47,684 bases of DNA, taken from positions 1 to 47,684 of the IMG/VR virus record IMGVR_UViG_3300013099_000029, one strand, 5' to 3'. The stretch is from a virus. Below, one piece after another: positions 1 to 47,684 of the stretch. The first letter of the stretch is position 1. Each line of letters starts with the position of its first letter. Under the pieces are notes generated by a model. It ran no database searches and was not told where the DNA came from. It saw only the letters and a list, made by a program, of their open reading frames with translations. The position numbers and the translations under genes were made by a program.

Positions 1-336
1 AAGAACGAAATCGAACGAATTAATGCAATCGTCAATCAAAATAGAAAGCTTATAGTGAACGATAAAAAAACATGTTTTAATCATAGACTTTCTTGTATCA
101 GTGCAGATATTGACTTGTCTTTATTCGTTACTGATAAGAGTCAAGCTAAAACAGCTCAACAGATTGCACGTATAGCGCATACAACAGCTAAAAGAGTTGA
201 ACAGCATATAGCTATAGACTTAACGTGTACAGACAAGAAATCGCGCATTGACTTGAAAGCTAATGTAATAACTATCAACAAGAAAAATGCTGATAAGAAA
301 TATTACATAAACGTTAAACGTCTTTATGCTAAGTAA
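1..336 (+). CDS. Hypothetical protein, 5'-truncated by the window edge
   Basis: The reading frame is open from base 1 to the TAA at 334-336, so the start lies upstream of the window; an in-frame GTG at 55 is a weaker alternative. The visible 111 residues are rich in Lys, Asn and Ile, with a basic C-terminus. A stretch around Gln-Ile-Ala-Arg-Ile-Ala followed by Thr-Ala-Lys-Arg-Val could be a short helix-turn-helix, but that is only suggestive. I recognise no family. It is more AT-rich than genes after 2000 and belongs with the next small gene to a unit ended by the terminator at 580. Confidence 0.6.
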   Translation, partial: KNEIERINAIVNQNRKLIVNDKKTCFNHRLSCISADIDLSLFVTDKSQAKTAQQIARIAHTTAKRVEQHIAIDLTCTDKKSRIDLKANVITINKKNADKKYYINVKRLYAK

Positions 337-413
337 AAGCATTTAACAGCATTAACTAAAATACTAATCAAAACAGCATTACAGATAAGTGATTAAATCG
401 AAAGTGAGTTATT

Positions 414-566
414 ATGTCAAATAAAGAAATGCTAATTGCAAGATGTCTTGACAGTCTAACAACTATTGAATACTTACTTAAAGATAAAGAATTGTTCTTG
501 TCTTTACATGCTGAACAAATCTTTTATGACTTACTAAAAATTGAGCGTTATTTGCAAGATGTATAA
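414..566 (+). CDS. Small hypothetical protein, 50 aa
   Basis: ATG at 414 with a modest GTGAG-type ribosome-binding site; stop TAA at 564-566. The product is a short, mostly helical acidic-to-neutral protein (Leu, Asp and Glu rich) without Cys, membrane segment or known motif. It is the last gene before the terminator at 580-612 and shares the AT-rich composition of the gene at 1-336. Function unknown. Confidence 0.5.
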   Translation: MSNKEMLIARCLDSLTTIEYLLKDKELFLSLHAEQIFYDLLKIERYLQDV

Positions 567-579
567 TTTGAGCGTTACT

Positions 580-612
580 AAAATGCTGATAATCTGATTA
601 TCAGCATTTTTT
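580..612 (+). terminator. Rho-independent terminator
   Basis: ATGCTGATAAT (583-593) pairs perfectly with ATTATCAGCAT (597-607) around a CTG loop, followed by a run of T to 612 and preceded by A residues. This closes the left-hand AT-rich unit. Because of the A run the hairpin could also work on the opposite strand. Confidence 0.85.
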
Positions 613-725
613 AGATAGTAAAAATGAATATCATTCAGTTATTTAATAGTGATTTCAATTAGTAAAGAGTAATTCAGTTATTATAGCTTGCTTATAAAAC
701 ATGAATAGCAAAACAAAAAGTAAAG

Positions 726-1067
726 ACTGATTTATTTAATGAATCTCATTCAGTCACTAAATCAAATTTATTAAATAATCCCGATTTATTTGCTGAATCT
801 CGTTTATTCCGTGAATTTCATTTATTTAATGATTCCGGCAATATAAACTGAAGCACATTCATTAAATTTCGTGGATTCATTTTATAATCGACATTTATCT
901 TCTGAAGATCATTCAGTTTATGAATTTTCAATATTCGCTGATTATCATTCATTTTATTTTGAATATTCATTTTATAATCATCATTCATTCGCTGAAGCTG
1001 ATTCAGTTAATAATTATCATTTATTCGTTGAATTTCATTTATTTAATAAACCCCATTCAGCCAACGC
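726..1067. repeat. Degenerate 18-bp tandem repeat tract
   Basis: The tract can be cut into about eighteen 18-bp units such as CATTTATTCGTTGAATTT, CATTTATTTAATAAACCC, CATTCATTCGCTGAAGCT and GATTCAGTTAATAATTAT. Most units begin with [C/G]ATT[T/C]A and have GAA/AAT near the middle. One unit near 839 appears to be 19 bp, which shifts the reading frame. Translated, the units read as hexapeptides (HLFVEF, HSFAEA, DLFNES), but the frame is interrupted by stops and there is no good start, so I treat it as non-coding. A further isolated copy with a perfect inverted repeat GATTCA-TGAATC lies near 1330. Iteron-like, recombinational or decayed-gene origins are all possible. Confidence 0.7.
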
Positions 1068-1381
1068 TCCAGCCGCCTCGGATGGTATACCGGCATATTA
1101 CTGAACCTTAGGACCTTCGTTGTCATCAATATAGGTTTCCCGTAATCCGGCAAAATGCCGGTCATAGAGAATGAACAAAGGTGGAGCAGCTATTCCCCTT
1201 ACTCCCACCTTTATATGTATATCTGATCAAGCCCTTCGCTATTATCTTCTAACGTCCGCTATCTCAGTAAGCACCTAGGCATATTAACAGCTATGCCGGT
1301 ACATACATTGGGTACCTTTTAGACGGTGATTCACTTAATGAATCCGCTTCATAACTATTTTAGGTATGCCAAAGAAAAGTG
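1068..1381. other. Gene-free region with several inverted repeats
   Basis: No convincing ORF. It holds compact inverted repeats: CCGGCA-AAA-TGCCGG near 1147-1161, AAAGGTGG pairing with CCACCTTT near 1178-1214, GGCATA pairing with TATGCC near 1277-1296, and GATTCA pairing with TGAATC near 1329-1345. The word TGCCGG / CCGGCA occurs four times. None has a clear T-run, so these are not typical terminators; they lie directly upstream of the strong promoter at 1382 and might bind regulators. Confidence 0.5.
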
Positions 1382-1411
1382 TTGACACGGTATACTGGTT
1401 CATGCTATGCT
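1382..1411 (+). promoter_or_regulatory. Strong sigma70/sigmaA-type promoter P1
   Basis: TTGACA at 1382-1387, an 18-bp spacer, and TATGCT at 1406-1411 with an extended -10 TGC. The -10 overlaps an inverted repeat TATGCT-AC-AGCATA (1406-1419), a possible operator. The predicted transcript begins close to a perfect 8-bp hairpin, ATACTCTC / GAGAGTAT (1417-1437), which could protect the 5' end. It would drive the leader and the early genes from 2066. Confidence 0.75.
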
Positions 1412-1885
1412 ACAGCATACTCTCAAATAGAGAGTATGAGTATCCCACCTCGCTCTTTGAAAATTGATTAAGCAACATTCCTCAGATAACAAGACTCTGA
1501 GTGGTCAACTTTAATTAAGTGGTTTTCTCAAATCTGTATAGCTCTCGGAGGAACGCACATTCCATTAAGAAAAGTCAATCGCTGGTGGAACTAAATGAGT
1601 GGTCTTCGAAAAGCGTAAACGTTGAAGGGAACAGATAGGCCGGAGGCATCGACAAGATGAACTCTTAAAGGCGGCTCTTACATATTGACGAGAAAATCGA
1701 GAAACTCGGGAGGACACGAAAACTCCATTAAAGAATCCTCAGAGAGGAAGCATTGAACCTACCGTAGTCGTTGCTTATGACGTATCTCAAGATCAAGATA
1801 CAATGTACTGGAAGGTAAGTCGGTATGGACTTGACCCTGCATTCAAATACAATCGCTACCCCGGTACACGTTGCTTTAAGTAACG
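1412..1885 (+). ncRNA. Long structured leader RNA or embedded non-coding RNA
   Basis: There is no credible ORF between the promoter and 2066. GCTCTTTGAAAA near 1452-1463 resembles the boxA antitermination element of rRNA leaders. TAAGCAAC (1469-1476) is perfectly complementary to GTTGCTTA (1770-1777) and could close a domain of about 300 nt. Local hairpins include CTCAGA/TCTGAG (1481-1501), TCCTC/GAGGA (1736-1748) and GGTAAGTC/GACTTGACC (near 1813-1836). A readthrough-promoting leader, or a phage structured RNA carried in the 5' region, are both possible; I cannot assign a named RNA family. Confidence 0.45.
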
Positions 1886-1961
1886 ATGATCAGTGGAGGT
1901 AACTCTAAGAGGATAACCCACGAAGCATATCTTACTTACCTACCTTTGTGTGAGTTAAGAC

Positions 1962-2060
1962 AGAAGGTTGGTACATGCGTAAGTGTGTACCTCCTTCTCT
2001 GTATTCATCACTTGTTGGTGGATAGAGAGAAGGAATACTCCTTCACATACATAGGAGGTA
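1962..2060 (+). promoter_or_regulatory. Leader hairpin carrying an anti-Shine-Dalgarno
   Basis: AGAAGG (1962-1967) pairs with CCTTCT (1993-1998), and GGTAC (1970-1974) pairs with GTACC (1987-1991). Inside the 3' arm, TACCTCCT (1988-1995) is perfectly complementary to AGGAGGTA (2053-2060), the ribosome-binding site of the gene at 2066. The same bases can therefore either close the hairpin or mask the ribosome-binding site. A second hairpin with wobble pairs lies at about 2003-2025. Confidence 0.5.
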
Positions 2061-2065
2061 AGAAA

Positions 2066-2239
2066 ATGTCAGTACTGGAGCCTAAATGGTATCATTTTCC
2101 CAAAGAAATGATATGTACCAGGGTTTTACATTGCATAGTGTGCAATGAGGTATGGGGTGTGACTAAAGATTACACGCATCCCAGTGTCTGTCCGTGCTGT
2201 TTAGATGATAATTTCTTGTACTTAATGGAGGTGATATGA
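2066..2239 (+). CDS. Small zinc-ribbon protein, 57 aa
   Basis: Start at ATG 2066 is chosen because AGGAGGT lies seven bases upstream; the frame is open further upstream but without a ribosome-binding site and across the leader hairpins. The protein has a Cys-x2-Cys near the middle (CIVC) and a second Cys-Pro-x-Cys (CPCC) near the C-terminus, a typical zinc-ribbon pattern. It is the first gene after the long leader and overlaps the next start by ATGA. No specific function can be assigned; a host- or nucleic-acid-binding role is a guess. Confidence 0.75.
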   Translation: MSVLEPKWYHFPKEMICTRVLHCIVCNEVWGVTKDYTHPSVCPCCLDDNFLYLMEVI

Positions 2240-2433
2240 AAGAGAAGCGACCACCAAGACGAGTCAAGATCAGAGTTCCTCATCATCAGAAGATCAAGGA
2301 CTTGTTCAAACTCCACGAAACGTACAATGACGAAGACGAAGATGGAAAATACTTTGATCGTCATTACCTGAGAAATTCCACCGCAACGATTAGTAGAACA
2401 TGGAAAAAGCGGTGGTCTGAGTCCGTGTTCTAA
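2236..2433 (+). CDS. Small basic hypothetical protein, 65 aa
   Basis: The start overlaps the upstream stop (ATGA) with AATGGAGGTGAT as ribosome-binding site. The N-terminus is very basic (Lys/Arg in roughly half of the first 15 residues), followed by an acidic Asp/Glu run and a basic C-terminal part with two Trp. No known motif. Probably translationally coupled to the zinc-ribbon gene at 2066. Confidence 0.7.
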   Translation: MKEKRPPRRVKIRVPHHQKIKDLFKLHETYNDEDEDGKYFDRHYLRNSTATISRTWKKRWSESVF

Positions 2434-2448
2434 TGCTCACTTTCGATC

Positions 2449-2553
2449 GGTGGGACAATGTTCATAGCTGTCATTGTCCCACCACTTCTTGAAGCTAATC
2501 AGCACATCGTTGGTTGGTTTCAAGATGTAAACTCATAAATAGGAGGTAAGAAT
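2449..2553 (+). promoter_or_regulatory. Paired-hairpin leader cassette (first copy)
   Basis: GGTGGGACAATG (2449-2460) pairs perfectly with CATTGTCCCACC (2472-2483), loop of 11 nt. CTTGAA (2488-2493) can pair with TTCAAG (2519-2524), enclosing GCT-AATC-AGC. The next gene's AGGAGGTAAGAATATG follows. No T-run follows either stem, so it is not a classical terminator. It is the divergent first member of a series upstream of most genes to 8300. Confidence 0.6.
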
Positions 2554-2991
2554 ATGAAAAAGGTTGATGTAGTATATTATGCTGCAAATGGTGGTCTCAA
2601 TCTCAATTTCGAAGCCGATTTAGCGGTAATAATGAGAAAACACGGTCTCGTATGTGTCGGAAGTGGAATGATGCTTGCTGAAGGAGCAAGAGATATGGAA
2701 TTCATACTGGGAACTATTAATGTCAAGGAACTTACTGATTCCTGCAACGTATGGACTGACAGTGGAGATGATTATGTGTATTTCACTAAGTGGGACAGTT
2801 TTTACCGCTGGTTGAGAGCAGCTGGTTGGGACAACGAAGAACAATGGGAAGAAGAAACGCACACATCGTGGAGCGATCTTCAGGGAAACCCATTCTTTGT
2901 GGTTAGTCAGCAAGTATTTATCCTCAAGAAAGAGGATATGAAAGACGAACCGATTAAGAGGGCTTATCCCATTGATTGGAATGAGTTCTGA
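2554..2991 (+). CDS. Hypothetical protein, 145 aa
   Basis: ATG 2554 has AGGAGGTAAGAAT upstream. The protein is acidic, with several Trp in a central Trp-Asp-Glu-rich segment (around residues 80-110) and no Cys-x2-Cys, membrane segment or nucleotide-binding motif. The N-terminal KKVDVVYYAANGGLNLNFE stretch looks like a beta strand and turn. I do not recognise a family. It sits between two hairpin leader cassettes and so may be translated from its own processed mRNA unit. Confidence 0.8.
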   Translation: MKKVDVVYYAANGGLNLNFEADLAVIMRKHGLVCVGSGMMLAEGARDMEFILGTINVKELTDSCNVWTDSGDDYVYFTKWDSFYRWLRAAGWDNEEQWEEETHTSWSDLQGNPFFVVSQQVFILKKEDMKDEPIKRAYPIDWNEF

Positions 2992-2993
2992 TA

Positions 2994-3079
2994 CCTGCTT
3001 GTGATGCTTACTTGGCGGTGAGCATCACTGGGAGTTATCACAATGGTAGCTTCAAACTCACAATATTAGGAGGTAAGTT
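2994..3079 (+). promoter_or_regulatory. Paired-hairpin leader cassette
   Basis: After the word CCTGCTTGT, GTGATGCT (3001-3008) pairs with AGCATCAC (3021-3028). The second hairpin pairs GGAGTTA with TAGCTTC (two wobbles) around the loop TCACAATGG; that same loop recurs in the cassette at 5478 although the stem bases differ. TTAGGAGGTAAGTTATG follows. Confidence 0.65.
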
Positions 3080-3742
3080 ATGTCTAAGAAAGAATTGACA
3101 AAGGCGGAGATCGTGGCTCAGTTGACAGAACTGGGTGTGTCCTTCAACAAGAAGGTTGGAATCAAGGTTCTTCAGGAACTGCTGAATCATGAGCTGAAGG
3201 AATCGGGAAAGCCCACTGCGAAGCCCGCAGCGAAGCCCACTCCGAAGCCTGCAGCGAAGCCCGCAGCGAAGGAAAAGGAGAAAGTTCCTTTGACAGCGGA
3301 GGAGATCGCAGCGGTAACGGAGAAGTACAAGAGAGAATGTCCCAGCTTCGGTATCCAGGATCTGAAAGACGCCGGGTGCAACGACACATGCCGTAAAGCA
3401 CACAAGGCAATGTTCGAAGCATGTTCGGAGGTGTCGAAACCTGCGAAGAAAGCTCCTAAAGAGAAGGGAGCTGGAATGACAATCTTTGGCCATCAGGCTA
3501 AAGCTGTCAGCGGTCGTATCGATGCAGCCATCCTGTCTGGGCCTATGACTTACAAGGAGATTGCTGATCTCATCACCTCAGAGATTGAGGGAACTTGTAC
3601 AGTCAACCGTGTGAAGGCTCACATTGAGAAAGACCTGAAGATCGGTCTTCGCACTGGCAATGTGATCATGGCCATCTTTGATCTTGATAAGGACGCAAAA
3701 GTAACATGCGGAATGATCAAGAGCAATAAGAAGGCTGCGTAG
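3080..3742 (+). CDS. Probable DNA-binding protein with Pro/Ala/Lys linker, 220 aa
   Basis: The N-terminal 40 residues (KAEIVAQLTELGV, VLQELLNHEL) resemble a SAP-like two-helix motif. A Lys-Pro-Ala repeat linker spans about residues 43-66. Two Cys-containing segments follow, then from residue 130 a winged-helix-like domain (MTYKEIADLITSEIEG, VNRVKAHIEKDL). Chromatin- or genome-binding is an inference from this architecture; the gene at 21801 has a similar helical head, Lys/Pro/Ala-rich linker and helical tail. The gene is less AT-rich than its neighbours, partly because of the repeated codons of the linker. Confidence 0.75.
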   Translation: MSKKELTKAEIVAQLTELGVSFNKKVGIKVLQELLNHELKESGKPTAKPAAKPTPKPAAKPAAKEKEKVPLTAEEIAAVTEKYKRECPSFGIQDLKDAGCNDTCRKAHKAMFEACSEVSKPAKKAPKEKGAGMTIFGHQAKAVSGRIDAAILSGPMTYKEIADLITSEIEGTCTVNRVKAHIEKDLKIGLRTGNVIMAIFDLDKDAKVTCGMIKSNKKAA

Positions 3743-3751
3743 TAATGAACG

Positions 3752-3859
3752 GGAGCAGAGAGTTTAAGGAGACTTTCTGCTCCATCCTACAGCACATTCG
3801 AAAGAGTGTGTTGTAGGATGGGATTTCATCTCATCAAACATACACATAGGAGGTAAGAT
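3752..3859 (+). promoter_or_regulatory. Paired-hairpin leader cassette
   Basis: GGAGCAGA (3752-3759) pairs with TCTGCTCC (3776-3783). Immediately after, ATCCTACAGCACA (3784-3796) pairs with TGTGTTGTAGGAT (3807-3819), 13 bp with one wobble. No T-run. The strong ribosome-binding site AGGAGGTAAGATATG begins about 30 nt later. Confidence 0.65.
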
Positions 3860-4051
3860 ATGACAAACTTGGAGCTGTGTGCCAAACATGACATCTCATA
3901 CTGTTTCTTTAAGAGGGTGGTATTGTTCTGTTACAACACCCTCAAAGAAGGACGAGAAAACTTCGAGAACGAAAGTATGGATGCTCAAGCCGAAGAATCT
4001 ATTCGGGTTGCTCGATCAATCATCTCCTTAGGAGGACTCAGACATGTTTAA
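3860..4051 (+). CDS. Small hypothetical protein, 63 aa
   Basis: ATG 3860 follows AGGAGGTAAGAT. The protein is short with a hydrophobic centre (CFFKRVVLFCYNTL) that is too short and too charged at its edge for a confident membrane segment, and an acidic second half. Its stop overlaps the next gene by eight bases, so the two are probably co-translated. Function unknown. Confidence 0.7.
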   Translation: MTNLELCAKHDISYCFFKRVVLFCYNTLKEGRENFENESMDAQAEESIRVARSIISLGGLRHV

Positions 4052-4181
4052 CAAAGAACTCCTTAAGAAATGGCAACAAGGGAACAAAATAGGTTGGTTC
4101 GACAGGGCTGTTGAATTTATATCTTGCGTAGTATTGCTTTCCTTGATGTATCTCCTCACGGTAGCCGTGTTCTGCCTGTAG
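4044..4181 (+). CDS. Small single-pass membrane protein, 45 aa
   Basis: ATG 4044 overlaps the end of the upstream gene and has TTAGGAGGACT upstream. A basic, Trp-containing N-terminal half (ELLKKWQQGNKIGWFDRA) precedes a clear hydrophobic segment from about residue 24 to the C-terminus (Leu, Val, Ala rich with Cys-Leu at the end), giving one membrane span. Function unknown; membrane-acting early phage proteins often affect the host envelope or superinfection, which here is only a guess. Confidence 0.65.
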   Translation: MFNKELLKKWQQGNKIGWFDRAVEFISCVVLLSLMYLLTVAVFCL

Positions 4182-4189
4182 TAAATAAT

Positions 4190-4266
4190 GCTTGCTATGC
4201 TTATGTATAGCTCAATAAGCATAGCTGGGAGTGTTTACTCCGCCAACACAACAAAGGAGGTAAGAT
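4190..4266 (+). promoter_or_regulatory. Paired-hairpin leader cassette
   Basis: GCTATGCTTAT (4194-4204) pairs perfectly with ATAAGCATAGC (4215-4225). GGAGT (4228-4232) pairs with ACTCC (4237-4241) around GTTT. The ACTCC strand could instead pair with GGAG of the ribosome-binding site in AAAGGAGGTAAGATATG downstream. Confidence 0.65.
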
Positions 4267-4659
4267 ATGAATCAATTAGCAGAAGCGGTGAAAATCTCAC
4301 GTGCCTGGATGCAGACAAGAATGGAACGTCAAAGTTTCATCCGTCGCATGAATCAAGGAATAGAGGGTCTTATTCCGCATATTGTATTCTATGCAATGAA
4401 CCCGACATTCTTCCTTGATAAGGAAGTATCAAAGGGGAACTTGAATAGAACCCATAAAGTGGTTCTCATACTCAGAGCCCGTGATTTGGAGCATGTGTTT
4501 TACATCATGCAAGCTGAAGTGTGGAGCCCAGAGGGTGAAGCAAGTGAGTTGATTCGAGGTCTTGGATTATATCACACATCCATGTCAGTTGGTGATTGTG
4601 TGATGCAGTATCCACACAAGCTGTATCAGGTTGACTCTGTAGGATTTAAAAGAATGTGA
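4267..4659 (+). CDS. Hypothetical protein, 130 aa
   Basis: ATG 4267 has AAAGGAGGTAAGAT directly upstream. Mixed alpha/beta protein; the central segment (THKVVLILRARDLEHVFYIMQAEVW) alternates like beta strands, and the N-terminus is basic and helical. Only one Cys, near the C-terminus (VGDCVMQYP), and no recognised domain. It lies between two near-identical leader cassettes. Confidence 0.8.
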   Translation: MNQLAEAVKISRAWMQTRMERQSFIRRMNQGIEGLIPHIVFYAMNPTFFLDKEVSKGNLNRTHKVVLILRARDLEHVFYIMQAEVWSPEGEASELIRGLGLYHTSMSVGDCVMQYPHKLYQVDSVGFKRM

Positions 4660-4661
4660 TT

Positions 4662-4737
4662 CCTGCTTGTGATACTCACTGGGAAGTGAGTGTCACTGGG
4701 AGTAATTACTCCGACAACACAACAAAGGAGGTAAGAT
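4662..4737 (+). promoter_or_regulatory. Paired-hairpin leader cassette
   Basis: CCTGCTTG, then TGATACTCAC (4670-4679) pairing with GTGAGTGTCA (4686-4695) around TGGGAA; then the perfect palindrome GGAGTAATTACTCC (4699-4712); then GACAACACAACAAAGGAGG and the start codon. Compared with the copy at 5478 the first stem has a compensated base pair (C-G here, T-A there). Confidence 0.7.
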
Positions 4738-5472
4738 ATGAGTGAAGCTAATGGCAAGAGCAAGAAATTTGACCTGGTTACTAAGCTGATTCAAATGGCT
4801 ATGGATGAACGTACCCCGCCTGAAGAAGCCCATAACGCAATGGTCAAAGCAACCGCCATCATGACCAAAGAAAAGATAGCGATTGCGGAAGTCATGCGAA
4901 CCAAAGAACAGGCTGAAGAAGCTGTCGTTGAGGATAAGGTGAAGTTCACTTACGGCGACACTAATCAGAAATGGGAACGCAGCCTTCTCATGGCAGTAAG
5001 CAAACCATTTGACTGTGAATGTATCCTGCTCAATTCATACAAACCTGGTACATACAGATCGATGTCATGGGATAGAGGAGCTTTCATCGGACATCCCACC
5101 GATGTTGAAAACTGCAAGTATTTCTTTGGGTATCTGCAATTCACTATCGCTGGCATGATTCGTAGGTGTAACTTTCGAAAAGTGGTTGAGAAAGACTCTT
5201 ACGGAGCTGGTGTTGTACTACGTGTCGGTGAGCGATTGAAGGAGATGTTCAAGAAAGTGGATGACTCTCTTCCTTCTGACACAAAAGCTGTAATGGTTTT
5301 GAAGAAGGATGCAGCAAAGTCCAAGTTCAAGGAGCTTTACCCACACACAAAATCAGTTGCCTCACGTAGGACTACTGATTGGAATGCCCGCAGCAAGGGG
5401 TATAAAGATGGTGGTAAAGTCGCTCTGCGAACGGGTGTAGGAGGAGGGGCAGCAACAAGTACACTCAATTAG
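4738..5472 (+). CDS. DUF2786-type protein, 244 aa
   Basis: The N-terminal 45 residues (VTKLIQMAMDERTPPEEAHNAMVKATAIMTKEKI) match the DUF2786 pattern: a helix, a Thr-Pro-Pro-Glu-Glu-Ala turn and a second helix ending in a Met-x-Lys-x-x-Ile segment. The remainder is an alpha/beta domain (about 65-200) such as usually follows DUF2786, then a basic, Gly-rich tail. The family occurs in phages and bacteria without an established function. Strong AAAGGAGGTAAGAT ribosome-binding site. The basic C-terminus suggests nucleic-acid contact, which is inference. Confidence 0.8.
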   Translation: MSEANGKSKKFDLVTKLIQMAMDERTPPEEAHNAMVKATAIMTKEKIAIAEVMRTKEQAEEAVVEDKVKFTYGDTNQKWERSLLMAVSKPFDCECILLNSYKPGTYRSMSWDRGAFIGHPTDVENCKYFFGYLQFTIAGMIRRCNFRKVVEKDSYGAGVVLRVGERLKEMFKKVDDSLPSDTKAVMVLKKDAAKSKFKELYPHTKSVASRRTTDWNARSKGYKDGGKVALRTGVGGGAATSTLN

Positions 5473-5477
5473 TGATT

Positions 5478-5555
5478 CCTACTTGTGATACTTACTGGGA
5501 AGTAAGTGTCACTGGGAGTAATCACAATGGTTACTCTATACAAAGGAGGTAAGAT
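5478..5555 (+). promoter_or_regulatory. Paired-hairpin leader cassette
   Basis: CCTACTTG, then TGATACTTAC (5486-5495) pairing with GTAAGTGTCA (5502-5511) around TGGGAA. GGAGTAA (5515-5521) pairs with TTACTCT (5531-5537) around TCACAATGG, the same loop as in the cassette at 2994. AAAGGAGGTAAGATATG follows. Confidence 0.7.
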
Positions 5556-6479
5556 ATGTTTACAGCAGAACAGGAGATTGACATCATTACCCAGGTTAGA
5601 GAAGAACACCCGGACATAGGTTTCCCAGATGTTTTCCGCTCCCCTATGTGGTATGGGAGAATGGGAAAGCAGCAAGTGGATGACTGGAGTGTTATCATCG
5701 GAAGAGTGCCCGTGTTCAATGAAGCGGGTTTCGAAACCGATGAGTTCGTGGATGAAGCATGGAAGCCGTGCTCAAAGGAATATCAACTGGTTAGGCATGA
5801 GGTTGCATTGCACCTGTTCGAAAAGGCAATGGAATCGGAAGACATCAAGGTATATGGCCAGTGTGATATATCCGTAGAGCTTATCAACGGCGGCCGACGG
5901 TGCTACATCACAGCAGACTTCCCTGAATGTAAGGAAGAGTTGAAACCAGGGAGACCGCTGACACCAAAAGCAGGTGTTCGCAACTCAAATGATCTTACCC
6001 TTGAGTTCTCACGTTGGTTTGGTGCAATGGAGCTGGTATGTGCAAATGGCATGGTAGCTTTCAAGATCAATCAGAGTGCCTCAAAGAAACACCGACAGAA
6101 CTTGGACATTGACTTCGAGATCAAAGGTGTTATCGAGGGCATGAATGATTTTGCGGAACAGACTGACATCTGGAAGAACTGGGTTGATGTGCAGTTGGCA
6201 TCGGCTGATGCTGAAGTTATCATGGCAGCATTGCCCTTCGGTTCTCGTCACAATGAAGAAATACTGGCATTACCTGAGACAGGCACAGGTGATAAAGTAT
6301 CAGATTGGTTAGCTGGTGGTAAAGTTAACCTTTATGATATGTATGGTATCTACACTCAATTCCTCACTCACAATGTTGAATCTGACATGGTTCGAGTGAC
6401 AAAGGGTGAAGAAGTGGCCAGGGTTTTTCATAACTACGAACAGGTTCTACAAAGATCGGCGAGAAAATCGGAGGGATAG
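5556..6479 (+). CDS. DUF932-like protein, 307 aa
   Basis: The middle and C-terminal parts carry the pattern of DUF932 phage/plasmid proteins: GVRNSNDLTLEFSRWFGAMELVCANGM (about residues 136-162), a helical span, then a Tyr-Asp-x-Tyr-x-x-Thr-x-Phe-Leu-Thr-His segment (about 265-280). Full-length members are about 300 residues, so this one looks complete. The biochemical role of the family is not established; it is common on mobile elements. ATG 5556 has a near-consensus ribosome-binding site. Confidence 0.75.
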   Translation: MFTAEQEIDIITQVREEHPDIGFPDVFRSPMWYGRMGKQQVDDWSVIIGRVPVFNEAGFETDEFVDEAWKPCSKEYQLVRHEVALHLFEKAMESEDIKVYGQCDISVELINGGRRCYITADFPECKEELKPGRPLTPKAGVRNSNDLTLEFSRWFGAMELVCANGMVAFKINQSASKKHRQNLDIDFEIKGVIEGMNDFAEQTDIWKNWVDVQLASADAEVIMAALPFGSRHNEEILALPETGTGDKVSDWLAGGKVNLYDMYGIYTQFLTHNVESDMVRVTKGEEVARVFHNYEQVLQRSARKSEG

Positions 6480-6481
6480 TT

Positions 6482-6700
6482 ATGACAAAACCTATGCTGT
6501 ACTTCAGTAGAGATTGGTTAATGCAGTGGCCTGGTGTTCAAAAAGCATTGAAGGAAGACATTACATCCTTCTATCAGAAGTACCCATACCATGCAGAATG
6601 CACCGAGATAGAAATTGAAGCTATGTCTTCGATTGCTAACCGGGGAAAGGTTTTGTCCATTGAGTTAGACAATGGTGATTTCATCCTAAAGAACGAATAA
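6482..6700 (+). CDS. Small hypothetical protein, 72 aa
   Basis: Starts two bases after the DUF932-like gene, with GGAGGGATAGTT overlapping that gene's end as ribosome-binding site, so it is probably translationally coupled. Contains a Trp-rich N-terminal segment (RDWLMQWPGVQ) and an acidic beta-like C-terminal half. No recognised family. Confidence 0.75.
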   Translation: MTKPMLYFSRDWLMQWPGVQKALKEDITSFYQKYPYHAECTEIEIEAMSSIANRGKVLSIELDNGDFILKNE

Positions 6701-6779
6701 AGGAGTTACAACCTGTAAGCGTGAGGTGTTTACAGGTTGTTGCTTGTCTATTCTGGCAAGACAACAAAGGAGGTAAGAT
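6701..6779 (+). promoter_or_regulatory. Paired-hairpin leader cassette
   Basis: ACAACCTGTAA (6708-6718) pairs perfectly with TTACAGGTTGT (6730-6740), then TGC followed by TTGTCT (6744-6749) pairing with AGACAA (6759-6764). AAAGGAGGTAAGATATG follows at once. The stem sequences differ from other copies while the layout is kept. Confidence 0.65.
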
Positions 6780-7121
6780 ATGGTAGATAAAACAGAGGTT
6801 AACATTGAAAAGTTGGTAAACCATGTTTTAGATGGTTGGGATATGGACGCCTTGCATGACTTCGCCAAAATCAAGCTGTGGGAACAGTACGATGCCGATA
6901 ACGAAGCTTTCTTGGCAGATTGGAAGGAAGAAATGAGTGACCAAGAAGATTTGATGGAAGAGGCTTTGTTCAACAATCAGCTTGATGAGGTAAATCAGGC
7001 ATTCAGTGATCTGGAAGGGCTATTGCCACCTGTTGGTATGAAGCACAGGGCTTTGTTTAGAATCATGTGCTTGGCTTTATCGGAGTTCTTTGTTGCCCAC
7101 TATCAAAAAGAGGAGATATAA
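6780..7121 (+). CDS. Acidic hypothetical protein, 113 aa
   Basis: ATG 6780 follows AAAGGAGGTAAGAT. Strongly acidic and almost entirely helical by composition, with Trp-Asp and Asp-Glu clusters over residues 18-75, no Cys in a pair and no membrane segment. Small acidic phage proteins can act as DNA mimics or bind host enzymes, but nothing in the sequence proves that here. Confidence 0.75.
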   Translation: MVDKTEVNIEKLVNHVLDGWDMDALHDFAKIKLWEQYDADNEAFLADWKEEMSDQEDLMEEALFNNQLDEVNQAFSDLEGLLPPVGMKHRALFRIMCLALSEFFVAHYQKEEI

Positions 7122-7122
7122 C

Positions 7123-7362
7123 ATGTTGTTTCAAGTACAGGCAAAAAGTAAAATGTTTGGTTCTTTCCCTTTAGACATGCTTAGGTATGATTGTTGTACC
7201 CCAGCAAATTCGGATGATGCTGTTAAAATAGCATCAACACTTAGGGGAGAAAGAATAACCGAATTACCTATCATTCAATTGAGAACACATGAACCAAGGC
7301 TTGATATAACGCCTGCAAGATGGGAGTCATTCGGTTGGAAAGTAATTGAAGGGAGGAGATAA
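7123..7362 (+). CDS. Small hypothetical protein, 79 aa
   Basis: The start at ATG 7123 is preferred over an upstream in-frame ATG because AAGAGGAGATATAAC provides the ribosome-binding site and the upstream codons overlap the previous gene. The protein looks mixed alpha/beta with a basic C-terminus (GWKVIEGRR). No recognised family. Confidence 0.7.
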   Translation: MLFQVQAKSKMFGSFPLDMLRYDCCTPANSDDAVKIASTLRGERITELPIIQLRTHEPRLDITPARWESFGWKVIEGRR

Positions 7363-7444
7363 CTGCTTGTTAGACTTGTGCAGTCGGCATTTAGTGTACA
7401 AGTCTAACTGGGAGCAATCATGCTCCATACAAAGGAGGTAAGAT
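7363..7444 (+). promoter_or_regulatory. Paired-hairpin leader cassette
   Basis: CTGCTTG, then TTAGACTTGT (7370-7379) pairing perfectly with ACAAGTCTAA (7398-7407) across an 18-nt loop; then GGAGCA (7411-7416) pairing with TGCTCC (7421-7426) around ATCA. CTCC lies seven bases from GGAG of the ribosome-binding site and could mask it instead. Confidence 0.7.
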
Positions 7445-8032
7445 ATGAAAATGCAAGACTTAGTGGAGAGTTTATCGCTTCTGTCCCCTGGTAGTAAAGC
7501 ATCAGAAGACATGGCAAAGGGTGTAGTCCTAGGTGTGGTTAATCTTATCATGCTGACTACTCCGCTTAAATTACATGAAGTCTGGGAACATGTTATCCGT
7601 TGGATGCCTGATGATTTCAGAATTACTGCACTACCGTATGAATGGCTTGATATTGGGCAGCCCTTGTCTAACCACATGATACATGATCTTGAAGCTGGGC
7701 ATGTAATTTACTTTGATTACCTGCTCAAGGATCTTCCAGAAGAACAACTGGATGGGAGCCATGATGGTCGAAGTGTAAGAGACCAATTGCTTGGTCACTA
7801 CCTTCGTGAGGTGAGTCTCCTTAATATGTATGGTTTAGATATTGGGAAACCATCTCATAACATGGGTTCATGGAGACAGGCTGGCTCACAATCTATTGCC
7901 GAGTTCTGGGTCAATGATCTTTATATAGAAAATGACCCAAGAAACATAAACTGGCATGGCCAGAACACATCCCAGTGGTGTTATGCTGGTGCTATTTGTG
8001 TTCAAAATGGGCGTGTGTCCACTCACCATTAG
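7445..8032 (+). CDS. Hypothetical protein, 195 aa
   Basis: ATG 7445 follows AAAGGAGGTAAGAT. N-terminal helical region with a hydrophobic patch (VVLGVVNLIMLTTPL, about residues 28-43) that is short for a membrane span, then a His/Trp-rich C-terminal half (NINWHGQNTSQWCYAGAICV). No recognised domain. The next gene starts 11 bases downstream and is probably coupled. Confidence 0.75.
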   Translation: MKMQDLVESLSLLSPGSKASEDMAKGVVLGVVNLIMLTTPLKLHEVWEHVIRWMPDDFRITALPYEWLDIGQPLSNHMIHDLEAGHVIYFDYLLKDLPEEQLDGSHDGRSVRDQLLGHYLREVSLLNMYGLDIGKPSHNMGSWRQAGSQSIAEFWVNDLYIENDPRNINWHGQNTSQWCYAGAICVQNGRVSTHH

Positions 8033-8042
8033 GAGGTGATGT

Positions 8043-8225
8043 ATGAAGACATGGAAAATACCCTGTTCATGGGAAGTGTATGCTGTAGCAAAAATCAAGG
8101 CAGAAACACTCGAGGCAGCAATTGAAATAGCAGAGGATGATGATTTCCCCTTGCCCACTGAAACACACTATGTTGATGCTTCTTTTCTGGTTGATAAAGA
8201 TTTAGCAGAGCATATGGAGTTTTAG
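8043..8225 (+). CDS. Small hypothetical protein, 60 aa
   Basis: ATG 8043 is preceded by TTAGGAGGTGATGT. The first half reads as beta (TWKIPCSWEVYAVAKIKAETLEAAIEIAEDDDFPLP), a pattern seen in small phage proteins with a strand-helix layout such as DpnD/PcfM-like proteins; the match is loose. Acidic overall. Confidence 0.7.
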   Translation: MKTWKIPCSWEVYAVAKIKAETLEAAIEIAEDDDFPLPTETHYVDASFLVDKDLAEHMEF

Positions 8226-8230
8226 TATAA

Positions 8231-8299
8231 GTCACACTTGATGGGCATCGAAAGGTGTCCATCTGGTGGTACTTATGCCACAAACAAAGGAGGTAGGAT
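8231..8299 (+). promoter_or_regulatory. Paired-hairpin leader cassette with GNRA loop
   Basis: GATGGGCATC (8240-8249) pairs with GGTGTCCATC (8254-8263), including wobbles, around a GAAA tetraloop. GTGGT (8266-8270) pairs with GCCAC (8277-8281). AAAGGAGGTAGGATATG follows. Confidence 0.65.
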
Positions 8300-8503
8300 A
8301 TGGGACACACGGAAGCCTTAATAGATACAATTAGCCTATTAAACAAGCATGATATGGATTTCAAGAATGTGTGTGAGGTAATAATAAAGGCCTCTCTGTA
8401 TTGGACAGGGGCGGATGAACTCAATAACCCTGAGTTAAAAACAATGAGAACTTTAGCAAGGTTCTATCTTGAGGACCCTGATTACTTCATAACCCTGAGC
8501 TAA
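8300..8503 (+). CDS. Small hypothetical protein, 67 aa
   Basis: ATG 8300 has AAAGGAGGTAGGAT upstream. Helical, mildly acidic, one Cys. The last codons (GATTACTTCATAACCCTGAGC) partly repeat just after the stop (CTGATTACTTC), hinting at a small duplication at the 3' end. No recognised family. Confidence 0.7.
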   Translation: MGHTEALIDTISLLNKHDMDFKNVCEVIIKASLYWTGADELNNPELKTMRTLARFYLEDPDYFITLS

Positions 8504-8532
8504 AAGAACCTGATTACTTCTAAGGAGGAAGC

Positions 8533-8748
8533 ATGAAACGATTCACAATGGAGAGTGAGATCATTATCACCTACAATGAAGAGGATTTCCATTTCCCAGA
8601 TTCAACATACGACGGAGATGCATTTATGGCAGTTCTGATTGAACAGGAACTGAATAAGATGGGCAAATTGGAGATGAAGCTCCGCTCCTGGGGAAATGGT
8701 CATGTAAGTATTAGGGTGCATGGTAAAGGAATAAAGGATATCAAATAA
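8533..8748 (+). CDS. Small hypothetical protein, 71 aa
   Basis: ATG 8533 follows TAAGGAGGAAGC. Acidic N-terminal beta-like half (SEIIITYNEEDFHFPD), then a helix and a strand ending in a basic Gly-Lys-Gly segment. Last gene of the hairpin-cassette region, followed by a promoter and a terminator. Confidence 0.7.
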   Translation: MKRFTMESEIIITYNEEDFHFPDSTYDGDAFMAVLIEQELNKMGKLEMKLRSWGNGHVSIRVHGKGIKDIK

Positions 8749-8752
8749 AACC

Positions 8753-8781
8753 TTGACATCCTTGAGGATCTGTTTTATGCT
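8753..8781 (+). promoter_or_regulatory. Candidate promoter before the attenuator-like element
   Basis: TTGACA (8753-8758), a 17-bp spacer, TATGCT (8776-8781). The -10 hexamer is identical to that of the promoter at 1382. It lies just after the stop of the gene at 8533. If active, its transcript would begin around 8788. Confidence 0.6.
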
Positions 8782-8810
8782 CTATTATAAGATGATAGAG
8801 CATAAAACAG
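8770..8810 (+). promoter_or_regulatory. 15-bp inverted repeat overlapping the -10
   Basis: CTGTTTTATGCTCTA (8770-8784) is perfectly complementary to TAGAGCATAAAACAG (8796-8810) with an 11-nt loop. In readthrough RNA it is a strong hairpin resembling the first hairpin of the upstream leader cassettes; in DNA it spans the -10 and predicted start site of the promoter at 8753 and could be an operator. Confidence 0.6.
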
Positions 8811-8828
8811 CATTTAAGGGAGGAAGAT

Positions 8829-8864
8829 ATGAAGAAGCCGGTTCAGAATAAATCAAATATCTGA
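8829..8864 (+). CDS. Possible 11-residue leader peptide
   Basis: ATG 8829 follows GGGAGGAAGAT at ideal spacing and reads MKKPVQNKSNI then TGA at 8862-8864. The ORF runs through the 5' arm and loop of the terminator and stops inside its 3' arm, so a translating ribosome would open the hairpin. That is the arrangement of a transcription attenuator. The peptide has no obvious regulatory codon run. Confidence 0.4.
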   Translation: MKKPVQNKSNI

Positions 8865-8880
8865 GCCGGCTTTTTCTTTT
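8835..8880 (+). terminator. Rho-independent terminator
   Basis: AAGCCGGTTCAG (8835-8846) pairs with CTGAGCCGGCTT (8861-8872) with one wobble, followed by TTTTTCTTTT. A classical strong terminator. It overlaps the 11-codon ORF at 8829, so termination may depend on translation. Confidence 0.9.
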
Positions 8881-8991
8881 GGCCTGTTCGAGGAACGGAC
8901 ACTACCTCTGCAACTCAAACCGGACAACCTTCACTTAGAACCATGGGCAAAACGAGGCGAGGACAAACCACTAAAAAGGGAGACCGGCAAC

Positions 8992-9195
8992 ATGGCAGGA
9001 AGAAACGTTTTCAGAACAGCGGCAGATGAATGCTCAATGGATATGTGGGGAATGACCAGAGCCCGGGCGGTACATCAACACATCTGTATAAATTGCAGGG
9101 AAGAAGTACATCCAACAGGCATATCTATTTATAGTTTGACAAACTATAAAAGCACTGGATTATGTGAAATTTGTTATAAAGATATAATGTTTTAA
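8992..9195 (+). CDS. Small zinc-ribbon protein, 67 aa
   Basis: ATG 8992 follows AAGGGAGACCGGCAAC. Has Cys-x2-Cys (CINC, about residues 33-36) and Cys-x2-Cys (CEIC, about 58-61) with about 20 residues between, a zinc-ribbon spacing. It is the first gene after the terminator at 8880. Function unknown. The roughly 110 bases between terminator and gene hold no further ORF with a good start. Confidence 0.7.
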   Translation: MAGRNVFRTAADECSMDMWGMTRARAVHQHICINCREEVHPTGISIYSLTNYKSTGLCEICYKDIMF

Positions 9196-9208
9196 TATAA
9201 GGAGTTAC

Positions 9209-9337
9209 CTTAGTTTGCTGTTTAAATCTGCACATCCTTTAAGTACAATCAACACTTCTTACCTCCGTTGCCGGATGCAATGAGTGTCCGGATAAGGGTG
9301 TGCAGAACTAAGAAGCAAACATAAAAAGGAGGTAAGA
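9209..9337 (+). promoter_or_regulatory. Pseudoknot-like leader with a perfect anti-Shine-Dalgarno
   Basis: Nested helices: GTTTGCT (9213-9219) with AGCAAAC (9314-9320), and CTGCACATCCTT (9228-9239) with AAGGGTGTGCAG (9294-9305), one wobble. Inside lies CCGGA (9271-9275) with TCCGG (9287-9291). In the loop, TCTTACCTCC (9257-9266) is perfectly complementary over 10 nt to GGAGGTAAGA (9328-9337), the ribosome-binding site of the gene at 9340. This would form a pseudoknot that shuts off translation. I know of no named riboswitch with this layout. Confidence 0.65.
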
Positions 9338-9339
9338 CT

Positions 9340-9555
9340 ATGAACAAGAAGTTGTACAAGATACGAGTAAACTGGCACGGAGAAATCTATGAAGAACACT
9401 TTCATGCAACTTCTCCGGGTAGTGCTATGATGATAACATGTTCAAAAATAGCAAAGGATTTAGGCAAGACCACATCTTATGTACGAAAGTTCTTTCTATC
9501 GGGTAAAAATAACTTCAAGGTAGAGGAGGTACTGAATGAAAGTGGAGACAATTAA
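9340..9555 (+). CDS. Small hypothetical protein, 71 aa
   Basis: ATG 9340 follows AAAGGAGGTAAGACT. Basic protein; starts with a beta-like segment (KLYKIRVNWHGEIYEEHFHATS), then a helix with Cys-Ser-Lys-Ile-Ala and a basic region. Compatible with a small strand-helix phage regulator but no family is recognised. Its expression would be governed by the leader at 9209. Confidence 0.75.
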   Translation: MNKKLYKIRVNWHGEIYEEHFHATSPGSAMMITCSKIAKDLGKTTSYVRKFFLSGKNNFKVEEVLNESGDN

Positions 9556-9991
9556 ATATGCCTCTATTACAGATGAAGCTCCTGAGGAGATGACAGGAGA
9601 TGAAGATTACCCAGTCATCGGAAACAGCATGTCATCAGGGAATCGGCGAGAAATTCTCAAGAAATTCAAAGGGTTAAACCCTTATTGGAATTGCATAGAC
9701 AAAGCAGGGATTGTGCAAAGAGTGTTCGGTGGGATTGTTGTTTTAGGCGCATTTGATGTGTTCGATGAAATAGGAGAATACTCATATGGTTTTGATTACA
9801 AACCACCTTACATGTTTCATGCATGGGTAGAAAAGTACGGGGAGATATTTGACTTTGCACTTCCCGGTGTACTCGAAATAGCAAGAAAAACTATAGAATC
9901 GATAAATAGGGAGTCTGTTATATTAACTGGTGTTCCACCAAGTTGGTTACACTACAGTCCATGTCATGTAATGCATCAAATGATGATATAA
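9536..9991 (+). CDS. Hypothetical protein, 151 aa
   Basis: ATG 9536 overlaps the previous gene by 20 bases and follows GAGGAGGTACTGA. The central segment (GIVQRVFGGIVVLGAFDVFDEIGEYSYG) alternates like beta strands and is followed by a His-Ala-Trp-Val-Glu motif. Single Cys residues only. No recognised family. Confidence 0.75.
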   Translation: MKVETIKYASITDEAPEEMTGDEDYPVIGNSMSSGNRREILKKFKGLNPYWNCIDKAGIVQRVFGGIVVLGAFDVFDEIGEYSYGFDYKPPYMFHAWVEKYGEIFDFALPGVLEIARKTIESINRESVILTGVPPSWLHYSPCHVMHQMMI

Positions 9992-10000
9992 GGAGAAAAT

Positions 10001-10162
10001 ATGGATGAAATTACTCATTTGGTTGAAGGGGATTATTTAGATATATATCAATGCAATAATTGTGGTGCTCATGCAGATAAGCCTGAGGACATAAAACATC
10101 ATACTACTTGTAAACCCGGGGAATCTAAGAAATGGGAAAAGTTTTATAATGAAGGGAGGTAA
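10001..10162 (+). CDS. Small zinc-finger-like protein, 53 aa
   Basis: ATG 10001 follows ATAAGGAGAAAAT; stop TAA at 10160-10162, four bases before the next gene. Contains Cys-x2-Cys (CNNC, residues 18-21) and His-His-x2-Cys (about residues 33-37), consistent with a small zinc finger. Acidic N-terminal half, basic end. Function unknown. Confidence 0.7.
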   Translation: MDEITHLVEGDYLDIYQCNNCGAHADKPEDIKHHTTCKPGESKKWEKFYNEGR

Positions 10163-10165
10163 GAA

Positions 10166-10537
10166 ATGGAACAGGAACAGATTGAGAAAATTGCAAGTGA
10201 ACTTGATTCATGGTTGCAAGAGGCTATGGGAGATTGTGCCCACGGTGCTGCCTGTTTAGGTGGTACAGATGAGTACAGAAAATGGTTAAATACAAGTGGT
10301 AAAAGTATTCATGGTAGTTGCTTAACGGATGCGTATGCAGATCATTTATATAATGATATTGATACCTTACGTGATTTGCTTGGTGATCGGATTCACGATG
10401 AAGCGGCAGGGCACCCATATAATAGTCCCGAATTTAATAAGGACTTCATAGCTATTGCAGAAAAGATAGCGGAACACGCTCACCCAGCTTTGAAAGAAGC
10501 ATGTAAACAACTTGCAGACGCAAGGAGAGTAATATGA
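10166..10537 (+). CDS. Hypothetical protein, 123 aa
   Basis: ATG 10166 follows GGGAGGTAAGAA, which overlaps the previous stop. Helical acidic protein with a Cys/His/Gly-rich centre (DCAHGAACLGG near 25-35, HDEAAGHPYNSPE near 81-93) that might bind a metal. No recognised domain. Overlaps the next gene by ATGA. Confidence 0.75.
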   Translation: MEQEQIEKIASELDSWLQEAMGDCAHGAACLGGTDEYRKWLNTSGKSIHGSCLTDAYADHLYNDIDTLRDLLGDRIHDEAAGHPYNSPEFNKDFIAIAEKIAEHAHPALKEACKQLADARRVI

Positions 10538-11154
10538 TACCTAAATCAACCATTAATGAGGGAGCATCAGGCAAATGCGAAGTTATAAAATTCACCGTCA
10601 GTAAAAAGGATTCTGATTTCTTTAACATGAGACAAATGTTCAATGGACATAATAGAACAGTTAATCCTGGTGAATATACTAAACTGATAGACAAAGAAAA
10701 TATGTGTCTATGGATGTCAGACACCCCTGCTGAACTAAGAGACCATTATGACATGTATCATGAAGCAAAGGGTAATGTATTAATCAATGGGTTAGGGCTT
10801 GGTGTTGTGGTAGTTGCTTGTTTATTAAAAGAGGAAGTTGATCTTGTAGTGGTAAATGAAATCAATCCTGATATTATCAAACTTGTAGCTCCTCAACTGT
10901 TCAAACAATTCTCTCCCAAGAAATCCTTAATAATTAATGAGATAAGTGCCTTTGATTATCATCCCAAGAAGTTACGATTCGATACTATATGGCATGATAT
11001 TTGGGCAAACATCGATATAATAAATCACCCAGAGTATGTCAAACTTATGAGAAGATATGGACATTGGAAGAAATCGGGTGGTTTTCACAATTGCTGGGCT
11101 TATTATGAAATTAAACGGATGAAACGAGAAGAAAATAAAGGATGGTGGGGATGA
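10534..11154 (+). CDS. SAM-dependent methyltransferase-like protein, 206 aa
   Basis: Around residues 80-120 it has a Rossmann motif I region (NVLINGLGLGVVVVACL) and a following acidic strand (VDLVVVNEINPDIIKLV), the class I methyltransferase or spermidine-synthase layout, then FDTIWHDIWANI (about 150-162) in the motif IV position. The typical Asp of motif I is replaced by Asn (NGLGLG). The substrate is unknown. The N-terminal 75 residues are not recognised. It sits among orphan small genes and overlaps both neighbours. Confidence 0.65.
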   Translation: MIPKSTINEGASGKCEVIKFTVSKKDSDFFNMRQMFNGHNRTVNPGEYTKLIDKENMCLWMSDTPAELRDHYDMYHEAKGNVLINGLGLGVVVVACLLKEEVDLVVVNEINPDIIKLVAPQLFKQFSPKKSLIINEISAFDYHPKKLRFDTIWHDIWANIDIINHPEYVKLMRRYGHWKKSGGFHNCWAYYEIKRMKREENKGWWG

Positions 11155-11339
11155 AAATACTACTCTCGGGTATTATATTTTTACTGTTTATAATTGTAGT
11201 GCAGCTTTCACATATCAGGGTATCTTTGATGGACTGGAGACCCGTTCGTACATATCATTTTTATGATGAAAGATCATACGATGTATCGAGCGTGGATAAC
11301 CTTAATATATGTGATAGACTTTCAGAGAAGAGGAGGTGA
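11151..11339 (+). CDS. Small single-pass membrane protein, 62 aa
   Basis: ATG 11151 overlaps the upstream stop; an in-frame ATG at 11142 would add three residues. Residues 2-22 (KILLSGIIFLLFIIVVQLSH) form one clear membrane segment or uncleaved signal anchor, followed by a 40-residue polar, basic-ended domain with one Cys. Function unknown. Confidence 0.6.
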   Translation: MKILLSGIIFLLFIIVVQLSHIRVSLMDWRPVRTYHFYDERSYDVSSVDNLNICDRLSEKRR

Positions 11340-11343
11340 TAAT

Positions 11344-11550
11344 ATGCCTAAGTGTGATCGTTGCAAGTTAGAGTGTTTCACCATTATTATGTCCCGATTC
11401 AACACTCAAATGATATGTGATGATTGCGAAGACAAAGAAATGGCCCACCCGGATTACCAAAAAGCTGTCAATGCTGAAATAAAAGCTCTTTCGGGGGGTA
11501 ATCGCAACTTTGAGGGAATTGGTTTACCAAATAACCTACAAGGAAGATAA
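11344..11550 (+). CDS. Conserved zinc-ribbon protein, 68 aa
   Basis: ATG 11344 follows GAGGAGGTGATAAT; upstream in-frame ATGs lack a ribosome-binding site. Cys-x2-Cys-x3-Cys (CDRCKLEC) at residues 4-11, Met-Ser-Arg-Phe-Asn-Thr, then Cys-x2-Cys (CDDC) and the ending GNRNFEGIGLP. From memory, the MSRFNT and NFxGIGLP words recur in a small conserved phage and bacterial family of unknown function. Confidence 0.75.
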   Translation: MPKCDRCKLECFTIIMSRFNTQMICDDCEDKEMAHPDYQKAVNAEIKALSGGNRNFEGIGLPNNLQGR

Positions 11551-11551
11551 T

Positions 11552-12556
11552 ATGGCATCATTTACAGTACATGGAACAGTACCATATTTCAGAGGAAAGA
11601 CATTTCACCTTCCAGTAGACAATGACTGGGATTTAGAAAGCTTCTTTGAAAGACATGGTATAACTACCACACTTAAAATACGGAGTGGAAAACCATCAAT
11701 ATGCATAACGATAAAAGCATTCGTTAAAAAGTGCATACCTGGTGATGATATTGCCTACACATTCAAAACACAACGCAACATGAGGGGAAAGAACAACACA
11801 ATTAGTATCAGAGGGACTAAACTCATAATTACAAAAAGGAGGACAGTAATGAGAAGAAAACATGGATCACTAAGAAATGCATTGCTTGAAACAATAAGGA
11901 CAGAACCTAAGCCACTATTCACATCAGAGGATATCTATGATGAAGTACTTACTTTAATCCCTGATTTAACAAAGCAACAATTCTGGTCAGGGTTCCACAG
12001 CGCCATCACAAAGAAGGGTTTTGTCATTAAAATGAAGGACTCAAGTAGAAACGGAGCCCAACTCTATTCATTGAACCAAGACAAGTTTAAGTCCGATATT
12101 CCTAAACAACAAACATCATTACCTTTTGAGAAGCCCAAGCCGGCAGTCAGTTCCCAACTTGTGGATCTACCACATGATCTTTATGATTTAAAAGAAGTAT
12201 TAGAATACCTAGGAGCAGAGCCAGATTTGGTAAACCGCACAATAAATAATCTTCCTGATGTAAGCAGATTGACTTATGCACAAATCGGGAAAGGTGTATT
12301 TGATAAAATGACCACAGAGCAAAGACAATGCCAGAACTTGGCAAACGAAGTATCAAGTCAACAAACCGGGCATACAAATGAAACGAAAACATTGCGTGGT
12401 ATAATTGCAGACAAAAACAAGGATATAGAAAAACTGAACAAAACACTTATACGCCTGAGAGGATCTATTCAATCCGGTAAAACAATGGATTTTAGTGAGA
12501 TGTATCATCTCAAACCCTCTCAAAAGGATGATGATGATGATGAAAGGAGGCCTTAA
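11552..12556 (+). CDS. Winged-helix protein with clamp-binding-like motif, 334 aa
   Basis: ATG 11552 follows CAAGGAAGATAAT. Residues 1-98 form a beta-rich domain. From residue 100 a basic winged-helix-like domain (LRNALLETIRTEPKPLFTSE) matches the pattern of phage restriction-type winged helices. Residues about 186-191 read QTSLPF, close to the Q-x-S-L-P-L/F hexapeptide used to bind bacterial sliding clamps. A C-terminal coiled coil (about 265-310) and an Asp run follow. A second strong start exists inside the gene at 11849. Role unknown; DNA-associated by architecture. Confidence 0.65.
   Translation: MASFTVHGTVPYFRGKTFHLPVDNDWDLESFFERHGITTTLKIRSGKPSICITIKAFVKKCIPGDDIAYTFKTQRNMRGKNNTISIRGTKLIITKRRTVMRRKHGSLRNALLETIRTEPKPLFTSEDIYDEVLTLIPDLTKQQFWSGFHSAITKKGFVIKMKDSSRNGAQLYSLNQDKFKSDIPKQQTSLPFEKPKPAVSSQLVDLPHDLYDLKEVLEYLGAEPDLVNRTINNLPDVSRLTYAQIGKGVFDKMTTEQRQCQNLANEVSSQQTGHTNETKTLRGIIADKNKDIEKLNKTLIRLRGSIQSGKTMDFSEMYHLKPSQKDDDDDERRP
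11834..11851 (+). promoter_or_regulatory. Internal in-frame ribosome-binding site and start
   Basis: AAAAAGGAGGACAGTAATG places a near-perfect Shine-Dalgarno seven bases before ATG 11849, in frame with the gene at 11552 (codon 100). The start falls exactly between the beta-rich N-domain and the winged-helix domain, so a 235-residue shorter product is likely to be made as well. Confidence 0.6.
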
Positions 12557-12559
12557 TCA

Positions 12560-12763
12560 ATGAAACCAAAAGTAATGTACGAGGAAGGTGGGCCTACTGG
12601 TAACTCATTCTATCTCCTTGGTGCTGCAAAGAAAGCACTACGAAAACAAGGGGTAGATGAGGACAAAATAGCCGATATAATAAAAGAGGCAGCAGCCGGT
12701 GATAGACAACACCTGTTGAACACCTTGGAGAGATACGTGGAATTCGAGTTATATTACACTTGA
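12560..12763 (+). CDS. Conserved small phage protein, 67 aa
   Basis: ATG 12560 follows GAAAGGAGGCCTTAATCA. Starts with a strand, then GGPTGNSFYLLGAAKKALRK and a helical second half ending EYVEFE. The GPxGN-x-(F/Y)-xxxGA pattern is, from memory, common in small phage proteins of unknown function. It overlaps the -35 of the promoter at 12760. Confidence 0.75.
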   Translation: MKPKVMYEEGGPTGNSFYLLGAAKKALRKQGVDEDKIADIIKEAAAGDRQHLLNTLERYVEFELYYT

Positions 12764-12788
12764 CAGGTACCTTATAACATGCTATAAT
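12760..12788 (+). promoter_or_regulatory. Consensus promoter P2 with extended -10
   Basis: TTGACA (12760-12765), 17-bp spacer, TATAAT (12783-12788), preceded by TGC. Both hexamers are perfect. The segment CATGCTAT around the -10 is shared with the promoters at 1382 and 21705. It begins the replication module and would drive the RHH regulator gene at 12828 onwards. Confidence 0.85.
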
Positions 12789-12827
12789 ATGCTATTAATT
12801 TAACTTAAATAAAAGGAGAATATCATC

Positions 12828-13022
12828 ATGGTAGATAACACAAACAAACGGGGAATCTCTCTTACCCTGGACAAGGATCTTCTGATCTGGATAGAAGATG
12901 TGTCCGAGAAAGAGAAACTATCAATTTCATACATTGTGAACCGGTTCTGCAAAGAAGCTAAAACAAAGGCAGAGCGTACTGGTTTTGTATTTCCCATCGG
13001 GGAAGCGGTAGAAGCCACATGA
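12828..13022 (+). CDS. Ribbon-helix-helix DNA-binding regulator, 64 aa
   Basis: ATG 12828 follows AAAAGGAGAATATCATC. The sequence KRGISLTLDKDLLIWIEDVSEKEKLSISYIVNRFC... has the strand-helix-helix pattern of CopG/Arc-type regulators: a short beta strand, an amphipathic helix and a second helix starting at Ser-Ile-Ser. First gene behind the strong promoter at 12760, so autoregulation or control of other phage promoters is likely but not shown. Confidence 0.75.
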   Translation: MVDNTNKRGISLTLDKDLLIWIEDVSEKEKLSISYIVNRFCKEAKTKAERTGFVFPIGEAVEAT

Positions 13023-13393
13023 AGGTAACTTGCTATTATTGCAAAAGATTTCAGAAAGCAAGATCAGACCTACGAAAACTCGAAAGGATATCCAACACAA
13101 TATCCCTCTCAAAAAGATACTGTGTGTTCGCCAATGAATATGTCTTTGGCGGTGATCCTGCCTGTGAAGACATAGAGAAAGTAGATATATTCTGGTGCAG
13201 CTATATGGGTGCTTGGTTATTTACTTCTATTTGCATCGATAGGAATCGAAAAAGGGATAAGTGTGTCAAAGAATGTAAGGATGAGGAGGGAGATATTATT
13301 CTTTCATTATCGAGGGTAGGTCCGGTCACAAACCTAAGACCCATAAACAATGGAACTACAAAGTTGGGTACGAGGGGAAGGAGGAGACTGTGA
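13019..13393 (+). CDS. Cys-rich hypothetical protein, 124 aa
   Basis: Start overlaps the previous stop (ATGA). Contains Cys-x2-Cys (CYYC, residues 5-8), then Cys residues near 35, 50, 60, 72, 80 and 84, a pattern suggesting zinc binding or a small metal cluster. C-terminal tail is basic (GTRGRRRL). No recognised family. The next gene begins with GTG overlapping its stop. Confidence 0.65.
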   Translation: MKVTCYYCKRFQKARSDLRKLERISNTISLSKRYCVFANEYVFGGDPACEDIEKVDIFWCSYMGAWLFTSICIDRNRKRDKCVKECKDEEGDIILSLSRVGPVTNLRPINNGTTKLGTRGRRRL

Positions 13394-14790
13394 TTGACAT
13401 AGAAATTGTCAATAATGCATTCTGCCGGGTTAATAGTTATGGTAAGATAGCACTTCTACCATTACTATCATTTACAGCAGAATACTGGAAGAAGGGTCGG
13501 TTCAAAAAGGAGCGACAAGAGTATCAAAAGCATGTGCTTCATAAAGTCAAAGGGATGTGGTACTTTCATAGAGGCTTACTATCCCGTATCTTTAGTGAAT
13601 TAGACAAATCCCACATTGAGTACAACGTAAGTGGGAATGGTGTGGGAGTTGGGCCTGATTCATTTGTTCCTAAGATAAAGGGAATAGAAAATAGAGAGTA
13701 TCAAATGAATCTTGTGCGTAAAATACGGCGCAACAAGAGGGGTGTCATTAGATCAGCAACTGGTTCTGGTAAAACAGTAATGCAGGCTTTGGTTGCGAGC
13801 ACTTACCGGAACGGAAAAGTACTGGTTTTGGCACACACCATAGATATTGTAGCTCAAACAGTTAAACGGTTTAAAGAATACGGATTAGATGTAGTAACAA
13901 TCCGGGGCAATGACTCCGTTACAGAGGAGAACTTTCAACACCAAGTTGCAGTAGGTACAGTTCAAACCTTAAATAATGTAATGAAAAACCACGAACATCC
14001 TAAGTTTGAAATGCTATTGTGTGTTCTGAAAAACATGGATGTTGTAATGGTAGATGAATGCCATCATGTGTCTACTATATCCGGTTCTTATGCTCGGGTA
14101 CTGGAGTTTGTTGATGCTCCTATTCGTGTTGGATTTACAGGGACAACGCCACCTAAAGCAGAAGGTATCTTCGCACTCGAAGGACTCCTTGGTCCTATCA
14201 TCGGGGAATTAACAATAAAAGAAGGAGAACTCCTTGGAATACTTGCAAAACCCAAGGTAAAACTAATCAAAGTTCCAATAAGTACACATGTCAGAGCCCT
14301 AAGGATATACCACGATGTGTATCAAGAAGGTGTTGTGCGAAATGATGTAAGGAACAGACTGATAGTTGATATACTGGAAGACAATCCTGATAAGACAGCT
14401 CTTATATTGGTTGATAAGATTGAACATGGGATGGAACTCGAAGCCATGGCACAGGAAGCAGTAGATTATCGTATCAAATTTGTACACGGTGGCACAAAAG
14501 ACGAAGACAGGCTCATAACCAAGGATTTACTGAACAGTAAATTAATCCCATGTGCAATAACTACAAAGATATGGAAAGAAGGAGTAGATATACCATCACT
14601 CGACATAGTAATAAATGCAGCTGGGGGCAAGAGTGAGATATCTACCTTGCAGTTTATCGGACGTGGGTTGAGAAAGACCAGTGAAAAAGACACCGTGATC
14701 ATATACGACTTCTTTGATCCTTCACACTATTACTTGATTTCACACTTCGGTGAACGAATAACCCTATATATGGAGAATAATTGGTTATGA
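13390..14790 (+). CDS. Superfamily 2 DNA/RNA helicase, 466 aa
   Basis: GTG start with GAAGGAGGAGACT upstream, overlapping the previous stop. Motifs in order: Q-like REYQ (about 102-105), Walker A ATGSGKT (123-129), Ib-type GTVQT, DECH box (VDECHHVS), motif III TGTTPP, then the C-terminal RecA domain with VHGGTKDEDR and motif VI FIGRGLRKT. This matches phage UvsW / type III restriction-like SF2 helicases that remodel branched DNA in replication and recombination. The N-terminal 95 residues may be a DNA-recognition domain. It is followed by clamp- and primase-related genes. Confidence 0.9.
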   Translation: MIDIEIVNNAFCRVNSYGKIALLPLLSFTAEYWKKGRFKKERQEYQKHVLHKVKGMWYFHRGLLSRIFSELDKSHIEYNVSGNGVGVGPDSFVPKIKGIENREYQMNLVRKIRRNKRGVIRSATGSGKTVMQALVASTYRNGKVLVLAHTIDIVAQTVKRFKEYGLDVVTIRGNDSVTEENFQHQVAVGTVQTLNNVMKNHEHPKFEMLLCVLKNMDVVMVDECHHVSTISGSYARVLEFVDAPIRVGFTGTTPPKAEGIFALEGLLGPIIGELTIKEGELLGILAKPKVKLIKVPISTHVRALRIYHDVYQEGVVRNDVRNRLIVDILEDNPDKTALILVDKIEHGMELEAMAQEAVDYRIKFVHGGTKDEDRLITKDLLNSKLIPCAITTKIWKEGVDIPSLDIVINAAGGKSEISTLQFIGRGLRKTSEKDTVIIYDFFDPSHYYLISHFGERITLYMENNWL

Positions 14791-15083
14791 CTTCAAACTT
14801 CTTACAAACTAAATGGGAAGATTATTCACAGGCTGTCTTAGAAAGAACCACGGAATACAAAAGTATAAGAAGGCACTACCTTTCATACATGACAGGCGCT
14901 TTGCACACCTTTATAACACTGGATAAAATTTATGCTGACATGGATTTATCAAATGAGGCTAAGTCCCACCTAATAGGAGAAGTATATAAAGAAATACAAA
15001 AGTTTGTGGAAGAGGTGAATGAAATCACCTGCAAATCTTGTCCTGACAGAGAGGAGTGTGTGAAAGAGGATTGTCTTAAATGA
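14787..15083 (+). CDS. Hypothetical Cys-motif protein, 98 aa
   Basis: ATG 14787 (ATGA overlap with the helicase stop) is preferred over upstream alternatives. Helical protein ending in a four-Cys cluster (CKSCPDREECVKEDC), which could bind zinc. It is translationally coupled between a helicase and the small clamp-motif protein at 15080, so a replication accessory role is plausible by context only. Confidence 0.7.
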   Translation: MTSNFLQTKWEDYSQAVLERTTEYKSIRRHYLSYMTGALHTFITLDKIYADMDLSNEAKSHLIGEVYKEIQKFVEEVNEITCKSCPDREECVKEDCLK

Positions 15084-15253
15084 AATACTGCTCATGTCAT
15101 AAACAAACATACATGGACTTTCTACAGGAATGTCCTATTTGTGCTGGTGAGCTTCTTGGTAAACAAAACATACCCAAACCTAAACCCAAGATAGATACAA
15201 AGAAAACTGTCCTTCGTCTTCGTAAGAAGAAATCACAAGGATCTCTATTCTAA
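15080..15253 (+). CDS. Small zinc-ribbon protein ending in a clamp-binding motif, 57 aa
   Basis: ATG 15080 overlaps the upstream stop; TAA at 15251-15253 overlaps the primase start. Residues 4-6 (CSC) and 18-21 (CPIC) form a compact zinc ribbon. A basic Lys/Pro tail follows and the extreme C-terminus is QGSLF, matching the bacterial clamp-binding consensus Q-L-(S/D)-L-F. The phage's own sliding clamp is encoded at 26622. Inference: an adaptor tethering something, perhaps the primase next door, to the clamp. Confidence 0.7.
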   Translation: MKYCSCHKQTYMDFLQECPICAGELLGKQNIPKPKPKIDTKKTVLRLRKKKSQGSLF

Positions 15254-16197
15254 TGGCAGATATCGATTTATTCCACATCAACATAGAATCCTATCTAAAC
15301 GACAGAAGAATATTCTACAACGACACCGGTAATAATATATCAGAGGGATGGATTGGAATGGAATGTCCCTTCTGTCCTGATGGTGACCCCTCTAATCACC
15401 TAGGTATAAACCTCGATTCAAAGCAAATCTCTTGCTGGCGCTGTAACACTACAGGAAGTATAATAAAATTAGTTATGAAGTTGGAGCGGATACACTTCAA
15501 CAGCGCGGTAACCATGTTACAGAAGTTTTCTGATAGAGAGATATACTCTGACACAAGAAAAGCAGAGGACCGCGCTCTCCGTGAGCAGAAAGCAGTAAGA
15601 TATGATGATTTACTACTCGAAACTGAGTTGATGAGTACACACAGAGCATGGTTAGAGAAACGGAACTTCAATCCTGATGAAATATACCAAAAGTACAAGC
15701 TTCAATGCTTCGGTCCTGTAGGTAGATACTCCTTGCGTTTATTCATACCTTTTCACAGACGAAAGACTATCCTAACTTTTACCACCAGGGATGTAACAGA
15801 CTTAGCAAAACCTACTTATAGGCACTGTCCTATAAATCAATCACTCGTAGACCCCAAAAGATATTTGTACAATCTTGATACGGTAAAGACTACAGCAATA
15901 GTTGTTGAAGGGGTTACAGACGTATGGAGAATGGGAGATGGATGTGTGTCTACACAAGGTATTAACTATGTGGTGGAACAGTTGTTCCTATTACGCAAAG
16001 TGAAGCGAGCCTTTTTCATGTTTGACTTCGAGAAGTTTGCAGTGGATGCAGCAAATAGGATATCTTATGCTGCAAGCACTTTTATACCTCATGTAGAAAT
16101 AATTACGCTTAGTGAGGGGGATCCTGCAGATTTCAAGGAGGATGATGTGAAATCATTACGAAAAGACATTTTCGGAAAAGTTTATGAAACCTATTGA
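15253..16197 (+). CDS. DnaG-type DNA primase, 314 aa
   Basis: Begins with a CHC2-like zinc finger (Cys38, Cys41, His49, Cys61, Cys64) followed by a Toprim domain: AIVVEGVTDVWRMG (about 217-230) and the acidic FMFDFEKF (about 256-263). The length of 314 is short for DnaG (about 600) and lacks a helicase-interaction domain, as in phage primases. It synthesises RNA primers and would work with the DnaB-like helicase at 17291. Its stop overlaps a possible promoter at 16194. Confidence 0.9.
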   Translation: MADIDLFHINIESYLNDRRIFYNDTGNNISEGWIGMECPFCPDGDPSNHLGINLDSKQISCWRCNTTGSIIKLVMKLERIHFNSAVTMLQKFSDREIYSDTRKAEDRALREQKAVRYDDLLLETELMSTHRAWLEKRNFNPDEIYQKYKLQCFGPVGRYSLRLFIPFHRRKTILTFTTRDVTDLAKPTYRHCPINQSLVDPKRYLYNLDTVKTTAIVVEGVTDVWRMGDGCVSTQGINYVVEQLFLLRKVKRAFFMFDFEKFAVDAANRISYAASTFIPHVEIITLSEGDPADFKEDDVKSLRKDIFGKVYETY

Positions 16198-16222
16198 CAA
16201 CGATTTCAAGACGTTGTAACGT
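16194..16222 (+). promoter_or_regulatory. Weak candidate promoter with inverted repeat
   Basis: TTGACA (16194-16199), 17-bp spacer, TAACGT (16217-16222), a poor -10. ACAACG (16197-16202) and CGTTGT (16212-16217) form an inverted repeat across the spacer, and GTTGTA also occurs in the operator-like repeat at 21705. It faces the origin-like element and the gene at 16472. Confidence 0.4.
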
Positions 16223-16333
16223 ATAACAACACTTCAAATTTCCTGCAACAAATTAGAGCAAAACTTTCTGGAATTAATCAAATGTATAAATTATTGAACA
16301 AGGGTTTTAATTCACTTTATTCAACAAGGATCT

Positions 16334-16451
16334 GGTGAAGTCGGACTAGTATTATTACGAAGTAATAATACTAATATTATTTATTATTTATTATTTATTA
16401 TTTATTATTATTAATTATATATAATATACTATTATATAATCCGACTTCACC
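16334..16451. other. Origin-like AT-rich element bounded by inverted repeats
   Basis: GGTGAAGTCGGA (16334-16345) and TCCGACTTCACC (16440-16451) are perfect 12-bp inverted repeats. Directly inside the left arm, TAGTATTATTAC (16347-16358) and GTAATAATACTA (16362-16373) form a perfect 12-bp hairpin with a GAA loop. The remaining 66 bp are nearly pure A/T with 7-bp TTATTTA repeats, an easily unwound sequence. The position between primase and replicative helicase genes makes an origin of replication the leading idea; a transcriptional element is the alternative. Confidence 0.55.
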
Positions 16452-16471
16452 ATCAAGAGGAGACAAATGTT

Positions 16472-17284
16472 ATGACAGATGTGGATTCAAAAGTGTTTGC
16501 AACAATTGAAGAGGCTAAATTATCTTTAGAGCGGGAACGTCAAGCGAAAAAACAGGTACACATACCCAAGAATGTCAATGAGCTTTTGCAGATATGGTAT
16601 GATGCTGGTTTAAAGAAGCACCGACAGGGAACAAAAACTCTTAAACATGACGTTGCAGCACTTAGGAAGTTTATACGTGGTAAAGTGTTTGAACATACGG
16701 ATCATGCTAAGTATGAGATTCCACAGTTTACAACAGATGAGTTTATAAAAGCTTGTGAAGGATTTGCACTGGTTGTAAATAGTCCTGATTATTGGCCAGC
16801 AGATAAAAACACCGTTAGAAAGACAACAATTGCAGAGTTCTTTTATAATCCACGGAGCCCGAGACTTAAAAGCTGGTTTCATTACTGCTTGATTCGACAT
16901 CCCCGGTTGCTACAAGATGATAAAAACCCCGATACTACAAAAGCTTTCATTGATATTTACACAACTCAATTAGGGGATGGTTGGGCATTTGACTTAGCTC
17001 CTAAAGAAGTTATGCACATGCAGAATGGAGCTGCATTAACCGAAGAGTTCTTTGAACGATACAAACATATGCTGGTAAAACATAAAGACTTAGCAGACAC
17101 ACCTCATAAAAGAGCATCACTTGTAATGGCGGCTCTCCGCACTAAATTCTCACCCAAGAATAAATCAATAGAACCATATCACATAGCAAACAAATTCACA
17201 TATGGTAAAACTCTCATTGAATTCCTGAAGATCAAAATGGCAGGTAATGTTATCCCGATAACTTCAATGTATGACTTCAGGTAA
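16472..17284 (+). CDS. Unknown replication-module protein, 270 aa
   Basis: ATG 16472 follows AAGAGGAGACAAATGTT. It lies between the origin-like element and the helicase gene (six bases apart). Basic, mostly helical protein with several Trp (LLQIWYDAGLKKHRQGTKTLKHDV at 33-57, LKSWFHYCLIRHPRL at about 134-148). No Walker A or zinc motif is visible. Origin binding or helicase loading are inferences from position alone. Confidence 0.7.
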   Translation: MTDVDSKVFATIEEAKLSLERERQAKKQVHIPKNVNELLQIWYDAGLKKHRQGTKTLKHDVAALRKFIRGKVFEHTDHAKYEIPQFTTDEFIKACEGFALVVNSPDYWPADKNTVRKTTIAEFFYNPRSPRLKSWFHYCLIRHPRLLQDDKNPDTTKAFIDIYTTQLGDGWAFDLAPKEVMHMQNGAALTEEFFERYKHMLVKHKDLADTPHKRASLVMAALRTKFSPKNKSIEPYHIANKFTYGKTLIEFLKIKMAGNVIPITSMYDFR

Positions 17285-17290
17285 TAAACA

Positions 17291-18886
17291 ATGGTAGAGC
17301 TTATCAGGCGTAAAATAGATTCCACGATAGAAAAACGCATTATCACAGGTATGATAGTTTCAGAGAAGTACCTACAAACAGTTTCCCCTCAAATAGACTT
17401 ATCCTATTTTCAGAATAGTTTCACACGTAAAGTTGCTGAATGGTGCTTGGACTTTTATTATACTTACAGGACAGCTCCTTTCAATGACATAAAAGCAATC
17501 TTTGAGCGGGAATCAGCACGTATGAAAGAAGAGGAAGCTTCTATCATACAAACTATGCTTGAGGAGATATCAGATAACTTTGAAATTGATAAAGGCATCA
17601 ATGTAGAATTTCTGGTTGATCGGACTTTGTTGTTCTTCAAAAAGAGGGAATTAGAAATAACAGCTGGGAACATACAGATCCTTCTTGAAAAGAATGCTAT
17701 AGATCAAGCAGAGGACGAAGTTATAAACTTCAGGAAGATATCAAAGATAACATCGGGGTGGGTAGACCCTTTTGATGAGGAACAGATAGAAACAACTATG
17801 TCGGCGCAAGAAGATCCACTGTTGATACTTCCTGGACCTTTAGGTTCCTTTTTAGGACCTATGCACAAAGCATGGTTGGTAGGGCTCACAGGTCCATATA
17901 AAAGGGGCAAAACTTGGTTAGCTGGGGAGATATATACTCTTGCTGGATTATCAAAGATTCGAGTTGTCTTTATATCACTGGAGATGCCTGCTTGGGAAGT
18001 TAATTTAAGAATATACAAACGCTTGACTGGTATGGCTGACAGAGCTGGTAATTTCCTTATACCTTGCTTTGATTGTCTTCGCAATCAATTTGGTACTTGT
18101 AATAAACCATATCGTACAAATACATATTTCCTTATGAATGAAGGAGATGATATACCATCCCCACAAAGCTTCGATGAATTTATAGAACTGCAATACAGAC
18201 CATGTACATATTGTAAAGACAATTACAATCCAAGAAGCCGAATAAAAGAAGTGAGAGAACTTATTCAAGAATATTCACTTGCAACTTGGTTCACATGGAA
18301 GCGATCGGAAGCAATCAATCGATTTGAAATTAAAGACAAAGTGGATGTTATCAAACGCATGTATGGAGATTACTTTAGGGTCAAAGCATATCCACGTTTC
18401 TCTGCTTGCGTATCTGACATCATACGTGATCTGGATATCCTTGAGCAGACAGATAACTTTGTCCCAGAACTGATTGTAGTTGACTATGCTGATATCCTCA
18501 AGTCTGATAGAAATTCATTAGATGGTTATCACAAAGAAGATGATGTATGGATGAACTTAGCCCGGTTAGCTGGTGAAAGAAAAGCTTTAGTAATAGCTCC
18601 GACACAAGCGACAGGAGATGCTCTTGAAGTGGAGAATGTCACTCAGAAGCATACAGCACGATGGAAGGGTAAACTTGGGCATGTAGATGTCATGCTTTCA
18701 TTGAATCAAACGGATGCAGAGAAACTAAGGGGTGTTATGAGAATTGGCATGATGGCTCATCGACATCAAAACTTCCAGCAGTACAAAACATGTACTGTAC
18801 TACAGCAAATTGATATAGGACAACCCAACTTAGGGTCATACGGAAGTAGAGGTACTGGTCATTCCTCTACAATGGAATTAAAATAA
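17291..18886 (+). CDS. DnaB-like replicative helicase with Cys-rich insert, 531 aa
   Basis: Residues 1-110 resemble the DnaB N-terminal helical domain (KRIITGMIVSEKYLQTV). The RecA-like core starts near 180 with Walker A TGPYKRGKT (200-208), the DnaB-typical FISLEM (228-232) and Walker B LIVVDYADIL (about 391-400), then APTQATG. An insert at about 255-320 carries Cys259, Cys262, Cys270, Cys305 and Cys308, a probable zinc site not present in standard DnaB. It unwinds duplex at the fork, paired with the primase at 15253. Confidence 0.9.
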   Translation: MVELIRRKIDSTIEKRIITGMIVSEKYLQTVSPQIDLSYFQNSFTRKVAEWCLDFYYTYRTAPFNDIKAIFERESARMKEEEASIIQTMLEEISDNFEIDKGINVEFLVDRTLLFFKKRELEITAGNIQILLEKNAIDQAEDEVINFRKISKITSGWVDPFDEEQIETTMSAQEDPLLILPGPLGSFLGPMHKAWLVGLTGPYKRGKTWLAGEIYTLAGLSKIRVVFISLEMPAWEVNLRIYKRLTGMADRAGNFLIPCFDCLRNQFGTCNKPYRTNTYFLMNEGDDIPSPQSFDEFIELQYRPCTYCKDNYNPRSRIKEVRELIQEYSLATWFTWKRSEAINRFEIKDKVDVIKRMYGDYFRVKAYPRFSACVSDIIRDLDILEQTDNFVPELIVVDYADILKSDRNSLDGYHKEDDVWMNLARLAGERKALVIAPTQATGDALEVENVTQKHTARWKGKLGHVDVMLSLNQTDAEKLRGVMRIGMMAHRHQNFQQYKTCTVLQQIDIGQPNLGSYGSRGTGHSSTMELK

Positions 18887-18897
18887 GGAGAATATAT

Positions 18898-19266
18898 ATG
18901 ATTTCAATAACAAAGATATTTAAATTCGAGGCGGCACATTTTCTTCCTAACCACGAAGGTAAATGCAAGAATACTCATGGTCATTCCTACAAGTTAGAAG
19001 TAACTATAAAAGGAATTGTTTTAACAAGCGGTCCTGAGCAAGGGATGGTAATAGATTATGGTAATCTATCTGCCATTATAGACGAACATGTAATACAGAA
19101 ATTAGACCATTGTTTATTGAATGATGTATTTCATAACCCCACAGCAGAATATATGGTTTGGAGCATAGCTGAATGGTTGGAAAAGCCTATAAACACAAGT
19201 TCGAGACAGGTTATTAAACTACGTTTGTGGGAAACTGATACTTGTTATGCTGAATGGAGAAAGTAA
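18898..19266 (+). CDS. queD: 6-carboxytetrahydropterin synthase QueD
   Basis: ATG 18898 follows TAAGGAGAATATAT. FKFEAAHFLP carries the first zinc His (His14), and Cys23 plus His27-Gly-His29 (CKNTHGHSY) give the catalytic Cys and remaining zinc ligands. DHCLLND and the C-terminal WETDTCYAEW match the family. At 122 residues it is full length. It converts 7,8-dihydroneopterin triphosphate to 6-carboxytetrahydropterin, step two of preQ0 synthesis. The other steps are encoded at 21041, 22379 and 24492. Confidence 0.93.
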   Translation: MISITKIFKFEAAHFLPNHEGKCKNTHGHSYKLEVTIKGIVLTSGPEQGMVIDYGNLSAIIDEHVIQKLDHCLLNDVFHNPTAEYMVWSIAEWLEKPINTSSRQVIKLRLWETDTCYAEWRK

Positions 19267-19496
19267 TGATTATAATAGCAGGGAGTTATATCTTCCCAGA
19301 TAAGTGCCCTAAGAATTGTCTATATAAACAAGAGTCCTTTTCTCAAGGAAGCATGTGTACCAGGTGCCCTATATTAAATTGTAAAAAGGACAAAGATGGT
19401 TTTTGTTTAATTGAGCCAGAAGATTATAGAAAGGACTGGGCAAAAGAATGGAATGATTTCTTTAAAAGAGGAACAGAACCAAAACTATACTTATGA
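19266..19496 (+). CDS. Cys-rich small protein, 76 aa
   Basis: ATG 19266 overlaps the queD stop (TAATG); an in-frame ATG at 19254 inside queD is less likely. Seven Cys: CPKNC, CTRCPILNC and a later FCLIEPEDY, suggesting a metal site. It looks like small bacterial proteins with a CxxxC...CxxC...C layout of unknown function. Translationally coupled to queD, but no role in deazaguanine synthesis is evident. Confidence 0.7.
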   Translation: MIIIAGSYIFPDKCPKNCLYKQESFSQGSMCTRCPILNCKKDKDGFCLIEPEDYRKDWAKEWNDFFKRGTEPKLYL

Positions 19497-19672
19497 ATAA
19501 AAGAAGAGGATTTCCCACATTAGAAGCGGCTAAGAGGTTTTTTGAGATACAGAGAATAACACGCCCTGCATACACAAAAGAGTGGCATATCTATGATCTC
19601 AAAAAGACACACCCAAGAAGGAAGGAAACAAGATTCTTTGTGGGTGATTTTAACGAATGGCGGGGCATATAA
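19493..19672 (+). CDS. Small basic hypothetical protein, 59 aa
   Basis: ATG 19493 overlaps the previous stop (ATGA); stop TAA at 19670-19672. Very basic (about a quarter Lys/Arg) with aromatic residues, consistent with nucleic-acid binding. Start is followed by KRRGFPTLEAAKRFFEIQ. No recognised family. Confidence 0.6.
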   Translation: MNKRRGFPTLEAAKRFFEIQRITRPAYTKEWHIYDLKKTHPRRKETRFFVGDFNEWRGI

Positions 19673-19682
19673 AGGGGGAGCT

Positions 19683-19958
19683 ATGTGGTGTGCTATTTGT
19701 AACAACCAACTCCATAATTGTACCTGTGTACCAAGTGCGGCTGAAAGATTGTCTGGTTTAAAGAATGATCCTAACTTAATTTACAAGATGTGCCGAAAGT
19801 GCGAAAAGCATTATTCAGCTTGTAAGTGTGAAGAACCTGATTGGACAACTTCCCATGACGGTGTTGAATTGGAAGATGTTAAAAATATGCCAACGGTGAA
19901 GGATGTGATTGAAAGTAAAATCAAAGGGGGAGGTTTACAAAATGACTCGTCCAAGTAA
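19683..19958 (+). CDS. Zinc-binding small protein, 91 aa
   Basis: ATG 19683 follows AAAGGGGGAGCT. Two similar Cys clusters: CAICNNQLHNCTC (residues 3-15) and CRKCEKHYSACKC (about 37-49), each C-x2-C-x6-C-x-C. This looks like an internal duplication of one zinc-binding unit. The acidic C-terminal third overlaps the next gene. Function unknown. Confidence 0.7.
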   Translation: MWCAICNNQLHNCTCVPSAAERLSGLKNDPNLIYKMCRKCEKHYSACKCEEPDWTTSHDGVELEDVKNMPTVKDVIESKIKGGGLQNDSSK

Positions 19959-20154
19959 TGATGAAATCTATGCAGCATTAAGAGGTGATCGTATAAAAAG
20001 AACAACCTTGGAGGAATTAAAAATCGTAGAAAAGGGAATTGATAATATACTGGAAACAGCAGATAAGATTCTTAAAGATGGAGGATCTGATGGATTTACT
20101 TTAGGAACTGTATGTTCATTGCTTGCATTTCTTAAAACCAACATATCTTATTAA
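19942..20154 (+). CDS. Small helical protein, 70 aa
   Basis: ATG 19942 follows GGGGGAGGTTTACAAA, overlapping the previous gene by 17 bases. Helical, with KRTTLEELKIVEKGIDNILETADKI suggesting a short coiled coil, then Gly-rich turn and a hydrophobic C-terminal helix. No recognised family. Confidence 0.65.
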   Translation: MTRPSNDEIYAALRGDRIKRTTLEELKIVEKGIDNILETADKILKDGGSDGFTLGTVCSLLAFLKTNISY

Positions 20155-20169
20155 GAAAGCAAAAGGTAA

Positions 20170-20394
20170 ATGATGAAAAGTAAATGGCTAAATGTTTCAC
20201 AAAAAGACAAGGGGAACTTTGAACGAATATTTGGTGTTCCTCTTAAATTCTATTTTGATGGGGTAACTGGTTTTAATTTAACCAAATTTGAAAAGTTGTT
20301 TCAGGTACCTGGGAACATGTCTCTGCAAGAGTATATCAAGATAATGTTTGATGAAGAAGCCAGGAAACTGATTGAGCAATTAATTAAAGTTTGA
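20170..20394 (+). CDS. Small hypothetical protein, 74 aa
   Basis: Two ATGs at 20170 and 20173 follow AAAAGGTAA; the first is used here. Basic N-terminus, Phe-rich centre (GVPLKFYFDGVTGFNLTKFEKLF) and an acidic-to-neutral helix at the end. No recognised family. Confidence 0.65.
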   Translation: MMKSKWLNVSQKDKGNFERIFGVPLKFYFDGVTGFNLTKFEKLFQVPGNMSLQEYIKIMFDEEARKLIEQLIKV

Positions 20395-20406
20395 AAGGGG
20401 TAAAAC

Positions 20407-20565
20407 ATGAAAGGTAATTCAAAACGTAAGATCCAACACATGGAAGAACATCAACTTCTGAAAAGAAAAGCTTTCCTAAAGAATAACCTTGCACCAAATA
20501 GGTCCACATCCAATCAGATAAAGTACATTAACTTTCATCTGAAGAAAAGGGGATTGATGGAATGA
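20407..20565 (+). CDS. Very basic small protein, 52 aa
   Basis: ATG 20407 follows AAAGGGGTAAAAC; stop TGA at 20563-20565 overlaps the next ATG. About a third Lys/Arg/His residues, otherwise helical; probably binds nucleic acid. No recognised family. Confidence 0.6.
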   Translation: MKGNSKRKIQHMEEHQLLKRKAFLKNNLAPNRSTSNQIKYINFHLKKRGLME

Positions 20566-21044
20566 AGAAACCTAAATTCAATATTGGTGATTATGTAGAA
20601 GCACCTGCGTCAAAAATTGTGTATGAATTAAAGGCAAAAAAGAATATCAAAAAGGATTCAATTTACACAGAAAAGACAAAAAAGAGGGGTGTGATTATTG
20701 GTGCTATTTATCGATTCAAAGGAACTCTTTTTGCCCCATCTTATTATTCAGAGGACACAGCATACTTTACCGCATCAGAAGGTGTTTTGTTTTGGCAGAT
20801 TCGTGAAGGTTATATCAACAAGCCATTTGAAGCATTGGAAAAGGATATTGAATTATTAATTTCTATCAACTCCCAAGTGGTTGATCTGATAGAAAACAAC
20901 AGAAAGGACCATGCTTGTATTCCATGGAAGAAAACATATTATACAAACCACCATCGAAAGCAAATGAGTAGAGAGATGAAACAGTTTTATAAGGAATGCC
21001 CTGAGTGTTTTCCGAGAGATGATAAAGGGAGATTTATAAAATGA
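20562..21044 (+). CDS. Basic hypothetical protein, 160 aa
   Basis: ATGA overlap with the previous gene; GGGGATTGATGGA gives a weak ribosome-binding site. Begins KFNIGDYVEAPASKIVYEL, a small beta-barrel-like opening (as in KOW/SH3-like domains), then ends with His/Cys residues (CIPWKKTYYTNHHRK, CPEC). The function is unknown. It overlaps queE by four bases. Confidence 0.7.
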   Translation: MKKPKFNIGDYVEAPASKIVYELKAKKNIKKDSIYTEKTKKRGVIIGAIYRFKGTLFAPSYYSEDTAYFTASEGVLFWQIREGYINKPFEALEKDIELLISINSQVVDLIENNRKDHACIPWKKTYYTNHHRKQMSREMKQFYKECPECFPRDDKGRFIK

Positions 21045-21691
21045 GAGTGTATGAAATATTCACATCAATAAATGGGGAAGTGTGTGCTTTGGGTCAAGGT
21101 TCATTCACAACATTTATACGTCTTGCTGGTTGTAACCTCAAATGCTCCTACTGTGATACTCCTGAAACACAAGATGTCCATTCTGGGGAGGATATGGATG
21201 AAGATCAAATAATTATGGAGGTCATAAAGCACGGTATAAACAATATCACAATTACAGGTGGAGAACCTATGCTCCAACAGGTAGATTTAGAACATCTTTG
21301 CAGAAGGTTGTGGCATAAAGGATATAGAATATCAGTTGAAACAAATGGCTCCTATAACCCTTTGTTTGGTTATGTTGAATCCTGGATTGTTGACTACAAA
21401 TTACCCTCTTCTGGTATGATGGGAAAGATGGACCCTTCTGTTCACTCTAAATTAGGACCAAACGACTGGGTTAAGTTTGTCATAGGTGATGAAAAGGATT
21501 TGCTTACGGCAATAGAAATAACAGAGTTTTATATTGGTTTAAGTAGAGCTAAATTTGCCTTTTCACCTGTAAACAAACAGTTCCCCGCATCAGCAATTAT
21601 CAAAAAGCTGAATGATTACAAGATACCTCAAAAATACCCCTCCCATGTGTTTCTAAACATCCAAATACACAAGATTATTGGCGTAAAATAA
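21041..21691 (+). CDS. queE: 7-carboxy-7-deazaguanine synthase QueE (radical SAM)
   Basis: The radical SAM cluster motif is Cys31-x3-Cys35-x2-Cys38 (CNLKCSYC), preceded by SINGEVCALGQGSFTTFIRLAG, the typical QueE start, and followed by TGGEPMLQ. At 216 residues it is full length. It rearranges 6-carboxytetrahydropterin to 7-carboxy-7-deazaguanine, using SAM and magnesium. Third enzyme of the preQ0 route; ends just before the promoter at 21705. Confidence 0.93.
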   Translation: MRVYEIFTSINGEVCALGQGSFTTFIRLAGCNLKCSYCDTPETQDVHSGEDMDEDQIIMEVIKHGINNITITGGEPMLQQVDLEHLCRRLWHKGYRISVETNGSYNPLFGYVESWIVDYKLPSSGMMGKMDPSVHSKLGPNDWVKFVIGDEKDLLTAIEITEFYIGLSRAKFAFSPVNKQFPASAIIKKLNDYKIPQKYPSHVFLNIQIHKIIGVK

Positions 21692-21704
21692 TGCATAAAA
21701 ATGC

Positions 21705-21733
21705 TTGACACGTTGTAGTGTCAATGCTATTGC
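21705..21733 (+). promoter_or_regulatory. Promoter P3 with operator-like inverted repeat
   Basis: TTGACA (21705-21710), 17-bp spacer, TATTGC (21728-21733) with TGC before it. TTGACAC (21705-21711) and GTGTCAA (21718-21724) form a perfect 7-bp inverted repeat over the -35 and spacer, an obvious repressor-site candidate. Likely drives the gene at 21801 and folE onwards. Confidence 0.7.
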
Positions 21734-21742
21734 ATAGTTTAA

Positions 21743-21759
21743 ACCGTTCATTCCAAATG
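21743..21759 (+). promoter_or_regulatory. 5'-end hairpin of the P3 transcript
   Basis: GTTCATT (21743-21749) pairs perfectly with AATGAAC (21753-21759) around CCA, close to the predicted transcription start (about 21740). The early promoter at 1382 also has a perfect hairpin right at its predicted start. A role in mRNA stability is likely but untested. Confidence 0.5.
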
Positions 21760-21800
21760 AACTTATTATTAACTAACTTTTAAGAAAAAGGAGCTATTCA

Positions 21801-22379
21801 ATGATTCCAGAAAATGAGATTGACATGGGCAGTCTGAGAGAGGCCGTAACTGGGTTAAATGAAACTGGTTTGCTCGATGCCAAAATCAAAGTAGTCGGTC
21901 TGGCGAAAAAAGACATGATCGATCAACTCGCAAAAGCGGTAGAGGACCTTGCAAAGCAGGGAAAAGACAATCTGTTGCCGGAGGTTGTCAAAACGTTCTA
22001 CAACACAATCTTCCAGGACGAGTTGTTGGATGAAGCTGAAGACAAAGCTCCTCCTGAAGAAAAGGAGGAAAAAGTGGCCGAGAAGAAGAAAGCAGTAAAG
22101 AAAGAAAAGGCAGCAAAGAATGTAAAGCCCGCAAAAGAAAAGAAAGAAAAGAAAGAGAAAAAGGTAAAAGAGCCCAAACCCAAGTCAAGATATGGACATG
22201 TTTTGAACTCCCAGGCCGGTATACTTGATGATATGTTTCACGCCGGGTGCAAAATCGAGGAAGCTGCTGAAAAAGCAGGAGTAAAAGTGGGTCGTGTTCG
22301 TGGACATTTGAATCATCTGCGAAAGGATAAAAGCGTTACAATCAATGAAGTTGATGGCTTTTTCAAGGCCGTTGAATAA
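21801..22379 (+). CDS. Probable nucleoid-like DNA-binding protein, 192 aa
   Basis: ATG 21801 follows AAAAAGGAGCTATTCA. Three parts: acidic helical N-domain (1-85), a Lys/Glu/Ala/Pro-rich linker of about 45 residues (KKEKKEKKEKKVKEPKPK), and a C-terminal helix-turn-helix-like domain (AGCKIEEAAEKAGVKVGRVRGHLNHL). The architecture parallels the gene at 3080. It has its own promoter and operator-like repeat. Genome-binding is inferred from composition and layout. Confidence 0.7.
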   Translation: MIPENEIDMGSLREAVTGLNETGLLDAKIKVVGLAKKDMIDQLAKAVEDLAKQGKDNLLPEVVKTFYNTIFQDELLDEAEDKAPPEEKEEKVAEKKKAVKKEKAAKNVKPAKEKKEKKEKKVKEPKPKSRYGHVLNSQAGILDDMFHAGCKIEEAAEKAGVKVGRVRGHLNHLRKDKSVTINEVDGFFKAVE

Positions 22380-22942
22380 TGGACATATCTATTGTAAAGG
22401 ATATGTTCTCACAACTTATGACTGAAGGGCTGGGTTTCGATTTAAACGACTCGAATCTATCAGGAACTCCAGCCCGAGTAGCCCGTATGTACTGTGATGA
22501 GTTCTTCAAGAATGTTGGTATTGAATTTACGGACTACAAATCTTTCCCTAATGACCACAACTACAAAGAAATCATTGTTTTCCCTCCAATAAGTTTTATA
22601 TCTACATGCTCCCATCATTTCTTACCATTCTATGGTACTGCATATGTAGCTTATATACCTTCTTATAGCTTGATAGGTGCTTCAAAACCCGCTCGACTTG
22701 TACAGCATTACGCAGCAAGACCACAACTGCAAGAGAATTTGTGCAAGGAGGTAATTGGAGCATTCAATAAGAATATCAAACCAGATGGGTGTATGGTTGT
22801 TATGAAAGCAGTACACATGTGCATGATAAGCCGTGGTGTAAAGCAGCCTGATAATGGGGGTATGGTAACATCTGCAATTCGTGGTCGTTTCAAGATTGAC
22901 TCCGTTAAACAAGAAGCTTTGAAATTGATGGGACTTACCTAA
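22379..22942 (+). CDS. folE: GTP cyclohydrolase I FolE
   Basis: Contains the family motifs SGTPARVARMY, the zinc-binding CSHHFLPF (about residues 78-85), IGASKPARLVQHYAARPQLQE and the second metal Cys in HMCMISRGV (about 141-149). The length, 187 residues, is that of a complete enzyme. It makes 7,8-dihydroneopterin triphosphate from GTP, the first step to preQ0. TAATG overlap with the previous gene. It supplies QueD at 18898. Confidence 0.93.
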   Translation: MDISIVKDMFSQLMTEGLGFDLNDSNLSGTPARVARMYCDEFFKNVGIEFTDYKSFPNDHNYKEIIVFPPISFISTCSHHFLPFYGTAYVAYIPSYSLIGASKPARLVQHYAARPQLQENLCKEVIGAFNKNIKPDGCMVVMKAVHMCMISRGVKQPDNGGMVTSAIRGRFKIDSVKQEALKLMGLT

Positions 22943-22943
22943 T

Positions 22944-23471
22944 ATGTCCACTTCTGGTGTTAGTAATATAAAACAACTTCCCGATTTGGTTAATTTAATC
23001 TATTCAGAGAAGAAAGAAGGAATTGTATTAGATATTGGTTGTGGTAGAGGCATTTTGGGGTATCTCATAAAAGTCCTATTCCCTGACAAGTACTTACTAA
23101 CAGGATTAGACCCTGATATCCCTCAAAAAGTACTAACGACTGTAACCAGTATCTATGAAAACATATATGAAAGCACCATAGAGGACTTTCTGAAAGACCC
23201 ATCTATTTTCAACTCATATATCGCAGTAGCTAACCACGTATTTGAACACATCATCGAAGAAAAAGCACTTAGCATTATTGAAGAACTAAAGGAGCATTCT
23301 GAAATGATAATACTTGGGTTTCCTAATCCTAGGTCTAAATATGTGTATAATCTATTTTCAGAAGACTATCACACCCATAAGTGGGGTGCCTCAAGTTCAA
23401 CAATGAATAAAGTAGGATTCTCTAAAGTACATGAAATAAAAGGTAATGAGGTATTCATATGGAAATCGTAA
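22944..23471 (+). CDS. SAM-dependent methyltransferase-like protein, 175 aa
   Basis: Residues 29-40 (VLDIGCGRGILG) form SAM-binding motif I and LTGLDPDI (about 50-57) the acidic strand 2 end. Later strands (IAVANHVFEHI, IILGFPNP) fit a class I methyltransferase. It sits between folE and the radical SAM gene, so it may methylate a deazaguanine intermediate or modified base, but a sugar or other substrate cannot be excluded. Its end overlaps the next gene by 13 bases. Confidence 0.75.
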   Translation: MSTSGVSNIKQLPDLVNLIYSEKKEGIVLDIGCGRGILGYLIKVLFPDKYLLTGLDPDIPQKVLTTVTSIYENIYESTIEDFLKDPSIFNSYIAVANHVFEHIIEEKALSIIEELKEHSEMIILGFPNPRSKYVYNLFSEDYHTHKWGASSSTMNKVGFSKVHEIKGNEVFIWKS

Positions 23472-24442
23472 AAGCTGAAATCCTATGGACACGTAAATGT
23501 CCTTTATCTTGCGAATACTGTAATATGGCGACTGGCCAAGGTAACTCACTTACAGCAAAACAATGGATGAAGGGAATTGACAATTTAAAGGCTATACATT
23601 GTCAATTCATTGCGTTCTATGGAGCAGAGCCTCTTTGCGACTTCGATAAATTACCAGAAGTAGTCGGCTATGCCGAAAGCATTGGCATACATACAACAGT
23701 AATAACCTCTGGTACAGCATACGATGCGAAAACGAAAGTGAAGGAGTTATATGATAATGGAGCTAAATCCTTATCTGTTAGTTACGATATTGATGTCGGT
23801 GGTTTGTCTGCTGGCAAAAAGATGAACAATGGAATGAAAGTACTGCTTTATTGGAAAGAGTTCCCTAATATACGGGATGCTGCTACCATTACAACACTCA
23901 CAGCATTAAATTATACCAAGTTTGCAAAACACGTAATAAACATGAGTTCTATGGGGATATGGTCCCTATTTGATTTAATACACCCAGATAGAGGGCAAGA
24001 GGGTTCGAAATGCAAAGATTTTGATGGTATTAAAGACTTGCTGTTTCATGGAAAGCATTTAATGGGCCTTGTTGCTGAAATCCCTGTTTATAAGTGGTTA
24101 AAACGTGAAGGATATCGAATACATGCCAGCAATCATTTCTTAGATATGATTGTAGCAGAACCTTTGAGAATAGCAACGTATAGTTGGAATTGCTCTCACT
24201 ATAAAGAGTTTCCATCATGGGTAACTATCGATTGTGATGGAACAGTTATGCCATGTGATGATTTTCATGTCAAACACCGATGGGATGTAAAGATACACAA
24301 GATAGATGATTGGGTGATTTGGAAGCATAAGTGGAAAAACTGGATAAAGAAAGACTGTCCCGGTTGTATGTGGAATACACATATCGATGCACATGCTATC
24401 AAATCTGGTAAAATACCCATATCTGACTATGTTCACACGTAG
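23459..24442 (+). CDS. Radical SAM enzyme with SPASM/twitch-like C-terminus
   Basis: The cluster motif Cys14-x3-Cys18-x2-Cys21 (CPLSCEYC) is followed by FYGAEPL, the GGEP-equivalent SAM contact. The C-terminal third has extra Cys: WNCSHY, CDGTVMPCDDF and CPGCMW, which could bind an auxiliary iron-sulfur cluster. It is distinct from QueE at 21041 and is placed inside the preQ0 gene cluster between a methyltransferase and queC. Its substrate is unknown; tailoring of the 7-deazaguanine base or nucleotide is the natural hypothesis. Confidence 0.85.
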   Translation: MEIVKAEILWTRKCPLSCEYCNMATGQGNSLTAKQWMKGIDNLKAIHCQFIAFYGAEPLCDFDKLPEVVGYAESIGIHTTVITSGTAYDAKTKVKELYDNGAKSLSVSYDIDVGGLSAGKKMNNGMKVLLYWKEFPNIRDAATITTLTALNYTKFAKHVINMSSMGIWSLFDLIHPDRGQEGSKCKDFDGIKDLLFHGKHLMGLVAEIPVYKWLKREGYRIHASNHFLDMIVAEPLRIATYSWNCSHYKEFPSWVTIDCDGTVMPCDDFHVKHRWDVKIHKIDDWVIWKHKWKNWIKKDCPGCMWNTHIDAHAIKSGKIPISDYVHT

Positions 24443-24491
24443 TATAGTTGTCTATACAGCAACCTTCTCACACATAAAGGGGGAAAATTAA

Positions 24492-25169
24492 TTGACGGTC
24501 CTATGCTTTTCAGGTGGGGTAGATTCCTTCATCGCGGCTCATTTCCTGAAGAGAGAGCATGGAATCACTCCTGCTAAAGTTTACTTCGATCTTGGTACTC
24601 CTTATTCAGAGAAAGAAAAGAAAGTGGTATCAGAACTATTCCATGATACAATTATTGATAAAAGTTTATTTGTAGGTGATAGACAACGTGAACCAAATGC
24701 CTACATACCATATAGAAACCTTTATATTGCTATGCTTGCTTGTGACTACAGCCATGATATTGTAATAGCTGGTATAAAAGGAGACAATGTATCTGATAAG
24801 ACCAAAGCTATATTCAAATGGATGAGTACGTTGTTATCTAATTTAGAGGGAACAGAAATCAATATCTGGTCTCCTTTTTGGTCTATGGGTAAATCAGATA
24901 TTGTAAGATGGTACTTAAATCAAAAACTAAGTACGGAAAAACTCAAGTCCACAGTTTCTTGCTATTCTAAAGATCATAGAAGATACTGTGGGAAGTGCTC
25001 CTCATGTTTCAGAAAGTGGACTGCTTTTTGGGTAAATGGAATAAAACTAACATTTAATAATCAAGCATTAATGGATGAGTACGAGTATAAAGCAGGAAAT
25101 AACCATTATGACGAATCACGAAACAAAGACATCCTCAAAGCAGTTAATGACTATCGCGGTGGATATTGA
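24492..25169 (+). CDS. queC: 7-cyano-7-deazaguanine synthase QueC
   Basis: TTG start with AAAGGGGGAAAATTAA upstream; no in-frame ATG precedes the P-loop. CFSGGVDSF (residues 5-13) is the PP-loop ATP-binding motif. The C-terminal zinc site is CYSKDHRRYCGKCSSC. At 225 residues it is complete. It converts 7-carboxy-7-deazaguanine with ammonia and ATP to preQ0. No glutaminase domain is fused, so this is not the Gat-QueC form used for archaeosine-like products. Confidence 0.92.
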   Translation: MTVLCFSGGVDSFIAAHFLKREHGITPAKVYFDLGTPYSEKEKKVVSELFHDTIIDKSLFVGDRQREPNAYIPYRNLYIAMLACDYSHDIVIAGIKGDNVSDKTKAIFKWMSTLLSNLEGTEINIWSPFWSMGKSDIVRWYLNQKLSTEKLKSTVSCYSKDHRRYCGKCSSCFRKWTAFWVNGIKLTFNNQALMDEYEYKAGNNHYDESRNKDILKAVNDYRGGY

Positions 25170-25461
25170 TGGTGTTCTAACTGAAGAAATTGATGGTTGG
25201 GGAGAAGAAATATATTGGGAACGAACACCAGTTAAAACGAATATTCGTTGTTTGTGGACTTTAAAACAACAAGGTCATAAGATAATATTATTTACTGCAC
25301 GACATGAGGAGGACCGAAGAGTAACTATAAAATGGCTAAAAAAACACAATGTAGTATATGACAATATTATATTTGGCAAACCTCATTATGATTACATTGT
25401 GGATGACCTGTCCTACTCTAATTTACAAGCTCTCACAATTGATCTAACGGAGTTCAATTAA
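25108..25461 (+). CDS. HAD-like phosphatase, 117 aa
   Basis: Start at ATG 25108 (weak AGGA site) is preferred, though ATG 25147 would begin exactly at the conserved strand. VDIDGVLTEE is the HAD motif I with the nucleophile Asp, FTARHEEDRR the motif II region, and KPHYDYIVDDLSY the acidic motif IV. The size and layout resemble small phage nucleotidases or the polynucleotide-kinase phosphatase domain. It overlaps queC, so dephosphorylation of a deazaguanine pathway intermediate is possible; this is inference. Confidence 0.8.
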   Translation: MTNHETKTSSKQLMTIAVDIDGVLTEEIDGWGEEIYWERTPVKTNIRCLWTLKQQGHKIILFTARHEEDRRVTIKWLKKHNVVYDNIIFGKPHYDYIVDDLSYSNLQALTIDLTEFN

Positions 25462-26228
25462 TGAAAGTATTCTTGGATTCAGGGGCATTCTCTGCCAGTA
25501 AAGGCGGCTCACCCATAGATATTGATAGTTACATGGACTATATTGAAGCCCATTCAGAACTTATTGATGTCTATGCAAACCTTGACGTAATAGGAGATGC
25601 AGAAAAGACTTGGGAGAATCAACAGATAATGGAAGACGCTGGGTTTGCTCCCCTGCCTGTATTCCATCTTGAAGATGAATTTCCTAAGTACTTAATGCGT
25701 TGTTTTAATTATCCCTACTTCTGTTTAGGTGGTATGGCTGGTGAAACAGAACCTGCTCGCATTCGATTCTTTACAAAGTCATGGGAGCTTATCTGTGACA
25801 CACCCGATCACATGCCCCGATGTAAAGTACATGGGTTCGGGTTGAATGCCCCTTCTTTAGTTCGTAGATTCCCTTGGTATAGTGTAGACAGTTCAAGTTG
25901 GGTGTACTATTCAAGACTTGGTATAGTTATAATGCCTCATATATTAAATGGTACATTTCGATATGATAAACCACCCCGATCTCTGCACATATCATCTCGT
26001 AAAGACCCCGCTGGCTGTAAAGAGTGGGAGCATATCAAACTACTATCCGAATTAGAATTAAAGTTTGTCGAGTCATACATACACGACTGTGGCACTACTG
26101 TTGAAAAGCTTTCTGAAGATTATAGGCAGAGGGATAGAATGAATCTAATCTACTTCATGGATATGTGTGAGTCAATGCCTTCATATCCGTGGGCTTACAC
26201 AGAAAAAAGGGCTTCGTTATTCAGATGA
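25461..26228 (+). CDS. dpdA: DpdA-like DNA 7-deazaguanine transglycosylase
   Basis: Begins KVFLDSGAFSA, the tRNA-guanine transglycosylase-type active-site strand with Asp6 as candidate catalytic residue, followed by YANLDVIGD and PVFHLEDE. Length 255 and these motifs match phage DpdA-like proteins that exchange guanine in DNA for a 7-deazaguanine. With FolE, QueD, QueE and QueC all present, the phage could make preQ0 and insert it in its own DNA, protecting it from restriction enzymes. The final base may be tailored further. Confidence 0.8.
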   Translation: MKVFLDSGAFSASKGGSPIDIDSYMDYIEAHSELIDVYANLDVIGDAEKTWENQQIMEDAGFAPLPVFHLEDEFPKYLMRCFNYPYFCLGGMAGETEPARIRFFTKSWELICDTPDHMPRCKVHGFGLNAPSLVRRFPWYSVDSSSWVYYSRLGIVIMPHILNGTFRYDKPPRSLHISSRKDPAGCKEWEHIKLLSELELKFVESYIHDCGTTVEKLSEDYRQRDRMNLIYFMDMCESMPSYPWAYTEKRASLFR

Positions 26229-26407
26229 TATTCTATTTAGCAGGTAATTTTCCACAAATGAAAGATCCTGAGTTAGAACGAGAAGTAAAGGAAGATATGG
26301 AAGCTCGGGGATATGCTTATAACCGATTAATCTCTTTCTATTACAAAGATGATGGAAAGACAATAATGGATTTAAAGGAGGAAGAATGGGAACGCACGAC
26401 TGGATAA
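26225..26407 (+). CDS. Small hypothetical protein, 60 aa
   Basis: ATG 26225 overlaps the dpdA stop (ATGA). Starts MIFYLAGNFPQM, then an acidic helix, YNRLISFYYKDD and an acidic tail. It reads like the first part of a longer alpha/beta protein and may be a partner or remnant linked to the dpdA-like gene. Function unknown. Confidence 0.65.
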   Translation: MIFYLAGNFPQMKDPELEREVKEDMEARGYAYNRLISFYYKDDGKTIMDLKEEEWERTTG

Positions 26408-26625
26408 AAGTTATAGGGTCTTCACAGATAGAACAATACCGTTTCGATGAATCTAACTTGATACTTGAAGTTGAGTTCAAGCGTGGGAATGCTCGTTACA
26501 TTTATCACCAAGTTCCTTTAGTTATATTCGAAGGGATGCAGGCTGCTGACTCCAAAGGAAGCTTTCTCAACTCTAATGTAAAAGGCACGTATGAATATAC
26601 AAGATTAAAGGAGCCCGTTAAATGA
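26386..26625 (+). CDS. KTSC-domain protein, 79 aa
   Basis: ATG 26386 follows AAAGGAGGAAGA. The sequence KVIGSSQIEQYRFDE, LEVEFKRGNARYIYHQVP and FEGMQAADSKGSFLNSNVKG matches the KTSC domain, a small beta-rich domain named for conserved residues and often found next to lysyl-tRNA synthetase-like or phage proteins. Its biochemical role is not established. Overlaps both neighbours. Confidence 0.8.
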   Translation: MGTHDWIKVIGSSQIEQYRFDESNLILEVEFKRGNARYIYHQVPLVIFEGMQAADSKGSFLNSNVKGTYEYTRLKEPVK

Positions 26626-27674
26626 AAATAACAAAGACTGACCTATTGAGTGTGCTTGATTTAGTAAAGCCGGCTATTGCTAAGAAAGAAACTTTGGAAA
26701 CTATGACTCACTACATATTTACCGGAGAAGATGTAGTGACATATAACGACAAGATATGCATACACCATCCTTTTAAGATGGAGTTAGAAGCACCTTTTTC
26801 TGTAAAGGCTGATCTATTTTACAAAGTGGTTGCTTCTGTTGATAGCGAGGACATAGATATGGAAATCATAGATGGAAATATCATGTTCAATTCTGAGAGA
26901 TCGAAAGGAAGATTCGCTACAAAAACAGAGGATATAGAAGTATCAGACAGAATTAAAACAGTGGCGGAAGAGTTCTCTAAATATGACTGGTTTCCTCTTC
27001 CAAAAGACTTCAGTACTGCTGTCAATCTTCTGAAGTTCTCCGCAGATAAAGATAAAACAAATGTTCTGTCTTGCATGAAGTTTGAAGGAGATAGTGCTTA
27101 CTGTGGTAGTGAGAGCCGTATGGGTTGGTATGAGTTCGAAAAAGGAACGCTCGCTACTAAAGAATTCCTTGTGGATGCTGAGTCTATGGCAGAACTGTCA
27201 AACTTTCGGAACATCAAAGAGATGTGCATTACTGAGAAATGGATACACTTTGCAGAACCATCTGAGGTTATATACAGTATTCGAAAAAGGATGGGAGAGT
27301 ATTTAAACGCAGATAAAGTGTTTACTGACTTTACCGGAGAAGAACTGAAATTCCCTCAAACTATAAAAGAGGATGTCAGTTTTGTATCTATTATGGTAGA
27401 TGATATGGCCTCCTCTGATAAGTGCATCAACTTTCAATTTGAACCGGACAATATCATTCTAACAGCAGCAGCTTCCGAGGGGTTAGCTGATATTGTACGA
27501 ACATGTGAAAATCCTACTGAAATTAAGGGCAAATTATCATTCGATATTAATCCTATTTTCTTCAATGAAGTGATCGGTAATACACTTGGGGGCGAGGGGC
27601 AAGTTCTTTATTCAAAGAAAGCCATTCTGATTAAGTTAGAAAGACTACAACACTTGATAGCTCTGATTAGATAA
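26622..27674 (+). CDS. Sliding clamp (DnaN-like)
   Basis: ATGA overlap with the previous gene, AAAGGAGCCCGTTA upstream. At 350 residues it matches a three-domain bacterial-type beta clamp (about 366 residues). Segments such as FSVKADLFYKVVASVDSEDI, VDAESMAELSNF and LSFDINPIFFNEVI correspond to recurring clamp-domain helices and strands. Position directly before the polymerase and clamp loader supports the assignment. Sequence divergence from DnaN is high. Confidence 0.8.
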   Translation: MKITKTDLLSVLDLVKPAIAKKETLETMTHYIFTGEDVVTYNDKICIHHPFKMELEAPFSVKADLFYKVVASVDSEDIDMEIIDGNIMFNSERSKGRFATKTEDIEVSDRIKTVAEEFSKYDWFPLPKDFSTAVNLLKFSADKDKTNVLSCMKFEGDSAYCGSESRMGWYEFEKGTLATKEFLVDAESMAELSNFRNIKEMCITEKWIHFAEPSEVIYSIRKRMGEYLNADKVFTDFTGEELKFPQTIKEDVSFVSIMVDDMASSDKCINFQFEPDNIILTAAASEGLADIVRTCENPTEIKGKLSFDINPIFFNEVIGNTLGGEGQVLYSKKAILIKLERLQHLIALIR

Positions 27675-27683
27675 GGAGAATCA

Positions 27684-30341
27684 ATGGCTTTATTCAGCAA
27701 GTCAGACGTAGCTAAAGGAAAACTGGTATACGATCTAAAAGAACAGGGACCTATGTGTGACAAGTGTGGCCTGTATCACGCTTCACAAAATGGAAGACTT
27801 GCTCCTACTGGTAAAGGGAAGATGAGATGTTTGATAATAGGAGAAGCATCTGGTCCTGACGAAGATCAATATGGAAAACACTTCATTGGTAAAATAGGTA
27901 AAGAGTTTAGAGGTATGCTATCAAACTATGGACTTGATCTTGATAGAGACTTCTGGAAAGTAAATGCTTGTGGGTGTTTTCCTGGTTATACTACTGTTGG
28001 GGGTGAAAAAGTAATAGCAAGTCCATCTAATACACAAATAGAATACTGTCGTCCAATAATACAGCAGCACATAAGAGAACTGGACCCTCAGTTTATATGG
28101 TTAGTAGGTGAAGCTGCATGTCGTTCTGTATTTGGTGATAAATTTGGTAAAGTAGGTATAAACAGATGGAGGGGTAACTGTATACCAGACAGAGAGCACA
28201 GGTCTTGGCTTATCCCTATCTATCATCCCTCTTTTGCTTCACGAAATGCAAGAGATGAAAATATTACTTCACAATACAAAAGGGATTTGAACTTTGCAGT
28301 ATCCTGTTTAAAGAAACCTTCACTAAAGAAAGAAGTGTGGGAGGTAGATGAAGTAGAACGGCTTGTAGAATTTGTAGATGTTAAAGGAGTTCTGGATGAT
28401 TTTATTGATAACCCTCCAGATGATTTATATATCGACATCGAAACAACTGGGTTAAAACCATATAGAGCAGGTCAAAAGATACTAAGTATATCTCTAAGTG
28501 AGGAGGATGATACAGCTTTTGCATTTCCTTTACAATACAGAGATCATTGGTTGTCTGATGAATTAGAGGAAATAGTAAATCTTCTTGGTAAGATACTCAT
28601 AGATGAAAACATCAAGAAGATGGCACACAACTTGAAGTTTGAAGATGAATGGTTAAAGATTGTATTGGGTATTCAAGTGTTAGGGTGGAACTGGGATTCA
28701 TTAATTGCTGCACATCTGCTTGACAATAGGAGAATGTACTCTGGGTTAAAGTACCAGACATACATAAACTTTGGAATTGCTCCGTATAATACTGATGTCC
28801 AGAAATACATAAAGGGATTTCCATTCAACAGAATGGAAGATGTGGCTTTACCCAAGCTACTGAATTATAATGGTCTTGATACTATATATGGTATGAGACT
28901 TGCATACAAACAAATGGATATGTTTGAAGAACACCTCAAGTTAAACTGGAATCAAATCTATGATGCTTATGACTTGTTCCATGAAGGCACTATAGAGTTT
29001 TCAAAGATACAACAAAATGGCATACTGGCTAACGAAAAATACTATCGTGATGCTAAGAAAGGGATGAAGGGTAAGATAAAGAAGTGTCAAGATAGACTGG
29101 AACATGGTCCAGAAGCTAAAGCATTTGAAGACAAATTCAGCAAGAAAACCGGTACTATTTCTAAAGAAATAAGAACAAGACAATTCAGAGTAGCTTCAGG
29201 TGGTAGTGATTATAAACCAAAAGATTTAGCTGATATGATACAACATATCCTAAAGAAAGAACTACCTACTTCCAAGAATGACAATCCAAGAACAGACAAA
29301 GCAGCATTAGAAAGCCTAACTAATCTTCCTTTCATCAAAGACTTGCAGTTATGGAGACAGCTAAATAAACTGGACAGTACTTATTTGAATCAGTTCTTAC
29401 GTGCTATACATGAGGACAGAATGCATCCCTCATTCGATCTCATTGTACCAGTAAGTTATAGGTCCTCTGCTTCTGACCCAAGTTTTCAGAACATACCTGT
29501 TAGAGAAGAAGAAGCTAAGAGAATATGCAGAAGTGGTATAATTCCCAACAGAGGATGGCATCTGTTAGATGCTGATTACAAGAGCATTGAAGTATCAATT
29601 GGGTGTTGTTACCATCAAGATGAGAACATGATAACATATCTCACAGATGATAGTACAGACATGCACAGGGACACAACTCTTGATATTTGGCAACTACCTT
29701 TAGAAGAAGTTACAGACAATTTAAGGTTTCATTCTAAGAATGGATGGGTATTCCCCGAATTCTATGGATCTTATTACAAGAATTGTGCTGTAGATTTGTG
29801 GGGTAGGTGTCTTCATATGAAGACTGCTTCAGGTATTCTTATTAAAGACTGGATAGATGATAAAGGCATCACTACCTACCGCAAATTTGAAGATCATTGT
29901 AAAGAAGTTGAGCGCATATTCTGGAAAGAAAGATTCTCTGGGTATGATCAATGGAAAACAGATATAAATCGTTTCTATATAAAACATGGATACATAGAGA
30001 CCCTTTTCGGATTCAGATTCAGAGGGTACATGACTTCGAAAGAAGTAGGTAACTATCCAATACAGGGAACTGCTTTCCATGTCATGCTATGGACTTTGAT
30101 ACAGATAAACAGAGAGCTTCGAAAGAGGAAGATGCGAAGCATGATAATTGGACAAGTCCATGATTCCATTCTGTTCAATACTCCTCCCAATGAAAAAGAT
30201 GAATTAATTTCTATGCTACTCGATATTGGTACAAAACAAGTGAGAGATAAATTCGAATGGATAACAATCCCCTTGAAGATCGATCTTGAATTAAGCCCTA
30301 TAAATCATAGCTGGTACGACAAACAAAAACTGAAAGGATAG
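27684..30341 (+). CDS. UDG-like / exonuclease / family A DNA polymerase fusion
   Basis: 885 residues. N-domain (1-200) resembles family 4/5 uracil-DNA glycosylase: Cys25, Cys28, Cys96 or Cys98 and Cys122 fit the iron-sulfur spacing; GEASGPDED and YHPSFASRN match its active-site motifs. Next, a proofreading 3'-5' exonuclease: IDIETTGL, HNLKFEDEWL, YNGLDT. Then family A polymerase motifs: A (DADYKSIEVSI), B (R-x3-K-x4-F-x3-YG) and C (QVHDS). Motif A has lost the usual Gln-Ile-Glu-Leu-Arg ending and motif C has Ser for Glu. This is the phage replicative polymerase. Confidence 0.93.
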   Translation: MALFSKSDVAKGKLVYDLKEQGPMCDKCGLYHASQNGRLAPTGKGKMRCLIIGEASGPDEDQYGKHFIGKIGKEFRGMLSNYGLDLDRDFWKVNACGCFPGYTTVGGEKVIASPSNTQIEYCRPIIQQHIRELDPQFIWLVGEAACRSVFGDKFGKVGINRWRGNCIPDREHRSWLIPIYHPSFASRNARDENITSQYKRDLNFAVSCLKKPSLKKEVWEVDEVERLVEFVDVKGVLDDFIDNPPDDLYIDIETTGLKPYRAGQKILSISLSEEDDTAFAFPLQYRDHWLSDELEEIVNLLGKILIDENIKKMAHNLKFEDEWLKIVLGIQVLGWNWDSLIAAHLLDNRRMYSGLKYQTYINFGIAPYNTDVQKYIKGFPFNRMEDVALPKLLNYNGLDTIYGMRLAYKQMDMFEEHLKLNWNQIYDAYDLFHEGTIEFSKIQQNGILANEKYYRDAKKGMKGKIKKCQDRLEHGPEAKAFEDKFSKKTGTISKEIRTRQFRVASGGSDYKPKDLADMIQHILKKELPTSKNDNPRTDKAALESLTNLPFIKDLQLWRQLNKLDSTYLNQFLRAIHEDRMHPSFDLIVPVSYRSSASDPSFQNIPVREEEAKRICRSGIIPNRGWHLLDADYKSIEVSIGCCYHQDENMITYLTDDSTDMHRDTTLDIWQLPLEEVTDNLRFHSKNGWVFPEFYGSYYKNCAVDLWGRCLHMKTASGILIKDWIDDKGITTYRKFEDHCKEVERIFWKERFSGYDQWKTDINRFYIKHGYIETLFGFRFRGYMTSKEVGNYPIQGTAFHVMLWTLIQINRELRKRKMRSMIIGQVHDSILFNTPPNEKDELISMLLDIGTKQVRDKFEWITIPLKIDLELSPINHSWYDKQKLKG

Positions 30342-30344
30342 AAC

Positions 30345-31286
30345 ATGCCATTACAAACTAAGTATAGGCCTACTTCATTCGAAGAATTTTATGGAAACGA
30401 TGATTTAGTAGATTCTTTACTATCTGCACTTGATAGAACGGATGAAACAGAAATCCCTCACTCCTACTTGTTCACAGGTTCCGCTGGTACAGGTAAAACT
30501 ACCCTAGCTTTTCTGTTAAAGAATCATTTCAATATACCTCAAGAAGATTTCTACTATTATAATGCAGCTAACCTTCGGGGCATAGACACTATAAGAGGGG
30601 TACTGGAAAAAGCAAGTTACGCTCCCATGTTAGGAGACAAAAAGATGTATGTCTTCGATGAGTGTCACCAAATAACACATGATGCCCAAGAAGCTTTGCT
30701 GCTTCAACTCGAAAAGCCATACAATCATGTCTACTATGTCTTATGTACCACAGAACCTAACAAACTGAAAGAGGCTTTCTTTAGAAGACCTCATAAGTAT
30801 GTCTGTAAAGCATTACGCATGGATGAAATGAAAGAACTGCTGACAGATATTATGACGGCTGAGAGTAAAAACTTCTTTCATTCCGTACTTGATAGGATAG
30901 TAGATGTTTCAAATGGTTCTCCTGGAATTGCTTTAAACATGCTCGACACAGTAGTGGATATGGTAGACGAAGCTGCCGCAATAGAATGTATTTCTAATCT
31001 CACACATGATACGGAGTCTGTTATAGCAGTAGCCCGGACATTGTGTGACTTCAGCTTAGGCAAGAAGCAGAAGTGGTTCAAAATTAGAATAATACTCAAC
31101 AATCTTCAGGATAATCCCGAATCATCTCGCAGAGCTTTGCTTGGATACATAGCAAAAGTACATCTTGGGGATAACGGAGGAATGCATACCCTTGAAATGC
31201 TTGGTATATTTGAAAAGAGTATTATATATTCTGGTTTTCCAGGGCTTGTTATGGGTTGTCACTTAGCTTGTTTAGTGGAGAAGTAA
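30345..31286 (+). CDS. Clamp loader ATPase
   Basis: AAA+ protein of 313 residues starting PLQTKYRPTSFEEFYG, the RFC/DnaX-type opening. Walker A is GSAGTGKTT, Walker B VFDECHQ, then sensor I (CTTEPNK) and an Arg-rich FFRRPHKY where RFC/DnaX proteins have the arginine finger. It loads the clamp of 26622 for the polymerase of 27684. Like T4 gp44, one small ATPase gene seems present; no second clamp-loader subunit is recognised in the window. Confidence 0.9.
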   Translation: MPLQTKYRPTSFEEFYGNDDLVDSLLSALDRTDETEIPHSYLFTGSAGTGKTTLAFLLKNHFNIPQEDFYYYNAANLRGIDTIRGVLEKASYAPMLGDKKMYVFDECHQITHDAQEALLLQLEKPYNHVYYVLCTTEPNKLKEAFFRRPHKYVCKALRMDEMKELLTDIMTAESKNFFHSVLDRIVDVSNGSPGIALNMLDTVVDMVDEAAAIECISNLTHDTESVIAVARTLCDFSLGKKQKWFKIRIILNNLQDNPESSRRALLGYIAKVHLGDNGGMHTLEMLGIFEKSIIYSGFPGLVMGCHLACLVEK

Positions 31287-31783
31287 TGATAAAAGATCGG
31301 AACTATAGAGAAGACAGACGGATTCAATTCAACAGGTTACATATAAACGCCCGAGATCAGGCGGAGATATATGGAGACTATGCAGATGCTTGTGCCAAGG
31401 CTGAAACAGTATTGGAGAATGAGGAATCACGACTTGCCTCTATAAAAGCAGAGCGTTACCAAATTATATCAGGCAAACCAGAGGCTTATGGAATCAAACG
31501 ATTGACAGATACCGCTATAGATTCTGTAATATTAACTGAAGATGCCTACAAAAAACAGGCTGCTACAACACGTTCAGTTAAGTACAAAGCCAATCGTTTC
31601 AAAAGGTCTTTACGTGCGTTTGAACATAGAAAAGATATGCTTGAAGTGTTATCCAGATTGTATGTTTCTGGTTACTTCTCTACACCACGAATACATCAAG
31701 AAACCGAACAAAATTCTATTGACAAAGAGACTGATGAACGATATAGAAATATGATAAATAACAAGGACTTAAAACCATCTTAA
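31286..31783 (+). CDS. Helical protein, candidate recombination mediator, 165 aa
   Basis: ATG 31286 overlaps the clamp loader stop (TAATG). Almost all helical and highly charged. The order (Ala/Glu helix, Lys-Ala-Glu-Arg segment, AYGIKRLTDTAIDSVIL, a second long basic helix, LEVLSRLYVSGYF) and the length resemble T4 UvsY, and it sits directly before an SSB and a UvsX/RecA-like gene. This is an analogy by position and pattern, not a firm homology. Confidence 0.55.
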   Translation: MIKDRNYREDRRIQFNRLHINARDQAEIYGDYADACAKAETVLENEESRLASIKAERYQIISGKPEAYGIKRLTDTAIDSVILTEDAYKKQAATTRSVKYKANRFKRSLRAFEHRKDMLEVLSRLYVSGYFSTPRIHQETEQNSIDKETDERYRNMINNKDLKPS

Positions 31784-31794
31784 AAGGGGGAGAA

Positions 31795-32946
31795 ATGACC
31801 AGCTATCTTGACATGATTAAGAAACAAAGGGAAGACCTTTCCGAGAGACAGCAAGAAGACTTTGAGCGTAAAGAGGAATCTACCTTCAGAGCAGGAACAG
31901 TTATCAATGCAGATGCATTACCGGAAGACATGGAACTATGGAGGCCTAAATTAGGTGATCATTGCTTCGATGTAATACCATGGATATCAGGACCCGATCA
32001 TCCTTATGAAGAAAAAGGGAAGTATTGCTGGGTGTTAAGTCTGTGGGTATATCAAAACGTAGGCTCCCTCAGAGATCAATTTATATCACCGGCATCTCAT
32101 TGGAGAGACCCTGATCCTATAGCAGAGTACATGAACTCAAAACATCTGCCAAAAGAGGAGTATGGTAAAATAAGATCAAAGCAAAGAGCTTTTTATCTTG
32201 TTTGGGTGCATGATACTCCTGAAGAAGAAAAGAAAGGCGTTCAGCTTTGGGAAGTAGCTCACTTCTTTATTGTAAGTCAACTGAAAGAAGCTTCACAAAT
32301 TCCAATGGGCGGTGGTCTTATACCATATATGGATCACAAAAAAGGTAAGTCTGTTTTTATCTCTATCAAATCAGAAGGGTCTTTTACTGATGGTGATGGT
32401 AACAAACGAGATAGCATTCAGTTCTCAGCCCCGAAGTTTGTGGAACGCAAAGCAGTTATACCAGACAATATCTTATCTAAATCTGTTCCTGTTGATGGTT
32501 TAATTAACATGCACCCGTCCTATGAACTTATGTATAAAGCCTTCTGGGGAAAAGAATATGATGGAGAAGCAGTTCACGCAGAAGCACCACCTACTTCACT
32601 CACAAACAAAGTAGATGCTCCTACAACAATGACACAGGGTATGTCTGAAATGGACAGAGTGGCTGATGAACCTGCTGTTGAAGAAGGAGTTTGTCCTGCA
32701 GGACATGACTTTGGAGCAGACCTTGATAAGTTTGAAAAAGACTGCAATGGGTGTGTTTCTTGGAATACCTGTAGTGATGCTCTTGACAAACTGAAAGAAG
32801 CTGAAGGAGAGGCCCCTCCTGTAATCCAACAAGAAACAGCAGCCCTCAAAACAAGAGCACCTATTGGTAAAAAAGAACCAGAAGTGGCAGAAGAAAAACC
32901 AGCAGCAACAAGTAGGAGACGGAGAAGAATACTCTCCAGGACATAA
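31795..32946 (+). CDS. gp32-like single-stranded DNA-binding protein
   Basis: 383 residues. ELWRPKLGDHCFDVIPWISG, WVLSLWVYQNVG, LVWVHDTPEEEKKGVQLWEVAH and GKSVFISIKSEG follow the strand order of phage gp32-type OB-fold proteins, where a Cys pair normally follows the Val-x-x-Asn-(I/V)-Gly strand. Here that Cys pair is absent (SPASHWRDP). A new Cys cluster (CPAGH, CNGCVSWNTC) lies at about 302-328. The tail ends in a run of Arg (SRRRRRILSRT) instead of the usual acidic tip. Precedes the recombinase gene. Confidence 0.75.
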   Translation: MTSYLDMIKKQREDLSERQQEDFERKEESTFRAGTVINADALPEDMELWRPKLGDHCFDVIPWISGPDHPYEEKGKYCWVLSLWVYQNVGSLRDQFISPASHWRDPDPIAEYMNSKHLPKEEYGKIRSKQRAFYLVWVHDTPEEEKKGVQLWEVAHFFIVSQLKEASQIPMGGGLIPYMDHKKGKSVFISIKSEGSFTDGDGNKRDSIQFSAPKFVERKAVIPDNILSKSVPVDGLINMHPSYELMYKAFWGKEYDGEAVHAEAPPTSLTNKVDAPTTMTQGMSEMDRVADEPAVEEGVCPAGHDFGADLDKFEKDCNGCVSWNTCSDALDKLKEAEGEAPPVIQQETAALKTRAPIGKKEPEVAEEKPAATSRRRRRILSRT

Positions 32947-32947
32947 T

Positions 32948-34000
32948 ATGAAAATAAGACAAACAGAACAGGCAGTAGATGAAGATATTATCGAGGTAGA
33001 TGGTATCGATTTCAAGCCTAACACGGGTAACTTTAAGATTACAGTATCAACTGGATGCACCCTGCTTGATCTTATAATATCAGGTCTTAGACTGAAGGGA
33101 GGAGGTCTCCCATCAGGTATACTTATCGAAGTGTACGGACCTACTGGAGTAGGTAAGACAGCTATCTTGTCAGAGATAGCAGGGAGTGTTCAATATCGTG
33201 GGGGTGAAGTAAAGTTTCTTGACCCAGAGGCGAGGCTTGACCAACAGTACGCTGAAATATATGGCATGGAGTTAAACAAAAACAATTACACCATGCCTAA
33301 AACAGTACCCCAGGTATTTGAGGAGATAAAATCTTTCAGACCAAAGAATACTGGCATAGCTAATGCTGTGTGTACTGATTCATTGGCTGCTCTATCTACT
33401 GATCTTGAACTTGATAGCGGGGATGCTATGGGTATGCGGAGAGCTAAAGAGTTCTCGGCTGGTCTCCGTAAAACGTGTGTAGAAATCAAAGAGAACAATT
33501 TCATTATAGCTTGTTCTAATCAGATCAGGCAAAGCCAATATGGTGAAGTAACACCAGGTGGTATGGGCATTCCTTTCTATGCTTCATTGCGTATAAAACT
33601 ATTCCCTACTAAAGGTGGGCAAGTAACAAAGAGGGTTAAAATCAAAGAGGACCATGCTACAGGTTTAGTAGGTGAGTTCGAAAAGGTAACTGGTAACAAA
33701 GTAGGTTTTCAAATAACAAAGAGTTCTCTTGATGAACCTTGGCGTAAGGGCTTCTTCTATCTTATGTTTGGTTATGGGATTGATGATATCCGAACTTGCT
33801 TACAGTATAATAAAGAAATGACCAGTCAAACAAAATATGATTGCTGCGGTAATGACAAATGGTATGTGAGTTTGGATAAAGCCGTTGACTATGTAGAGAA
33901 GCACCAACTACAAGAAGCTCTACGAAACAAAACAATCTATTTATGGGAAGCCATTCAAAAAGCTTTGACTGATGAAAGAGATCCAAAAATAAGGAGGTAA
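32948..34000 (+). CDS. RecA/UvsX-like recombinase
   Basis: ATG 32948 starts just after the SSB stop; the frame is open upstream but overlaps the SSB gene. 350 residues. Walker A GPTGVGKT, then Walker B-like VCTDSLAALS, and NQIRQSQYGEVTPGGMGIPFYASLRIKL corresponding to the L2/C-terminal core. It forms filaments on single-stranded DNA for strand exchange, together with the SSB, the SF2 helicase and the RuvC-like resolvase. Confidence 0.9.
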   Translation: MKIRQTEQAVDEDIIEVDGIDFKPNTGNFKITVSTGCTLLDLIISGLRLKGGGLPSGILIEVYGPTGVGKTAILSEIAGSVQYRGGEVKFLDPEARLDQQYAEIYGMELNKNNYTMPKTVPQVFEEIKSFRPKNTGIANAVCTDSLAALSTDLELDSGDAMGMRRAKEFSAGLRKTCVEIKENNFIIACSNQIRQSQYGEVTPGGMGIPFYASLRIKLFPTKGGQVTKRVKIKEDHATGLVGEFEKVTGNKVGFQITKSSLDEPWRKGFFYLMFGYGIDDIRTCLQYNKEMTSQTKYDCCGNDKWYVSLDKAVDYVEKHQLQEALRNKTIYLWEAIQKALTDERDPKIRR

Positions 34001-34001
34001 G

Positions 34002-34496
34002 ATGGAGTTCATAGGACTTGACCCTAGTTTTACTGGCACAGGTATAGTTCGTATTGATGCACATGGAGCTGTTATCGATCAAAACCTATTCTCCACAGAC
34101 AGCAAAGAGAAAGTAGAAGAAAGGCTCCTGTATATTGTTGAATCAGTAATGGAACACATCAAGCACCCTAAACTACCCCACACTATATGTATGGAAGGTA
34201 TTGCTTTTGCTCGAAAAAGTACCTACGCTGCACAACTTGGTGCCTTACATTATATGCTCCGTGTTGCTATGTATATTGAAGACATGAATTATATAGTAAT
34301 CCCCCCAACAAATCTGAAGAAGTTTGTAACAGGTAAGGGTAATTGCAAAAAGGATCTCATGTTGCTAAAGACATACAGAAAGTGGGGTATTCAGTTTGAG
34401 GATGACAATCTTTGTGATGCTTATGGGCTTGCCCGTAAAGCTTTGTTTGATCTCAAAGGAAGTGATACTAAAATAGGAAAGAGGGTGAAAACATGA
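34002..34496 (+). CDS. RuvC-like Holliday junction resolvase
   Basis: ATG 34002 follows AAGGAGGTAAG, two bases after the recombinase stop. GLDPSFTGTGI carries the first catalytic Asp (Asp7), CMEGIAF the Glu, and DDNLCDAYGLA the final acidic residues of a RuvC/RNase H fold. 164 residues is the family size. It would cut recombination intermediates. Confidence 0.88.
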   Translation: MEFIGLDPSFTGTGIVRIDAHGAVIDQNLFSTDSKEKVEERLLYIVESVMEHIKHPKLPHTICMEGIAFARKSTYAAQLGALHYMLRVAMYIEDMNYIVIPPTNLKKFVTGKGNCKKDLMLLKTYRKWGIQFEDDNLCDAYGLARKALFDLKGSDTKIGKRVKT

Positions 34497-34735
34497 GTAT
34501 GTTTTGTGGAGTAAAAGGGTGTTCAAATCTTGCTACATATAAAATTGTAGAATGGGACACAAAAGAACCAAAGAACCAATTCATAAGAGCTTATAATTTA
34601 TGTGAAGTTCATTACATGGTATACCCAAATAGATATTCCCTTTTAGGGGCAATACCAACTAAGGAACCTACCAATGATAGATGCCCTACAGTTAAACAAT
34701 TTCAGGACACACAAAGACACTCTTCTCCAGTTTGA
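34493..34735 (+). CDS. Small zinc-finger-like protein, 80 aa
   Basis: ATGA overlap with the resolvase, GAAAGAGGGTGAAAAC upstream. CGVKGC (residues 5-10) and a later CEVH (about 37-40) give a Cys2-Cys-His pattern, a possible zinc finger resembling small HNH-associated or TRASH-like motifs. Its C-terminal 20 codons overlap the start of the Rad50 N-half gene in another frame. Confidence 0.6.
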   Translation: MSMFCGVKGCSNLATYKIVEWDTKEPKNQFIRAYNLCEVHYMVYPNRYSLLGAIPTKEPTNDRCPTVKQFQDTQRHSSPV

Positions 34736-35744
34736 TAAAGGTGTTAATATTGTACAGGGGCAGAGTGATAGTGGTAAATCAAATATCATTCGTGCATTGA
34801 GGTGGGCTTTGCTCAATTCTCCAGCTAAAGGTGATTTCTCTCATTGGAAAGGCGGGGATGATGTATTAGCAACTGTCGGATTTACCGAAGGAACATTCGT
34901 TGAACGAACAAGAAGTAAAAAGGACAATGGTTACAATTTACCAACTACTGAACTCCGGGCTATCAGATCAGATTTACCAACGGAAGTATCTGCAATAACC
35001 AGGCTATCAGAAATTAATATACAGGGGCAGTATGATCAATTCTATCTACTTCAAGACTCTCCTGGTAAAGTGGCTAAAGAATTGAATGAAGCTGCTGGGT
35101 TAGGCAGCATTGATAATTCTATTGGTCAGGTAAATGCCATAATAAAACATACTACAAAATCTAAGGACAGTGCCCAGCTTTCCTTAAAAGAAGTCTCTTT
35201 TGATCTGAATAAATATGATGGTCTTGACAAGATGGAATCCAAGATACTGGAAGTTGAAAAACTATACCAGGATCGCAAGAGCCTCCATGCTAATAAAGAA
35301 CTGTTGACCGAAATAGCCACTCAGGTACTTGAAGCTAAAGAACGTCTTTCAGATATAGATGAGTTCTTGGAGGTAGAATATCTTATGGCAGATGTGATGA
35401 ATGTCATTAATACGGAATATAAAACTGTTCAAGAGGGTATTAAAACACTTGAACCAATATGTGGATCTGTTTCAATAGTAAAAGAGGATCTTGATAGCAC
35501 CATTTATTGGCTCGAAGTAGAAGAACCATTAAAAGATATAAAAACCATGACAGAGAAGTATCGCGGAGCGTTAGTTTCCCACAATGAATTTGAAAGAGCA
35601 TACACAGACATATGCTCATGCAAGGAAGCGTGGCTCCGTGCTTCTCAGACACAGGAAACAGCGGTTAAAGCTCTGTCTGATGCGTTTAACTCGCTTGATA
35701 TATGTCCCCTGTGTAAACAACCCCTAAAAGGAGCCATAATATGA
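34674..35744 (+). CDS. Rad50/SbcC N-terminal half ending at the zinc hook
   Basis: ATG 34674 follows AAGGAACCTACCA. LQLNNFRTHKDTL and Walker A GQSDSGKSN (29-37) open the ATPase half; GQYDQFYLLQDSP is the Q-loop. A coiled coil runs from about 140 to 340 and ends with the zinc-hook CPLC (Cys344, Cys347), only nine residues from the stop. The complementary ATPase half (signature and Walker B) is in the separate gene at 37073. Rad50 is therefore split at the hook. Confidence 0.88.
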   Translation: MIDALQLNNFRTHKDTLLQFDKGVNIVQGQSDSGKSNIIRALRWALLNSPAKGDFSHWKGGDDVLATVGFTEGTFVERTRSKKDNGYNLPTTELRAIRSDLPTEVSAITRLSEINIQGQYDQFYLLQDSPGKVAKELNEAAGLGSIDNSIGQVNAIIKHTTKSKDSAQLSLKEVSFDLNKYDGLDKMESKILEVEKLYQDRKSLHANKELLTEIATQVLEAKERLSDIDEFLEVEYLMADVMNVINTEYKTVQEGIKTLEPICGSVSIVKEDLDSTIYWLEVEEPLKDIKTMTEKYRGALVSHNEFERAYTDICSCKEAWLRASQTQETAVKALSDAFNSLDICPLCKQPLKGAII

Positions 35745-35923
35745 ATGTATGGAGTCTAATTAAAGATGGCAAAGACGTAGGTAATATTCTTTTACAGTTT
35801 GACAATCTTACTGAAATTAGGCATTTTACCTCTTTTCTCAAAGACTTTCTAAAGCAGAACCCACACCGCCTGAAAGTTAAGAGCTGGATTAAAGAGATTC
35901 AAAAGAACCTACCTATAGATTAG
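35741..35923 (+). CDS. Small hypothetical protein, 60 aa
   Basis: ATGA overlap with the Rad50 N-half, AAAAGGAGCCATA upstream. Basic, helical second half (FLKDFLKQNPHRLKVKSWIKEIQK). Lies between the Rad50 N-half and the Mre11-like gene, so it may be part of the complex. No recognised family. Confidence 0.65.
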   Translation: MNVWSLIKDGKDVGNILLQFDNLTEIRHFTSFLKDFLKQNPHRLKVKSWIKEIQKNLPID

Positions 35924-35931
35924 GACATGCT

Positions 35932-36843
35932 ATGATGAAACTATTAGCAACTGGGGACTGGCATCTTAGGAATAAAAAGCCTAAGAACAGAACGGATGAT
36001 TTTGTAGAAGCCCAAAAGAATAAGGTAACCTTCATTCTTGAAACAGCGAAGTTAAATGGATGTAATTACATCTTGCAACCAGGAGACTTGTTCGATTCTT
36101 ACCAAACAAGTGATTACCTCAAACAACTCTACATATCTTTACTAAAAGAATACGAAATACCAATGCTGACAGTATTTGGACAGCATGATATGAGGTACCA
36201 TAGTTCAAACAGAGACAACACACCAACAAAAGTACTTGATTCATCTGGTGTGATTACTGTTCTTCCACCAAGTCCTGTGAATATATGGTTTGATGTTCAT
36301 TTCTATGGTTGTTCTTGGGGAGAAGAAATCCCGGAGGTGGAAGACAAAAGCAAGTTCAATGTGCTTCTCATACACAAAATGATTGTGGAAGATAAGTTGT
36401 GGGAAGGTCAAGAGGACCATACTCTTTGCAATCTACTACTTAGAACTACTGACTTTGATCTGATTGTTTCTGGTGATAATCATAAATCATTTACTACTGA
36501 CTTTGGACACAAAGCTCTCTTAAACTGCGGGTCTCTTATGAGAACAAATATTGATCAAGTGGATCATACTCCTATATGTTTCATAGTAGACATAATAGAC
36601 ACAGGAGAAAGCAGTATTGTTCCAATAGAAATACCACATCAAGTCTTTGAAAGTGTGTTCAATGTTGAAAAAGCTACTGAGGAGAAAGAAAAGAATGCAG
36701 AACTGGAAGCATTCATTGAGGGACTGAAAGAAGAAGAAGTGGAGCTACAAGGATTGAATTTCCGCAAGAATGTAGATGCCTATATGGCCAAGAACAAAAC
36801 AAGTGAAGGTGTTCGTCAAATCATTAATGAGGTGTTAGCATGA
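35932..36843 (+). CDS. Mre11/SbcD-like nuclease
   Basis: Adjacent ATGs at 35932 and 35935. Metallophosphoesterase motifs: Asp9-x-His11 (TGDWHL), GDLFD (51-55), GQHD (83-86), LIHKM, and SGDNHKS. The usual Asn of GNHD is Gln here and the last motif is GDNH rather than GHIH. 303 residues. It is the nuclease partner of the split Rad50, processing DNA ends for recombination. Confidence 0.88.
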   Translation: MMKLLATGDWHLRNKKPKNRTDDFVEAQKNKVTFILETAKLNGCNYILQPGDLFDSYQTSDYLKQLYISLLKEYEIPMLTVFGQHDMRYHSSNRDNTPTKVLDSSGVITVLPPSPVNIWFDVHFYGCSWGEEIPEVEDKSKFNVLLIHKMIVEDKLWEGQEDHTLCNLLLRTTDFDLIVSGDNHKSFTTDFGHKALLNCGSLMRTNIDQVDHTPICFIVDIIDTGESSIVPIEIPHQVFESVFNVEKATEEKEKNAELEAFIEGLKEEEVELQGLNFRKNVDAYMAKNKTSEGVRQIINEVLA

Positions 36844-37079
36844 CAGATATGATAGCAGAACTAAAAAGGTTAGAGACTTCAGTGGAAGAAGCTAAGTCAC
36901 AAAGGAGTGTTCTTGAAGGAAAGTTAGAATCTCTCATGGATCGTCTTAGCAATGATTTTAATGTGACTACCCTGGAAGAAGCAGACAAACTGCTGGAACA
37001 AATGAAGTCTGATTTAGGGAAATTAAGTGAAAAGATTACAGTTAAATTCAACGATATAAAGGAACAATTCGAATGGTAA
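36840..37079 (+). CDS. Coiled-coil protein, probable Rad50 arm segment, 79 aa
   Basis: ATGA overlap with the Mre11-like gene. Nearly the whole sequence is a heptad-rich coiled coil (MIAELKRLETSVEEAKSQRS, LEEADKLLEQMKSDLGKLSE). It lies immediately before the Rad50 C-half and overlaps it by seven bases. It may provide the returning arm of a Rad50-like coiled coil as a separate chain, but it could also be an independent regulator. Confidence 0.65.
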   Translation: MTDMIAELKRLETSVEEAKSQRSVLEGKLESLMDRLSNDFNVTTLEEADKLLEQMKSDLGKLSEKITVKFNDIKEQFEW

Positions 37080-37693
37080 GCGAACTGGAAGATATCAAAT
37101 CCCGGTTCTACATTGCTAAAGGAAGAAAGATAGAACTGGAGAGAAAGAAAGCGCACCTTGAGGAGAAGTTTGAGAACGCCAAAGTACGTCTTTCTAATGC
37201 AGAGCAAGCCAGAGCTATACTGCAACTGGTAGCTAAGTCCACTCAATCAAAGTTAGAGTACCATATAGCTAACCTTGTTACTACTGCTTTGCGTTCTGTA
37301 TTTCCCGAGGCACCTGATTTCGAAGTCCATTTTGTAGAACGGAGAAACACTACTGAATGTGATCTCTTATTCAAAATCGATGGAGAAGAGTACAAACCAA
37401 TTGAAAGCTCAGGAGGAGGCGCCTTAGATGTAGCCTCTTTTGCATTACGTGTATCTCGTTGGAGTTTGAATAAGAACAGACCCACTTTAATATTAGATGA
37501 ACCATTCAGAAATGTATCACCTGATCTACAAAACAAAGTGTCTGAAATGGTTAAATTAGTATCCTCTGAAATCAAATTACAGATTATTATGATCAGCCAT
37601 GCTGTTGAAATAAATACATCAGCGGATAAGATATTTCTTACTACTAAAGAGAAAGGAGTAAGTGCCATAAATGAAAACAATACCATTAACTAA
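37073..37693 (+). CDS. Rad50/SbcC C-terminal half
   Basis: 206 residues. A short coiled coil (1-60) leads into the C-terminal ATPase lobe with the ABC signature ESSGGGALDV (111-120), Walker B TLILDEPF (138-145), D-loop RNVSP and switch His in MISHAVE. No Walker A and no zinc hook, which are in the gene at 34674. Both chains plus the Mre11-like protein should be needed for function. Confidence 0.88.
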   Translation: MVSELEDIKSRFYIAKGRKIELERKKAHLEEKFENAKVRLSNAEQARAILQLVAKSTQSKLEYHIANLVTTALRSVFPEAPDFEVHFVERRNTTECDLLFKIDGEEYKPIESSGGGALDVASFALRVSRWSLNKNRPTLILDEPFRNVSPDLQNKVSEMVKLVSSEIKLQIIMISHAVEINTSADKIFLTTKEKGVSAINENNTIN

Positions 37694-38090
37694 AACTATG
37701 AAGAAGGGAGCAAGGGACATCAATGGAATAGGGTATGCTATAATACAAAAAGTATATGGTGGTACTATAGGCGGTCACGTATTAATTCTACCCAATCAAA
37801 GTTCAGCCAAAGTATATTGTAGATCATGTGGTTCTAAACCAAAAGAAAGTTACAAAGTAGGTGTACCACATTATGATATAAATTCCAAATGTGATTACTT
37901 TATGTTTGCCAGAATGAAAGGTGATTGGAAAACAGGATGGTGCCTTGGTCACATAGAAACTTGGAAGTTTAGGGAGCAATGTGAAAAAGAGCCAGCCGGT
38001 ACATACGACCCAGTAAATAGACACGTAACCCAGTTTGATAATTTTGTTATGCGTATCTCTGATTTAGAACGACCAAGGAGATTTAAATAA
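37671..38090 (+). CDS. Hypothetical Cys-containing protein, 139 aa
   Basis: ATG 37671 overlaps the Rad50 C-half and has AAAGGAGTAAGTGCCATAA upstream; ATG 37701 is an alternative. Contains YCRSCGSKP (about residues 49-57), a single Cys-x2-Cys, with further Cys near 75, 91 and 104 and several His and Trp. Possibly a zinc-binding fold. No recognised family. Confidence 0.7.
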   Translation: MKTIPLTKTMKKGARDINGIGYAIIQKVYGGTIGGHVLILPNQSSAKVYCRSCGSKPKESYKVGVPHYDINSKCDYFMFARMKGDWKTGWCLGHIETWKFREQCEKEPAGTYDPVNRHVTQFDNFVMRISDLERPRRFK

Positions 38091-38350
38091 TGGCAAATGA
38101 ACTCGAATTAATAAAGGAAATGGCTGTAGAACTTGTGCAAGCAATCGAAAGTTACATGTACCCTCCAGAGAAAGGGAACCGATTCGTTTGTAGGATGTGT
38201 GAAGGGTCATACCACTATGAAGATGTATTTCAAGTAAAGAAGTGGCAAACAGCTGGTAGTTATTTTATATGTAAATCTTGTTTCAGCAAAATCAACCCAA
38301 GAATAATGGAAATAAAGGAGACCCCTGATGAAAATTGCGATACTTACTAA
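38090..38350 (+). CDS. Small zinc-ribbon protein, 86 aa
   Basis: TAATG overlap with the previous gene. Acidic helical N-terminus, then FVCRMCEGSYHYEDVF and FICKSC (about 34-67), a C-x2-C ... C-x2-C zinc ribbon. Overlaps the following glycosyltransferase start by 23 bases. Function unknown. Confidence 0.65.
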   Translation: MANELELIKEMAVELVQAIESYMYPPEKGNRFVCRMCEGSYHYEDVFQVKKWQTAGSYFICKSCFSKINPRIMEIKETPDENCDTY

Positions 38351-39635
38351 CTTCCAAGAGTTTCCCCCTGGCTACAGTCTAACAGGTATCGTTCAAGATC
38401 AAGTTCGAATGCTGTTATCTTTTGGGCATGAGGTCCATCTCTTTGTCAATTCAAAGTACCATGGTAAAGGAGAAAACGTTCATTTACCTGATTCTGACTT
38501 TGAGAAGTATGGTTTGGACAAGACAAAGCTACACCTACGGAAAGAAGTTCCCTTCACACATTTGAAAGACTATCAAACTAATAGGTTGGAAACAAACTTC
38601 AAGGAATGTAACCACAAACAAGTGGTAGAAGAAACCAAGAAGATGCTAATTAGAGAGTTAGCCGACTTCGACATTGCTTTCACCCATGACTGGATATTCC
38701 AGGGATGGTTTATGATCTATGGTTTAGGTGTAAAGGGAGCTTCTCCTTTTCTGCCTAAGCTAAGGTGGTTGCATTGGATACATAGTGTACCTACTGTCTT
38801 TCGAGACTGGTGGACAATCAAAGAGTACGGTCCTAATCACAAGATCATCTACCCCAACAATACGGATCGAATACTTGTTGCAGAGCAGTTTCGGGGCATG
38901 ATGGAAGATGTTCGTTGCATCCATCATATCAAAGACATTCGACAATGGATGGACTTCGACCCTGAGACATGCCGTTTCCTTAGAAGGTACCCTCAAATCC
39001 TACAAGCTGATGTAGTCAAGTTGTATCCTGCTTCAGTTGATAGGTTACATGCAAAGAGAGTACATGAGGTAGCTGAAATAATGGCGAACATTAAGAACAC
39101 AGGTAAAAGGGTGTGTTTAATTATAGCAGCCCAGTGGGCAACAGGAAGACAACAGAAGGAAGATATCAATATCTACAAAACGGAAGCCGCTCAAAAGGGA
39201 CTTGAACCTGATACTGATTTTATATTCACTCCAGACTTTGACAAGAAGTATGAGGTAGGTATAACAAAAGCAATGGTTCGGGACTTATTCCTTTGTAGTA
39301 ACCTGTTTATATTCCCCACAAGAGAGGAAACCTTTGGCCTCGTTCTACCTGAAGCAGCATTATCAGGAGTCTTGACAATATCAAATAAATCACTTAGAAT
39401 GCTATCAGAAATCGCAGGCCAGAACGGCCTTTTCTTTGACTTCGGTTCGTACCATCATAATTTTGCTGTTGAAGATATGCGGAAGTACTTACTTGACTTA
39501 TCTCAAATCATTCTTGGAAGACTCAAAGAGAATGAATCCCTTAGTATCAAGACATTTGCTATACAGCATTACAACTGGAATTACTTATATAATAACGAGT
39601 ATCTACCAGTAATACAGGAGGTTATGGCAAAATGA
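38328..39635 (+). CDS. GT4-type glycosyltransferase, 435 aa
   Basis: ATG 38328 follows AAAGGAGACCCCTG. Opens KIAILTNFQEFPPGYSLTGI, a GT-B N-domain strand and loop. The C-domain carries FIFPTREETFGLVLPEAALSG, the E-x7-E donor-binding motif of GT4 enzymes, at about residues 326-346. Complete size. It transfers a sugar from an activated donor; the acceptor could be modified DNA, a virion protein or a host glycan. First gene of the decoration island. Confidence 0.88.
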   Translation: MKIAILTNFQEFPPGYSLTGIVQDQVRMLLSFGHEVHLFVNSKYHGKGENVHLPDSDFEKYGLDKTKLHLRKEVPFTHLKDYQTNRLETNFKECNHKQVVEETKKMLIRELADFDIAFTHDWIFQGWFMIYGLGVKGASPFLPKLRWLHWIHSVPTVFRDWWTIKEYGPNHKIIYPNNTDRILVAEQFRGMMEDVRCIHHIKDIRQWMDFDPETCRFLRRYPQILQADVVKLYPASVDRLHAKRVHEVAEIMANIKNTGKRVCLIIAAQWATGRQQKEDINIYKTEAAQKGLEPDTDFIFTPDFDKKYEVGITKAMVRDLFLCSNLFIFPTREETFGLVLPEAALSGVLTISNKSLRMLSEIAGQNGLFFDFGSYHHNFAVEDMRKYLLDLSQIILGRLKENESLSIKTFAIQHYNWNYLYNNEYLPVIQEVMAK

Positions 39636-39823
39636 GTCAATCAAGCACAACTACAGGGGGCGTTAGTATTTTTGGTTTGCTGGGAGTTGCTTTCATTGTG
39701 CTGAAATTAACGAACGTGATTAACTGGTCATGGTGGTGGGTAACAGTTCCTCTTTGGGGACCATTTACATTCTATATACTCTTAGCAATAGGAACTATGA
39801 TCTTAGCATGGAAGTGGGGCTAA
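39632..39823 (+). CDS. Small two-span membrane protein, 63 aa
   Basis: ATGA overlap with the glycosyltransferase. After a Ser/Thr/Gly-rich start, GVSIFGLLGVAFIVLKLTNVINWSWWW and LWGPFTFYILLAIGTMILAW give two membrane segments with a Trp cluster between. From memory, similar small phage proteins are annotated as transmembrane Fragile-X-F proteins; their function is unknown. A holin is possible but unsupported. Confidence 0.75.
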   Translation: MSQSSTTTGGVSIFGLLGVAFIVLKLTNVINWSWWWVTVPLWGPFTFYILLAIGTMILAWKWG

Positions 39824-39824
39824 T

Positions 39825-40556
39825 ATGAGGTGTTTAGTAACTTATGCTCTACGCAGAAGTGGGCAACATGCTATCATAAATTGGATATGCAGACAGAGTG
39901 GATATAATATACATCTAAACAACGTGGATATTCTATCCTATGATGGTAATTTCAGAGTTGCCAATTATATAATATACAAACATGGTATACCAGTTGTATC
40001 TAAATATGATAGATATAAAAAGGTTCGTTTTGATGCTCTTGGGTTTCCCGATCTGAGGGACTTTGATTTATGTGTTATGAGTTTTGAAGATGCCTTCCCA
40101 CAAACTATTGATTATATTTATAGGCGGGCAGGTTACTTACCCAAAGAAGTCACAACCTCAGTTATAATCAGAGATCCTTACAATTTGTTTGCAAGTAGAT
40201 TGCAAACATACGGTGGTTTATGGAAACCACACAGAGAAGAAAAAGCCTATACAATACAAGGTATGTGGAATAACCATGCTACAATCTGCCTGACCCCTAA
40301 TAAATATATGATGCCATTAATACCTATCAAATTCAATAACTGGGTTTCAGATCAATGCTATCGAAAAGACCTTGCTGAAAAACTCAACTTAGAGTTCACC
40401 GATAGGGGTATTTATGAAGTGCCTTTACATGGTACAAGTTCCTTTAGTGATTCGGATGTACTTAACAGATGGAAAATAAAGAGTAAAGAAGTGAAAGCTC
40501 TTATTGATAAGGAAACAGCTTATAAGTCACAGCAATTGTTTGGGGATATTATATGA
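39825..40556 (+). CDS. Sulfotransferase-like protein, 243 aa
   Basis: RRSGQHAIINWICR (residues 10-23) is placed and shaped like the 5'-phosphosulfate-binding loop of PAPS-dependent sulfotransferases, and VIIRDPYNLFASRLQ (about 117-131) resembles the 3'-phosphate-binding Arg-Asp-Pro-x-x-x-x-x-Ser motif. A P-loop kinase-like fold with another substrate is the alternative. It sits between sugar- and methyl-transferring enzymes, so a sulfated glycan is conceivable. Confidence 0.65.
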   Translation: MRCLVTYALRRSGQHAIINWICRQSGYNIHLNNVDILSYDGNFRVANYIIYKHGIPVVSKYDRYKKVRFDALGFPDLRDFDLCVMSFEDAFPQTIDYIYRRAGYLPKEVTTSVIIRDPYNLFASRLQTYGGLWKPHREEKAYTIQGMWNNHATICLTPNKYMMPLIPIKFNNWVSDQCYRKDLAEKLNLEFTDRGIYEVPLHGTSSFSDSDVLNRWKIKSKEVKALIDKETAYKSQQLFGDII

Positions 40557-41149
40557 TAAATTGGAAAGAAGTCCACAGAAATCCTTGGGAAGACTACCGG
40601 GTAAGATATGATATTGTACGAAGCATGAATGAGTTCCTACCAATTATGCAGAACATAGCCTTACTATTTAAACCTCATACCTATATGGAACTTGGGCTAA
40701 GACATGGCTGGACGTTCAATCAAATGACATCCCTTGATGTGTTTAAAAGGGCAGTTGGTGTTGAATTAGATACAAAGAGAATGCGTGGTGTCAAAACAAA
40801 GAACAGACCAGTGGAAATTCACAATATGTCAACAGATGAATTTGCTATGCTGTGGAGTGAGCCTATTGATATGTTGTTTATCGATGCTGACCATTCATTT
40901 AAACAAGCAAAGAAAGACTTTGATAACTTCTCTAAGTGGATGTCACCTTGTGGTATTATTTGTATGCATGATACCTACCCTACTAATAGAAATACCTATG
41001 ATGAAGCATGGAAGTTAGCAAGAGCTATACACAAATGGGATGAGTACAAAGACTGGGAGATATTTACATTCCCAGGTACTTGGGCTGGTCTTTCTCTTGT
41101 TCGTAAAGCAGTTACACATTTACATTATCTTGATGAGGAGTCCGAATGA
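40553..41149 (+). CDS. SAM-dependent methyltransferase, 198 aa
   Basis: ATGA overlap with the previous gene. YMELGLRHGWT (about 43-53) is motif I, VGVELD motif II, MLFIDADHSFKQAKKDFDNFSKWMSPCGIICMHDTYP (about 104-140) gives the DADH acidic site and the strand of class I O-methyltransferases of the MTase_24 / cephalosporin-hydroxylase group. Sugar methylation fits the neighbouring glycosyltransferases; the substrate is not known. Confidence 0.82.
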   Translation: MINWKEVHRNPWEDYRVRYDIVRSMNEFLPIMQNIALLFKPHTYMELGLRHGWTFNQMTSLDVFKRAVGVELDTKRMRGVKTKNRPVEIHNMSTDEFAMLWSEPIDMLFIDADHSFKQAKKDFDNFSKWMSPCGIICMHDTYPTNRNTYDEAWKLARAIHKWDEYKDWEIFTFPGTWAGLSLVRKAVTHLHYLDEESE

Positions 41150-42270
41150 GGGTTGTATTCTTTTATTATGCCAAGCATCAAGCTATAGCTAAATCTAACC
41201 CCTCATGGGACCCCAAAGCACCTTGTGCTGAAGGTGTGAGGTTAATGTTCCAAGAAGAGGGTTTGCATAATGTATTCAAAAAGCTTCTGCAAGAAAAGGT
41301 AATTGATGAAGTATTGGTAGTTGTTGAAAGCAATAGAGGGACAGGTGTCGGTGACTTCGGGGGAATGAAAGGGTATATTGTTCCTGAGATATGGCAGATA
41401 CTTCCATACTTGAGAGAGGATGATATTCTATTCATTCGGGGCGGGTTTCGATCATGGCATAACTTCCTTATTGAGAAACACATGCATAAATGGAAGATGC
41501 TTTATGCTGCTAACACAGGAAGATCAAGATGGAAGTGGTGGGACATTGTATTAGATGATCTTCAACCAGTCCAAAAACTACCTTATTTGGAATCAAGAGG
41601 TAGACTATTCCTGCACTATGAAAAACCAATTAATCCAGACATATTCTATAAAGAACCTGATGCTAAAATCAAGTATGATGTGTGCTTAGGTGCTTCACAC
41701 GTACATGATAAGAAAGGGCAATGGTTAGGTATCAAAGCATTGAGGGAATACTACTACACATATGGTAAGAATCTGAGAGTGATCATGCCAGGGGGCGGTG
41801 GTAGAGGGGTGAACACAACACCGATGTACAAAACTATACCCAAACTTGATATAATACAAACAGGATTTGTAGCAAGACCTGAACTCCGAAGGATACTTAA
41901 TGCTTCAAAACTGTTCTGTCACTTTGGAGGGGGAGGGCAAAATGACAGAGGTCCGCTTGAAGCAATGGCCTGTGGATGTCCAATTGCTATTAAGACACCA
42001 CACAGACATGGTAGAGTTACATGGGAAAACAAAGATATTTCTTATGTCTTTAATAATGATATACATGATATGGCTTTAGATTTACATCATCTTACATCGT
42101 ATCCAAATGGCAGTCTTAGAGATAAAACGGTTAATTGGTTTCAACAAACAAGTGGGATAGACAATGTGGTTTATCCTCAATTTAAGATGCTGTTCGAATT
42201 TATGAATAAGCATCCTAAACCAACCCTTGAAGCAAAGAAGGGACTATTAAAGGAGGTTCAAAATGGGTGA
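41146..42270 (+). CDS. GT-B glycosyltransferase-like protein, 374 aa
   Basis: ATGA overlap. N-domain begins RVVFFYYAKHQAIAKSNP. The C-domain has ASHVHDKKGQWLGIKAL, a Gly-rich loop (MPGGGGRGVN) and GPLEAMACGCPIAIKTP with the acidic donor-binding Glu typical of GT4 (about 280-295). Second GT-B enzyme of the island; donor and acceptor unknown. Confidence 0.78.
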   Translation: MRVVFFYYAKHQAIAKSNPSWDPKAPCAEGVRLMFQEEGLHNVFKKLLQEKVIDEVLVVVESNRGTGVGDFGGMKGYIVPEIWQILPYLREDDILFIRGGFRSWHNFLIEKHMHKWKMLYAANTGRSRWKWWDIVLDDLQPVQKLPYLESRGRLFLHYEKPINPDIFYKEPDAKIKYDVCLGASHVHDKKGQWLGIKALREYYYTYGKNLRVIMPGGGGRGVNTTPMYKTIPKLDIIQTGFVARPELRRILNASKLFCHFGGGGQNDRGPLEAMACGCPIAIKTPHRHGRVTWENKDISYVFNNDIHDMALDLHHLTSYPNGSLRDKTVNWFQQTSGIDNVVYPQFKMLFEFMNKHPKPTLEAKKGLLKEVQNG

Positions 42271-42490
42271 AATGAGTGTTCTAAACGGTGAAGGTGATTC
42301 AAAGGTAATTTGGGACCCCTCAAATGATGATGAGGTAGAAGCTGCAAAGTGCCAGTTCGACATTTTGATCAACAAAAACTTCAGTATCTTCAAGGTGGGC
42401 AAAGACCACGAACAAACAGGTGGTGCTTTGAAGAAGTTTCCTAAGAAAGCAGGGAAGCTCATTGCCATACCTAAAATTGTAGGAGGGTAA
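42263..42490 (+). CDS. Small hypothetical protein, 75 aa
   Basis: ATG 42263 follows AAAGGAGGTTCAAA; a second ATG lies three codons later. Reads as an acidic N-terminus, IWDPSNDDEVEAAKCQFDILINKNFSIFKV and a Gly/Lys-rich end. The form, a short beta-rich protein preceding a Thr/Ser-rich protein, recalls phage structural accessory genes, but no family is certain. Confidence 0.65.
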   Translation: MGEMSVLNGEGDSKVIWDPSNDDEVEAAKCQFDILINKNFSIFKVGKDHEQTGGALKKFPKKAGKLIAIPKIVGG

Positions 42491-42491
42491 C

Positions 42492-43244
42492 ATGGCAACA
42501 TGGGGACATTGGATCAACACAACCTCTAATGCTTCTGCTACCTCCACAGTTAATATAAGTGCGTCAGGAGTTTGGCACACTTGGTTGACTGTAGATTCAA
42601 CAACATCGGCCACATCAACCGATACTTGGCACAAATGGGGCAACGGTAGTGCTACTACTGGTGGAACTACCGGTGGAACTACTGACTCCAGTGGTGATAC
42701 TTGGTACTATTGGGATAATGCTCCTAACCAAGAGGTTGAAATAAAACAAACTGGAAGGCTTTTCGTAACAGATGAAAGCCCAACCATTTCGTGGCAATTC
42801 AAATCTGATTTCCTTAATAAGCATTATCGAAAGATGCAAACGAAAATCAATAGGATTTGGAACCAACAACTGGCTGATTGGTTGAAGGAAGAAAAAGAAG
42901 CAGCAGAGAATAAGGCAAAGACACTTCTACTTGATCTTATAAGTCAGAAGGAATTCGATCTGTATGAAAAGACCGGAAAACTATTGGTCAAGGGTCGAAA
43001 ACAATCATATATTGTGTATAAAACAGGCGGGGTTACTACTATCCTGAATAATCAAAAAGCAAAAGGGATGTGTGTCCATCTTAATTCAGCGGACAATTAT
43101 AAATGCCCTGATACGGATAATGTAATTGCCATGAAAATGCACATAGAACAAGCCGAACAGCAGTTTCTTAAAACTGCTAATCATCACGGCACAAGAAGTA
43201 GGTATCAATCTGAAATCGATTTCTTAAAAGTGGTGAATGAATAA
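42492..43244 (+). CDS. Protein with WxxW repeats and Ser/Thr-rich linkers, 250 aa
   Basis: ATG 42492 follows GTAGGAGGGTAAC. Residues 1-75 hold four W-x-x-W units (Trp4/7, Trp28/31, Trp46/49, Trp71/74) separated by Thr/Ser/Gly-rich linkers. Residues 80-250 form a second, mostly helical domain (SQKEFDLYEKTGKLLVKGRKQSYIVYK and VIAMKMHIEQAEQQFLKTANHHG) that, from memory, recurs in phage proteins of unknown function. The Ser/Thr-rich repeats could be a virion surface and glycosylation target; this is inference from the neighbouring transferases. Confidence 0.7.
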   Translation: MATWGHWINTTSNASATSTVNISASGVWHTWLTVDSTTSATSTDTWHKWGNGSATTGGTTGGTTDSSGDTWYYWDNAPNQEVEIKQTGRLFVTDESPTISWQFKSDFLNKHYRKMQTKINRIWNQQLADWLKEEKEAAENKAKTLLLDLISQKEFDLYEKTGKLLVKGRKQSYIVYKTGGVTTILNNQKAKGMCVHLNSADNYKCPDTDNVIAMKMHIEQAEQQFLKTANHHGTRSRYQSEIDFLKVVNE

Positions 43245-43250
43245 TAGTTT

Positions 43251-43407
43251 GGGCAAGTGGCGGAATCGACAAGCTGAGGTAGTGGGTGGAGGGCCTGTCA
43301 GTAGGCTTGTTAGTGGTAGACGCAAGAGGCAGAGGTGATTGTTGTAACTCTACGGGAAGTATGTCCTCAAATGACTCCGTGTGCAGGTTCGAATCCTGTC
43401 TTGCCCA
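43251..43407 (+). tRNA. Oversized tRNA-like gene, probably tRNA-Leu-derived
   Basis: GGGCAAG (43251-43257) pairs perfectly with CTTGCCC (43400-43406) as acceptor stem, with A at 43407. GCAGG-TTCGAAT-CCTGT (43383-43399) is a canonical T-arm. TGGCGGAAT (43258-43266) and GGTAGACGC (43315-43323) are the two halves of a Leu-type D-arm, but 47 nt lie between them, including ACAAGC/GCTTGT pairing. The region between D-arm and T-arm (59 nt) is also too long and no clean anticodon arm can be drawn. CTCAAAT at 43366-43372 could present anticodon CAA. Total 157 nt against about 85 normally. A pseudogene, intron-like insert or new tRNA-like RNA are all open. Confidence 0.5.
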
Positions 43408-43654
43408 AAATAAGCTTTATCCGGTGTCTGATAACTCAGACCGTAAGTTGCTTGGTAATTCTCTTGAAATACTCAATAACAAATCCAGCCAATAAGTCGG
43501 TAGTCAAACCGAATCTGGCAGGGGAGATGTTTTGTTTGCATTGTTTAGCAATTGTGTAAACTTGTATTGAGAAAGTTGATGGGAGTCAACATAGTAAGGA
43601 CTGTGAAGCGAGGGAGGTTGCAAGCAAGCCGGATACTTAAAGGAGGATAAGTAA
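43408..43654 (+). other. Intergenic stretch with hairpins after the tRNA-like gene
   Basis: No ORF with a good start. Perfect small hairpins: GTCTGA-TAAC-TCAGAC near 43420-43435, CGGT/ACCG near 43500, and GTTGA/TCAAC near 43577-43592. The end provides AAAGGAGGATAAGTAA for the gene at 43655. It may be the 3' part of a longer structured RNA that includes the tRNA-like element. Confidence 0.4.
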
Positions 43655-43906
43655 ATGAGAAAGTTCATACTAACTATTTTGTTAATAGTTCCTCTTTGTG
43701 GAAGCGGTGTTTGGGACGTAGTAAGTTTTCCCATACTGTTCAAAGATGCACAAATGGAAATACGTGCATGTGGCTTAGACATCAACAAAGATGGGCATGT
43801 GGATGTTGTAATACTAACAGCTGGTGAAGAAAACGAGCCCTTTAAAGCCATGATGCCTCATGAATTTCTTGAAGCTTTGCATCCAGAATACCCGGACGGA
43901 GAATAA
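43655..43906 (+). CDS. Small secreted protein with EF-hand-like loop, 83 aa
   Basis: ATG 43655 follows AAAGGAGGATAAGTAA. Residues 1-18 (RKFILTILLIVPLCGSG) form a signal peptide or anchor, with a Cys at 15 but no clear lipobox. DINKDGHVDVVI (about 48-59) matches a calcium-binding dockerin/EF-hand loop (D-x-N-x-D-G-x-x-D). Function unknown; probably outside the cytoplasm or in the membrane. Confidence 0.65.
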   Translation: MRKFILTILLIVPLCGSGVWDVVSFPILFKDAQMEIRACGLDINKDGHVDVVILTAGEENEPFKAMMPHEFLEALHPEYPDGE

Positions 43907-43909
43907 AAC

Positions 43910-44497
43910 ATGAAACAACTTTGTGATATTTATGGTAAAAGGTTCTTTGGTAAGAGACATAAGCTACACTGGAGGGCTCCCCATGTGTGCAAAGCCATCG
44001 ATGATGTTCTCCATCCTACTTCCGTAGTGGATGTTGGGTGTGCTACTGGTGATCTTGTAGATTGCTGGCAACATAACTTTGGTGTAGAGGCTATGGGAAT
44101 AGAAGGTGATAAGTCTGCCGAAGAATTCCTTGTGACAGATAATATATGGTTTTATGATATGAGAGTTAGTAACGAATATTCATTCACATTCGACCTATGC
44201 ACCTGTCTTGAAGTAGCTGAACATATCGAACCAGAATATGCCTCTATATTTGTGAAGAACCTTGTTGATCTGTCTGATAAAATATTAACCTCTTGTGCCC
44301 CACCAGGTCAAGGTGGCCATCATCATGTAAATTGTCAGCCATTGCCTTACTGGATATACATATTTGAATCATTTGGGTACACATACCAACCACTTATTGT
44401 TGATGACATCAAAAAGGGCTGGGAACCATGGAGAAAGAAAGATGGCATAAGAGCCTTTGATTGGAATCTGGCTTACTTCGAGAAAGAAAATGGATAA
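43910..44497 (+). CDS. SAM-dependent methyltransferase, 195 aa
   Basis: Follows the previous stop by three bases. VVDVGCATGDLVDCW (about 38-52) is motif I; MGIEGDKS motif II; FDLCTCLEVAEHIEPEYASIFVKNLVDLSDKILTSCAP gives the His/Glu motif of class I enzymes of the Methyltransf_23 group. Likely modifies a glycan or small molecule in the decoration island. Substrate unknown. Confidence 0.82.
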   Translation: MKQLCDIYGKRFFGKRHKLHWRAPHVCKAIDDVLHPTSVVDVGCATGDLVDCWQHNFGVEAMGIEGDKSAEEFLVTDNIWFYDMRVSNEYSFTFDLCTCLEVAEHIEPEYASIFVKNLVDLSDKILTSCAPPGQGGHHHVNCQPLPYWIYIFESFGYTYQPLIVDDIKKGWEPWRKKDGIRAFDWNLAYFEKENG

Positions 44498-44687
44498 GAG
44501 ATCAACAAGAGTGTGCAACTATCATGGAGAAAAGAACCCCAACACCAAGCTAACTGAAAAGCAAGTTATTGCAATTAGAGATTACTATGAACAAGGGGCA
44601 TCCCCCACCACACTTGCCAAATTATTCGGCACTTCCAAATCTAATATATCAAATATCGTAGCAAGAAGAACATGGAGAAAGATATGA
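44490..44687 (+). CDS. Small helix-turn-helix protein, 65 aa
   Basis: ATG 44490 inside the end of the previous gene, chosen because the domain starts there. GEKNPNTKLTEKQVIAIRDYYEQGASPTTLAKLFGTSKSNISNIVARRTWRKI is a complete helix-turn-helix like those attached to HNH homing endonucleases and terminase small subunits, here free-standing. No nuclease domain is present. It may bind DNA or RNA as a regulator, or be a remnant of a homing endonuclease. Confidence 0.75.
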   Translation: MDKRSTRVCNYHGEKNPNTKLTEKQVIAIRDYYEQGASPTTLAKLFGTSKSNISNIVARRTWRKI

Positions 44688-45160
44688 TCAAAATTAAAGT
44701 AAATATAGCAGAAGCCATGGTATCCACCAAAGGGGTAGACTTCTTTGATATGGAACTACCTGCAAAAATAGCCTTGAAATTAGCAACGAGATTTAAACAC
44801 CTGGACATTGCTATTCAGCCTGTATACACCAGAAAGAAAAAGATATTCAAAGAACATGCAAATATAGATAAGCACGGTGTGCCTATTACTGTAGGTGGAG
44901 TAGCTTGGAAAGAAGGTAAGGAAGAAAAAGGAGAAGCTTTTCTAAAAGCAACCGCTCGACAAAATGAAGAAGGCAATGTCTTGTACTATCAATCTGGTAT
45001 CAGATGGAAGGATGAAGAAGGTCCCAAACTATTAGAGGCTCTCACAAAGTCCGAAATCGAAATTGCATTACCACCAATCAAGTTTGATCCAGATCAATCA
45101 AGCATGACATTAGGACAGGCAATGACTATCCTTCCCTTCTTGGAGATAATAGATGATTGA
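44684..45160 (+). CDS. Hypothetical protein, 158 aa
   Basis: ATG 44684 (ATGA overlap) is preferred over ATG 44672 four codons earlier. Alpha/beta protein with a beta-rich first third (KIKVNIAEAMVSTKGVDFF), basic centre and an acidic C-terminus. No Cys and no recognised family. Lies between the helix-turn-helix gene and a glycosyltransferase. Confidence 0.7.
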   Translation: MIKIKVNIAEAMVSTKGVDFFDMELPAKIALKLATRFKHLDIAIQPVYTRKKKIFKEHANIDKHGVPITVGGVAWKEGKEEKGEAFLKATARQNEEGNVLYYQSGIRWKDEEGPKLLEALTKSEIEIALPPIKFDPDQSSMTLGQAMTILPFLEIIDD

Positions 45161-45899
45161 TATAACAATCACGGCTACGCGGAGACCTGAGCTTCTTGAT
45201 AAGACATTAAGCACATTCTGCCGTTATTTATTCTTTACAGAACCATTCACTCCAAAGGATTACTATGTTTACATCAATGTAGATCCTGTTGGGGTTAATA
45301 CTACATCAGAATCCATAGTATCCATAGTCAAAGACTACTTCCCAAATGTTAAATTCAGAATTGCCAAGAAAGCACACTTTCCTACAGCATTCCTGTGGTG
45401 CTGGGACATGACAACTTCTAATTATGTGTTTCATCTTGAAGAAGATTGGGAATGCCTTAGACCTTTGAGCCTGATTAATATGATAAACATAATGGAAATA
45501 CCAACATATAAACTGGTACACCTAAGGCTATCTCAATGGAAATCAGAAACACAACTAAAGAACTGGAACCAATTCCTTGATTTCAATGGCTCGTTCTTTC
45601 AAGTGCCTGAAAATATAAAAGGTACGATAGGTTTTTGCGGTCATCCAAGTTTAAATACTCGTTGGTTTATAAAGACATGCTTACATGACCTGTCTGAATT
45701 AAGAAACCCTGAGAAACAAATCAAATGGAGAAACAAAGCTTTATGGAAGTGGATGGAAGACAAAACATTTGGGTGTTATCAACTGCAACATGAACCTGCT
45801 GCTATAAAAGACATTGGTAGAGCATGGATGGTACAAAACAATTGGAAAAAGAAAGGGAGCAAAGAATGGTTTACAGAATGGGAAAGAGGTAGAGTATGA
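45153..45899 (+). CDS. GT-A glycosyltransferase-like protein, 248 aa
   Basis: Starts IDITITATRRPELLDKTL, the first GT-A strand with nucleotide-contact Arg. TSNYVFHLEEDWECLRPL (about 89-106) carries the acidic motif in the place of the D-x-D metal site (Glu-Glu-Asp-Trp). Resembles family 2 or 13/61-like transferases. Acceptor unknown. Overlaps its neighbours by 8 and 4 bases. Confidence 0.75.
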   Translation: MIDITITATRRPELLDKTLSTFCRYLFFTEPFTPKDYYVYINVDPVGVNTTSESIVSIVKDYFPNVKFRIAKKAHFPTAFLWCWDMTTSNYVFHLEEDWECLRPLSLINMINIMEIPTYKLVHLRLSQWKSETQLKNWNQFLDFNGSFFQVPENIKGTIGFCGHPSLNTRWFIKTCLHDLSELRNPEKQIKWRNKALWKWMEDKTFGCYQLQHEPAAIKDIGRAWMVQNNWKKKGSKEWFTEWERGRV

Positions 45900-46633
45900 A
45901 GATAATACCAGTGTTGTTAATTACATATCGTAGAGCAATCTATCTTGAACAAGTCCTTTCTGGTTATACTACCCGTCTAAAATGGGGGTATGGTAAGAAT
46001 CCAAAGAACATGCGGTTATATATTGTAAATCAAGAGCCTGATAAAGATACATTGGACGTGTTAGAGCGTTACAAAATATTCATAACAGGCACCTTAACTT
46101 TAAAAGATAACTTAGGAATGGGAGGCGGGATATCAGCTGGTTTCAATTGGTTAAAAGAACAAGTTGACTTCGATCACTTCATACTGCTTGAAGATGATTG
46201 GTTTCTTGCAGAGCCTATTAATTATTACTTGCTGGAGTTAGTATCTTTCCTAAATGAAAGGGAAGATGTTGGTTGTGTTAGACTCAGAAGCATAGCTGAC
46301 AGAGTGGGTAATAAACATCCATTCACAGGTGAAAGAATAAAGTACGAGTTCGATAAAAACCATCAACATATTAGGGTAGGTAACATACACTATACCACTA
46401 ACCCAAACATAATGAAGAAAGAAGTCATGGAGAAACTTGTTCCCTTTGCCCATTCAGGAGATGCTGGTAAAAAGTATGACAAGCTTGGTCTGAAAGGTGC
46501 CCAATTACATGCCTTTTGTTTTACACACATTGGTATGAGAAGGGCATTAGGGTGGAAATGCACACAAGACCAATTGGGATGGGAAGGTGATAAAGAGGGC
46601 GGTAGGAAAAGGAGAACACCATATGGAATTTGA
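45896..46633 (+). CDS. GT-A glycosyltransferase-like protein, 245 aa
   Basis: KIIPVLLITYRRAIYLEQVL is the first GT-A strand and turn. LTLKDNLGMGGGISAGFNWLKEQ and FDHFILLEDDWFLAEP (about 98-113) give the donor region and the LEDDW acidic motif. It has the same LE(E/D)DW signature as the gene at 45153, so the two may be related by duplication, though they are diverged. Acceptor unknown. Confidence 0.78.
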   Translation: MKIIPVLLITYRRAIYLEQVLSGYTTRLKWGYGKNPKNMRLYIVNQEPDKDTLDVLERYKIFITGTLTLKDNLGMGGGISAGFNWLKEQVDFDHFILLEDDWFLAEPINYYLLELVSFLNEREDVGCVRLRSIADRVGNKHPFTGERIKYEFDKNHQHIRVGNIHYTTNPNIMKKEVMEKLVPFAHSGDAGKKYDKLGLKGAQLHAFCFTHIGMRRALGWKCTQDQLGWEGDKEGGRKRRTPYGI

Positions 46634-47375
46634 ATGTACCCCTGAAGGATTTGCAGGCAGAGTCAAACAACTTAGGGAAGCAAACGACCCTGACAAGTTC
46701 TTTACATTCTTTGATGGTGGGTGGGCAGGGACTAAACAAGGTGCCTTCGATAAAGCTGAAAGCATATTTGAAGGCATGATGATGCCTTGGGCACATAAAA
46801 CACCTTCAACACTTGGTGGTACTTCTCTTGATATAGGATATGGTGGTGGTGGTCAAGTACGTGCTGCTTCTTACTACTTTGAAACTGCTATAGGCATCGA
46901 TGTGCATGGAGAATGGGAGTACGTGATTAACAGTCTGGATCCACCAGTAACAGACAACGTGATAACCTTGCTGCAAGGTGATGGCCATACTCTCAAAGAA
47001 ATAGGTGACAACGAAATAGACTTTGTTCATTCATGGACAACCTTTATGCATCTTAGAAACATGGGGGTTGTGCAATCATATCTTAAAGAAATACATCGAG
47101 TCCTTTCCCCTGGAGGGACTGCTATCATATACTTTTCACGCCTGCGTAGATCAGGTAGAGCTTGGGCAGATTGGGCTAAAGATATACAATTAGAGAAAGC
47201 CTTTGCAAAAAGGAAAGGTAAAGCTGAGGTGAATCAAATAACCTTGATGATAGGTCTCAAATGTTTTGAAGACAAAGCAATGCAAGCCGGGCTTTGGCCT
47301 TTAGGTAGAACAGCATCACACGGTGTTGCTGGATTAGGCGGTCAACACGGGGTAGCGTTGATAAAGGAGGAATAA
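46623..47375 (+). CDS. SAM-dependent methyltransferase, 250 aa
   Basis: ATG 46623 follows GAAAAGGAGAACACCAT; the frame extends upstream inside the previous gene. TSLDIGYGGGGQVRAAS (about 67-83) is motif I, IGIDVHGEW motif II, FVHSWTTFMHL motif IV and LKEIHRVLSPGGTAIIYFS motif V of Methyltransf_11-like enzymes. Unusually Gly-rich motif I (GYGGGG). The C-terminal domain binds an unknown substrate. Completes the set of methyltransferases in the island. Confidence 0.85.
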   Translation: MEFECTPEGFAGRVKQLREANDPDKFFTFFDGGWAGTKQGAFDKAESIFEGMMMPWAHKTPSTLGGTSLDIGYGGGGQVRAASYYFETAIGIDVHGEWEYVINSLDPPVTDNVITLLQGDGHTLKEIGDNEIDFVHSWTTFMHLRNMGVVQSYLKEIHRVLSPGGTAIIYFSRLRRSGRAWADWAKDIQLEKAFAKRKGKAEVNQITLMIGLKCFEDKAMQAGLWPLGRTASHGVAGLGGQHGVALIKEE

Positions 47376-47536
47376 TGGCATTACAATACGGAAAGTATAA
47401 AGGTAAAGAACTGTTCGAGGTTCCTTCAAGTTACATTCGTTGGATGGCTGAAAACTGGGAGGGAAAAGAACTTTGTGAAGCAGCCGACCGTGAATGGCAA
47501 TGGAGAGAGAAAATGAACAAACATTGGGAGGATTAA
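47375..47536 (+). CDS. DUF3820-like small protein, 53 aa
   Basis: TAATG overlap with the methyltransferase, AAAGGAGGAATA upstream. QYGKYKGKELFEVPSSYIRWMAEN matches the DUF3820 pattern (GKYKG-x4-(D/E)-(I/V)-P-x-x-Y-x-x-W), a small fold common in phages and bacteria without a settled biochemical role. The family is sometimes named after a quorum-sensing-regulated virulence factor. Confidence 0.75.
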   Translation: MALQYGKYKGKELFEVPSSYIRWMAENWEGKELCEAADREWQWREKMNKHWED

Positions 47537-47537
47537 T

Positions 47538-47684
47538 ATGAAACTGAGTATCATAATACCATTTGCAAGAGAGTTCCCACAAGTATTATTTACTATTAAA
47601 AACATAGCTGAAGAACTGATTGACCGAGTGGACTTTGAGATCATAGCCATCGATAACTTTTGTGATCAATTATCCAAACAAAAC
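47538..47684 (+). CDS. GT2-like glycosyltransferase, 3'-truncated by the window edge
   Basis: ATG 47538 follows GGGAGGATTAAT and the frame stays open to the end. The first 49 residues (KLSIIIPFAREFPQVLFTIKNIAEEL and FEIIAIDNFCDQ) are the opening strand, helix and second strand of a GT-A family 2 glycosyltransferase, with Asp in the nucleotide-binding position. The catalytic part is outside the window. Confidence 0.75.
   Translation, partial: MKLSIIIPFAREFPQVLFTIKNIAEELIDRVDFEIIAIDNFCDQLSKQN

Follow-up and report, generated by a model that had tools for sequence, protein, structure and literature searches.

In one family of uncultured phages, nearly all early-gene junctions with a gap hold a long imperfect RNA hairpin and, after it, a very strong ribosome-binding site. 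The family is represented by the window, a 47,684-nt stretch of viral DNA, and by its relatives. Rather than a hairpin pair, what is conserved is one long imperfect hairpin (about 18–25 bp, interrupted by 1x1 or 2x2 mismatches). It begins at the upstream stop codon and ends about 20–30 nt before the start codon. The sequence diverges fast, while the shape, the position and, within a lineage, a fixed Shine–Dalgarno (SD) cassette persist. Computation shows the RNA-level selection, covariation, position, geometry and recurrence in relatives. Intercistronic processing hairpins are textbook knowledge for phage T7; no other phage family is known to have a hairpin at nearly every separated early gene junction. 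Cleavage of these intercistronic mRNA hairpins by host RNase III, as at the T7 early sites, is the most likely reading and has about an even chance of being correct.

Leaders of the early transcription unit

A single early unit, running from a promoter near position 1400 to a terminator near position 8880 (both assigned by consensus only), holds all ten leaders, a density of 10 hairpins in about 7 kb. Its gene gaps fall into two classes: those of at most 29 nt have no hairpin, and those of 74–120 nt carry a hairpin and the SD cassette. No promoter was found on the + strand inside the leader gaps by a sigma-70 consensus scan, and the early unit has 9 promoter-like sites versus 14.1 in shuffles. 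A boxA-like sequence was read from the sequence at 1452–1467, in the 5' leader of the early operon. The features are as follows.

1382–1411, + strand: likely early promoter (TTGACA-18-TATGCT, extended −10), ranking with the top + strand matches in a consensus scan
1962–2068, + strand: leader of gene 2066; hairpins 1962–1998 and 1992–2034 are overlapping alternatives; 18 bp; SD 2053–2058; E = 0.003
2449–2556, + strand: leader of gene 2554; separate hairpins 2449–2483 (12 bp) and 2485–2529 (19 bp); SD AGGAGGTAAGAATATG; z −9.5
2989–3082, + strand: leader of gene 3080, type A; composite hairpin 2989–3040, its outer stem containing the upstream stop codon; inner stem 3001–3028; alternative second hairpin 3031–3053; SD
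3752–3862, + strand: leader of gene 3860; hairpins 3752–3783 and 3781–3822 (16 bp); SD; z −7.8; 1.3e-5 in the search that gave E = 0.003 for gene 2066
4177–4269, + strand: leader of gene 4267, type A; composite 4177–4242 (24 bp); inner stem 4194–4225; alternative second hairpin 4228–4241; SD
4656–4740, + strand: leader of gene 4738, type A; composite 4656–4709 (22 bp); inner stem 4669–4696; alternative second hairpin 4699–4712; SD
5472–5558, + strand: leader of gene 5556, type A; composite 5472–5525 (22 bp); inner stem 5485–5512; alternative second hairpin 5515–5537; SD
6695–6782, + strand: leader of gene 6780; composite 6695–6753 (24 bp); inner stem 6708–6740; alternative second hairpin 6738–6765; SD; 2.2e-6 in the same search
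7356–7447, + strand: leader of gene 7445, type A; inner stem 7369–7408; composite 7356–7421 with a weaker outer stem; alternative second hairpin 7411–7426; SD
8225–8302, + strand: leader of gene 8300; composite 8225–8278 (22 bp); SD AGGAGGTAGGATATG; 4.3e-8 in the same search
8831–8880, + strand: likely intrinsic terminator closing the early unit, GAAGAAGCCGGTTCAG...CTGAGCCGGCTTTTTC then TTTT, read from the sequence and the hairpin list
9205–9342, + strand: leader of gene 9340, an outlier that belongs to the next unit; the structured region is larger; same SD cassette; z −4.2

Nine of these gaps, before genes 2554 to 8300, had been named by an earlier, sequence-only reading, and all nine hold hairpins and the SD cassette; further leaders lie before genes 2066 and 9340. 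The near-identical ribosome-binding cassette AAAGGAGGTAAGATATG is present in the nine named gaps and in gap 1962–2065, and AGGAGGTAAGATATG has 6 exact matches and 17 with at most three mismatches, versus 2.0 expected. Stems of at least 9 bp form 13 hairpins in 2431–8310, versus 1–6 in shuffles (n=15), and the fold z-scores of the nine gaps range from −2.5 to −9.5. The leader of gene 9340 differs from the ten in being longer and contains TTCTTACCTCCG, which is perfectly complementary to the SD of the same leader.

The same reading had described two consecutive hairpins per gap. This is literally the case for genes 2554 and 3860, but the hairpins of gene 2066 overlap, and in the other seven leaders the second hairpin shares a strand with the longer composite, so that only one of the two can form at a time. 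Upstream stop codons lie in or adjoin strand 1 of the composite hairpin. The loops TGGGAA and TCACAATGG, reported as recurring, are each found in two copies. Only three copies match the proposed common opening CTGCTTGT exactly, a chance-level count (19 of 100 shuffles), but an in-register variant occurs in all five type-A copies. Elements of the window lineage share TGCTTG...CTGGGAG with conserved T.T and G.G mismatches, and their inner-stem sequences vary freely between copies. The leaders at 4656–4740 and 5472–5558 are paralogous and about 85% identical over their full length.

That the hairpins are not terminators is confirmed by the lack of a T-run in all ten leaders, the sole borderline case being the second hairpin of gene 3860 in a loose scan (ATTTCATC). 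None of 40 leaders has the U-tract of an intrinsic terminator (at least five T in eight). A ribosome-site switch by CTCC:GGAG pairing had also been suggested; since the SD is as accessible as in shuffled leaders (probability of being unpaired 0.43 in the window versus 0.42), this original version is unsupported.

Selection on the RNA and recurrence in relatives

The stems change between copies while pairing is kept, as the sequence-only reading had stated. Covariation was counted on the five paralogous type-A copies (3080, 4267, 4738, 5556 and 7445), because only these align over their full length, a single ten-copy alignment having been rejected; in-house shuffles took the place of R-scape. 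Both sides have changed in 9 of 20 pairs of the composite stem and in 6 of 10 pairs of the inner stem, in each case matched by 0 of 500 shuffles, and slid registers give 0 or 1. The outer stem alone is 90% paired, with two-sided changes in 3 of 6 pairs (24 of 500 shuffles). Of all 39 gaps of 55–160 nt in the four early regions that bear leaders, 36 fold better as the mRNA strand than as its complement (mean −6.4 kcal/mol, p 1.3e-7), which implies that selection acts on the RNA. The asymmetry elsewhere is 37 of 56 gaps (−1.85), and other regions and several relatives gave little or no signal in the same pipeline. Flanked G.U pairs number 62, versus 4 A.C. The earlier view that an RNA element with compensatory changes recurs in the early region is supported.

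Profile searches led to about 20 relatives. Three independent ones (G001, G022 and L203) have the same device at 7–12 gene junctions each, with unrelated sequences; the elements do recur in relatives that share the genes. Neither outcome that the sequence-only reading had named as refuting it, a lack of significant covariation or absence from such relatives, was seen. Orthologue gene order in G001 differs from that of the window, and L203 elements share GTTCGGTATAC...GTGGATCGAAC. A paired hairpin is not the conserved unit, since the relatives have a single long hairpin. The second hairpin was rejected as a conserved part because it is absent from these three relatives; it is an alternative fold limited to the window lineage.

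Single-protein searches for near relatives returned only one distant polymerase and the near-identical L021 contig, which carries the same leaders and therefore offers no covariation. The covariance model (CM R1) was dominated by the SD and found little in relatives other than G001–G004, so leaders there were located by gap-wise folding instead. An SD motif search hit many phages with single unrelated matches each. In INPHARED, window positions 1–20000 had no DNA match, and the terminase and the 4738 protein had no tblastn match; the DNA polymerase is only about 24% identical to those of the isolates. A first genome scan for the host found nothing, and a second only three MAG contigs (Chloroherpeton, Syntrophaceae and Sulfuricurvum), too scattered to point to any one host. 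No phage-encoded RNase III (PF00636) was found in 13 records. Rfam 15 gave no gathering-threshold match in the window and only chance-level matches at a relaxed threshold, in keeping with the proposal of an undescribed family, although the working principle resembles the known T7 early RNase III sites.

Candidate processing sites and competing readings

The T7 early RNase III sites (R0.5, R1, R1.1 and R1.3) are similar in being mismatched or looped hairpins of ~20 bp between early-operon cistrons, near the upstream stop codon, 16–22 nt before the next start and without a U-tract. One of them, R1.1, is located between genes 1.0 and 1.1 of the early region; it forms a hairpin of 60 nt that has an internal loop (PMC6121014). 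Measured by the same script, the T7 leaders of genes 0.5, 1 and 1.3 have 18–21 bp, a span of 47–52, a loop of 3–5 and 16–22 from hairpin to ATG; the script missed the standard hairpin at gene 1.1 (site R1.1, with a longer gap) and before gene 0.7. Among leaders partly picked for good folding, the window has a median of 18.5 bp/44 nt, with composites of 22–24 bp/54–66 nt, and the relatives have 23/58 (G001), 24/60 (G022) and 19/51 (L203). Like T7-type sites, the leaders have an imperfect hairpin about two helical turns long (roughly 20 bp), placed upstream of the next SD where one cistron of an early polycistron gives way to another. They are unlike T7 sites in being denser (10 in about 7 kb), in the constant SD cassette after each, in the sequence shared by copies within a genome and in the alternative second hairpin of the window lineage.

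Since the hairpins are shaped like T7 RNase III cut sites, a similar job is probable. From the promoter near 1400, an early transcript of roughly 7.4 kb would be made, in which a long imperfect hairpin would form at each junction of non-overlapping genes, between the stop codon of the first gene and the SD of the second. Host RNase III would cut each hairpin to yield messages of one or two genes, with new 3' ends bearing hairpin remnants and new 5' ends a short way ahead of an exceptionally strong SD. The benefit may be that each message is translated independently and kept stable. Counting against cutting, the 10–12 bp of the inner stem alone make a short substrate for RNase III, the two hairpins of leaders 2554 and 3860 are separate, and the twin-hairpin fold of leaders 3080 and 5556 lies within about 1 kcal/mol of the composite. 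The known base-pair preferences in the proximal, middle and distal boxes are those of the E. coli enzyme. If the hairpins are cut, host enzymes divide the early operon of an uncultured phage family into messages of one or two genes, and the family supplies dozens of natural variants from which the enzyme's requirements can be learned.

Geometry alone cannot separate a cut site from a stabilising hairpin. It is possible, with a clearly smaller chance, that the hairpins stay uncut and stabilise and insulate the messages, blocking exonucleases as the 3' hairpin of the upstream gene and serving as a 5' barrier for the downstream gene. Terminating ribosomes would be kept from re-initiating, and each strong SD would be used independently. 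The same position and structural data fit this, and coupled genes of the same operon have no hairpin. In B. subtilis, mRNA is stabilised downstream of a hairpin, ribosome-binding site or bound protein located near its 5' end (PMC3997798). However, the constant 19–25 bp, near two helical turns, with the stop codon at the base exceeds the needs of a simple barrier, and T7 elements with the same geometry are cut. If uncut, the leaders are a rich set of insulating hairpin–SD modules.

A switch confined to the window lineage is unlikely. Strand 2 (GGGAGTAATCAC...) would pair with either strand 1 (composite) or strand 3 (second hairpin). A ribosome that finishes translating the upstream gene would mask strand 1 and so tip the balance to the twin form; or else the 3' product of cutting would refold as the second hairpin and cap its 5' end protectively. 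This is consistent with upstream stop codons in or beside strand 1, with nearly equal fold energies in 3080 (−27.1 vs −26.3) and 5556 (−26.7 vs −26.5), and with p values for the second hairpin of 0.015 (3080) and 0.010 (5556) when strand 3 is shuffled (combined Fisher p=0.029, seven copies). Yet the composite is favoured by 2–11 kcal/mol in five of the seven window copies, SD accessibility equals that of shuffles, and the switch is absent from G001, G022 and L203, most of whose leaders prefer the composite by about 10 kcal/mol. It is just as doubtful that the leaders are bistable devices in which the terminating ribosome, or the cut itself, decides whether the RNA forms a long hairpin that can be cleaved or a short pair of hairpins. 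If true, the freed strand would refold in the latter form into a protective 5' cap directly before the SD, and one 80-nt cassette would cut, cap and unlink messages gene by gene.

There is likewise a small chance that the leaders bind a phage or host protein, whether for autoregulation or for antitermination in the manner of the HK022 put RNAs. The boxA-like sequence and the lineage-specific sequence common to the elements of each genome, as if read by one recogniser, would suit such a role. This likeness is also expected from copying of leaders within a genome, inner stems vary freely, and ten copies, one per junction, are unnecessary for antitermination. A purely DNA-level role, as mobile or recombinogenic cassettes or as palindromic operators, is very improbable: the paralogous leaders (about 85% identical) and the changed orthologue order in G001 would fit it, but it is opposed by the strong G.U excess and the lack of promoters in the gaps and refuted by the mRNA-strand asymmetry.

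Other repeat systems

The PeSL cassettes (promoter early stem-loops) of T4-type phages are also repeated intergenic stem-loop cassettes among small early genes. According to the work cited in PMC4503421 (Arbiol 2010; Comeau 2014), each includes an early promoter; unlike the PeSLs so described, the leader gaps contain no promoter by sigma-70 consensus. The SAS/ESAS repeats of cluster K mycobacteriophages are similar in having a nearly invariant repeat at the SD of some non-structural genes, inverted repeats upstream, lineage-specific versions and an unproven function. The 13-bp SAS consensus GGGATAGGAGCCC, which adjoins start codons in cluster K, gave 0 matches with at most two mismatches. ESAS repeats conserve sequence, and RNA pairing is unsupported according to their authors, whereas the phage leaders keep the pairing while the sequence varies.

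Gene junctions of the early transcription unit

The window, an uncultured virus record of 47,684 bp, contains an early transcription unit delimited by two features:

1382-1411, sigma-70-like promoter with an extended -10 (consensus scan)
8831-8880, terminator-like hairpin ending the small-gene block (read from the sequence and a hairpin list)

About 650 untranslated nucleotides (1412-2065) lie downstream of the promoter, followed by the small-gene block. Its junctions fall into two classes. The first comprises overlaps or gaps of at most 29 nt, without a hairpin and with a variable Shine-Dalgarno (SD) sequence; the second comprises gaps of 74-120 nt with one or more hairpins and the almost constant cassette AAAGGAGGTAAGATATG. 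The latter precede genes 2554, 3080, 3860, 4267, 4738, 5556, 6780, 7445 and 8300, exactly the nine positions named by the sequence-only reading, and a similar leader is also present at gene 2066. At up to three mismatches, the SD cassette is matched 17 times (2.0 expected), and the folding z-scores of the nine gaps range from -2.5 to -9.5. Beyond the early region, gaps of this length are few and mostly unstructured.

The untranslated stretch at 1412-2065, in which no Rfam match was found, carries a boxA-like GCTCTTTGAAAATTGA (1452-1467) that recalls rRNA leader antitermination; an antitermination leader and a structured RNA are both conceivable. Adjoining the first small genes, an AT-rich region (620-1060) with six degenerate ATTTATTTAATGAATCTCATTCAG-like repeats looks like an origin or a binding-site array, and has a matching flank at about 8000-8700 in the near-identical contig L021. 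At 8753-8880, a promoter-like TTGACA-17-TATGCT, its -10 inside a near-perfect 19-bp palindrome (8770-8810), is closely followed by a terminator-like hairpin, making a putative small RNA gene or operator. The second unit (9136-9342) has a TTGACA within the palindrome TTTATAGTTTGACAAACTATAAA and then a leader containing TTCTTACCTCCG, the perfect complement of its own SD, which is a real candidate for SD sequestration.

One composite hairpin as the conserved unit

Paralogy is evident among five leaders (3080, 4267, 4738, 5556 and 7445); those of 4738 and 5556 share about 85% identity along their length. In their inner stem, 50 of 50 cells are paired and 6 of 10 pairs show two-sided changes (0/500 shuffles). 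CTGCTT and TGGGAG, which flank this stem and are conserved, prolong it together with bases farther out, in an unchanged register without gaps. Read from the outside inwards, the structure has the outer stem (e.g. GTGATT/AATCAC), a C.T mismatch, 2 bp, a G.G mismatch, another 2 bp, a T.T mismatch and the inner stem. With the loops trimmed before alignment, the 20 pairs of this composite are 96% paired and nine change on both sides (0/500 shuffles; 24/500 for the outer stem alone), in a small sample of five related copies from one genome, whose kinship the shuffle statistics ignore. The compensatory changes described earlier are thus borne out.

The conserved unit is one hairpin, not two. In three related contigs with hairpin leaders (G001, G022 and L203), the composite usually beats any combination of inner stem and second hairpin by about 10 kcal/mol. 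The paired hairpins originally proposed do exist as separate structures in leaders 2554 and 3860, but not as the conserved unit.

DNA palindromes would be expected to fold equally on both strands. The comparison took in every gap of 55-160 nt in the four leader-bearing early regions, a selection made on size irrespective of structure. Of these 39 gaps, 36 fold more stably on the mRNA strand (mean -6.4 kcal/mol); for other regions and relatives the corresponding figures are 37 of 56 and -1.85. In selected leaders, flanked G.U pairs outnumber A.C mismatches by 62 to 4.

Possible functions of the leaders

Measured with the same script, the leaders of T7 genes 0.5, 1 and 1.3 have hairpins of 18-21 bp and 47-52 nt with a small loop and no T-run, lying close to the stop codon of the preceding gene and 16-22 nt ahead of the start codon. 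These T7 leaders contain RNase III sites, which the T7 record used for the measurement does not annotate. Because the geometry of the window leaders matches them, processing hairpins that host RNase III would cut are proposed as the leading reading, with about an even chance of being right. No phage-encoded RNase III was found, and host searches pointed to no single organism. The leaders share the testable layout of T7-type sites, whose defining feature is cleavage, and are candidate rather than proven RNase III sites. Hairpins that stay uncut and stabilise or insulate rank second and are rather unlikely.

A switch between composite and twin form (inner stem plus second hairpin) is possible in the window lineage, where alone the twin form is competitive, although its basis is mainly two copies, leaders 3080 and 5556, in which the twin form lies within 1 kcal/mol of the composite. 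The suggested CTCC:GGAG switch sequestering the SD found no support at these leaders. Defining features of SAS/ESAS, PeSLs and terminators are absent, the last as already noted from sequence, and no Rfam family fits; in that last sense the RNA family is undescribed.

Relatives of the window phage

A covariance model built from the five paralogues finds the remaining window leaders (E 4e-8 to 0.013) and, among contigs fetched by SD motif, the divergent 80-kb phage G001. This phage has orthologues of 13 window genes (23-63% identity within matched stretches) and at least 10 hairpin leaders with the SD AGGAGGTAAGANATG, so the leaders do recur in a related phage sharing genes. Profiles of window and G001 proteins gave about 20 further family members. 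Gaps are strongly structured in 12 of 15 cases in G022 (3300017971_000294) and 7 of 10 in L203/G024 (3300027985_000627), with the layout of the window, unrelated sequence and different SDs. Structured leader gaps are few in G010, G011, G015 and G023, single in G008 and absent from G012, G013, G018 and G020, some of which are short stretches. The leaders of G022 (alias L232) and of L203 each have signatures of their own (CATGAGAAATT and GGCATTGCCTCAATCAAATAACC in G022; GTTCGGTATAC...GTGGATCGAAC in L203), which indicates ongoing copying or homogenisation of leaders within genomes. A helicase tree, its inner forks poorly supported, places the window, G001 and G022 in one half.

Two radical SAM genes, GTP cyclohydrolase I and QueC are 7-deazaguanine pathway genes (21041-25169); the phage probably modifies its DNA or a tRNA. 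The family A DNA polymerase (27684-30341) has an N-terminal uracil-DNA-glycosylase domain; its nearest isolates, Lysinibacillus LysYB1/2 and the Vibrio SSP002 group, reach only about 24-25% identity. In the distant relative L052 (10001-13620), a polymerase match of about 866 residues spans 3,620 bases in two segments about 1.2 kb apart, which suggests a gene interrupted by an intron or intein.
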